Shown piece after piece: positions 1 through 40,059 of a stretch of DNA of 40,059 nucleotides. A model generated the notes under the pieces. That model saw only the letters and a list, made by a program, of their open reading frames with translations, did no database searches and had not been told where the DNA came from. The stretch's first letter is position 1. Each line of letters starts with the position of its first letter. The stretch covers positions 1 through 40,059 of the forward strand of contig CAIXLG010000125.1 in assembly GCA_903920215.1 (NCBI GenBank), in the 5' to 3' direction. A program made the position numbers and the translations under genes. Source of the stretch: an uncultured Chlorobiaceae bacterium. Its GTDB lineage: Bacteria; Bacteroidota; Chlorobiia; Chlorobiales; Chlorobiaceae.

Positions 1-246
1 ATAGTTATCGGTGCCAGGTTGGGGGCGAATGTTTCACTGATGGTGGTGATAGCCGCAGAGATGATAGGGGCAAAATCCGGACTTGGATTTTTTATCCAGA
101 ATGCCGAGTTCAATTTTTTAGTGCCTGAAATGTATGCTGGAGTTTTGACTCTGGCTCTTGTTGGTCTGGCAGTTAATTATCTGTTGGTATGGGTCGAAAA
201 GAGAATGACCTCCTGGAAGCGTGATATTGGCAGTGCAATTCACTGA
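1..246 (+). CDS. ABC transporter permease, C-terminal fragment (5' end outside window)
   Basis: The reading frame is open from the first base and ends at the stop at 244-246, giving 81 visible residues. They carry the GANVSLMVVIAAEMIGAKSG and LGFFIQ segments, typical of the cytoplasmic EAA-loop side of SsuC/TauC/NrtB-type permeases (BPD_transp_1 family), then one last hydrophobic helix and a basic tail. The protein is an inner-membrane subunit of an importer for nitrate-, sulfonate- or taurine-like solutes. It sits 25 bp before three genes for matching substrate-binding proteins, so it is probably the membrane part of the same importer. The permease at 26883-27671 has the same C-terminal architecture (VAELFGANQGLGRFVQ), so the window holds two related importers. 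Substrate unknown. Confidence 0.85.
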   Translation: MVIGARLGANVSLMVVIAAEMIGAKSGLGFFIQNAEFNFLVPEMYAGVLTLALVGLAVNYLLVWVEKRMTSWKRDIGSAIH

Positions 247-271
247 TAACGATAATTTTTTAGAGAAACAA

Positions 272-1324
272 ATGAATAGCAAGGTAAAGGTACTCTCAAT
301 AGCTGCAATAGCAATCCTTATTGCAGTGGGCGGGTGGTTTGCTCTTAAACCAGCTGCACCGAAAGCTGAAAACGTGGCAATACGCGAGCTTGAAACCACT
401 ATACCGACACTATGGGAGCTTGCAAAACAACTGACAGGGAGGGATATTCTCGCTGAAGAGGGCGTGAAACGTGAACCGGTTAATACTATTCAGAGTACAG
501 GAGGTACCACAGCGATTCAGGCTCTGGTGGCCAATAATATTGATGTAACCTCAAGTTCAGCATGGCCTCCATTTATAAACATTGTTGCTCGTGGCGGCAA
601 GATCAAGGTATTGCTTGGTACTGCTGTATCAAGACAAGACAATGAGTGTGGTCAGAGTCCCTTGTTGGTTCTTGATGATAGCACTATTCATACCATAAAG
701 GATCTTGTTGGTAAAAGGATAGCCGTGAATGTTCTTGGTGCCGAAGCTGATTATGTTATAAGGTTATATCTTAAAAAGAACGGACTCTCAATTTCACAGG
801 TCGAGCTGGTAGTTGTGCCGGAAGAAAAAGAGGAACAGATGCTGCGCACTCGGCAGGTAGATGCTATAGCATTTTCAACAACCGGAGGGATATTCTTTGA
901 CCTCACGGCTGCCAATGGTGGCGTGCGCAAAATACCAGGAACCTCAAATTATGAGACCAAGGGAGAGTCTATGATGGCTGGTATTGGTTTCAGAACTGAT
1001 TTTATCGAAAAACATCCGGATGCAGTCAGAAGATACGTTCATGCTTATGCATTTGCTCGACGTATTGTTTACGATGAGTTTCAGAAAGATCCTGAACGGG
1101 TAAGAAAGGTATTTGCTGATATATGTGTAAGAAAGGGCAGCAATCCTCGTCTGGCAAAGTTTTTCCGTACAACTCTCTGGACGCCTGAACATCAGTTGAT
1201 CGCCGACAAAGATATCCAGTGGTGGTTAGATCGATTTATTGAAGACGGATTGTTGAAGCCGGGTCAGATAAAACCATCGGATATTTATTCAAATGAATTC
1301 TACCCGGTCGTTAAGAATAAATGA
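272..1324 (+). CDS. ABC transporter substrate-binding protein, NrtA/SsuA/TauA type (copy 1 of 3)
   Basis: A 350-residue periplasmic solute-binding protein. I place the start at the ATG at 272 because its product begins MNSKVKVLS, matching the starts of the two following paralogs (MNSK-I/K); an in-frame ATG at 221 would overlap the upstream permease gene and adds no homologous sequence. Residues 5-25 form a hydrophobic signal or signal-anchor segment with no obvious lipobox cysteine. The rest follows the SsuA/TauA (NMT1-like) fold: a STGGTTAIQALVANNIDV segment near residue 75 and an HTIKDLVGKRIAVN segment near residue 150. The stop overlaps the next start (ATGA), so translation is probably coupled. 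It probably delivers solute to the permease at the window edge. Substrate not deducible. Confidence 0.85.
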   Translation: MNSKVKVLSIAAIAILIAVGGWFALKPAAPKAENVAIRELETTIPTLWELAKQLTGRDILAEEGVKREPVNTIQSTGGTTAIQALVANNIDVTSSSAWPPFINIVARGGKIKVLLGTAVSRQDNECGQSPLLVLDDSTIHTIKDLVGKRIAVNVLGAEADYVIRLYLKKNGLSISQVELVVVPEEKEEQMLRTRQVDAIAFSTTGGIFFDLTAANGGVRKIPGTSNYETKGESMMAGIGFRTDFIEKHPDAVRRYVHAYAFARRIVYDEFQKDPERVRKVFADICVRKGSNPRLAKFFRTTLWTPEHQLIADKDIQWWLDRFIEDGLLKPGQIKPSDIYSNEFYPVVKNK

Positions 1325-2364
1325 ACAGTAAAATAATAATACTTCTCGTTGCAGTCATTGGTTTGGTGATTGCAGGAGCTGGATGGTTGACTTTTGGTTC
1401 ATTTTCATCAAAGAGTGAAAACGTCGTAATCAGGGAGCTTCAGTCTACCACTCCAACGCTGTGGGAGCTTGCAAAAAAACTGACAGGCAGGGATGTTCTC
1501 GTTGAAGAGGGTGTGAAACTGGAGACAGTTAACAGTATCCAGAGCAGTGGTGGCACCACAACGCTTCAGGCCGTGTTGGCTGATAATATTGATGTTTGCA
1601 CTGAATCTGCCTGGCCTCCATATTTAAACATTGTTGCCCGTGGCGGGAATGTCAAGGCGCTCCTTGGTATTGCCGTATCAACAAAAGACAATGAAGGCGG
1701 CACGCAGGGGGTGTTAGTTCTTGATGATAGCAGTATACATACCATTAAGGATCTTGCAGGGAAAAGGATAGCGGTTAATGTGCTCGGCGCCGAAGCGGAT
1801 TACGTTATACGCCTTTTTCTCAAAAAGAACGGGTTGTCAATTTCGCAGGTGGAGTTAGTTTCGGCACCAACCGAAAAACATGAACAGTTGCTCCGAACCA
1901 GGCAGGTTGATGCAGCGTACATTCTCAGAGTATATTATGATCTGGCAGTTGCAAACGGTGGCGTCCGTCAAATACCGGGAACGACAAACTATGAGACAAA
2001 GGGAGAATCCGTAATGAGTGCTCTCGGTTTCAGGAGTGACTTCATCGAGAAACATCCTGATGCAGTCAGAAAGTACCTTCGAGCCTATGATATATCCCGC
2101 CGCATAATTTTCAATGAGTTTCAGAAAGATCCCGAACGGGTAAGAAAGGCTTTTGCCGACATCAGTGTCGAAAAAGGTAGCAATCCTCTCCTGGCAAAAT
2201 ATTTCCGTGCTACCCTTTGGACTCCTGATTACCCGTTTATTGCCGACAAGGATGTCCAGTGGTGGTTAGATCGGTTTGTTGAGGACGGACTGCTGAAGCC
2301 AGGCCAGCTAAAACCTTCTGATATCTATACAAATGAATTCACCCCTCAATACAAGAAAAAGTGA
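1321..2364 (+). CDS. ABC transporter substrate-binding protein, NrtA/SsuA/TauA type (copy 2 of 3)
   Basis: A 347-residue paralog of the preceding gene, clearly from tandem duplication: the blocks VIRELQSTTPTLWELAKKL, DDSSIHTIKDLAGKRIAVNV and GAEADYVIRL are nearly unchanged. It starts with ATG inside the stop of copy 1 (ATGA overlap) and has the same N-terminal hydrophobic signal segment without a lipobox cysteine. It departs from copies 1 and 3 in the region that normally shapes the ligand cleft. After QVDA it reads AYILRVYYDL where the others have IAFSTTGGIFFDL or IAFATSGGIYFDM, a net loss of three residues including both glycines. The second-domain contact SSAW/ASAW is ESAW here. This suggests a different ligand or affinity rather than simple redundancy, which is inference. 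Confidence 0.85.
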   Translation: MNSKIIILLVAVIGLVIAGAGWLTFGSFSSKSENVVIRELQSTTPTLWELAKKLTGRDVLVEEGVKLETVNSIQSSGGTTTLQAVLADNIDVCTESAWPPYLNIVARGGNVKALLGIAVSTKDNEGGTQGVLVLDDSSIHTIKDLAGKRIAVNVLGAEADYVIRLFLKKNGLSISQVELVSAPTEKHEQLLRTRQVDAAYILRVYYDLAVANGGVRQIPGTTNYETKGESVMSALGFRSDFIEKHPDAVRKYLRAYDISRRIIFNEFQKDPERVRKAFADISVEKGSNPLLAKYFRATLWTPDYPFIADKDVQWWLDRFVEDGLLKPGQLKPSDIYTNEFTPQYKKK

Positions 2365-3413
2365 ATAGTAAAATAAAGATACTTTTTGTTGTACTCATTG
2401 GTATAGCGACTGCTGGTGCAGCATGGTTTGCATTCGGGAAGTATTCATCAAAAAGTGATAGCGTGGTAATCCGGGAGCTGCAGTCTACCACTCCAACGCA
2501 GTGGGAGCTTGCTGAAAAACTTTCCGGCAGGGATATCCTTGCAGAAAACAATGTACTGCTTGAATCGGTTAATGGCGTTCAGAGCACTGGAGGTACTACT
2601 GCGATTCAGGCCCTTATAGCAAATAACATCGATGTTACAACCGCATCAGCCTGGCCCCCTTTTCTTAACATAATTGCCCGTGGCGGCAAAATCAAGGCGC
2701 TCCTCGGCACTACTGTTTCAACAAAAGATAATGGATATGGAAAAAGTGAATTGCTGGTACTTGATGATAGCACTATTCATACCATCAAAGACCTTGTAGG
2801 TAAAAGGATCGCAGTGAATGTGCTCGGTGCGGAAGCGGATTACGTTATTCGGCTTTTTCTCAAAAAGAACGGGCTATCTGTTTCGCAGGTGGAGTTGGTT
2901 GTTGTCCCTTATGAAAAGCAGGAACAGATGTTGCGCAGCAGGCAGGTAGATGCCATCGCATTCGCAACGAGTGGGGGAATATATTTTGACATGGCCGTCG
3001 GCAATGGAGGAGTGCGTCAAATACCCGGCACTTCAAATTTTGAGGCCAAGGGCGAAGCTGTTGCCTCAGCAATTGGCTTTAGGAATGAATTCTTTGAAAA
3101 ACATCCTGATGTTGTAAAAAACTACCTGCGAGCCTATGATGAATCTCGCAGCATCATTTACAATGAGTTCCATAAAGACCCCAAACGGGTAAGAAAAGCC
3201 TTTGCTGATATCAGTGTAAAAAAAGGCAGTAATCCTCGCCTTGCAAATTATTTCAAGGTAGACCTTTGGAATCCGGCGCATCCATTGATCGAAGACAAGG
3301 ATATTCAGTGGTGGATTGATCGATTTATTGAAGACGGATTGCTGAAACCGGGCCAGCTAAAGCCTTCTGATATTTATACAAATGAGTTTCATCCTCTGTA
3401 TAAGAAAAAGTGA
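2361..3413 (+). CDS. ABC transporter substrate-binding protein, NrtA/SsuA/TauA type (copy 3 of 3)
   Basis: A 350-residue third paralog. It starts with GTG at 2361, overlapping the stop of copy 2 (GTGA), so all three genes are translationally coupled. The product begins MNSKIKILF and carries the same hydrophobic leader, then VIRELQSTTPTQWELAEKL and the AFATSGGIYFDM cleft segment resembling copy 1. All three proteins end with almost the same tail (PSDIY-T/S-NEF, then a basic terminus). No ATPase gene follows; the next gene is an exporter half on the same strand after 195 bp, so the ATPase of this importer must lie upstream of the window or be shared. The 195-bp gap holds no clear terminator or operator. 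Confidence 0.85.
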   Translation: MNSKIKILFVVLIGIATAGAAWFAFGKYSSKSDSVVIRELQSTTPTQWELAEKLSGRDILAENNVLLESVNGVQSTGGTTAIQALIANNIDVTTASAWPPFLNIIARGGKIKALLGTTVSTKDNGYGKSELLVLDDSTIHTIKDLVGKRIAVNVLGAEADYVIRLFLKKNGLSVSQVELVVVPYEKQEQMLRSRQVDAIAFATSGGIYFDMAVGNGGVRQIPGTSNFEAKGEAVASAIGFRNEFFEKHPDVVKNYLRAYDESRSIIYNEFHKDPKRVRKAFADISVKKGSNPRLANYFKVDLWNPAHPLIEDKDIQWWIDRFIEDGLLKPGQLKPSDIYTNEFHPLYKKK

Positions 3414-3608
3414 AGATTTCAGGAGCGCAAACCGCCATCGACTTCCAACTGAAAGTATTCAGACGCTTGGTTTGAAGTAACAGTACGAACCTCATTTCCT
3501 TAAGGGCGAGTCACTTTTCCCCTGTTCAACCCTTATAGAGTTAAAAGACTACCAGCCAAATATTGATGTTATCTGCTATGAATACATTCTTCAAAGAGAC
3601 TCTCTGAT

Positions 3609-5393
3609 ATGCATAACCTCTACAGGCTCAGTTCTTTTTTTAAACCTTATAGGGTAAAAGGGGTTGGTTCGCTTTTTTTGCAGACGGCTGTTGTGATAAT
3701 GGATCTGAGTATTCCACGTCTGATCCAGCATATCATTGACCAGGGTATTCATCAGCATAACCAGCAGGTGGTTATTCACACCGGTTTACTTATGCTGGGC
3801 ATTACGGTAGTAAGTGTTCTTTTTGCGGTATGGGCACACCTTTTATCTGTCAATGTCTGCGAGAGTATTGCTCGTGATCTTCGTGAAGCGCTGTTTTTGA
3901 AAATCCAGTCATTTTCTTTCGGCAATATTGATCGCCTCAAAACTGGGCAGCTCATGGTACGTCTTTCAAGCGATACTGCCGCAGTTCAGCGTGTCGTATT
4001 GGTTTCATTGCGAATAGGTTCCCGTTCCTTTATTTTGATGGCCGGCAGTTTTATCCTGATGTTTAAAACCAGTAGTTCGCTGGCATTGACTATTCTTCCC
4101 CTGCTTCTTCTCACCTCTATACTGATTGCATTTTTTGTTGTAAAAATGGAGCCTTTGTGGCGTTCAGTGCAGCAACAGCTCGACCGGCTCAACACTGTTC
4201 TTCAGGAAAATATTGCAGGTATTCGCCTCATAAAAGTTTTTGTGAGAGCGAATTTTGAATTCAACCGTTTTAATAGTGCGAATCAGGATTTTACGAGCGA
4301 TTCTATCAGAGTCATGAAGTTTATGGCCAGTATTCCTCCGGTTCTGACACTATGTATCAATGCAGGGATGGTTTTGGTTATATGGGTAGGTGGGCTTGAT
4401 GTTATTCATGGCCAGATGACGACCGGTCAAGTCGTGGCATTCACAAATTACCTGCTCACAACCATGGCTCCGTTGATCTTTATGGCCAATTTTGCGAATA
4501 TTCTCGCTGGAGGAATCGCATCATCGAAGCGTGTTGTCGAAGTGCTCGATGTTATTCCTGACATTCATGATCAAGTTGGCTCAAAGGGGATATCTGAAAA
4601 TATTCAGGGGAAGATTGTTTTTGAAAATGTCACCTTTGGGTACAAGAACCTAAGCGATACTCATATCCTTGAAAATATAAGTTTTACTGCTGAGCCGGGT
4701 AAAATCTTTGCTGTTCTCGGGGCCACTGGGTCGGGTAAATCGACACTCGTGAACCTTATTCCAAGGTTTTATGATGTTTCATCAGGGAGAATCCTGATTG
4801 ATGGCATTGATATCAGGGAGGTAACCCAGGACTCCCTTCTTCAGAAAATTTCCATAGTACCTCAGGAAACCATTTTGTTCTCAGGCACCATTCGTGATAA
4901 CATTCGATACGGTCTCCCCAGCGCTGCTGACGACAAGGTAATCCAGGCGGCACAGGCAGCTCAGGCCCACGATTTTATTCTCAATCTTCCTCTCGGATAT
5001 GATACTCGGGTTGAAGAACGCGGTGTCAACCTTTCCGGAGGCCAGAAACAGCGCATTGCAATTGCAAGAGCCCTGCTTGCAGCTCCGGCAATTATAATTC
5101 TTGATGATAGCACCAGTGCTGTTGATATCGATACGGAAACCAGAATACAGGAAGCTCTGCATAAGAGCAGTAAAAAAAGCACACTCTTCGTCGTTGCTCA
5201 GCGGGTCAGCTCTGTACTGAAAGCCGATAACATCATTGTCCTTGAAAAAGGGCGAATCGCAGGGCAAGGCAATCACTCCTCACTTATACAAACCTGCACT
5301 GTCTATCAGGAAATATATGCTTCTCAGTTGGGCACGGAACCTTTCCGTCAAAGGGTTAACGGTAAACTGCAAACCGCAGGGGAGGTACAATGA
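3609..5393 (+). CDS. ABC exporter half-transporter, subunit with degenerate ATP site (MdlA/LmrC-like)
   Basis: A 594-residue half-transporter with an N-terminal type IV exporter membrane domain (about residues 1-310, six helices) and a C-terminal nucleotide-binding domain. Visible motifs are Walker A GATGSGKST (371-379) and signature LSGGQKQR (about 475). Walker B ends LDD (D499, D500), so the usual catalytic glutamate is aspartate. The H-loop reads VVAQRVSS, with Gln531 in place of histidine. These substitutions mark the non-hydrolysing chain of heterodimeric exporters such as TM287/288, LmrCD and BmrCD. The partner is the next gene, which overlaps by 4 bp. Likely substrates are lipids or hydrophobic compounds, by family only. 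Confidence 0.88.
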   Translation: MHNLYRLSSFFKPYRVKGVGSLFLQTAVVIMDLSIPRLIQHIIDQGIHQHNQQVVIHTGLLMLGITVVSVLFAVWAHLLSVNVCESIARDLREALFLKIQSFSFGNIDRLKTGQLMVRLSSDTAAVQRVVLVSLRIGSRSFILMAGSFILMFKTSSSLALTILPLLLLTSILIAFFVVKMEPLWRSVQQQLDRLNTVLQENIAGIRLIKVFVRANFEFNRFNSANQDFTSDSIRVMKFMASIPPVLTLCINAGMVLVIWVGGLDVIHGQMTTGQVVAFTNYLLTTMAPLIFMANFANILAGGIASSKRVVEVLDVIPDIHDQVGSKGISENIQGKIVFENVTFGYKNLSDTHILENISFTAEPGKIFAVLGATGSGKSTLVNLIPRFYDVSSGRILIDGIDIREVTQDSLLQKISIVPQETILFSGTIRDNIRYGLPSAADDKVIQAAQAAQAHDFILNLPLGYDTRVEERGVNLSGGQKQRIAIARALLAAPAIIILDDSTSAVDIDTETRIQEALHKSSKKSTLFVVAQRVSSVLKADNIIVLEKGRIAGQGNHSSLIQTCTVYQEIYASQLGTEPFRQRVNGKLQTAGEVQ

Positions 5394-7213
5394 GCCGTCA
5401 GCATGAAACCTTAAGAGATCGCCCAAAATCCTTGGGGTTTGGGAATCCCTCTCAACCAGGCAGGATCGAAAAACCGCAGAACTCTTCACAGGCCGTTAAT
5501 CGATTGCTTGCTTACCTCTCACCCTTTCGCTTTAGGCTTTGGATTGTTTTTTTCCTGGTAGTGATCTATTCATTGCTTGGTCTGGCTGGGCCCTACCTGA
5601 TGGGTGTAGCCATAGATCGTTTCATGGTGAAAAAAAATGTTATCGGGCTTGAAATAATTTCATTTTCTCTCCTCTTGGTCTATGTATGCTATAACCTCTT
5701 CCAGCTTGTTTCAGGTTGGATTATAGCCAAGGTATCGCAAACATCCTTGAAACAATTGAGTGGAGATCTTTTCGGCCATATCCAAACCCTTCCTGTCAGC
5801 TATTTTGACCGAAATCCGGCTGGCGGCCTGATGAGCAGGCTTACCATCGATGTTGATGCTATTAATCAGGCGGTCTCCCAAAACGTCACAACAATGCTTG
5901 CCAGTATTATTTCTCTGGTCGGTATTATTATCGCCATGTTTATGCTTGATGCATGGCTGGCCATAACCTCGTTGTTTGTCATTCCGATTTTGTTCTGGTT
6001 CACTCAGTTTGTTGCCCGATATACCCGAAAAGGGTTCCGGGAACTGCAGAAACAGCTGGGAGAAATGAACAGCGTTATGGAAGAGTCTATCAGTGGATTG
6101 AGAGTCATTAAGGCATTCCGCAGGAATGATGAAGTGATCGATACCTTTCGGATTGAGAACAACAAGGTTTTCAAAGCATCAGTCTATGCGAACAGCTACT
6201 CTATGCTGCTCATGCCTCTGACCAATGTTCTTGGCAACCTTTTCATCATTGTGATAGCGGCCTTTGGCGGATGGCTTGCCCTGAAAGGGCTGGTCACTGT
6301 CGGTGTTATTGCCAGTTTTATTATCTACGGGCAGAACTTTATCCAGCCCCTTCGCCAGCTGGCCACTATGTATAACACCATCCAGTCTGCCTTGGCTGGA
6401 TCGGAAAGAATATTTGAAATTCTTGATATTCCATCAGAAGTTGACGTAACAGGTATAACAGTACCAAAAACTCTGGCCGGAGCAATTCGTTTCGATCATG
6501 TGAGCTTTGGCTATCAGAAAGGTGTTTCTGTAGTGAAAGATATGACGTTCGATGCTGAACCTGGTAAAACCATTGCCTTGGTTGGTCCGACAGGAGCAGG
6601 AAAAACCACGATCATCAATCTTCTGACCCGCTTTTATGAAATAAGCAGCGGGGTCATCACTATAGCAGGAAAGGACATCCGTGATTACAGCAAAGCTGAT
6701 TTGCGCCGGAAGATTGGGCTGGTGTTGCAGGATACGTTTTTATTTTCCGGAACAGTTCTTGAAAATATCCGTTTTGGACGACTTGATGCGACTGATTCAG
6801 AATGTCACCAAGCTGCAAAACTTGCCGAAGCAGATGAGTTTATCCGCCAGCTTCCTGAAGGGTATAATACCATCCTCTTGGAACGGGCAGGCAATCTGAG
6901 CCAGGGGCAGCGTCAGTTGCTTGCAATAACAAGAGTTATACTTGCAAACCCTGAGATATTGATTCTTGACGAAGCAACCAGCAGTGTCGATACCAGAACT
7001 GAGCTTCGTATACAGAAAGCTTTATTGACACTGATGAAGGGACGGACAAGCTTTGTTATCGCCCATCGGCTCAGTACCATTCGCGATGCCGACCAGGTTC
7101 TTGTTATTGACCGGGGGACTATCGTTGAAAAGGGAACTCATCGGGAACTTCTTGATCATGAGGGGATGTATTATGATCTCTACATCAGCCAGTTCAAAGG
7201 GTTGGCAATTTAG
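5390..7213 (+). CDS. ABC exporter half-transporter, catalytically competent subunit (MdlB/LmrD-like)
   Basis: A 607-residue partner of the preceding gene, starting at an ATG inside its stop (ATGA) with a good Shine-Dalgarno (GGGGAGGT) just upstream. It has a cytosolic N-terminal extension of about 45 residues, six predicted helices, then an ATPase domain with Walker A GPTGAGKTT (399-407), Walker B LILDEATSSVD with catalytic Glu528, and H-loop His559 in IAHRLST. Its signature reads LSQGQ (503-507) rather than LSGGQ. In a heterodimer this non-canonical signature faces the partner's degenerate Walker B, so both defects fall in one ATP site and the other stays complete. That pattern confirms the two genes as one asymmetric exporter. 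Confidence 0.88.
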   Translation: MSRQHETLRDRPKSLGFGNPSQPGRIEKPQNSSQAVNRLLAYLSPFRFRLWIVFFLVVIYSLLGLAGPYLMGVAIDRFMVKKNVIGLEIISFSLLLVYVCYNLFQLVSGWIIAKVSQTSLKQLSGDLFGHIQTLPVSYFDRNPAGGLMSRLTIDVDAINQAVSQNVTTMLASIISLVGIIIAMFMLDAWLAITSLFVIPILFWFTQFVARYTRKGFRELQKQLGEMNSVMEESISGLRVIKAFRRNDEVIDTFRIENNKVFKASVYANSYSMLLMPLTNVLGNLFIIVIAAFGGWLALKGLVTVGVIASFIIYGQNFIQPLRQLATMYNTIQSALAGSERIFEILDIPSEVDVTGITVPKTLAGAIRFDHVSFGYQKGVSVVKDMTFDAEPGKTIALVGPTGAGKTTIINLLTRFYEISSGVITIAGKDIRDYSKADLRRKIGLVLQDTFLFSGTVLENIRFGRLDATDSECHQAAKLAEADEFIRQLPEGYNTILLERAGNLSQGQRQLLAITRVILANPEILILDEATSSVDTRTELRIQKALLTLMKGRTSFVIAHRLSTIRDADQVLVIDRGTIVEKGTHRELLDHEGMYYDLYISQFKGLAI

Positions 7214-7587
7214 GCTTCTGCCCCATTCTATTTCATCAACCAACGATTAAACTCTTCAATGTGTGATCAGTCAGTCTATCTGTTCAGATCAGGCTATGAC
7301 TAACTTATAGTATTGATTCTTTGTAGGTTGGGGTGATTCCTGAACCCCAACAAAACTAAAGTTGTTCTGAGAGGATAGCTTTTTTCAGCCTGCAGGTAAA
7401 GTTTGCTTTCCATCTCTTGTCTCAGCAACAAATAGAGGTGCCCATTATATTTATGATGAAAGGGAAAAATAAAGTAATGGTAACTATATTAAGGCATTAT
7501 CGATAGCGCCCGATTTCTGAAGAGACTCACCAGCCGATGAAGGTGCTTGGCATAGAAGAGCTTTTAATATTTATCTTCCGATCTCGT
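7214..7587. other. Intergenic region between exporter and restriction enzyme
   Basis: This stretch holds no convincing gene. Its one visible structure is a short perfect inverted repeat (separate entry). An in-frame ATG at 7537 would extend the following gene by 17 residues (MKVLGIEELLIFIFRSR) but lacks a Shine-Dalgarno and has no family resemblance. I therefore treat 7537-7587 as upstream sequence, though this is not certain. Confidence 0.5.
7327..7351. repeat. Inverted repeat (hairpin) downstream of the exporter operon
   Basis: GTTGGGGT (7327-7334) is the exact reverse complement of ACCCCAAC (7344-7351), with a 9-base loop. It lies 113 bp after the exporter stop. There is no T-run on the plus strand, so it is not a classical Rho-independent terminator. 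It could stabilise the exporter mRNA end or be an operator. Confidence 0.45.
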
Positions 7588-10500
7588 ATGTCTTTTCAGA
7601 CCATCCTGACCAAATACAGAAAGTATTCATTCTCTGAACGCGACAAAGGTGACCGCTTTGAACGCTTGATGCAGGCCTACCTGAAAACCGATCCCAAGTA
7701 TGCATACTTATTCAAAAAGGTGTGGCTATGGAGTGAATTCCCCGGACGTGGTGATTTAGGTGGTGGGGATACCGGGATAGATTTGGTAGCCCTGACATTG
7801 GATGGCGACTATTGGGCAATTCAGTGTAAATGTTTTCAGGAAAGTGCAATCATTGACAAACCATCTGTTGACTCATTCCTTTCAACTTCAAGCAGGGAGT
7901 TCAAAGATGAAAACCTTCGAACAACAAGTTTCTCACAGCGTCTATGGATTTCAACGACCAATAAATGGGGACCGAATGCAACCGAAGCCATAAATAATCA
8001 AAACCCGCCGGTTACTCGCCTGAACCTCTACGGACTACAGGAATCATCGGTAGACTGGGAAAAATTAGACCAGGGCATTTACGGAGAAGCATCACGAACT
8101 TCAAAAAAATCACTGAGGCCTCATCAGAACGAAGCTTTGGAAAAAGCTCACGAATATTTCAAAACAGCAGACAGAGGCAAGCTCATCATGGCTTGCGGAA
8201 CAGGAAAAACATTCAACTCCCTGCGAATAGCAGAAAATGAAACCAATGGCAAAGGCTTTATCCTCTTTCTGGTTCCCTCCATTGCATTGCTTGGCCAGAC
8301 ACTGCGGGAATGGTCGTCTGACGCCAACGAACCGATAAATGCTATTTGCATTTGTTCCGACAGTGAAGTTTCTCGCAAAAAAAGCAAGAATGAAGATAGC
8401 GACTCATTCAGCATAGTGGATTTGGCGTTACCTGCATCCACTGATGTCAATTCAATTCTTCGCCAGTTCAAGCATATACAGGCCAATGGACATTCTGGCT
8501 TAACGGTTGTGTTCTCTACCTATCAGTCTATTGCAGTGATTGCTCGTGCACAAGCTGAACTGCAGAAATCAAACGATAGCTACAGCGAGTTTGATCTGAT
8601 CATTTGTGATGAAGCTCATCGAACCACAGGCGTGACCTTGTCCGGTGAAGATGAATCTGCATTCACAAAAGTGCACGACAACAATTTCCTCAAAGGAAAA
8701 AAGCGGCTCTATATGACCGCAACGCCAAGGCTTTACAGTGATGATACAAAAAGCAAGGCAGCTCAAGCTGATGCCATTCTTTGCTCAATGGACGATGTCA
8801 GGTTATTTGGTGAAGAAATTTACCGTATTGGTTTTGGTGAGGCAGTAGAACGGGATCTGCTCAGCGATTACAAAGTGCTCATTCTGACGTTGAATGAAAA
8901 CGATGTTCCTCCGGCTGTACAGAAAATGATAACCGACAACGAAAGTGAAATCAATACCGATGATGCTTCCAAACTTATTGGTTGCATCAATGCACTTTCA
9001 AAACAAATACTCGGTGATGCAGGAATTATCAAAGCCAGTGATCCGGAACCGATGAAACGGGCTGTCGCCTTTTGCCAAAGCATTGCCGTGTCAAAAAAAA
9101 TAACCGCCACTTACAATACCGCATCCGAAGCCTACCTTGATTCATTACCTGAAAAAAGCCAGGAGCAGATGGTTTGGCTCTCTTCGAGGCATATTGACGG
9201 CACCATGACGGCTCCCCAGCGGGATGAATTGCTCTCGTGGCTGAAGGCTGATACCGATTACAATGAGTGCCGCGTTCTCACCAATGTGAGGTGTTTAAGC
9301 GAAGGTGTCGATGTTCCCTCGTTGGATGCTGTTATGTTTCTCTCTGCCCGGAACTCACAGGTCGATGTGGTTCAGTCGGTTGGCCGTGTCATGCGAAAAG
9401 CGCTAGGTAAAAAATACGGATACATCATCATCCCTGTTGTTGTTCCTTCCGATGTTGAGGCCGACAAAGCTCTTGACGATAATGAACGTTACAAAGTTGT
9501 CTGGACAGTATTGAATGCTCTCCGAGCTCATGATGACCGATTTAATGCTACCGTTAATAAAATCGAACTCAACCGAAAACGCCCTGAACAGATTTTAGTA
9601 GGCAGACCAGCCTACTCATGGGAAGATGGTCAGCAAATTTTTGCAGACCCTGATGAGGCTTACGGGACTGATAAGGACATCAATCAACAGCTTGCCATGC
9701 AATTTGAACAATTGCAGCATGTTGTCTTTGCCCGTATGGTGCAAAAGGTTGGTGATCGACGTTATTGGGAACAATGGGCTAACAATGTTGCGGAAATTGC
9801 TCAACGACAAGTCGAAAGAATCAACCGCCTCATCAATGCCGAAGGGGAGCACAAGAAGGCATTTCAGGAGTTCCTTTACGGCCTGCAGCAGAACATCAAC
9901 CCATCAATCACCCAGATGGAGGCGGTTGAAATGTTGTCGCAGCACATCATCACTAAGCCGGTTTTTGAGGCTCTCTTTAAGGGGTACTCCTTCGTCCAGA
10001 ACAATCCCATCTCTGTCTCCATGCAGAAAATGCTCGACTTGCTTGAGGCCCAGACCATCCAGGAGGATGCAGACACCCTGAACAAATTTTATGAATCCGT
10101 AAGAATGCGAGCGGCAGATATCGACAATGCTGCAGGCAAACAACGCATTATTATTGAGCTGTACGACAAGTTCTTTAAAACGGCTTTCCCCAAGATGGTG
10201 GAAAAGCTCGGTATTGTCTATACACCGGTTGAATTGGTTGATTTCATCATTCACTCCGTCAACGATGTACTCAAGCAAGAATTTGACCGTTCCCTTTCTG
10301 ACGAGAACATCCACATTCTTGATCCCTTTACCGGCACAGGCACCTTTATTACCCGCCTCCTGCAAAGTGGCTTGATTGACCAGAAAGACCTCGAACGCAA
10401 ATACCAGAAAGAGATACATGCCAACGAAATTGTACTGCTCGCCTATTACATTGCTGCGGTCAATATCGAGAACGCCTACCATGATATGATGGGTGACACA

Positions 10501-12468
10501 ATAAACTACAAAGCTTTTGAAGGCATTTGCCTGACCGACACCTTTCAGCTTGGGGAAACTGATGAAAGCGCCGTTCTCTTCTCAGATATGTTTCCGCAAA
10601 ACTCCGAACGTGTATCAGCACAAAAGAAAACGTCACTGCGAGTCATCATTGGCAACCCGCCCTATTCCGTCGGCCAGAAGTCGGCCAATGACAATGCGCA
10701 AAACCAGAGTTATAAGGTACTTGATGGGCGGATTGCTGCAACCTACGCCGCTGCAACTGATGCCACCAACAAAAACTCACTCTACGATTCCTATATCAAG
10801 GCTTTTCGATGGTCAACCGATCGGCTTGATCCGGAGAATGGCGGGGTCATTGCATTTGTTTCAAATGGCGCATGGATTGATGGTAACAGCACTGATGGAT
10901 TGAGGCAGTGCCTTGAAAAGGAGTTTTCCAGCATCTATGTCTTCAACCTGAGAGGCAACCAGCGCACCAGTGGAGAGTTAAGCAGAAAAGAAGGTGGTAA
11001 AATATTCGGTTCCGGTTCCCGTACACCCATTGCGATTACTCTGCTGGTGAAAAACCCCGACAAGACCGAGGAGAAAGCCACAATCCATTATGTCGACATC
11101 GGCGACTACCACAACCGTGAAGAGAAGCTCACCATTATCAGCAACTACCGTTCGGTTAGCAACCCAATAATGTCTTGGGAAACGTTGGAACCCAATGAGC
11201 ACGGGGATTGGCTGAATCAGAGGAATGATTTGTTTGAGACGTTTATTCCTATAAACTCGCACAAGAAATATGATTTAAAAACAAAGTCTTTCTTTGTACT
11301 CAATTCAAGAGGGAATGAAACAGGAAGAGATGCGTGGGTATATAATTCTTCCAAACAGGAACTGACGTCAAATATCCAGCGAACTGTTGCATTTTTCAAT
11401 AATCATGTAGCTGACTATATCAAAGCAAAAGAAAATCATCCCCTTCTTAAAGCCGATGATTTTATTGATACTGACGCAAAAAAAATCAGTTGGACAAGCA
11501 GCCTGATTTCTCATTTAGAACGTTGTAATGCTGCGGATTTCCAGCAAGATAAGATTCTGTTGAGCACCTATCGGCCATTTTTCAAGCAAAATTTGTATTT
11601 CTGTGATAAAATGGTCCACAGACGTGGGCAGATGCAAGAATTTTTTCCAACTCCAGATACTAAGAATCTTGTTATCTGTGTTTCTGGTTTAGGAGGAAGT
11701 AAAGAAAATACCACAATTATAACCGACTGCATTCCTGATTTAAATTGTTTGGATTCAGGAACCCAATGCTTCCCACTCTTCTACTACGAAGAGAGCCAGA
11801 AATCAAGTCCGACACTCTTTGATGCAGGTAGTGAGAATGAGTTTATCCGCAGAGATGGCGTTTCAGACTTTATTCTCGAAAGAGCACAGAAGATATACGG
11901 CAATCGCGTAGCAAAAGAAGATATTTTCTACTACGTCTACGGCATACTCCACAGCCCTGAATACCGCACCCGTTTTGCCAATGACCTGAAAAAGATGCTC
12001 CCACGCATCCCGCTTGTCGATGAACCCCGTGAATTCTGGTTATTCAGCAAGGCCGGTAGGGAGCTGGCAGAACTGCACATCAACTTCGAAACAGTGCCAC
12101 CTTATGATGGTGTAACCGTCACAGGTACCGAAAAAGGGCTTTTCAATGTCGATAAAATGCGCTTTCCGAAGAAAGGGCAAAAGGATACTGTCCTTTACAA
12201 CAGTTATATAACCATATCGAACATTCCTGATAAGGCCTATGAATATATTGTGAACGGTAAAAGTGCCATAGAATGGATCATGGAACGCTATCAGATCACG
12301 ACCCACAAAGAGAGTGGTATAATCAATGACCCTAACGATTGGGCTAAAGAGGTTGGTAATCTTCGCTATATACTCGACCTGCTCCTGAGTGTGATCAACG
12401 TGAGTGTGAAGACTGTGGGGATTGTAGAGGGGTTACCGGAGTTGAGGTTTGAAGCTCCAATGGCTTAG
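7588..12468 (+). CDS. Type ISP restriction-modification enzyme (LlaGI/LlaBIII-like): nuclease, helicase and N6-adenine methyltransferase in one chain
   Basis: A 1626-residue polypeptide taken from the ATG at 7588 (MSFQTILTKYRKYSFSERD), the usual beginning of this family. Domain order: Mrr-like PD-(D/E)XK nuclease with Asp65 and Gln79-Cys-Lys81; superfamily 2 helicase with Walker A ACGTGKT (202-208), DEAH box at 341-344, YMTATPRLY and motif VI QSVGRVMRKA from 596; a helical coupler; a gamma-class adenine methyltransferase with SAM motif DPFTGTG (912-918) and catalytic NPPY (1023-1026); and a C-terminal target-recognition region. Length and order match LlaGI-type enzymes, which translocate and cut unmodified phage DNA. 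All catalytic motifs look intact. The next gene, a Roco-TIR protein, may form a defence island with it. Confidence 0.92.
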   Translation: MSFQTILTKYRKYSFSERDKGDRFERLMQAYLKTDPKYAYLFKKVWLWSEFPGRGDLGGGDTGIDLVALTLDGDYWAIQCKCFQESAIIDKPSVDSFLSTSSREFKDENLRTTSFSQRLWISTTNKWGPNATEAINNQNPPVTRLNLYGLQESSVDWEKLDQGIYGEASRTSKKSLRPHQNEALEKAHEYFKTADRGKLIMACGTGKTFNSLRIAENETNGKGFILFLVPSIALLGQTLREWSSDANEPINAICICSDSEVSRKKSKNEDSDSFSIVDLALPASTDVNSILRQFKHIQANGHSGLTVVFSTYQSIAVIARAQAELQKSNDSYSEFDLIICDEAHRTTGVTLSGEDESAFTKVHDNNFLKGKKRLYMTATPRLYSDDTKSKAAQADAILCSMDDVRLFGEEIYRIGFGEAVERDLLSDYKVLILTLNENDVPPAVQKMITDNESEINTDDASKLIGCINALSKQILGDAGIIKASDPEPMKRAVAFCQSIAVSKKITATYNTASEAYLDSLPEKSQEQMVWLSSRHIDGTMTAPQRDELLSWLKADTDYNECRVLTNVRCLSEGVDVPSLDAVMFLSARNSQVDVVQSVGRVMRKALGKKYGYIIIPVVVPSDVEADKALDDNERYKVVWTVLNALRAHDDRFNATVNKIELNRKRPEQILVGRPAYSWEDGQQIFADPDEAYGTDKDINQQLAMQFEQLQHVVFARMVQKVGDRRYWEQWANNVAEIAQRQVERINRLINAEGEHKKAFQEFLYGLQQNINPSITQMEAVEMLSQHIITKPVFEALFKGYSFVQNNPISVSMQKMLDLLEAQTIQEDADTLNKFYESVRMRAADIDNAAGKQRIIIELYDKFFKTAFPKMVEKLGIVYTPVELVDFIIHSVNDVLKQEFDRSLSDENIHILDPFTGTGTFITRLLQSGLIDQKDLERKYQKEIHANEIVLLAYYIAAVNIENAYHDMMGDTINYKAFEGICLTDTFQLGETDESAVLFSDMFPQNSERVSAQKKTSLRVIIGNPPYSVGQKSANDNAQNQSYKVLDGRIAATYAAATDATNKNSLYDSYIKAFRWSTDRLDPENGGVIAFVSNGAWIDGNSTDGLRQCLEKEFSSIYVFNLRGNQRTSGELSRKEGGKIFGSGSRTPIAITLLVKNPDKTEEKATIHYVDIGDYHNREEKLTIISNYRSVSNPIMSWETLEPNEHGDWLNQRNDLFETFIPINSHKKYDLKTKSFFVLNSRGNETGRDAWVYNSSKQELTSNIQRTVAFFNNHVADYIKAKENHPLLKADDFIDTDAKKISWTSSLISHLERCNAADFQQDKILLSTYRPFFKQNLYFCDKMVHRRGQMQEFFPTPDTKNLVICVSGLGGSKENTTIITDCIPDLNCLDSGTQCFPLFYYEESQKSSPTLFDAGSENEFIRRDGVSDFILERAQKIYGNRVAKEDIFYYVYGILHSPEYRTRFANDLKKMLPRIPLVDEPREFWLFSKAGRELAELHINFETVPPYDGVTVTGTEKGLFNVDKMRFPKKGQKDTVLYNSYITISNIPDKAYEYIVNGKSAIEWIMERYQITTHKESGIINDPNDWAKEVGNLRYILDLLLSVINVSVKTVGIVEGLPELRFEAPMA

Positions 12469-12550
12469 CGAAGGGTTTCCGCAAAAAGATGTGAATAGGT
12501 ACTCATACTGAAAGAGTATTCAAAAACTCTCAACGTTACCTTGAAAGACA

Positions 12551-15313
12551 ATGAAGAACACCATTGAAGCTAAACGCCGAATAAAACAAGTTTTGAATGA
12601 TAAATCAACAGTTCTGGATTTATCAGGACTTGAATTAGAATCCTTACCGGATTCTATTGGTCAGTTATCTCACTTGCAGACTCTCAATCTTTTGAATACC
12701 CCATTACAGCAATTGCCAGAATCAGTTGGCAAGTTATCAAGCTTACAAACACTTGAGCTTTCCCATACACAACTGCAAGAATTGCCGGATTCTATTGGCC
12801 AGTTATCTCACTTGCAGACTCTCAACCTTTTGAATACCCCATTACAGCAATTGCCGGAATCAGTTGGCAAATTATCAAGCTTACAAACACTTGAGCTTTC
12901 CCATACACAACTGCAAGAATTGCCGGATTCTATTGGCCAGTTATCTCACCTGCAGACTTTCAACCTTTTGAATACCCCATTAAAGCAATTACCGGAATCA
13001 GTTGGCAAATTATCAAGCTTACAAACACTTGAGCTTTCCCATACACAACTACAAGAATTGCCGGATTCTATTGGCCAATTATCTCACCTGCAGACTTTCA
13101 ACCTTTTGAATACCCCATTACAGCAATTACCAGACTCTATTGGGCAGTTAGCTCAGTTGCAGAAGCTTGAGCTTTCCCATACACAATTAAAGCAATTACC
13201 TGCATCTTTGCTGAAACTAAAAAATCTTAATGAACTCAATTTGTATGGTAATAATACACTTAATCTTCCTCAGGAAATATTACATGGAAGGAGGAACATA
13301 ATCATTAACCAAAGCGGTCAAGAGCAATATATTTCTCAAGCAGCGAGTCCTGCCACAATCCTTGACTACTATTTCCGTATCCTGAATGATCAACGGCCTC
13401 TCAACGAAGCCAAGCTTATTCTTGTTGGTCGGGGTGGTGTTGGCAAAACCTCACTGGTAAAAAAGTTGCTCTTCGATAAGTTTGATGAATATGAAAAAAA
13501 GACGGAAGGAATTGCCATTTCCGAGTGGCAGCTCCAGTTGCATGAGTCGGAGATTATTCGCCTGAACCTCTGGGATTTCGGCGGTCAGGAAATCATGCAT
13601 GCCACACATCAGTTTTTTCTCACACAGCGCAGTCTCTACCTGCTGGTACTCGAAGGTCGACAGGGTGGCGAGGATGCCGATGCAGAGTACTGGCTGAAAC
13701 TTATCGAAAGTTTTGGAACCGAGGATGATGGAAATATCGCTCCGGTTCTCATCGTTCTGAACAAAGGTTCATTGAACCCGTTTGACCTGAATCGCCTGGC
13801 ACTCCTCCGGAAATATCGGTTTATCAAGGATTTTCTTGTGACCGATTGCAATACAGGTCAAGGAATACAGGAGTTACGGGCATCCATTGAACAAGAGATC
13901 GACCGTCTCCCTTATCTTCGGGCAGCATTTCCAGCAAGCTGGTTTGCCATCAAGGACCAACTTGCGGCAATGCAGGATAATTTCATCTCCTTTGCAGAGT
14001 ACAGGGTACTCTGCAAAGAGGCGGGAGAAAAGGAGTTTCAAGGCCAGGATTTTCTTGCAACGCATATGCACAACCTTGGGGTAGCTCTGAATTACAAGGA
14101 TGATCCCCGATTGCGTGACCACCATGTGCTCAATCCCAGGTGGGTAACGAGCGGTGTGTACGCCCTGCTTAATGATCCGATTCTTCTTCAGCGAAATGGC
14201 GAGTTACGGCTTGATGATATTGGTCGCATTCTTGATCCTGAGAAATACCCCCGGCACATGCACCGGTTTCTTATGGACTTGATGAGAAAATTTGAACTCT
14301 GCTTCACGTTTACTGATGATGATACCCATTACCTGATTACGGAGCTGCTTGACAAGCAGGAACCAAAAGAAGCCGAAGATTTTGAACTTCCTGAATGCCT
14401 GAATTTTGAATACCGCTACGCAGTGTTACCGGAAGGTCTCTTGCCCCGATTTATTGTTCGAACACACTCATTGAGTGAAGGCAATCCTCGATGGCGAACA
14501 GGCGTAATCCTTTCGTTTGAAGGGAACCGAGCTCTGGTACGGGCAGACGCAGGGGAGAAACGAGTCTCTATTGCTGTTGATGGCCCTTTAGAAAGCCGTC
14601 GGCGACTTCTGGCCGTTATCCGCTCAGATTTCGCACGAATTCATGCATCCATCAGCAAACTCTGTCCGGAAGAAGTGGTGCCATTACCAGGCATTCCTGA
14701 GGTTTCAGTTTCTTATGCTGAATTGCTCACCTTTGAGCAGAACGGTATCAAGACTTTCCAAAAAGCATATAACGGAAAAATATTAACGCTTGATGTCCAA
14801 CAGCTTTTGAATGGAGTTGATTTGGCAGGAACAAGACAAAAGAACGAGCCTTCATATGATAAGCCGAGAGTGAAAATATTCTACTCCTATGCCCATGAGG
14901 ATGAATATTATCGGAACAAACTGGAGACACATCTAAAAATTCTGGAACGGGCAGGGTTAATCGATCAATGGTATGACCGATATATTGATCCCGGTGATGA
15001 CTGGAAAAATGCTATTGATGAAAACCTTGAACGCGCTGACATTATCCTGCTTCTTGTAAGCGCTGATTTTATAGACTCAGACTATTGCTGGGAAATAGAA
15101 ATGAAACGAGCTTTAGAACGCCATGAGTCTGGTGTAGCAACAGTCATTCCCATCATCGTCCGTGACGTTAACTGGCAATCGGCTCCTTTTGCAACATTTC
15201 AGGCATTACCAAAGGATGCTAAGGCAATAAAGCTTTGGTCTGACGAAGATACTGCATGGAAGAACGTCAGTGAAGGAATTGAAGAAGTCGTCAATAAACG
15301 CATGAAGAAATAG
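12551..15313 (+). CDS. LRR-Roc-COR protein with C-terminal TIR domain (bacterial Roco protein)
   Basis: A 920-residue multidomain protein. Residues about 20-240 are 23-residue leucine-rich repeats (LPDSIGQLSHLQTLNLLNTP type). A Roc GTPase follows: P-loop GRGGVGKTS (293-301), switch II DFGGQE (342-347), and an NK box at 404-405 that reads NKGS rather than NKxD. A COR dimerisation domain spans about 450-740. Residues 770-915 form a TIR domain (VKIFYSYAHEDE start) with the SADFIDSDYC segment followed by Glu848/Glu850, one of which should be the NADase-type catalytic glutamate. Bacterial Roco proteins are models for LRRK2, and TIR domains in bacteria often degrade NAD in anti-phage responses. Its place 83 bp after a Type ISP enzyme supports a defence role, which is inferred. 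Confidence 0.88.
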   Translation: MKNTIEAKRRIKQVLNDKSTVLDLSGLELESLPDSIGQLSHLQTLNLLNTPLQQLPESVGKLSSLQTLELSHTQLQELPDSIGQLSHLQTLNLLNTPLQQLPESVGKLSSLQTLELSHTQLQELPDSIGQLSHLQTFNLLNTPLKQLPESVGKLSSLQTLELSHTQLQELPDSIGQLSHLQTFNLLNTPLQQLPDSIGQLAQLQKLELSHTQLKQLPASLLKLKNLNELNLYGNNTLNLPQEILHGRRNIIINQSGQEQYISQAASPATILDYYFRILNDQRPLNEAKLILVGRGGVGKTSLVKKLLFDKFDEYEKKTEGIAISEWQLQLHESEIIRLNLWDFGGQEIMHATHQFFLTQRSLYLLVLEGRQGGEDADAEYWLKLIESFGTEDDGNIAPVLIVLNKGSLNPFDLNRLALLRKYRFIKDFLVTDCNTGQGIQELRASIEQEIDRLPYLRAAFPASWFAIKDQLAAMQDNFISFAEYRVLCKEAGEKEFQGQDFLATHMHNLGVALNYKDDPRLRDHHVLNPRWVTSGVYALLNDPILLQRNGELRLDDIGRILDPEKYPRHMHRFLMDLMRKFELCFTFTDDDTHYLITELLDKQEPKEAEDFELPECLNFEYRYAVLPEGLLPRFIVRTHSLSEGNPRWRTGVILSFEGNRALVRADAGEKRVSIAVDGPLESRRRLLAVIRSDFARIHASISKLCPEEVVPLPGIPEVSVSYAELLTFEQNGIKTFQKAYNGKILTLDVQQLLNGVDLAGTRQKNEPSYDKPRVKIFYSYAHEDEYYRNKLETHLKILERAGLIDQWYDRYIDPGDDWKNAIDENLERADIILLLVSADFIDSDYCWEIEMKRALERHESGVATVIPIIVRDVNWQSAPFATFQALPKDAKAIKLWSDEDTAWKNVSEGIEEVVNKRMKK
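12651..13133 (+). repeat. Tandem 138-bp DNA repeats encoding paired leucine-rich repeats
   Basis: The sequence ATTCTATTGG recurs at 12651, 12789, 12927 and 13065, exactly 138 bp apart each time, with near-identical sequence between. A diverged half unit begins at 13134. Each unit encodes 46 residues, i.e. two 23-residue LRRs: one of the form LPDSIGQLSHLQ and one of the form LPESVGKLSSLQ. The low divergence at nucleotide level indicates recent expansion. The exact multiple of 23 codons keeps the reading frame whatever the copy number. Confidence 0.93.
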
Positions 15314-15382
15314 GACTCTTTGGGATACCGAGAAACGCGGTGGTTCTTCTTCATCTTAATTATGCATTAAAACCTTGAATTC

Positions 15383-15796
15383 ATGTGGTGGACCTACGCG
15401 TTATTATCTGCTCTGTTTGCTGCCTTTACTGCCATACTTGCTAAAATTGGCATAAAAGGGGTTAACTCCGATTTGGCAACTGCGATACGAACGGTATTTA
15501 TTTTATGTATTGCATGGGGGATTGTCTTTGCCCGCAAAGAGGTAGATGGCATCCATCTCCTTTCAAAAAACAACTGGGTGTTTCTCGGTCTCTCGGGTGT
15601 TGCAACCGGTTTGTCTTGGATTTTCTATTTTAAAGCATTGCAGTTGGGCAAGGTTTCACAGGTTGCCCCTGTCGATAAAATGAGCGTTGCCATTGCAATC
15701 ATTTTATCAGCTTTGCTCCTGCATGAGGTTCTGACATGGAAAATCCTTATGGGAGCACTTCTTATCATTGGGGGTTCTGTCCTGATTATCTTGTAG
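15383..15796 (+). CDS. Small EamA-domain membrane protein (half-size DMT transporter)
   Basis: A 137-residue, almost wholly hydrophobic protein with one EamA repeat of about five membrane helices (WWTYALLSALFAAFTAILAK start, GVATGLSWIFYFKALQLG in the middle, and a closing LIIGGSVLIIL helix). It is half the length of ordinary DMT transporters, which have two EamA repeats. Proteins of this size and sequence are common as single-domain members and probably work as dimers. It ends 87 bp before a full-length DMT transporter on the same strand, which might be a functional neighbour. No Shine-Dalgarno stands out before the ATG. Substrate unknown. Confidence 0.8.
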   Translation: MWWTYALLSALFAAFTAILAKIGIKGVNSDLATAIRTVFILCIAWGIVFARKEVDGIHLLSKNNWVFLGLSGVATGLSWIFYFKALQLGKVSQVAPVDKMSVAIAIILSALLLHEVLTWKILMGALLIIGGSVLIIL

Positions 15797-15883
15797 TGGA
15801 TATGAGAAATACCTTCGTTCTAAGGATCTCGGAATACAGAGCATTTGGGCATTTTTTCATAAACGTCAGGTTGAAAGCGATAG

Positions 15884-16810
15884 ATGAATAAAGAGATTAA
15901 TCGTAGGGATTTTGGTGCCGTTCTCCTAGTTGTAACAATTTGGGGTGGAAGTTTCACAATTATAAAGCTTGGTCTTCACGACTTTTCACCGATGTTGCTT
16001 GGAGCACTTCGTTATATTTTTGCTGCAATTCCGGCAATATTGTTTATACGTCCTCCAGCAGTAAAACCAAAATATTGGATTACCTACGGGTTAACTGTGG
16101 GAGTGGGTCAGTTCGGTTGTCTTTTCTATGCTATACACATGGGAATGCCAGCCGGTCTTGCTTCGGTAGTGCATCAGTCGCAGGCGCTCTTTACGCTTGC
16201 ATTTGCAACCGTACTTATGAGGGAACCTGTTTCCCGTTCGCAGGTAACAGGACTTGGAATCGCAGCAGCAGGCTTGTCTTTCATTGGCTATAATACAGGC
16301 ATTGCTGCAATTCCTTTGGGGGCGTTGATGATAACACTCGCCGGTGCAGCTTTCTGGGGCTTGTCCAACATAGTTATTCGTAAAGCTTCGGCAGATACAG
16401 CTGGTCGAGGAGAACAACTTGATATGTTCGGTATGGTTGTCTGGTCAAGCCTTATTCCTCCTCTGCCTTTTGCATTGTTTGCGCTTATTCAGGACTCTCC
16501 GAAAACAATATATAGTGCAATCACGACGCTCAGCGGAATGTCACTCTTTGCCATTCTCTATCTTGCATTCGGAGCGACACTCTTTGGTTTCGGTGTATGG
16601 AGTAAAATGCTGTCAAAATACTCCTCAGGTCAGATAGCTCCCCTTTCGCTGCTCGTACCGGTTACAGGTCTTCTGACGGCAGGCTTGGTACTTCATGAGC
16701 AGCTATCCATTACTCAATGGGTCGGGTGCTTTTTCGTAATATACGGACTTATCATAACCACATTCGGATTGCCGCAATTTCTTTGTGTGGTGCAGGATGA
16801 AGGAGCATAA
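15884..16810 (+). CDS. DMT superfamily transporter, EamA family
   Basis: A 308-residue inner-membrane protein with two EamA repeats and about ten predicted helices. The first repeat begins FGAVLLVVTIWGGSFTIIKL, the typical start of RhaT/YdcZ/RarD-like transporters; the second follows ALMITLAGAAFWGLSNIVIR. The segment PLSLLVPVTGLLTAGLVLHEQ is the conserved penultimate helix signature of the family. Members export or import amino acids, nucleosides and other small metabolites. Nothing in the sequence fixes the substrate. The start at 15884 gives the normal family length. The next gene converges from the other strand, with two hairpins between. Confidence 0.85.
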   Translation: MNKEINRRDFGAVLLVVTIWGGSFTIIKLGLHDFSPMLLGALRYIFAAIPAILFIRPPAVKPKYWITYGLTVGVGQFGCLFYAIHMGMPAGLASVVHQSQALFTLAFATVLMREPVSRSQVTGLGIAAAGLSFIGYNTGIAAIPLGALMITLAGAAFWGLSNIVIRKASADTAGRGEQLDMFGMVVWSSLIPPLPFALFALIQDSPKTIYSAITTLSGMSLFAILYLAFGATLFGFGVWSKMLSKYSSGQIAPLSLLVPVTGLLTAGLVLHEQLSITQWVGCFFVIYGLIITTFGLPQFLCVVQDEGA

Positions 16811-16887
16811 TCTTTAGATGGCTCTTTATCAATCAGATCAACGCAGGTCAAAGCTTGCCAGCTTATGTCGGCGTTCTGGGCAATCAT

Positions 16888-16906
16888 GAGTTCGGAGAAC
16901 TCTTTT
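16888..16906 (+). terminator. Weak candidate Rho-independent terminator after the DMT gene
   Basis: GAGTTC, loop GGA, GAACTC, then TTTT: a perfect 6-bp stem with a short T-run, 78 bp after the DMT stop on the plus strand. The stem is short and the T-tract is only four bases before a G, so efficiency would be modest. Confidence 0.4.
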
Positions 16907-16927
16907 GTCTATATGCGATTGACAGAA

Positions 16928-16958
16928 GTCAAGCCTTTCCGTTATGAAAGTGCTTGAC
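16928..16958 (-). terminator. Hairpin immediately after the sulfate-binding protein gene
   Basis: GTCAAGC (16928-16934) pairs perfectly with GCTTGAC (16952-16958), and the inner TTTC/GAAA extends the stem. It lies two bases beyond the stop of the minus-strand gene. There is no T-tract on the minus strand, so it may act as a 3'-end stabiliser rather than an intrinsic terminator. Confidence 0.5.
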
Positions 16959-16960
16959 AT

Positions 16961-17977
16961 TCAAGGAGTAGTGACCTGATCGAAAACTCCGCCATCACTG
17001 AAGTGTGTTTTCTGTGCACTGCGCCAGTTCCCGAACACTTCCTTCAGCGTAAAGAGTTTGATGGAAGGAAAGTTTGCTGCATATTTTTTTAGCGCGATAG
17101 CATTTCTTGGGCGATAAGAGTTTTTCGCGATAATATCCTGTGCTTCCGGAGTGTAGAGGAAGTTTAGATAGGCTTCAGCTACCTTGCGGGTACCATGTTT
17201 CTCGACGTTTTTATCCACGATAGCTACAGGCGGTTCAGCCAGAATGCTGACAGGGGGAAGAACGATTTCATACTGATCCGATCCGAACTCTTTAAGAATC
17301 AGGTGGGCCTCATTTTCCCATGCCAGAAGAACATCACCAATACCCCGCTGTGTAAAGGTAAGGGTTGAACCCCGGGCTCCCGTATCAAGTACCGGGACAT
17401 TTTTATATAAAGCCTTGACAAATTTTTTAGCCTGATCTGTTGAGTTTGTCTGTTTTTGTTTGTAACCCCATGCCGCCAAGTAGACCCAGCGGGCACCTCC
17501 TCCGGTTTTCGGGTTTGGTGTGATTACCGATACACTCGGTTTTATAACGTCATCCCAGCTCTTGATCTGTTTCGGATTCCCCTTGCGTACGACGAAAACG
17601 ATTGTAGATGTATATGGAGTGCTGTTATTTGGCAATCTTTTCTGCCAGTTAGGATCGAGAAGTTTGCTGTCGGCAATGGCATCAATGTCATTGGCAAGAG
17701 CAAGAGTTACCACATCGGCTTCAAGTCCGTCAATAATAGCTCGTGCCTGTTTACCAGATCCGCCGTGTGACTGGTTGATTGTCACAGTCTGGCCCGTTTT
17801 CTGTAACCAGTGCTTTGCAAAAGCAGCATTTTCACTCTGATAGAGTTCCCTCGTAGGGTCATACGATACATTCAGCAGCGTAACATTTCCTGCGGCCTCT
17901 GCCAGAGTGCCTGGAAGTACGGCGGCGAGAAAAAGTGCTCCCGCAACTATACCCTTTTTTATCCAGCCATGCTTCAT
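16961..17977 (-). CDS. sbp: Sulfate ABC transporter substrate-binding protein (Sbp/CysP family)
   Basis: A 338-residue periplasmic protein. The ATG at 17977 is preferred over the GTG two codons upstream because GGGAGG then lies at normal spacing. A Sec signal peptide ([23 protein letters not shown]) is followed by the Sbp hallmarks [28 protein letters not shown] and [16 protein letters not shown], and the late [20 protein letters not shown] block that lines the sulfate site. Length is normal. No cysT/cysW/cysA partner is in the window, so this is an orphan binding protein. Two tandem operator-like sequences lie 66-101 bp upstream of the start, a likely regulatory control. Thiosulfate or molybdate-like oxyanions remain possible ligands. 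Confidence 0.9.
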
Positions 17978-18042
17978 CGCCACCTCCCTGTCTTAGTATT
18001 TGATGTTCAATGCTGAATAAAGCTCAATGTTTATACTGTTTC

Positions 18043-18078
18043 CAAGCATATACCATAAAAATACCATAAACAGGGTAT
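18043..18078 (-). promoter_or_regulatory. Operator-like palindrome plus half site upstream of sbp
   Basis: ATACCATAAACAGGGTAT (18061-18078) is a degenerate copy of the ATACC-N8-GGTAT palindrome, followed toward sbp by a second half site (TACCATAA, 18051-18058). Read on the minus strand, 18070 to 18043 is identical over 28 bases to plus-strand 39355-39382 upstream of the porin. The conserved block ends in ATGCTTG, where a promoter -35 may begin. Orientation of the block points to sbp, though the OsmC gene lies divergently on the other side. Confidence 0.7.
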
Positions 18079-18263
18079 AGGGTGGCTTGCGCGCCAAGGC
18101 TACACTTTTTGTGGTATAGATATTACCTCATAAATGGGATTTACTTTGAGCTGAACCTGACGGATATTAAAGAGGTGAAATCCTGAAAGATTTATTTGAG
18201 GGATACTCAACCCACTCACCAAAGGAATTTCTTTCCTCTTGAACGTAAAAAGGGAACACATAA

Positions 18264-18713
18264 ATGAGCAATTACCTGACATTCTCGACAAACGGAGCCA
18301 GCGAAAGCGCCACCAAGTTTGTTGCAAATTCACGAACATTCAGTTTCATCGTTGATGAACCACCAACGCTGGGGGGAACTGATCATGGCGCAAATCCTGT
18401 AGAGTATTTGTTGGCAGGTTTTGCAGGGTGCTTAAATGTTGTTGCGCATTTAGTGGCCAAAGAACAGGGTATTAATCTTAAATCCCTGAAGATAAGTGTT
18501 GATGGCGATATCAATCCTGCAAGACTCCTCGGATTGCCCTCTGACGACCGTGCAGGTTTTCAGAGCCTTCGGGTACACTTGATTCCTGATACCGATGCGA
18601 CTCCTGCTGCCATTAAAAAATGGCTTGAAACAATTGAAGATAGATGCCCTGTAAGAGATAACCTTGCAAACCATACACCACTGCATCTTGGGGTACAGCT
18701 GGTTCCCGCGTAA
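18264..18713 (+). CDS. OsmC/Ohr family protein
   Basis: A 149-residue cytoplasmic protein of the OsmC-like fold. It shows the family pattern GTDHGANPVEYLLAGFAGCL with the first redox cysteine at 56 and the second at 128 in EDRCPVRDNL. Family members of this kind reduce organic hydroperoxides or related electrophiles using the cysteine pair as thiol peroxidase. Cys spacing and length are normal, so it is probably active. It stands alone between the sbp regulatory region and a cold-shock gene. The sbp operator-like site lies 186 bp or more upstream on the shared intergenic region, so common regulation is possible but not shown. Confidence 0.85.
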   Translation: MSNYLTFSTNGASESATKFVANSRTFSFIVDEPPTLGGTDHGANPVEYLLAGFAGCLNVVAHLVAKEQGINLKSLKISVDGDINPARLLGLPSDDRAGFQSLRVHLIPDTDATPAAIKKWLETIEDRCPVRDNLANHTPLHLGVQLVPA

Positions 18714-18746
18714 CCCAAAATCAATAATCGAATTACGGGATATATA

Positions 18747-18789
18747 ATGCCGTATAAGAGGTATTTCGAAATTAGCTTTTATTGAGGAC
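18747..18789 (+). promoter_or_regulatory. Leader element of first cold-shock gene, shared with the second
   Basis: ATGCCGTATAAGAGGTAT (18747-18764) is a weak relative of the ATACC-N8-GGTAT palindrome. Twelve bases later comes CTTTTATTGAGGAC (18776-18789), exactly repeated at 24305-24318 at the same distance from the copy of the palindrome before the second cold-shock gene. The element lies about 60-100 bp before the start codon. It may be promoter plus 5'UTR; cold-shock mRNAs often carry structured leaders. Confidence 0.6.
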
Positions 18790-18847
18790 CTTTATCTGTT
18801 AAGGAAAAATCGTTTTACAATCGACAGATAACTAAACATTATGAGCT

Positions 18848-19072
18848 ATGGCACAAAGCAAAGTCAAATGGTTCAACGATAAAAAAGGCTACGGCTTTAT
18901 CGTCAATCCCGACGGGGGAGAGGATATTTTTGTTCATTTTTCCAACATTGATTCACACCATCGTTTCAAGCTCCTCAGGCAGGATGCTGAAGTGCATTTT
19001 GAACTTGACAACAAGGGGAAAAGATTGCAGGCAAAAAAAGTTCGTGAACTCGCTGTTATTGCAAAGCCTTGA
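18848..19072 (+). CDS. Cold-shock domain protein (copy 1)
   Basis: A 74-residue single cold-shock domain (OB fold). The first residues (SKVKWFNDKKGYGFI) carry the RNP-1 motif KGYGFI, and DIFVHFSNI is RNP-2. These surface aromatics bind single-stranded RNA or DNA, so the protein acts as an RNA chaperone. The start ATG at 18848 gives the usual MAxSKVKWFN beginning. It shares most of its sequence and its leader with the protein at 24375-24599, indicating duplication. It is followed directly by a hairpin that serves the opposite-strand desulfurase gene and perhaps this gene too. Confidence 0.92.
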   Translation: MAQSKVKWFNDKKGYGFIVNPDGGEDIFVHFSNIDSHHRFKLLRQDAEVHFELDNKGKRLQAKKVRELAVIAKP

Positions 19073-19074
19073 TA

Positions 19075-19109
19075 AAACAAAAAAGCCATCCCTTTTTAGG
19101 AGATGGCTT
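19075..19109 (-). terminator. Rho-independent terminator of the encapsulin/desulfurase operon (possibly bidirectional)
   Basis: AAGCCATC (19083-19090) and GATGGCTT (19102-19109) form a perfect 8-bp stem. On the minus strand the stem is followed by a strong U-run (TTTTTTGTTTTA). It lies 35 bp after the stop of the desulfurase gene. On the plus strand it sits 10 bp after the cold-shock stop but has only a poor T-run. Confidence 0.8.
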
Positions 19110-19143
19110 CTTTGCTGTCTTGGGTTTGCAATGATTGTCTTTG

Positions 19144-21351
19144 TTATCGTCTCTGGATGTGGTTGATGACCTCAGCCAGCCGGTCGATCTCATCCTTGGT
19201 ATTGTAGAAAGCCAGCGACGGCCGTATTGTCCCTTCAACGCCGAATCTCCGTAACGATGGCTGTGAGCAGTGGTGGCCGGTCCGGACAGCAATGCCCTCG
19301 CGGTCAAGCAGTTTACCCACCTCTTCATTGGGGAGATTGTTGAGCACAAACGAAACTACTCCCACCTTGTTGCGGGCAGTCCCGATGATACGCAGACCAG
19401 GAATCCTGATAAGTTTCTCCGTTGCGTACTCCGTCAGCTCATGCTCGTACCGGGCGATGTTGTCAAGCCCGATTTTACGCACATAGTCAAGCGCAGCTCC
19501 AAGCCCGATAGCATCACCGATCGATGGCGTTCCAGCTTCAAACTTTGCCGGTGCTTCGTTGTAGATAGTCTCCTCAAAGCGCACATCCTGAATCATGTTC
19601 CCGCCGCCCTGCCATGGAGGCATAATCTCAAGCAGTTCCCGCTTGCCGTAGACCACGCCGATACCGGTAGGAGCAAAAATCTTGTGTCCTGAAAAGACAA
19701 AGAAATCAGCATTGAGATCCTGCACATTGACCGGTATATGGGCAACCGACTGTGCTCCGTCAATCAGAACCTTTGCGTCAAACCGCTTTGCCAGCTGTAT
19801 CATCTCCCTGACGGGCAGAATGGTTCCAAGGCCGTTGGATGCCTGAGTGAGTGAAACAAACTTTGTGCGAGGTCCGAGCAGTTTTGTGTACTCTTCCATG
19901 ATAATCTCGCCACGGTCATTGACCGGCACAACCTTGATGCGAGCGCCTTTTTCCTGCGCAACCATCTGCCATGGCACAATATTGGCATGGTGCTCAAGGA
20001 TGGAGAGCACAATCTCATCACCCGGTTGGATAAACTTCCGTCCCCAGGTCTGAGCAACAAGGTTGACGCCTTCAGTAGTGCCTCTCACATAGATGATTTC
20101 CGATGCTGAACTAGCTCCGATGAACTGTCTTATTTTCTCACGTGCACCTTCATAGGCATCGGTGGCACGGGCAGCAAGGGTGTGTGCACCGCGATGGATG
20201 TTCGAGTTATCGTTGGCGTAAAACTGCGCAACAGCATTGATAACACTGAGGGGCTTCTGGGTTGTTGCCGCATTGTCGAACCAGACAAGCTGTTTGCCGT
20301 GAATCTTCTGGTGAAGAACAGGAAAATCCTTGCGAATCGTAAGCACATCAAAGCCTTCAGGCTGGTGAATCAGGGCTTTTGGCTCCCGCAGAAAGTAATA
20401 GGGCTCTTTGGGAACTTCAGGCAGACTGAAAGGAAGCGAACTGCTGCCGAGAGTCTCCAGACTCCCGTTCGGCCATACCGGAGCCGGCCCTTTTCCCGGA
20501 AATTCAGGCGCTCCCGAATTTCCCCATTGCCTACTGCCAACTGGCCACTGCCCACCCCGCAGCGTCTGAAACACGGCCTCAAGATTCGGGCTGCCCTGTT
20601 CCTGTTCAAAGGTTCTGTAGAGCTTTTCAGCATAGCACTCTCCTTCAGCAGGTCCGCTGGTTGAGCCCGGTACCTGTGAAAGCTGTTCCTGCAGCTGATT
20701 GGTGGAAAAAGCTTCAGGGGTATGCGACTGTGGGTTTATTTCAGGATGGGTACCTGTTACGTCCGTCGGATCTTGAGCTGCAGCAAGAAGCACTCTAAAG
20801 GAAAAATCGTCTTCAGAAGGAAGACCACCATTCAGTGTAGTGAAAAACGGAGTAATGCTTTCCGGATCAGCTTTTGAAAAACCTTCAGCACTCTCCGGTG
20901 TTGGAGGCATGCTGCGGCGGATGAACTGGTCGAGTCCGTAGGAGCCGTCCGTGTTTTCTGAATAGTTCTGCTGTTCGGTCAATTTGTTGGCATGATGTCC
21001 CAGCGGTTCCTGCTTTTTTTCAGGTGTTCCGGGCAGAAAATAGAAATCGTGTTCTGGTTCAGCAGGAAGCGCATCGAAACCATAAGGAGAAGCTGATTCC
21101 CCATAAAAATCCTGCTGCTGCAGAGCGGTCGGAATGTTCAAAGCTCCCGGTTCACCGGCAAGAACAGTTTTATCCTGTAAGCTGCCAGCAGCCGAAGAAG
21201 GTGCCCCTGCGGCATCGGTTTCATATCTCGGAACACTACCCGCTTCGGGCACTTCATTGAACAGGCGGCTTGCTATCTGTGCAATGAGCACCGGGTTCAG
21301 CGCTTCACTTTCTATTCCAGAAATGTTCTCTTGTTCATATTCTCTTGGCAT
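19144..21351 (-). CDS. Family 2A encapsulin cargo: SufS-like cysteine desulfurase with long disordered N-terminal domain
   Basis: A 735-residue protein in two parts. Residues about 1-335 are low-complexity, rich in Pro, Glu, Gly and Ser, with islands such as LIAQIASRLFNEVP (22-35), HDFYFLPG (101-108) and EPYYFLRE (316-323). Residues 336-735 are a group II (SufS/CsdA) desulfurase: DNAATTQKP, PLP lysine Lys557 in FSGHK, and catalytic Cys695 in RTGHHCSQP. Such desulfurases take sulfur from cysteine as a persulfide and release alanine. In characterised family 2A systems the disordered N-terminal domain loads the enzyme into the shell. It is the last gene of the minus-strand locus, 68 bp after the shell gene with a hairpin between, and ends at a good terminator. 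Confidence 0.93.
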   Translation of the reverse strand: MPREYEQENISGIESEALNPVLIAQIASRLFNEVPEAGSVPRYETDAAGAPSSAAGSLQDKTVLAGEPGALNIPTALQQQDFYGESASPYGFDALPAEPEHDFYFLPGTPEKKQEPLGHHANKLTEQQNYSENTDGSYGLDQFIRRSMPPTPESAEGFSKADPESITPFFTTLNGGLPSEDDFSFRVLLAAAQDPTDVTGTHPEINPQSHTPEAFSTNQLQEQLSQVPGSTSGPAEGECYAEKLYRTFEQEQGSPNLEAVFQTLRGGQWPVGSRQWGNSGAPEFPGKGPAPVWPNGSLETLGSSSLPFSLPEVPKEPYYFLREPKALIHQPEGFDVLTIRKDFPVLHQKIHGKQLVWFDNAATTQKPLSVINAVAQFYANDNSNIHRGAHTLAARATDAYEGAREKIRQFIGASSASEIIYVRGTTEGVNLVAQTWGRKFIQPGDEIVLSILEHHANIVPWQMVAQEKGARIKVVPVNDRGEIIMEEYTKLLGPRTKFVSLTQASNGLGTILPVREMIQLAKRFDAKVLIDGAQSVAHIPVNVQDLNADFFVFSGHKIFAPTGIGVVYGKRELLEIMPPWQGGGNMIQDVRFEETIYNEAPAKFEAGTPSIGDAIGLGAALDYVRKIGLDNIARYEHELTEYATEKLIRIPGLRIIGTARNKVGVVSFVLNNLPNEEVGKLLDREGIAVRTGHHCSQPSLRRFGVEGTIRPSLAFYNTKDEIDRLAEVINHIQRR

Positions 21352-21366
21352 AAGTCACAATGGTGA

Positions 21367-21405
21367 GCTATAGAGAAAGCCTTCTAAAAAGGCTATCTCT
21401 ATAGC
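21367..21405 (-). other. Long hairpin between shell and cargo genes
   Basis: A 39-base inverted repeat: 17-base arms (21367-21383 and 21389-21405) with one internal mismatch and a 5-base loop. It fills most of the 68-bp gap between the encapsulin stop and the desulfurase start. It has no trailing T-run on the minus strand, so it is probably an mRNA processing or stability element, or a translational control near the cargo start, rather than a full terminator. Confidence 0.8.
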
Positions 21406-21419
21406 AGTTAGTCTCTGAT

Positions 21420-22877
21420 TTATTTCGTTTTGGATCCAGACTGCCGATGTTCATAATCGTGATAGTAACCCACCTCTACATTCTCAAGGATAGCCAAAGC
21501 ATCATCGGTCAGAACGGCAAGTGATGAATAGAGTGTCAGGAGATATGAAGCCACACCAAGCTTGTCGAGTCCCATCAGCCTTGCAGAGAGGCTCGGGCTG
21601 ATTTCACCCGGAATTCCGGCCTGATGCAGTCCAACCACACCCTGCTCATTTTCACCGACACGAACGAGAATAATGCTGGTTGTTCCGTGGCTGGACTTGT
21701 TGTTCTTCTTGATTTCAATTTTGTCACTCGGAATAAGTGGTACACCGCGCCACGTCAGTACAGGAGTTCCAAAGAGATTGATGGTGGCCGGAGGCACGCC
21801 GCGCCATGTGCATTCACGCTCAAAAGCGGCAATGGCTTTCGGGTGGGCGATAAAGAAGGCTGGCTTTTTCCACACTTTGGTGAGCAGATCGTCAAGGTCA
21901 TCAGGGGTTGGTGTACCGTAGCGGGTGCTGATACGCTGGCCGGGATCTGCAGAGTGAAGCAGACCGAACTCCCTGTTATTGATGAACTCCCACTCCTGAC
22001 GCTCTTTGATGCCCTCGATCGTCAGGCGCATCTGCTGCTCTATCTGGTTGTAAGGTTCATTGTAGAGGTCAGAAACGCGGGTATGGACACGAACAACAGT
22101 TTGAATAGCCTGAAGCGAGTACTCGCGCGGCTTGTTCGAGTAATCGACATAGGTTTCCGGTATCTCTACATTTTCAGCGAATCCTGCGACAAGATCAATG
22201 TGCTTTTCGCCGTGAGTGTTGACGGTGGAACGTATTTTCAGATACTCTTCGACTGCTTTTTCAAATGACACTTTCAATACAGGCGATTCCTTGAACAGCT
22301 TTTCAATATCGATGCTTGAGAGGGAGAAAAATGAACCAGGGGTAATGGTGCGGATGGTGACCGATGAAGGTTTTTCGGAAACCAGATCTTCCTCACCAAA
22401 ATACTCGCCTTCAGAAAGCAGGGCAATACGGAGATCTTCTCCATGGAGTCCCTTGCTTAAAATCTCAACCTGACCGTGTGCGATGATGAAAATCTTGTGA
22501 CGATCTTCGCCTTCAAGGATCAGGGTGTTGCCGAGTTCAGCCTCTTCAAGCACAAACTTTTTGGCTATGCTGGCAATAATATCATCCTCAAAAGATGCGA
22601 AAAGCGGGATGCTTTTAAGGGATTCAGGCTTGAATGAAGGGGTGCCCTTGTGAAAATTAATGTCAATTCTTTCGGGTTTCTGCAGTTCAATTTTTGTGCG
22701 GTTGACTCGGTAGGTGCCCGATGAAACATGAACCCAGGGAAGAAGCTTCAACAACCACCTCGGGGTTATCGACATCATCTGTGGTGGGGTCTTGGTAGTA
22801 TTCGCCAGATTTCTTGCAACATGGGTCGTTACACTGCGCTGTAACAGACTGCTGGGTTCCTGTTGTGAGTTTGACAT
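21420..22877 (-). CDS. srpI: Family 2A encapsulin shell protein (SrpI-type, with cyclic-nucleotide-binding-like domain)
   Basis: A 485-residue shell-forming protein. An N-terminal arm (1-85) is followed by a cNMP-binding-like beta-barrel (about 88-205: SIPLFASFEDDI, LEGEDRHKIFIIAHGQVEI, YFGEEDLVSEKP) and then the HK97-type capsid core (206-485), with EWEFINNREFGLLH and GAxA-like core segments. This arrangement is the family 2A signature; the domain is displayed on the shell. The phosphate-binding cassette has Ser171 where cAMP-binding proteins have Arg, so a canonical cyclic nucleotide may not bind. In cyanobacteria the homologous SrpI is induced by sulfur starvation and encloses the desulfurase. 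Downstream cargo and upstream cysK give a complete sulfur locus. Confidence 0.95.
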   Translation of the reverse strand: MSNSQQEPSSLLQRSVTTHVARNLANTTKTPPQMMSITPRWLLKLLPWVHVSSGTYRVNRTKIELQKPERIDINFHKGTPSFKPESLKSIPLFASFEDDIIASIAKKFVLEEAELGNTLILEGEDRHKIFIIAHGQVEILSKGLHGEDLRIALLSEGEYFGEEDLVSEKPSSVTIRTITPGSFFSLSSIDIEKLFKESPVLKVSFEKAVEEYLKIRSTVNTHGEKHIDLVAGFAENVEIPETYVDYSNKPREYSLQAIQTVVRVHTRVSDLYNEPYNQIEQQMRLTIEGIKERQEWEFINNREFGLLHSADPGQRISTRYGTPTPDDLDDLLTKVWKKPAFFIAHPKAIAAFERECTWRGVPPATINLFGTPVLTWRGVPLIPSDKIEIKKNNKSSHGTTSIILVRVGENEQGVVGLHQAGIPGEISPSLSARLMGLDKLGVASYLLTLYSSLAVLTDDALAILENVEVGYYHDYEHRQSGSKTK

Positions 22878-22987
22878 GGTCTTTTCGAATGGTTTAATAG
22901 TGATCTGTAAAAAATATTTTTTCAGGTCGTTATGATTCGCTTTAGGTTATCCTCACGATCATAAGTCTTTGAAGAACAATAGCTTAT

Positions 22988-23941
22988 TTAAATAGTAACT
23001 GCTTCATCATCAAACTGGTAGAGCAGAGTTGAGAGGTATCGTTCGCCGGTATCGGGCAGTATGACAACAATTCGTTTTCCCTCATTTTCTTCGCGCTGTG
23101 CAAGTTCCAAAGCGCCATATACAGCTGCTCCCGAAGAAATGCCGACTATAAGTCCTTCAGTACGGGCCAACTCGCGGCCAGTACGCATGGCATCTTCATT
23201 TTTAACCTTGATGATCTCATCAATAATCCCGGTGTTCAGTATTTCAGGAACAAAACCGGCACCGATACCTTGTATTTTATGAGGTCCGGGCTTGCCGCCA
23301 GAAAGAACCGGTGAATCGAACGGCTCAACAGCCACAATTTTTATCTCAGGGTTCCGCTCTTTCAGTACCTCGCCAACACCCGTTATTGTGCCGCCGGTTC
23401 CCACGCCACTGACAAAAAAATCAATCTTTCCGTCAGTGTCCGTCCATATCTCCTCAGCAGTTGTTGTGCGGTGGATTTCAGGATTTGCAGGGTTTTTAAA
23501 CTGCTGCGGGATAAATGAGTTTGGATATTGCAATTTCAGTTCATCGGCAGTTCTGATAGCGCCAAGCATCCCTTCCGACCCTGGTGTCAGAACCAGTTCA
23601 GCACCCAGAGCTTTAAGCATGTTCCTGCGTTCGAGGCTCATGGTTTCAGGCATGGCAAGGATCAGACGATATCCTTTGGCCGCGGCAATAAATGCGAGGG
23701 CAATACCTGTGTTGCCGCTTGTCGGCTCAATGATAACTGTCTCTTTATTGATCAGTCCTTTCTTCTCGGCATCTTCTATCATTGAAATGCCGATACGATC
23801 CTTGACACTGCCACCGGGGTTGAAGGATTCAAGCTTGGCAATAATTGTGGCTTGGGTGTGATGCTGTTGGTTGAAATTTCCAAGTTCAAGTAACGGGGTA
23901 TGCCCGATCAGATCGGTAAGCTTTTTAGCAATATTTGCCAT
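22988..23941 (-). CDS. cysK: Cysteine synthase (O-acetylserine sulfhydrylase)
   Basis: A 317-residue PLP enzyme that makes cysteine from O-acetylserine and sulfide in the cytoplasm. The N-terminus shows [10 protein letters not shown], then PGGSVKDR with PLP Lys47, the EPTSGNTG substrate loop, and the late GISSGAAV phosphate-binding region. Length is typical of CysK/CysM. The ATG at 23941 starts the expected [16 protein letters not shown] sequence. It is first of three minus-strand genes, 110 bp before the encapsulin shell. Pairing with a desulfurase that breaks cysteine down suggests a sulfur storage or cycling role. An excellent palindromic operator lies 72 bp upstream. Confidence 0.95.
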
Positions 23942-24012
23942 GTGTTGAGGTTTAAGGAGGAGGCCGCTAATGCGGATACTGAAGATTAATGCCGCATTTA
24001 CAGCGCTAATTT

Positions 24013-24030
24013 ATACCATAAATATGGTAT
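24013..24030. promoter_or_regulatory. Operator-like palindrome upstream of cysK (best copy)
   Basis: ATACCATAAATATGGTAT: perfect 8-bp arms around a 2-bp centre. It is the most symmetric member of the family seen in this window. It lies 72 bp from the cysK start (minus strand) and about 345 bp from the cold-shock start (plus strand). ATGCTTGCA follows on the plus side, as at the sbp and porin sites. Confidence 0.75.
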
Positions 24031-24054
24031 ATCCAATGCTTGCAGGCACAAATT

Positions 24055-24068
24055 TTAACAATTGTTAA
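24055..24068. promoter_or_regulatory. Second palindrome TTAACAATTGTTAA
   Basis: A perfect 14-bp palindrome 24 bp beyond the operator-like site. Thirteen of its 14 bases recur at 39410-39423 downstream of the operator before the porin (TTAACAATTGTTAT). The shared pairing suggests a second protein-binding site rather than chance AT-rich sequence. Confidence 0.45.
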
Positions 24069-24275
24069 TAATAAATTTAGTCCGTAAGCAAAATCGTTTT
24101 TGCACCTCTCTACAGCTCTGTTATACCATCCCCCTTAACTACCTGTTTGATCTCATCTTCAGTAAATTTGTTCATGGATATCATCGATTGATGAGACGAC
24201 TGCATTTACTGATGAAAAGAATGCATGATGAAGAAGTCTATCAGTTCTTTTTCAATCGTATTTGTGGTAGTAAGT

Positions 24276-24318
24276 ATACCGTATTTATGGTATTTGGAAT
24301 GATGCTTTTATTGAGGAC
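24276..24318 (+). promoter_or_regulatory. Operator-like palindrome and leader element of second cold-shock gene
   Basis: ATACCGTATTTATGGTAT (24276-24293), a good match to the palindrome family, is followed 11 bases later by CTTTTATTGAGGAC (24305-24318). The same two-part arrangement precedes the first cold-shock gene. The start codon is 56 bp further on. Confidence 0.65.
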
Positions 24319-24374
24319 TTTTAAGCACAAAAAAAATTACAAGCGATTATTTACTGATACTAGGTTCTTGATGT

Positions 24375-24599
24375 ATGGCTAAAAGTAAGGTCAAATGGTT
24401 TAACGGAAAAAAAGGCTACGGCTTTATTGTAAATCCTGATGGGGGAGAGGACATTTTTGTTCATTACTCTAACATTGTACTGGAACAGGAATTTAAGTTT
24501 CTCAAGCAGGGTTCAGACGTTGAGTTTGAACTTGACAACACCGGGAAAGGATTGCAGGCAAAAAATGTTCGCGAAATATCTTCTTTCCCCTGGTCATGA
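24375..24599 (+). CDS. Cold-shock domain protein (copy 2)
   Basis: A 74-residue single cold-shock domain with KGYGFI (RNP-1) and DIFVHYSNI (RNP-2). It is a close paralog of the protein at 18848-19072; the first 30 residues differ at only two or three positions. The C-terminal half has diverged more (EFKFLKQGSDVEFELDN). As an RNA chaperone it would melt secondary structure in mRNA. It stands between the divergent cysK-encapsulin locus and the corrinoid operon. An operator-like palindrome 82 bp upstream of the start hints that this copy belongs to the same regulon rather than being an ordinary cold-inducible gene; that is inference. Confidence 0.92.
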   Translation: MAKSKVKWFNGKKGYGFIVNPDGGEDIFVHYSNIVLEQEFKFLKQGSDVEFELDNTGKGLQAKNVREISSFPWS

Positions 24600-24687
24600 C
24601 AACGCGTTTCTTATCTCCTTGGGATCCCTCTCTGTTTCATTGAAAACAGTAATTCAGATGTAAAAAACATTTTTATGGCATATATAA

Positions 24688-24705
24688 ATACCTTGTTTAT
24701 GGTAT
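24688..24705 (+). promoter_or_regulatory. Operator-like palindrome upstream of the corrinoid operon
   Basis: ATACCTTGTTTATGGTAT matches the palindrome family; the left arm is less perfect. A further ATGG half site follows about 12 bp on (TATTATGGGTT), as at the sbp and porin sites. It is 251 bp before the first operon gene, which leaves room for a long leader. Confidence 0.65.
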
Positions 24706-24804
24706 TTATTATGGGTTGAAGAAGTGAGATATTGAACCCATATCATATTAATATTACGGCCGGAAGTACTGTTTTAACACTTCTCTAAATTATGAAGAAC
24801 TCTT

Positions 24805-24948
24805 TTGCTTTCCATTCCAAAACAACTATTGCAACTCATAAGAACAAAAAGGAATCCCGTAAGAATTTTCTATGCATGGGACTCTGTTGTTGATGTCATT
24901 GACAATGCGATTATAGGTGTGGAAGTTGCTCTTCATAAATCCAAATAA
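24805..24948 (+). CDS. Possible small protein upstream of the corrinoid operon (doubtful)
   Basis: An open frame of about 47 codons with TTG starts at 24805 or 24829, ending eight bases before the next gene. The C-terminal half (WDSVVDVIDNAIIGVEVALH) has a plausible amphipathic composition, but there is no Shine-Dalgarno and no recognised family. It could be a leader peptide, a gene remnant or chance. Confidence 0.2.
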   Translation: MLSIPKQLLQLIRTKRNPVRIFYAWDSVVDVIDNAIIGVEVALHKSK

Positions 24949-24956
24949 TTATAATC

Positions 24957-26039
24957 ATGAAACATACCGTCTTCTCTTCCTTTTTGCGCCAGCAGACTCG
25001 AAGAGCGTTATTCATTATGGCCGGTGCGGCTTTGCTGTTTTCGTCAGACGCTAATGCTCAAATCTATCCACCACTTTCTCCACCGGTTCCGGTTAACGTC
25101 GGCTATTTGCCAGTTACCGGTCATGCCAAATTTTTTGTAGCAAAAGATAAAGGCTTCTTTGATCAGGAAGGTATTAAGGTGGAGTTGATTCAGTTTGCAA
25201 ATTCCGCTGACGGAATTAGCGCTCTTCGTGCAAAGAAACTTGATATAGGAGCTTTTGGGACGACCGCTCCCTTGGTTCATATAGCAAAAGGGGCAGATCT
25301 TCGAATCATAGGTGGGGTTATGGGTGAAGATGCAGCGATCATCACTACTCAGGAGAATAGTGCCACGATCAAGAAAATTAAAGACCTGAAAGGCAAAAAG
25401 ATTGCCACTGTACGTCTTGCATCCGGTGACGCAGTGCTTCGCGGGGCCTTGCATCGCGCGGGCCTTGATTGGCGTAAGGATGTACAGATTTTTGAGCTGA
25501 AAAATCCTCCAGCTGTTCTTGAGGCTGTCAAGTCAGGACAGGTTGATGCAGGCGTCGTTTGGGGGCCTCACGATGTGAGGGCGGAGGAACTGGGACTGAA
25601 AATCATGGCACGCTCACATGATCTTGAGCCGGGTCATCCATGCTGCAGACTGACCATTAATGGTGAAGATCAGCTTAAAAATGCCAAAATATGGCCGCGT
25701 TTTATCCGGGCGATTCTTCGTGCTGAAAAATTCACTCAAACATCGGCCAATAGAAAGGAAACAGTGTCCATTATTCAGCAATATCTGAAAATTGATCCTT
25801 CCGTGATTGAAAAGGCCTATTATGGCGGTCATCTTGACCAGAGTTCTGATCCTAATGTGAAGGGGGTTGAAGTTTTCTGGAAAACCATGCAGGATAGTGA
25901 ATTTGTTGAGTCAAAGGGTAAGATCAAGCCGTTTATTGTGACATCATTCTATAAATCGGCTCTGGAAAGCCTGATAGCCGAGAATCCAAAAGATGCGTAC
26001 TGGGTAAAATTAAAAAAGCAATTCAATGAGCGGGACTAA
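24957..26039 (+). CDS. ABC transporter substrate-binding protein of the corrinoid operon (SsuA/TauA/NrtA type)
   Basis: A 360-residue periplasmic protein. A twin-Arg-containing N-terminus (QQTRRALFIMAGAALLF) leads a signal peptide ending near SDANA. The mature part has VNVGYLPVTGHAKFFVAKDKGFF and FANSADGISALRAKKLDIGAFG, standard for nitrate/sulfonate/taurine binding proteins, and a GHPCCRL motif in the second lobe that is not part of SsuA or TauA. It is a distant relative of the three proteins at the window start. It is the first gene of a co-directional run of fifteen, overlapping the ATPase by 14 bp. The ligand should be the substrate of the methyltransferases downstream, by context. Confidence 0.88.
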   Translation: MKHTVFSSFLRQQTRRALFIMAGAALLFSSDANAQIYPPLSPPVPVNVGYLPVTGHAKFFVAKDKGFFDQEGIKVELIQFANSADGISALRAKKLDIGAFGTTAPLVHIAKGADLRIIGGVMGEDAAIITTQENSATIKKIKDLKGKKIATVRLASGDAVLRGALHRAGLDWRKDVQIFELKNPPAVLEAVKSGQVDAGVVWGPHDVRAEELGLKIMARSHDLEPGHPCCRLTINGEDQLKNAKIWPRFIRAILRAEKFTQTSANRKETVSIIQQYLKIDPSVIEKAYYGGHLDQSSDPNVKGVEVFWKTMQDSEFVESKGKIKPFIVTSFYKSALESLIAENPKDAYWVKLKKQFNERD

Positions 26040-26886
26040 CCGCCCCTCAAACGGGTATGAAAAAAAAGATCCTGGAATAGCGCTTTCTGTTGAACATGTA
26101 TCATTTGCTTATGATGCAGATCTTGTTTTGAAGGATATCAATCTTACTGTTGCTGAAGGTGAATTTGTCGCTGTACTTGGGCCCAGTGGCTGTGGAAAGA
26201 CAAGTTTGCTGCGGTTGCTTGCCGGACTGGAAAAGCCCGGTAGCGGAAATGTATTGCATCAGGGAAATCCTGTTACCGGCCCGAATATCCTGCGCGGGGT
26301 AGTCTTCCAGGACTACTCCCTTTTTCCCTGGCTGAATCTCCAGGATAACCTGACGATAGCTATTAACAAGGCCCGTAAGGGCCTTGGCAGGGCAGAAAGG
26401 AACAAAATCGCTGAAGAGTATCTTGATCTTGTCGGTCTTCAAGGTATGGCGTTCAAACATCCCTATGAAATTTCCGGTGGTATGAGGCAGCGTGCAGCAA
26501 TTGCACGATCGTTAGCGTTGGGCTCTCCGGTACTCCTAATGGATGAACCCTTCGGTGCATTGGATCCTGTCAACAGGGTCAGGCTTCAGGATCTTCTGTT
26601 ACAGCTTTGCAGAAGCAGCTCAACCCGTAGAACAATTGTATTTGTTACTCATGATGTTGAGGAAGCACTCTATCTCGGTGATCGGGTGGTTGTACTGGGC
26701 ACAACTCCCGGTCGCGTGATTGCTGATATCGATGTGCCGTTTGATGGAAAACTTCAGCGCAGTGATCTGTTTCAGGCTAAAGAGTTCCGGCAGCTGGAGG
26801 AAGAAATTTCGGCGCTTTATCATGAAGACATTGAACGCCAGCTGGAAGCCGGTTCAGTTGCTTTTGGAGAGGGAGAATTAATATGA
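26026..26886 (+). CDS. ABC transporter ATP-binding protein (SsuB/TauB/NrtD type)
   Basis: A 286-residue cytoplasmic ATPase of the importer. Motifs in order: Walker A GPSGCGKTSLL, Q-loop VFQDYSLFPWL, signature ISGGMRQRAAIARSLA, Walker B VLLMDEPFGALD, and H-loop VTHDVEEALYLGDRV. The Q-loop and H-loop context is characteristic of the nitrate/sulfonate/taurine subfamily. It begins within the end of the binding-protein gene and its stop overlaps the permease start (ATGA), so the three importer genes are translated together. All catalytic residues are present. The C-terminal 40 residues after the H-loop carry acidic sequence with no extra domain. Confidence 0.92.
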   Translation: MSGTNRPSNGYEKKDPGIALSVEHVSFAYDADLVLKDINLTVAEGEFVAVLGPSGCGKTSLLRLLAGLEKPGSGNVLHQGNPVTGPNILRGVVFQDYSLFPWLNLQDNLTIAINKARKGLGRAERNKIAEEYLDLVGLQGMAFKHPYEISGGMRQRAAIARSLALGSPVLLMDEPFGALDPVNRVRLQDLLLQLCRSSSTRRTIVFVTHDVEEALYLGDRVVVLGTTPGRVIADIDVPFDGKLQRSDLFQAKEFRQLEEEISALYHEDIERQLEAGSVAFGEGELI

Positions 26887-27671
26887 ATGAACCGCTACAT
26901 AATACTGTTACTCACAAAAAAAGGATCAAAGTTTTCAAAGGGTTTGAAGGCATGCTTCTGTTTGTGGTGTTGGCACTATGCTGGCAGTTGGCATCTACTC
27001 TGCTTCCGCTCAGGAATGCTGCCCTTTATCCAACCCCGGCGGTAACGTTCAAAGCGCTTCAGGATTCATTGCCGGAGCTGTTGAAGGGGACTTGGTCATC
27101 ATTTCTTATTCTGATTCCCGGATACTGTCTTGCTGTTATCCTGGGAGCTGTGTGGGGTATAGTGGTAGGTTCGGTTACATGGATACATAGGGCATTTGAT
27201 CCGTTTGCCAAAGTTGCAGCACCCATCCCGCCAACAGTCTACATTCCCTATGCAATTGCCTTGATGCCAACATTCAGGGTATCAGCAATCATGGTGGTCT
27301 TTATCGGAGCTTTCTGGCCTGTGTTTGTTAATGCTGCCGCAGGTGCCGCTTCGGTACCGCTTCGTTATCGTGATAATGCCGGCATTCTCGGGTTTGGTAG
27401 ATTTGAGTATATGCGACGTGTTGCCTTTCCTGCCGCTTTGCCGAATATTTTTTCCGGGATGGCAGTTGGCCTTGCCCTTGCATTTATTCTGTTGACTGTC
27501 GCCGAGCTTTTTGGTGCAAATCAAGGACTTGGAAGATTTGTGCAATACTATGCTGATTATGCAGACTATCCTCGCATGGTTGCCGGTATCCTCTATACTG
27601 GTGTTGTTACATTTACGTCAATGGCATTGCTTGATTTTGTCAAACGCCGCGTTCTCTTCTGGGTGCGCTGA
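26883..27671 (+). CDS. ABC transporter permease (SsuC/TauC type)
   Basis: A 262-residue inner-membrane protein with about six helices. The EAA-type loop that contacts the ATPase is visible around GRFEYMRRVAFPAALPNIFS, and the C-terminal VAELFGANQGLGRFVQ block is shared with the truncated permease at the start of the window. It completes a single-permease importer with the two preceding genes, homodimeric by family. The ATG lies in the stop of the ATPase gene. The next gene, a corrinoid protein, starts 46 bp downstream, so the importer is probably co-transcribed with the methyltransferase genes. Confidence 0.92.
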   Translation: MNEPLHNTVTHKKRIKVFKGFEGMLLFVVLALCWQLASTLLPLRNAALYPTPAVTFKALQDSLPELLKGTWSSFLILIPGYCLAVILGAVWGIVVGSVTWIHRAFDPFAKVAAPIPPTVYIPYAIALMPTFRVSAIMVVFIGAFWPVFVNAAAGAASVPLRYRDNAGILGFGRFEYMRRVAFPAALPNIFSGMAVGLALAFILLTVAELFGANQGLGRFVQYYADYADYPRMVAGILYTGVVTFTSMALLDFVKRRVLFWVR

Positions 27672-27717
27672 AAAAAGGATGTGAATTTATTTATAGAGAA
27701 ACCGAATATGATCAGAT

Positions 27718-28383
27718 ATGAGCGATAATAAAGAGCAAACGTTTTTCACAGCGCTCTCTGATGCTGTGCTTGATATGGATGAGGTAAAAGTTGAAGAGAT
27801 CGCTCACAGGGTTATTAAAGAAAAAATTGATGCATATCGGGCTATAGAAAACGGGCTTGTTGATGGCATGAACCGTGCCGGTCAGCTTTTTGAAGATGAA
27901 GAATATTTTATTCCGGAAATTCTTCTCTGTTCAGATGCCATGTATGCCGGATTGAATATTCTCAACCCGTATATCAACCGGGAGCAGCAGCGAACCCGTA
28001 AAAAAGTTGTTATCGGCGTCGTTGAGGGCGACACGCACGATATCGGAAAAAATCTTGTAAAAACACTCCTTGATGCAGCAGGGTTTGAGGTTGTTGATCT
28101 AGGTCGTGATGTCCCTCCTGCTCAGATTGTTAACGCTGCCATTGCAGAACACGCAGATGTTATTGCTCTGTCAACCCTTATGACCACAACTATGGACGGC
28201 ATGGCATCGGTTATTAAGATTCTGCAGGAGAGCGGTCACCGCGATGCGGTTAAAGTTATCGTTGGTGGAGGGCCTATATCACAGTCTTTTGCTGACAGAA
28301 TTGGTGCTGACGGTTATGCTCCTTCTGCACCTGCGGCCGTCAAACTGCTGCACAAGTTATTCAAAGATTCCATTTATGCCTGA
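27718..28383 (+). CDS. Corrinoid protein of a methyltransferase system (MtaC/MtbC/MtsB-like)
   Basis: A 221-residue cytoplasmic cobamide carrier. Residues 1-90 are the B12-binding cap (ENGLVDGMNRAGQLFEDEEYFIPEIL), and 95-220 form the Rossmann domain with the cobalt-ligating motif GDTHDIG (D105-x-H107-x-x-G110) and STLMTTTM. In such systems one methyltransferase moves a methyl group from substrate to Co(I) and another moves it to an acceptor. Length is typical. The stop overlaps the following methyltransferase gene by 8 bp, and a dedicated activating protein lies three genes on. The identity of the methyl donor cannot be read from this protein. Confidence 0.93.
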   Translation: MSDNKEQTFFTALSDAVLDMDEVKVEEIAHRVIKEKIDAYRAIENGLVDGMNRAGQLFEDEEYFIPEILLCSDAMYAGLNILNPYINREQQRTRKKVVIGVVEGDTHDIGKNLVKTLLDAAGFEVVDLGRDVPPAQIVNAAIAEHADVIALSTLMTTTMDGMASVIKILQESGHRDAVKVIVGGGPISQSFADRIGADGYAPSAPAAVKLLHKLFKDSIYA

Positions 28384-29479
28384 TTCAACGATCAATAGAG
28401 CCGCTCAAAAAGACGCACTCTTTCCCTTGCAACGTCTTCAGGCTTATGCACAGGGTCTTCCTGTCGATCGTTTGCCCTGTGTGCCGATTGTGGGGAATAC
28501 AGCTGCAAGGGTGCTGGGCGTTACCGTCAGTTCTCTTCGCAATAATGGCAAAATACTGGCTGACGCACAGATCGCATCCTATCGGCGTTTTGGTTACGAT
28601 AATATCCGGGTCTTTACTGATCTTTACACAATTGCAGAAGGCATGGGTGCCCAGATAAGGGTGCCGGAGGATGAAACGGCTTTTCTTGCTGAACCTGCCA
28701 TTCAGAACGTTTCCGGAATTTCAGGCCTGCGGCCTGTCGATCCCTGCCGGGATGGTGTTTTGCCTGAGCAAATTGAGGCTGTTAAACGGGTTGTGCAGGA
28801 GGTTGGCAACGAGGTTCCGGTTACAGCAGCATTGACATGCCCCTTCACCAATGCCTCATTTCTTATCGGAGCCGTCAATCTGTCGCGACTTGTTTTAAAG
28901 GATCCCGCTTCTGTTCACCATCTCTGCAAGCTCTCATTGGAATCAGCGCTTGCTTATGCCGAAGCTATATTCAACGCTGGTGGAACACCGAGTCTGACCG
29001 ATGCCATGTCATCTTCCTCCGTGATCAGCCCTAAACAATTCGAAGAGTTTAGCTATCCCTATTTGAAGACGCTTGTCGATTATATCCACTCAAAAAGTCG
29101 TTCAGCAACACTTCACATCTGCGGTAAAACCAGTCCGATCTGGGATAAAATGGCCGATACCGGTGCTGACTGCATTTCGATTGATAATGACGCAAACCTG
29201 CTTGATGCAAAAAAGAAAATCGGTCATCGGGTAAGGCTTATGGGAAATGTTCATCCATCTGCCATAATGCTGCAGGGAACACCTCAGGATATTCGACGCG
29301 AGGTCTGTAAATGCGTTATCGCAGCTCATGACAATCCTAAAGGTTTTGTTGTCGCTTCAGGGTGCAGTTTGCCAACGGAGACTCCTTTTGAAAATATTGA
29401 TGCCATGCTTGATGCTGTCCGTGAAATAGGCTATCCAGTCAGTGTCGGATTGCTTGAAGAAATAGTGAATAACTCATAG
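28376..29479 (+). CDS. Corrinoid-dependent methyltransferase, MtaA/UroD family (first of two)
   Basis: A 367-residue protein from the ATG at 28376 (MPDSTINRAAQKDALFP). An open frame reaches further upstream, but that part lies wholly inside the corrinoid gene. It has the uroporphyrinogen-decarboxylase-like barrel used by MtaA, MtbA, CmuA and MtpA. The zinc motif is H247-x-C249 in LHICGKTS with a distant C330 in ASGCSLPTETP, which would activate a thiol. Tail SGCSLPTETPFENIDAM matches the family end. It may take the methyl group from the substrate or pass it to a thiol acceptor. The partner gene follows after two bases. Confidence 0.9.
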   Translation: MPDSTINRAAQKDALFPLQRLQAYAQGLPVDRLPCVPIVGNTAARVLGVTVSSLRNNGKILADAQIASYRRFGYDNIRVFTDLYTIAEGMGAQIRVPEDETAFLAEPAIQNVSGISGLRPVDPCRDGVLPEQIEAVKRVVQEVGNEVPVTAALTCPFTNASFLIGAVNLSRLVLKDPASVHHLCKLSLESALAYAEAIFNAGGTPSLTDAMSSSSVISPKQFEEFSYPYLKTLVDYIHSKSRSATLHICGKTSPIWDKMADTGADCISIDNDANLLDAKKKIGHRVRLMGNVHPSAIMLQGTPQDIRREVCKCVIAAHDNPKGFVVASGCSLPTETPFENIDAMLDAVREIGYPVSVGLLEEIVNNS

Positions 29480-29481
29480 AA

Positions 29482-30507
29482 ATGATGAACGGAATAACTC
29501 CTAAAAATCGCCTTCTTGATGTTCTGAATAAAAAAGCAACGGATCGGGCTCCGGTGATCTGCATGGGTGGTATGATGAATGCTTCGATTGTTGAGATTAT
29601 GAACAGTACCGGCTTTACGCTGCCTGCCGCGCATGACAATCCTGATTTGATGGCATCGCTTGCAGGCGCCATTCAGGAACAGACCGGTTTTGAAAATCTT
29701 GGAGTACCTTTCTGTATGACCGTTGAAGCCGAGTTGCTTGGTAGCCGGATTGATAAGGGCACACTTGCCTGCGAGCCTAAAATCAAGCAGGAGGCATTTG
29801 GGTCGGTTGGGGATGTTATTTTTCGTGATATTGATGAAATGCTTGAATCCGGACGTATTCAGACGGTGACCTCTGCAACCGCGACTCTCTCTCAAACGCA
29901 TAAGCAGTTACCTGTTGTTGTCAGCATGACAGGGCCAATCAGCACCGCCGCATCAATTATCAATCCGATGGCATTCTACAAGGAGTTGCGTAAAAATCCA
30001 GCCAATGCTCATCGGGTTCTGGAGTATGTGACTGAACTGCTCATCGGGTTTGCTGCAAGATCTGTCAGGGCAGGAGCTTCTGTCATTGCCATTGGTGACC
30101 CGTCAGCCACCGGGGAAATACTTGGGCCTGTGATGTTTCAGGAATATGCTGTGCGATACCTGAATATTTTGACCGAAGCTGTCCATGGTTTCGGTGTGCC
30201 AGTTATTCTTCATATCTGCGGTGACATCAATAAAGTCAGGTCTCTTATTCCTGGCCTTAAGGCAAATGCCATCAGCACTGATGCCATGGTAAACCTTCAA
30301 AAGCTGAAAGAGGATTTTCCCGAAATTACCACTATGGGAAATCTCAGCACCTACTCACTTGAATGGGGATCACCGGATAAAATTTCAGTCCAGACGCAGA
30401 AACTTGTTGACGATGGTATAGATATTATTTCTCCCGCCTGTGGATTGAGTACTTCGACAACACTGGCCAATATCCGTGCTATGACCAGAACGGTGCAGGG
30501 AGAATGA
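29482..30507 (+). CDS. Corrinoid-dependent methyltransferase, MtaA/UroD family (second of two)
   Basis: A 341-residue barrel protein beginning MMNGITPKNRLLDVLNKK, the standard MtaA/MtbA/CmuA opening. The zinc residues are H244-x-C246 (LHICGD) and C320 (SPACGLST); the last spacing is 73 residues against 80 in the previous gene. The glycine/proline loop DPSATGEILGP matches MtaA members. Sequence identity with its neighbour is low, so the pair is not a recent duplication and probably performs the two half-reactions of methyl transfer. Which enzyme serves which half is not decidable from sequence. The next start lies 3 bp beyond the stop. Confidence 0.9.
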   Translation: MMNGITPKNRLLDVLNKKATDRAPVICMGGMMNASIVEIMNSTGFTLPAAHDNPDLMASLAGAIQEQTGFENLGVPFCMTVEAELLGSRIDKGTLACEPKIKQEAFGSVGDVIFRDIDEMLESGRIQTVTSATATLSQTHKQLPVVVSMTGPISTAASIINPMAFYKELRKNPANAHRVLEYVTELLIGFAARSVRAGASVIAIGDPSATGEILGPVMFQEYAVRYLNILTEAVHGFGVPVILHICGDINKVRSLIPGLKANAISTDAMVNLQKLKEDFPEITTMGNLSTYSLEWGSPDKISVQTQKLVDDGIDIISPACGLSTSTTLANIRAMTRTVQGE

Positions 30508-30510
30508 TTC

Positions 30511-32220
30511 ATGCCTGAAGTTAGTTTTGTCGGTCATAATAAACACATCATAGTTCCCGAAGGAACATCTTTGCTTGAGGCTGCTCGCCAGGCAGGGGTT
30601 TTCATTGAATCCCCCTGTAACAGAGAGGGAACCTGCGGAAAATGCAGGGTGCTCTTACATCCTGGCTATCTGGCAGGTGTTTATCATGAAAGGGGAAGTC
30701 ATACACTGTCGGCAGAGGACGAACAGGCGGGTTATTTACTGAGCTGTCAGGTCTCCATTCGTGGGGATGTAAGAGTTGAAGTTCCGGAGAAAGGACAACT
30801 TCTGCTTAAGATTGTTGCTGATGGCAAATGCCGGATAGTTAAACTTGACCCGCTGATCGAAAAGACATTTGATCCGGAGAGCGGAACAACCGCGGTAACT
30901 TCAGGGGGGGAGCTGCTGGTAACAGAAATCGGAGATACAACAGCAAACCTCTACGGTGTTGCCATTGATATCGGTACCACAACCTTAGTTGCCGCGTTAA
31001 TTGACCTGAACACCGGTGAAAGGTTAGGGTCGAAGGCTGCACTTAATCCTCAGGCATTGCATGCACAGGATGTTCTGTCAAGGATTAAGCTGGGTTCAAC
31101 TGTCGAAGGGCTGACTCTTTTGCACAAGGAGCTTTTGCAGGAGCTGAACCGGATGATTGGAGTATTGGTCGCATCTGCAAAAATCAATCGCTCAACCATT
31201 TACGAGGCGGTACTTGGCGGAAATACAACCATGCTGACTTTTGCAGCGGGAGCCTCTCCCTCTTCTCTAGGTAAATATCCCTATCGAGTGGAGCTGAATA
31301 CAATCTCCTCATATGCATCCGCCGATATTGGATTGCAGATTGCTGACCATGGTCAGGTCTGTTTTCCGCCGGTTGCGTCAGCGTATGTAGGAGCAGATAT
31401 CACCGCAGGTATTATGGCGGCTGATCTGCCTCGTTTGAAGGGTGTCACGCTGTTTGTTGACATTGGCACAAATGGCGAAATGGTGCTTGCTGAGAATGGA
31501 AAAATAACGGCTACATCCACTGCTGCCGGTCCAGCCTTTGAAGGGATGAACATCTCCAGTGGTATGAGGGCTGTTGCTGGTGCTATCGAGAAGGTTCTTC
31601 TCGGCAATGGAACTGTTGCTGTCCATACCATTTCAGGTGCTTGCCCTCTAGGCCTTTGTGGAAGCGGGCTGCTGGATACAGTTGCAGAATTGGCCAGAGA
31701 GGAAATCATTGATCGGAATGGACGTTTTGTAAAACCTGGTTCGGAACTCTTTGCCATGTGGCAGGGTAATCTGGAAGTGGAGCAGGGGCGTACACGATTC
31801 AGGCTCGCTGAAAATGTCATTCTGACACAGCAGGATATCCGTCAGGTGCAGCTCGCTAAAGCGGCAGTTCGCGCCGGTATCGATATGATGCTGCTGACCT
31901 GTTCGCTTTCGCCTGAGGATGTTGACCGGGTATATATTGCCGGTTCTTTTGGAGCGCATCTGCAGGTATCCAGCTTGATAACTCTTGGTCTTCTGCCCGA
32001 AAATTTTGCTGACCGGGTGGAGTTTCTTGGAAATACATCACAAAGCGGGGCTGCAGCTTTTCTGCTCAATCGGGATATTCGCAGTGATGCAGCATTAATG
32101 GTGGCAGGAATGACTGTCCTTGAGCTGTCGCGTGAAGCGGCGTTCGAAAAGATTTTTCTGAAGGCCTTGCCATTCCCTCAATTACTTAAACAACATAATG
32201 AAGACCACTATGGCGTCTAA
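30511..32220 (+). CDS. Corrinoid-enzyme reductive activator (RACE/RamA-like, [2Fe-2S] plus ASKHA, DUF4445)
   Basis: A 569-residue protein that returns inactive Co(II) corrinoid to Co(I) with ATP. Residues 1-95 are a plant-type [2Fe-2S] ferredoxin domain with ligands C36, C42, C45 (SPCNREGTCGKCRV) and C79. A linker follows, then the ASKHA ATPase fold beginning near residue 150 (GVAIDIGTTTLVAALIDL) with LFVDIGTNGEMVLA and GLCGSGLLD phosphate loops. This architecture differs from the [4Fe-4S] RamA of methylamine archaea and matches activators of bacterial O-demethylases. Presence confirms that the upstream corrinoid system is redox-repaired. Stop overlaps the next gene by 23 bp. Confidence 0.92.
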   Translation: MPEVSFVGHNKHIIVPEGTSLLEAARQAGVFIESPCNREGTCGKCRVLLHPGYLAGVYHERGSHTLSAEDEQAGYLLSCQVSIRGDVRVEVPEKGQLLLKIVADGKCRIVKLDPLIEKTFDPESGTTAVTSGGELLVTEIGDTTANLYGVAIDIGTTTLVAALIDLNTGERLGSKAALNPQALHAQDVLSRIKLGSTVEGLTLLHKELLQELNRMIGVLVASAKINRSTIYEAVLGGNTTMLTFAAGASPSSLGKYPYRVELNTISSYASADIGLQIADHGQVCFPPVASAYVGADITAGIMAADLPRLKGVTLFVDIGTNGEMVLAENGKITATSTAAGPAFEGMNISSGMRAVAGAIEKVLLGNGTVAVHTISGACPLGLCGSGLLDTVAELAREEIIDRNGRFVKPGSELFAMWQGNLEVEQGRTRFRLAENVILTQQDIRQVQLAKAAVRAGIDMMLLTCSLSPEDVDRVYIAGSFGAHLQVSSLITLGLLPENFADRVEFLGNTSQSGAAAFLLNRDIRSDAALMVAGMTVLELSREAAFEKIFLKALPFPQLLKQHNEDHYGV

Positions 32221-32890
32221 GAAAAAAATAAAGAATACGGAACCAAAGTTGCTCACCTGTTCGGACTGTGGAGTGCCGAACTGTTACCGGGAGGAACGCA
32301 CTTTTCCTGATTTCTGTCTGACAGAAGCCATAGAGCACGATAAGCTTGATGGAATTACCGACCAATATCGAGGTGAAGGTCAGGATGCAAAAATAGCAAG
32401 GGCTTCTGCCGAGGTAGAGGGGACCTACTATGGACAGTTGACGCGCGTTGAGGAGATCATTGCATTTGCCAATCGTATAGGGGCAAAAAAAATTGGACTG
32501 GCAACCTGTATTGGTCTGTCAGAAGAAACAAAAATTTTTGTCAAGGTACTGAAGATTAATGGGTTGGAGCCATACTCAGTTATTTGCAAAATCGGCTCTG
32601 TGGACAAAAGCGAAATCGGCATCGGTGATGACTTGAAAATTCTCAAGGGGAGTCATGAATCCATGTGTAATCCGATCCTGCAGGCCAGATTGTTGAACGA
32701 ACAGAAAACTGATCTGAACATCATTATCGGCTTATGTGTTGGTCACGATTCGCTTTTTATCAAATATTCAGATGCTCCGGTTACAACTCTCATCACCAAG
32801 GACAGGGTACTCGGACACAATCCGGCCGCAGCACTCTACACAAGCGGATTTTATTATAAACGCCTATTTACTGAAGGTCGCAATTTATAA
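32198..32890 (+). CDS. DUF1847 family Cys-rich, probably metal-binding protein
   Basis: A 230-residue cytoplasmic protein. It opens with a Cys-rich patch CSDCGVPNCYREERTFPDFC (four cysteines), and further Cys occur in ATCIGLSEE, KGSHESMCNP and GLCVGHDSLF. These resemble DUF1847 proteins found in anaerobes and methanogens, often beside corrinoid or C1 genes; the fold is thought to bind zinc or an iron-sulfur cluster. Start may be the ATG at 32198 or the one at 32210; both lie in the activator gene. Function unknown. It is the last tightly overlapping gene of the methyltransferase half of the operon; a 93-bp gap follows. Confidence 0.75.
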   Translation: MKTTMASKKKIKNTEPKLLTCSDCGVPNCYREERTFPDFCLTEAIEHDKLDGITDQYRGEGQDAKIARASAEVEGTYYGQLTRVEEIIAFANRIGAKKIGLATCIGLSEETKIFVKVLKINGLEPYSVICKIGSVDKSEIGIGDDLKILKGSHESMCNPILQARLLNEQKTDLNIIIGLCVGHDSLFIKYSDAPVTTLITKDRVLGHNPAAALYTSGFYYKRLFTEGRNL

Positions 32891-32983
32891 GCATGCTGAA
32901 ACGTCGTCGCAGCTCGAAGAGATAGAGAGGCGTTTCTGAGATTTTGAAATTGATGGATAAAAATCACTGTAGACAATAAGAGC

Positions 32984-34327
32984 ATGAGTAACAGAACATT
33001 CTGGGAGGAGGAGATCGAAACCCTTCCCCGTCCAAAATTAGAACAATTGCAATTGTCGCTGCTGCAAGAGCATCTTGAATTTGCTTATCAGCGCTCACCC
33101 TATTATCGGCAGACATTTGATGAGGCTGGTGTCAAACCATCGGACTTGAAGCATCTTGAAGACCTTTCGCGGTTTCCCTTTACCAATAAAAAAATTGAAC
33201 GGGATCGTCAGCTGGCAGCTCCTGATCTTGGGGATATGGTCGCTGTCCCGGAAGAAGAGATTGTCTTTGTTTCCGCTTCGAGTGGCTCCACAGGAGTTCC
33301 TACGCTCAGTCCCTTTACCAAAAAGGATTTCGATGATTTTCAGAATGTCGAATCCCGACTGTTCTGGGGAGCAGGAATGAGGCCGAAAGACCGTTACCTG
33401 CACGCCCTTAACTTCAGCTTATTTGTTGGGGGCCCGGATGTTATTGGCGCCCAGAATCTTGGTGCTCTGTGTATCTGGGCCGGTACGGTTCCCTCTGACA
33501 GATTGCTCTACATTATGAAAGAGTTCAAACCGACCATCACCTGGACGACACCATCCTATGCCTGGCATCTCGGTGAAAGTGCAATCAAGCAGGGGATTGA
33601 CCCAAAACGAGATTTATATATTCGTAAAATTATTGTTGCTGGAGAACCTGGCGGCTCAATTCCTGCAACCCGTTCAGCTATTGAAGAACTGTGGGGTGCA
33701 GAGCTGTTCGATTTTTATGGTCTTTCAGATATCTTCGGAGCTTGTGCAGGTATGTGTTCTGCCAAAAACGGGTTGCACCTTGCCGAAGATAACATCCTGA
33801 TCGAAGTGCTCGATCCTGATACACTGGAGCCTGTTGCTGATGGTGAACATGGCGAAATGGTTCTCACCACACTCAAAAAACAGGCACGTCCCATGATTCG
33901 TTTCCGAACCGGTGATATTGTTACCCGGTTCCGGGACGTATGCTCATGTGGTCGAACCCATGCCCGTTTTACGGTGCAGGGGCGCATTGATGATATGCTT
34001 ATCGTTTCCGGTGTCAATATTTTTCCAAGCGATATCGAATATGTGGTCAGGGGTTTGCCGGGTTTAACCGGAGAATATCGGATTACTGTCTATACCGAGC
34101 ACAGACTCCTCAGGTTTGATGTTGATGTTGAAACCATCGAAGGATACGAAGCCGAAGGAGAGAGGCTTGCCTCACTGGTGATTGAACAGATAAAGCAGCG
34201 CTCCGGAGTTCAGCCTAGACGGGTCAACGTACTGCCAAACGGAACCTTGCCTCGTGCCACTCATAAAGCTAAAAGGATTGTGGACTTACGAGAGACAGGC
34301 GACTTGACGAAAGGCGGGGGAATATGA
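32984..34327 (+). CDS. Acyl/aryl-CoA ligase, phenylacetate-CoA ligase (PaaK) family
   Basis: A 447-residue adenylate-forming enzyme that activates a carboxylic acid to its CoA thioester, or makes ATP in the reverse direction. Visible: P-loop SASSGSTGVPT near residue 97, YGLSDIFG (A5), RFRTGDIV (A7), a cysteine pair in VCSCGRTHARF, and GRIDDMLIVSGVNIFPSDIE (A8/hinge). The C-terminal AMP-binding_C_2 domain is present, so length is complete. PaaK-like ligases commonly sit beside ferredoxin-dependent oxidoreductases in anaerobes, where the thioester made by the oxidoreductase drives ATP synthesis. Here the oxidoreductase follows two genes later. Acid substrate not deducible. Confidence 0.9.
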   Translation: MSNRTFWEEEIETLPRPKLEQLQLSLLQEHLEFAYQRSPYYRQTFDEAGVKPSDLKHLEDLSRFPFTNKKIERDRQLAAPDLGDMVAVPEEEIVFVSASSGSTGVPTLSPFTKKDFDDFQNVESRLFWGAGMRPKDRYLHALNFSLFVGGPDVIGAQNLGALCIWAGTVPSDRLLYIMKEFKPTITWTTPSYAWHLGESAIKQGIDPKRDLYIRKIIVAGEPGGSIPATRSAIEELWGAELFDFYGLSDIFGACAGMCSAKNGLHLAEDNILIEVLDPDTLEPVADGEHGEMVLTTLKKQARPMIRFRTGDIVTRFRDVCSCGRTHARFTVQGRIDDMLIVSGVNIFPSDIEYVVRGLPGLTGEYRITVYTEHRLLRFDVDVETIEGYEAEGERLASLVIEQIKQRSGVQPRRVNVLPNGTLPRATHKAKRIVDLRETGDLTKGGGI

Positions 34328-34351
34328 GAAAACGAAAAAAAGGAGAATCCT

Positions 34352-35158
34352 TTGCCTGATGTCTATTCGAATATACGTGAAGTTGATTCAGCTATACAGG
34401 AGCGTATTGCTGACATACTTGAGTTGCGTGCAGCCGATCCTCAGCAGGTTGAATTTCTTGATCATTACCTGAAATCTTTGCCATTTGCAGAGCAGTCACA
34501 GGTTCTTGAAATTGGATGTGGTACCGGAGCTGTGACTCGTTCGTTGGCCAGATGCACCTGCATATCCACAGTGGCAGGTGTGGACCCTTCGACGATATTG
34601 CTCAATCATGCCCGTCTTCTGAGTCAGGATTATGAAAATGTGCAATTTTCCCAGGCTGATGCAAGAGAGCTTCCTTTTGATGCCGAAAGCTTTGATACCG
34701 TTGTTTTACATACCACACTCTGTCATATCCCTGGGCCTGAAAAGGTACTTGAAGAGGCATTTCGTGTATTGCAGAAGGATGGCCTGCTGGTTATTTTCGA
34801 TGGTGATTATGCCTCGACCAGTTTTGCAATTGGCGACAATGATCCGCTTGAAGCTGTTGCTCGTGCTGCAGTTGAGGTCATTGCTCATGATCGCTGGATA
34901 GTAAGAAAACTTCCCGGGCTTTTACGAAAAACTGGTTTTGACGTGCTCGGCTCAAGAGGGTATGCATACAGTGCCGCTTGTGATGCAGAGTATATGCTGA
35001 CCATTCTTGATCGGGGTGCAGATGCTCTTGAAGCTTCCGGCATCATCAGTGCAAGTCTTGCCCTTGCATTGAAAGACGAAGGCAGGCTCCGAGCTGAGCA
35101 AGGTAATTTTTTTGGTCTTATCACCTATGGGAAACTGCTTGCAAAAAAACTCTCCTAA
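34352..35158 (+). CDS. Class I SAM-dependent methyltransferase
   Basis: A 268-residue protein. The start is TTG at 34352, selected because AAAGGAGA lies at proper spacing upstream and no closer ATG fits. The Rossmann motif VLEIGCGTGAVTRSL, the acidic GVDPS, the QADARELPFDAESFD segment and a VLEEAFRVLQKDGLLVI post-motif are typical of methyltransf_11/25 enzymes. The C-terminal half (RAAVEVIAHDRWIVRKLP) is helical and may form the substrate cap. Target may be a small molecule in the same pathway; it could also methylate a cobamide-pathway or thiol intermediate. It is tightly packed between the CoA ligase (24 bp) and the aminotransferase (37 bp). Confidence 0.87.
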   Translation: MPDVYSNIREVDSAIQERIADILELRAADPQQVEFLDHYLKSLPFAEQSQVLEIGCGTGAVTRSLARCTCISTVAGVDPSTILLNHARLLSQDYENVQFSQADARELPFDAESFDTVVLHTTLCHIPGPEKVLEEAFRVLQKDGLLVIFDGDYASTSFAIGDNDPLEAVARAAVEVIAHDRWIVRKLPGLLRKTGFDVLGSRGYAYSAACDAEYMLTILDRGADALEASGIISASLALALKDEGRLRAEQGNFFGLITYGKLLAKKLS

Positions 35159-35195
35159 GGTGCTTTAGTAACACTTAACGTTATAGGATTTTTAC

Positions 35196-36374
35196 GTGCC
35201 TGAAACAAGTCAACGCACAAGCCATTTTACGGAATCGATTATTCGGCGAATGACCCGTGTGGCGACCGCCTGTAATGCAGTAAATCTGTCACAGGGGTTT
35301 CCTGATTTTAATCCTCCTGAAGCACTGCTTGCTGCTGCTGAAAAAGCCGGGAGAGAGGGGCCGCATCAGTATGCGGTGACGTGGGGTGCGCCGAATTTCC
35401 GGACTGCATTTGCCCGCAAACAATCTCGATTCATGGGCATTCCTATTGATCCTGAAACCAATGTGGTTGTTACCTGCGGCAGCACCGAGGCAATGATGGC
35501 AGCCATGATGACTGCCTGCAATCCTGGTGACAAGGTTGTGATTTTCTCCCCGTTCTATGAAAATTATACCGCTGATACCATCCTTACAGGAGCTATTCCT
35601 GTTTATGTGCCACTGCATCCACCGGATTTTACCTTTGATCCTGATGCCCTCCGTCAGGCATTTGCAGAGCATCGTCCTAAAGCATTGATTCTCTGCAATC
35701 CTGGCAATCCGACAGGTAAAGTGTTTACGAGGAGTGAACTTGAACTCATTGCTGCTCTTGCCTGTGAATTTGACGCTTTTGTCATTACAGACGAGGTCTA
35801 TGAGCATATCGTTTATGCTCCGAACGTTCATATAAGCATTGCAGCCTTACCCGGTATGTTTGAGCGGACAATAACCTGCAGTTCGCTTTCAAAAACCTAT
35901 TCAATCACTGGTTGGCGGCTTGGGACAGTAGTTGCTGCTCCTCAGGTTATTGATGCGATCCGTAAGGTGCACGACTTTTTGACGGTGGGCGCAGTTGCCC
36001 CTCTTCAGGAAGCAGCCGTTACCGCGCTTGAGTTTGAGGGCTCCTATTTCGATGAGCTCCAGGCGAGTTACACCGCAAAAAGAGATATTTTTCTCAGCTG
36101 GCTCGACAAGGCAGGACTCTCCTATACGAGGCCTCAGGGAGCTTACTATGTTATGGTCGACGTCAGCGAGTTTGGAGTAACCGATGACCTCGCTTTTTGT
36201 GAATGGCTGGCACGAACAGTAGGTGTAGCCGCAGTTCCGGGCTCAAGTTTTTTCCGTGAACCTGTTCATAACCTGATAAGGTTTCATTTTGCCAAACAGC
36301 CTGAAACCCTCAATGCTGCCGGTGAGCGTTTGTTGACACTACGTTCACATGCCGGGAACTTCAGCAATGATTGA
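35196..36374 (+). CDS. PLP-dependent class I aminotransferase (methionine/kynurenine aminotransferase-like)
   Basis: A 392-residue fold-type I enzyme that starts at GTG 35196. It shows NLSQGFPDFNPP near residue 31, QYAVTWGAPNFR, NPGNPTGKVF, and the PLP-lysine motif SSLSKTYSITGWRLG. NLSQGFPDF and the VIFSPFYENY loop are typical of the YbdL/KAT subgroup, whose members use methionine, glutamine or aromatic amino acids. Role: makes a 2-oxoacid from an amino acid, feeding the oxidoreductase encoded by the next four genes; the first of those starts inside this gene's end with an 8-bp overlap. Substrate preference is an inference from motif similarity. Confidence 0.9.
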   Translation: MPETSQRTSHFTESIIRRMTRVATACNAVNLSQGFPDFNPPEALLAAAEKAGREGPHQYAVTWGAPNFRTAFARKQSRFMGIPIDPETNVVVTCGSTEAMMAAMMTACNPGDKVVIFSPFYENYTADTILTGAIPVYVPLHPPDFTFDPDALRQAFAEHRPKALILCNPGNPTGKVFTRSELELIAALACEFDAFVITDEVYEHIVYAPNVHISIAALPGMFERTITCSSLSKTYSITGWRLGTVVAAPQVIDAIRKVHDFLTVGAVAPLQEAAVTALEFEGSYFDELQASYTAKRDIFLSWLDKAGLSYTRPQGAYYVMVDVSEFGVTDDLAFCEWLARTVGVAAVPGSSFFREPVHNLIRFHFAKQPETLNAAGERLLTLRSHAGNFSND

Positions 36375-36915
36375 GATTCGCTTTCATGGCAGAGGTGGCC
36401 AGGGTGCGTTTACGGCGGCACGGTTGTTAGGTGTTGCGGTTACTCGTTTTGATAATCGTTACGCTCTTGCATTTCCCTCATTCGGGCCTGAACGCAGGGG
36501 TTCCCCTGTTCTTGGCTTTATTCGCATAGACGACCGCAAAATTGCAGATCGCAGTAGTATTACCCGGTGTGATGTGGTCGTTGTTCTTGATGATACACTG
36601 CTCGAACCCCTGGTCTTAAGTGGATTGCAGGCTGGAGGTCTGCTGCTGGTCAATACCGTTAGTAACGAATTGCCGCTCTCCATCCCTGATCATGTAAGGG
36701 CAGTGCATGTCGATGCAACTGCGTTGGCCCGGCAATATCTTGGACGCCCTATTACCAATACAGCCATGTTGGGAGCTTTGGCTGCATTGAGTGAGGTGGT
36801 CACTCTTCAATCATTGCTGGCAGCTGTGCGTCATGAGATGAAAGGGTCAACGGCAGAGAAGAATGCGGAGTTGCTTGAAATGACATATAGAGCCTTGGGA
36901 GGACAAATCACATGA
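36367..36915 (+). CDS. 2-oxoacid:ferredoxin oxidoreductase, gamma subunit
   Basis: A 182-residue subunit. The ATG at 36367 (MIEIRFHGRGGQGAFTAARLL) is preferred over an ATG six codons upstream that is inside the aminotransferase and lacks family sequence. The GRGGQG motif binds CoA-side features in POR/VOR gamma chains, and SFGPERRGSPVLGFIR is the second family signature. It forms a complex with the three following subunits and oxidises a 2-oxoacid to acyl-CoA plus CO2, giving electrons to ferredoxin. Overlap with the next gene is 4 bp. Confidence 0.92.
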   Translation: MIEIRFHGRGGQGAFTAARLLGVAVTRFDNRYALAFPSFGPERRGSPVLGFIRIDDRKIADRSSITRCDVVVVLDDTLLEPLVLSGLQAGGLLLVNTVSNELPLSIPDHVRAVHVDATALARQYLGRPITNTAMLGALAALSEVVTLQSLLAAVRHEMKGSTAEKNAELLEMTYRALGGQIT

Positions 36916-37217
36916 ACTATCCAGTCCGGCAAAAATCATTCAAGCCGCCAAAGGATCTGGCTGAGTATCCTGTGGGTACCGCTTTCCCCGCAGGTCATCT
37001 GGTGGAAACAAATGCTTCATGGCGAAGCCTTCGCCCGGTCATTGATGCCGGAAAATGCACCAGCTGCCGGATATGCTGGTTGCTTTGTCCTGATGGTGTT
37101 ATTCACAACACTAAACCTGAAGGACTTGATATTGACTACGATTATTGCAAAGGATGTGGAATCTGCGCCAAAGAGTGTCGCCAGAAAGCCATTCGAATGG
37201 AAAATGAGGGTATATGA
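36912..37217 (+). CDS. 2-oxoacid:ferredoxin oxidoreductase, delta subunit (2[4Fe-4S] ferredoxin)
   Basis: A 101-residue ferredoxin-like subunit with two complete CxxCxxCxxxC(P) motifs, at C49-C52-C55-C59 and C79-C82-C85-C89. They ligate two [4Fe-4S] clusters that relay electrons from the TPP site. The first 45 residues are a tail typical of PorD/VorD. Stop and start codons overlap both neighbours (ATGA), indicating a strictly coupled four-gene unit in gamma-delta-alpha-beta order, as in archaeal pyruvate and 2-oxoisovalerate oxidoreductases. Confidence 0.93.
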   Translation: MNYPVRQKSFKPPKDLAEYPVGTAFPAGHLVETNASWRSLRPVIDAGKCTSCRICWLLCPDGVIHNTKPEGLDIDYDYCKGCGICAKECRQKAIRMENEGI

Positions 37218-38377
37218 TGCTTGGGCAAAAAGCTTTTTTATCAGGAAACGAGGCAGTAGCAGCAGGGGTTCGGCTTGCGCGTCCGCATGTTATTGCAGCA
37301 TACCCCATAACGCCTCAAACCACGGTGATCGAGCGGCTGGCTGAAATGGTGGAAGACGAATCCCTCAAGGCCGAATATTTGCACGTGGAATCAGAGCACT
37401 CCGCACTCTCCGCCTGTATTGGAGCCAGTGCAGTCGGAGCCCGTACCTTTACCGCGACTTCATCCCAGGGGCTTCTTTATATGGCCGAATGTCTGCACTA
37501 TGCCAGCGGAGGCCGTTTCCCTGTTGTGATGATGAACGCGAATCGCTCTCTTGCTCTGCCATGGAACATATACGGTGACCAACGAGACTCCCTTTCCCTT
37601 CTCGATTGCGGATGGATACAGGTCTATGCAGAGGATGCACAGGAGTCGCTTGACCTGATAATCCAGGGATATGCCGTTGCCGAGCATTCCGATGTGCTCA
37701 CCCCGATGATGATCAATCTGGATGGATTTGTCATTACGCACACCTATGAACTGGTTAGTCTGCCTGCACAGCAAGATGTTGATGCCTTTCTTCCTCCATT
37801 TCGAACAGTGAACAAGATGGATCTTGATCACCCGATGAGTCTGGCTTTCACAGCCGGCCCGGCTTATAATCAGGCATTTAAGCAGTTGCAACATCAAGCG
37901 GTATTGGCTGCTTCAAAAGTGATTCTTGAAACAGAAGAGCGGTTCGGACAACTTTTTGGACGATACTATCCGGGGCTGCTTGAAACCCTGTTCTGTGATG
38001 ACGCGGAAACCATTCTTGTTACCCTTGGCAGTGTAGCTGGAACGGTAAGGCCGGTTGTTGAAAGGCTGCGCTCTCTTGGAGAACGCGTTGGGCTTGTTCG
38101 GATCCGCTATATGCGGCCTTTTCCCGAAGCTGAAATACGAAAAGCACTCTCAGGGGCGAAAGCTGTTGGAGTATTGGAAAAAGATATCTCTTTCGGCTAT
38201 GAAGGAACTGTCTTTACCAATGTGAATTCAGCATTAATGCGGGCGAAAGTCATGCCACCTCGACTGTTGAACTTCGTTGGTGGCTTAGGAGGCAAAGATA
38301 TCTCAGCTATAGATATTGAACGTCTTTTTTTAAGACTTAAGAGTCCCGATGATGGAGAAACAGTAGAATTTATCTGA
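37214..38377 (+). CDS. 2-oxoacid:ferredoxin oxidoreductase, alpha subunit
   Basis: A 387-residue subunit with N-terminal GNEAVAAGVRLARPHVIAA, then YPITPQTTVIERLAEM, ESEHSALSACIGAS and GARTFTATSSQGLLYMAE, all core motifs of PorA/VorA chains; these shape the 2-oxoacid pocket. DQRDSLSLLDCGWIQVYAED follows. A C-terminal transketolase-like domain closes with VGGLGGKDIS. The residues choosing pyruvate, branched-chain or other 2-oxoacids cannot be called from the motifs seen. The start ATG at 37214 overlaps the delta stop. The beta gene follows after 21 bp. Confidence 0.93.
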   Translation: MMLGQKAFLSGNEAVAAGVRLARPHVIAAYPITPQTTVIERLAEMVEDESLKAEYLHVESEHSALSACIGASAVGARTFTATSSQGLLYMAECLHYASGGRFPVVMMNANRSLALPWNIYGDQRDSLSLLDCGWIQVYAEDAQESLDLIIQGYAVAEHSDVLTPMMINLDGFVITHTYELVSLPAQQDVDAFLPPFRTVNKMDLDHPMSLAFTAGPAYNQAFKQLQHQAVLAASKVILETEERFGQLFGRYYPGLLETLFCDDAETILVTLGSVAGTVRPVVERLRSLGERVGLVRIRYMRPFPEAEIRKALSGAKAVGVLEKDISFGYEGTVFTNVNSALMRAKVMPPRLLNFVGGLGGKDISAIDIERLFLRLKSPDDGETVEFI

Positions 38378-38398
38378 GAGTTCAGGGAGCAAGGAAAT

Positions 38399-39316
<918 letters not shown>

Positions 39317-39346
39317 TAAACAGAGAGCTGGAGAAAGCCTTTTTCT

Positions 39347-39375
39347 CTACCATATTTATGGTATTTTTATGGTAT
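39347..39375 (+). promoter_or_regulatory. Operator-like palindrome plus half site upstream of the porin
   Basis: CTACCATATTTATGGTAT (39347-39364) is a near-perfect palindrome, followed by a second half site (ATGGTAT, 39369-39375). Bases 39355-39382 match the sbp upstream block exactly over 28 bases. ATGCTTG ends the identical block, and TTAACAATTGTTAT follows at 39410-39423. It is the last member of the operator family in the window. Confidence 0.72.
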
Positions 39376-39382
39376 ATGCTTG

Positions 39383-39607
39383 CAAATTAATAAGATAAAA
39401 GCCTCATTGTTAACAATTGTTATTCAAATGACACTCATATGAATGTTCAAGACTTATTCTATAAAGGATTTTTTTGCATTTCATCATCCTGTTGTTGTCT
39501 CTTGATGGATGCTGATATACTGAATACCGCACTTGTGACTTAGTTGCCCAGTTCATTGGGTATGAATATCACAAAGCCGGCTTTCAGTATCAGAGCTGGC
39601 TTTTTTT
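39383..39607 (+). other. Possible attenuated leader or small RNA between operator and terminator
   Basis: This stretch has no protein-coding gene. A transcript starting just after the operator-like site would run about 200 bases and end at the strong terminator at 39573-39607, before the porin start at 39673. It could be a regulated small RNA, or a leader with transcription attenuation. A shorter internal inverted repeat (CCCAGTTCATTGGG, near 39548) may be part of the structure. Confidence 0.35.
39573..39607 (+). terminator. Rho-independent terminator before the porin gene
   Basis: AAAGCCGGCT (39573-39582) pairs with AGCTGGCTTT (39594-39603) with one G-T pair, and T continues to 39607 (seven Ts after the last stem GC). 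It is a strong intrinsic terminator for plus-strand transcripts. It could end the corrinoid operon or an intervening short transcript. Confidence 0.85.
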
Positions 39608-39672
39608 ATGATTTTTTTGACCTGAACGCATAACACACAACACACAACAACCAAACAAAAGGAGTACAGTAA

Positions 39673-40059
39673 ATGAAAAAGATGTTATCACTTGCTGCGA
39701 TGTTCGCAGTCCTCTCTTATGCTTCACCGGCGTCTGCTGTTGAGCTGAAGTTCGGCGGTGATGCCGCTGTCCGGGTCAGAGACACATCAAATGATGCTGC
39801 TCACCAGAGTAGTGACGATTTTTATTCTCAATACAGGTTGCGTTTGAATGGATCAGCAGATCTTGGAGATGGTTATATTATTAAAGTGCAGCTTACCAAT
39901 GAGGCGCCTAACTATGTCCCTAAAAATGCGCCATCTGGTGCCCCTGCCGGGACTGTGGCACTTGGTGGTGGAGGCGGATGGCAGACTGTGGGATACGGAA
40001 ATAGTGAATTGTACACACTTGGTGCTTCCCAGATTTATTTTGGCCGTTTCTATGGTGAC
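39673..40059 (+). CDS. Outer-membrane porin-like protein, N-terminal part (runs off window)
   Basis: The first 129 codons of a secreted beta-barrel protein. AAAGGAG stands 8-14 bp before the ATG at 39673. A signal peptide (MKKMLSLAAMFAVLSYASPA, cleavage near ASA) precedes LKFGGDAAVRVRDTS and FYSQYRLRLNGSADLGDGY, alternating strands like phosphate-selective or general porins of Gram-negative bacteria. The rest of the protein is outside the window, so length and family cannot be settled. Its upstream operator-like site ties it to the sulfate-binding protein and corrinoid operon. It may therefore serve uptake of the same solutes across the outer membrane. Confidence 0.75.
   Translation, partial: MKKMLSLAAMFAVLSYASPASAVELKFGGDAAVRVRDTSNDAAHQSSDDFYSQYRLRLNGSADLGDGYIIKVQLTNEAPNYVPKNAPSGAPAGTVALGGGGGWQTVGYGNSELYTLGASQIYFGRFYGD

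What the first reader, a model, noticed from the sequence alone, without database searches (positions are those of the whole stretch)
7588..15313. Type ISP restriction enzyme next to an LRR-Roc-COR-TIR protein: candidate defence pair
Two large genes, 83 bp apart on one strand, both with intact catalytic motifs. Type ISP enzymes are anti-phage; TIR effectors typically deplete NAD after sensing. A Roco GTPase could be the sensor/switch that triggers the TIR domain if restriction fails. The Roco-restriction link is not something I know as established.
Basis: partly seen in the sequence, partly recalled or inferred. Interest (0 to 1): 0.62.

Follow-up and report, generated by a model that had tools for sequence, protein, structure and literature searches.

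The report
Immune-receptor gene docked behind restriction enzyme
In a green sulfur bacterium, a gene for a likely phage-triggered suicide receptor (a bacterial cousin of the Parkinson's protein LRRK2, with an NAD-destroying tail) sits directly behind a DNA-cutting restriction enzyme, and related bacteria repeatedly put this receptor or other suicide genes in the same position behind quite different restriction enzymes.

Summary
A complete Type ISP restriction-modification (RM) enzyme (7588-12468) is followed, 82 nt later on the same strand, by a complete LRR-Roc-COR-TIR protein (12551-15313) with intact P-loop and catalytic glutamate (E850, not E848).

The proposed exclusive ISP/Roco pair is not supported. 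In the same genome and in close relatives, 86-89% identical ISP genes stand at the same site without the Roco gene. The Roco gene was inserted precisely after the ISP stop codon.

The broader restriction link is real but confined to one bacterial family. In Chlorobiaceae, 6 of 10 TIR-Roco genes lie directly 3' of RM or RM-linked genes: Type ISP, Type III (twice), Type I (three times). Outside the family it is 0 of 25. Copies 82-85% identical sit behind three different RM contexts, plus one with no RM gene. The 3' ends of near-identical RM genes in this genus also carry AbiH, AbiU2, ThsB-like TIR, pentapeptide-TIR, GmrSD or SIR2-HerA genes.

Best reading: an NLR-like abortive-infection receptor used as an exchangeable second line behind restriction. 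Defence function, NADase activity and coupling to restriction are inferred. RM plus abortive effector is a known arrangement; a Roco-TIR receptor there was not found in the papers searched.

The parts
7588..12468 (+). Type ISP restriction-modification enzyme, 1626 aa (Mrr nuclease, SF2 ATPase, coupler, N6-adenine methyltransferase, target recognition domain)
   Evidence: Pfam; PADLOC (PDLC03597, 2389 bits); LlaBIII 4xqk E=0, LlaGI 5ffj E=0; start from homologues; motifs
12551..15313 (+). LRR-Roc-COR-TIR protein, 920 aa
   Evidence: AlphaFold model mean pLDDT 87.6, best PDB match CtRoco 6hlu
12611..13336 (+). leucine-rich repeats; DNA tandem array 12647-13186 of 138 bp x 3.9 copies, 93% matches
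   Evidence: LRR is 51-60% identical between orthologues against 79-89% for the Roc, COR and TIR domains
13403..13885 (+). Roc GTPase domain (P-loop VGRGGVGKT with K299; WDFGGQE switch II)
   Evidence: Pfam PF08477
13931..14815 (+). COR-A and COR-B domains
   Evidence: PF16095, PF25497; 4wnr E=2.6e-78, 3dpu E=4e-61
14870..15292 (+). TIR domain; catalytic Glu850 codon at 15098-15100
   Evidence: PF13676; PADLOC ThsB1 model PDLC00420, 177 bits; Glu invariance; AbTIR alignment
12471..15343 (+). DNA present here and absent from ISP-EamA junctions of relatives: the inserted Roco cassette
   Evidence: homology to G000:C62, G033:C72 and G076 runs to 12470 and resumes at 15344
7193..7260 (+). end of the ABC gene and following DNA; a second copy follows the ISP stop codon in ISP-only relatives (68-bp direct repeat around the ISP cassette)
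   Evidence: 88% over 68 bp
5390..7213 (+). ABC transporter, upstream chromosomal flank of the insertion site
15383..15796 (+). EamA-family gene (137 aa), downstream flank; directly follows the ABC gene in empty-site relatives G005 and G069

Best explanation
A single-gene NLR-like immune receptor has been inserted as a cassette directly behind an autonomous Type ISP RM enzyme. Proposed mechanism: the fast-changing LRR domain senses a phage component or infection state; the Roc-COR GTPase changes nucleotide and dimer state; the C-terminal TIR domains come together and hydrolyse NAD+ through Glu850, stopping the infected cell. Restriction is the first line and the receptor the second. The RM 3' end is used as an exchangeable effector slot, probably for co-transcription and co-transfer, not because this receptor needs the ISP enzyme. 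Shown: domains, catalytic residues, the insertion, the recurrence behind different RM types within the family, and the presence of other abortive-infection genes in the same slot. Inferred: phage defence, NADase activity, LRR as sensor, co-transcription, order of action.
For: Domain architecture and motifs. Model matches CtRoco and LRRK1/2. Insertion footprint 12471-15343, with ISP-only and empty sites in relatives. In Chlorobiaceae, 6 of 10 TIR-Roco genes lie 3' of RM or RM-linked genes at gaps of about 5-82 nt. Against that: 0 of 11 non-TIR Roc-COR genes in the family (Fisher p=0.004) and 0 of 25 TIR-Roco outside it (p=1.3e-4); lineage-collapsed 4 of 7 gives p=0.011 and 0.001. Two separate TIR-Roco clades show it. 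Same-slot occupants: pentapeptide-TIR twice, AbiU2, AbiH, ThsB-like TIR, GmrSD, SIR2-HerA. LRR divergence and tandem expansion. RM with attached abortive effectors is an established arrangement (PMC3710099, PMC12707154).
Against: No function was tested. TIR-Roco genes outside the family show no RM adjacency, so the receptor works without RM. Two standalone copies (L180, L181) and two behind metK/ahcY (L076, L191) exist in the family. Several RM copies carry housekeeping genes or nothing in the same slot. Counts are small and species are related. The G012 case is split over two contigs and may be broken.
Confidence: 0.5

Rival explanations
1. Passenger accretion. The Roco-TIR gene is a self-sufficient defence gene that landed in a permissive spot; defence genes cluster by selection on shared transfer, with no functional coupling to restriction.
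For: ISP occurs without it. The same Roco clade occurs alone (L180). No RM link outside the family. The leader just upstream of Roco is partly shared with standalone L180 (71% over 77 nt), so the cassette may carry its own leader.
Against: Tight, same-strand 3' placement behind ISP, Type III and Type I genes is more specific than loose island clustering. Non-TIR Roco genes in the same family do not show it (0 of 11).
Confidence: 0.3
2. PrrC-like guardian. The Roco protein is held inactive by the RM enzyme and fires when a phage anti-restriction protein disables it.
For: Precedent of PrrC held by EcoPrrI (PMC12707154, PMC3710099). Recurrent RM adjacency in the family.
Against: Receptors 82-85% identical sit with unrelated RM enzymes or with none, which argues against a dedicated protein-protein lock. 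PrrC's ABC ATPase and HEPN nuclease domains are absent.
Confidence: 0.1
3. Signalling TIR. The TIR domain makes a cyclic ADP-ribose messenger for a separate effector, as in Thoeris, instead of depleting NAD+ itself.
For: Best PADLOC model for the TIR domain is ThsB1, 177 bits.
Against: No ThsA-like gene among the annotated neighbours of the window, and neighbours vary between loci.
Confidence: 0.08

Closest known systems
Type ISP RM enzymes LlaGI and LlaBIII
   Same: Whole-length sequence match and the same five-domain layout with intact motifs.
   Different: Nothing in the enzyme itself; its 3' neighbour is the unusual part.
Chlorobaculum tepidum Roco (CtRoco; PDB 6hlu, 8r4b)
   Same: LRR-Roc-COR core; same bacterial family; best PDB fold match.
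   Different: CtRoco has no TIR domain by the profile used and no RM gene detected nearby.
PrrC with EcoPrrI (RM guardian)
   Same: Abortive effector encoded with an RM operon, proposed as second line (PMC12707154, PMC3710099).
   Different: PrrC is an ABC-HEPN anticodon nuclease with a dedicated Type IC partner; this is an LRR-GTPase-TIR protein behind exchangeable RM types.
ThsB of Thoeris and other bacterial TIR NADases (AbTIR, Cat1)
   Same: TIR domain with the aligned catalytic Glu.
   Different: Here TIR is fused to LRR-Roc-COR and no ThsA is present nearby.
Plant TIR-NLRs and bacterial NLR-like (STAND) defence proteins
   Same: LRR, NTP-binding switch and TIR in one protein (analogy, own knowledge).
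   Different: Switch is a Ras-like Roc-COR GTPase, not a STAND ATPase; domain order is LRR first, TIR last.

Membership tests
Type ISP RM enzyme | Single polypeptide with Mrr nuclease, SF2 ATPase, coupler, N6 methyltransferase and Type ISP specificity domain | tested here: met
   Pfam; LlaBIII and LlaGI matches
Type ISP RM enzyme | Intact nuclease QxK, Walker A, DEAH, NPPY motifs | tested here: met
Type ISP RM enzyme | ATP-dependent translocation and cleavage | not testable with these tools
   needs purified enzyme
Roco family | Roc GTPase domain followed by COR | tested here: met
   PF08477, PF16095, PF25497; structures
Roco family | GTP hydrolysis and nucleotide-dependent dimer cycle | not testable with these tools
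   P-loop and switch II intact but no assay
TIR NADase | TIR fold with catalytic glutamate | tested here: met
   PF13676; E850 invariant; aligned to AbTIR
TIR NADase | NAD+ cleavage | not testable with these tools
   needs enzyme assay
Thoeris | Adjacent ThsA effector | tested here: not met
   no such gene among the annotated neighbours between 3609 and 23941
RM guardian (PrrC-like) | Effector gene embedded in or attached to an RM operon | tested here: met
   82 nt behind ISP, same strand; recurrence
RM guardian (PrrC-like) | Activation on RM inhibition | not testable with these tools
   needs experiment

The most novel reading that the evidence does not exclude
Bacterial Roco GTPases fused to TIR are phage-sensing NLR-like receptors, and RM operons in Chlorobiaceae carry a dedicated 3' slot in which such receptors and other abortive effectors are exchanged, with functional coupling between restriction outcome and effector firing.
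Probability: 0.2. Interest if true: 0.8.

Novelty: new variant of a known kind. Interest (0 to 1): 0.55.

Why it matters
A 2019 review states that very little is known about what Roco proteins do in bacteria and archaea and places all known prokaryotic ones in the plain LRR-Roc-COR group (PMC6337361). This locus gives a testable function, phage-triggered cell suicide, for a TIR-bearing branch related to the LRRK2 model protein CtRoco. It also suggests that near-identical RM genes across species serve as a fixed backbone with swapped second-line effectors, a natural collection for finding new abortive systems.

Tried and rejected
Obligate ISP-Roco pair: rejected, since ISP-only copies exist in relatives and in this genome. 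General Roco-RM link across bacteria: rejected by neighbours of 25 TIR-Roco loci outside the family. E848 as catalytic residue: rejected as not conserved. Transposon-borne cassette: no direct or inverted repeats of 14 nt or more found within any of the three junction stretches, each searched on its own; the 68-bp repeat belongs to the ISP cassette, not to Roco. Plasmid search with the window's 5' part gave nothing; phage records gave only LRR matches; viral contigs gave 7 distant Roc-COR loci, not followed beyond gene layout. Paper searches for prokaryotic Roco in phage defence or with RM found none; only open-licence PMC papers were searched.

Full report
Check of the observation. The window holds the two genes described. 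The ISP gene is best read as 7588-12468, 1626 aa. The longest frame opens at 7537, but homologues start at its 18th codon. Pfam gives Mrr_cat_2, ResIII, Helicase_C, ISP_coupler, N6_Mtase and Type_ISP_C. phmmer against the PDB aligns it over its whole length with LlaBIII and over residues 190-1638 with LlaGI, both at E=0. The nuclease, ATPase and methyltransferase motifs are intact. The second gene, 12551-15313, encodes 920 aa with LRR, Roc, COR-A, COR-B and TIR_2. The AlphaFold model has mean pLDDT 87.6; its best PDB match is CtRoco 6hlu, with LRRK1 and LRRK2 among the next. It is invariant in 29 TIR-Roco sequences and aligns with the E of the AbTIR 'YEL' motif. That this AbTIR residue is catalytic is my own knowledge.

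Where it sits. In relatives G005 and G069 the ABC-transporter gene is followed directly by the 137-aa EamA-family gene, an empty site. In G033:C72 and G076, and on another contig of this same genome (G000:C62), an ISP gene 86-89% identical to the window's lies between them, with no Roco gene. In those copies a 68-bp copy of the ABC gene's end follows the ISP stop codon, so the ISP cassette is flanked by a direct repeat. In the window, homology to the ISP-EamA junction stops at 12470, two bases past the ISP stop, and resumes at 15344. The Roco gene with its leader is therefore a separate insertion directly behind ISP.

The same receptor elsewhere in the family. Chlorobiaceae is inferred from G163, whose 1102-aa Roco protein is identical to the solved C. 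tepidum Roco; the window's genus is then probably Chlorobium. Sixty-five species of the genus and 86 of the family were searched. Ten full TIR-Roco genes have readable upstream sequence; the partial G376 copy at a contig edge was not counted. Six lie directly 3' of RM or RM-linked genes: Type ISP (window); Type III Res followed by SIR2 and HerA (L072); Type III methyltransferase (L073); Type I HsdS-HsdM (L074, L075, and L183 in G012, whose COR-TIR part is on another contig, so that gene may be broken). Annotation comes from Pfam and PADLOC for L072, L073 and the L074 HsdM and from phmmer against EcoKI and local seeds for the rest. The other four do not: L180, L181, L076 and L191, the last two behind metK and ahcY. 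The tree puts window, L072, L073 and L180 in one clade (100/100), and L074, L075 and L181 in another far from it. RM adjacency thus arose at least twice, and within the first clade it involves three different RM contexts.

Controls. None of 11 non-TIR Roc-COR genes with upstream sequence in the family has a detected RM neighbour, Fisher p=0.004. None of 25 TIR-Roco loci outside the family does, p=1.3e-4; the nearest RM-like gene there is 8.4 kb away in one locus. Collapsing the second clade's Type I cases to one event gives 4 of 7, p=0.011 and 0.001. These tests treat related loci as independent and use seed-based RM detection, so they are rough.

The slot. What follows near-identical RM genes differs between species. 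Behind ISP: pentapeptide-TIR (L083, L091), HEPN AbiU2 (L084), unidentified 253-aa and 350-aa proteins (L079, L090), or no inserted gene (L080, L081, L087). Behind Type III Res at 88-100% identity: AbiH overlapping by 4 nt (L216), a ThsB-like TIR protein (L184), GmrSD (L219), a SEC-C protein (L225), SIR2-HerA-Roco (L072). Others have an NAD(P)-binding protein, a ferrochelatase-like or tRNA-synthetase-like gene, an unidentified ORF, or nothing close. Behind Type I HsdM at 91-100% identity in twelve full-length cases: Roco in three, other genes or nothing in most, contig edge in one. So a recognisable defence gene occupies the slot in roughly four in ten of the ISP and Type III cases looked at. 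No 5'-side control was made.

Mechanism. The LRR array contains 3.9 copies of a 138-bp unit at 93% match, and LRR identity between orthologues is 51-60% against 79-89% for the Roc, COR and TIR domains. A sensor under diversification would look like this, but a repeat prone to recombination would too. The proposed chain, LRR sensing, Roc-COR switching, TIR NADase and growth arrest, follows from the families involved and was not tested.

Compared with what is known. RM operons with attached abortive effectors are established: PrrC with EcoPrrI, and many HEPN genes including AbiU2 (PMC3710099, PMC12707154). A review says little is known of prokaryotic Roco function (PMC6337361). Searches of the held papers found no report of a Roco-TIR protein in defence or next to RM genes; subscription papers and preprints outside the library were not covered. 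I therefore rate it a new variant of a known kind.

Noticed in passing
window 21420-22877 (-), with 19144-21351 (-) and 22988-23941 (-): Family 2B encapsulin shell gene (NF041163, 588 bits) between a class-V aminotransferase gene and a cysteine synthase gene; looks like an encapsulin-sulfur metabolism locus.
   Followed up: no
window 16960-17000: About 40-bp sequence near the end of the sulfate-binding protein gene that recurs at other places in this and seven related genomes.
   Followed up: no
L082:5713-6090 (-), L090:8421-8876 (+): Short ORFs matching only the ISP C-terminal specificity region lie 3' of full ISP genes, possibly spare specificity segments or remnants.
   Followed up: no
L228 (Nostoc plasmid NZ_CP117771.1): Roc-COR match in a protein named for its SAV_2336 N-terminal domain, beside MoxR ATPase and CHAT genes, as in conflict systems.
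   Followed up: no
L104:4566-7049 (+): TIR-Roco gene of a Verrucomicrobiota genome preceded by a SIR2-nSTAND protein, another likely defence gene.
   Followed up: no
L089 (G067), between the same ABC and EamA137 genes: The same insertion site holds a MacB-type ABC transporter with an outer-membrane efflux protein instead of ISP.
   Followed up: partly
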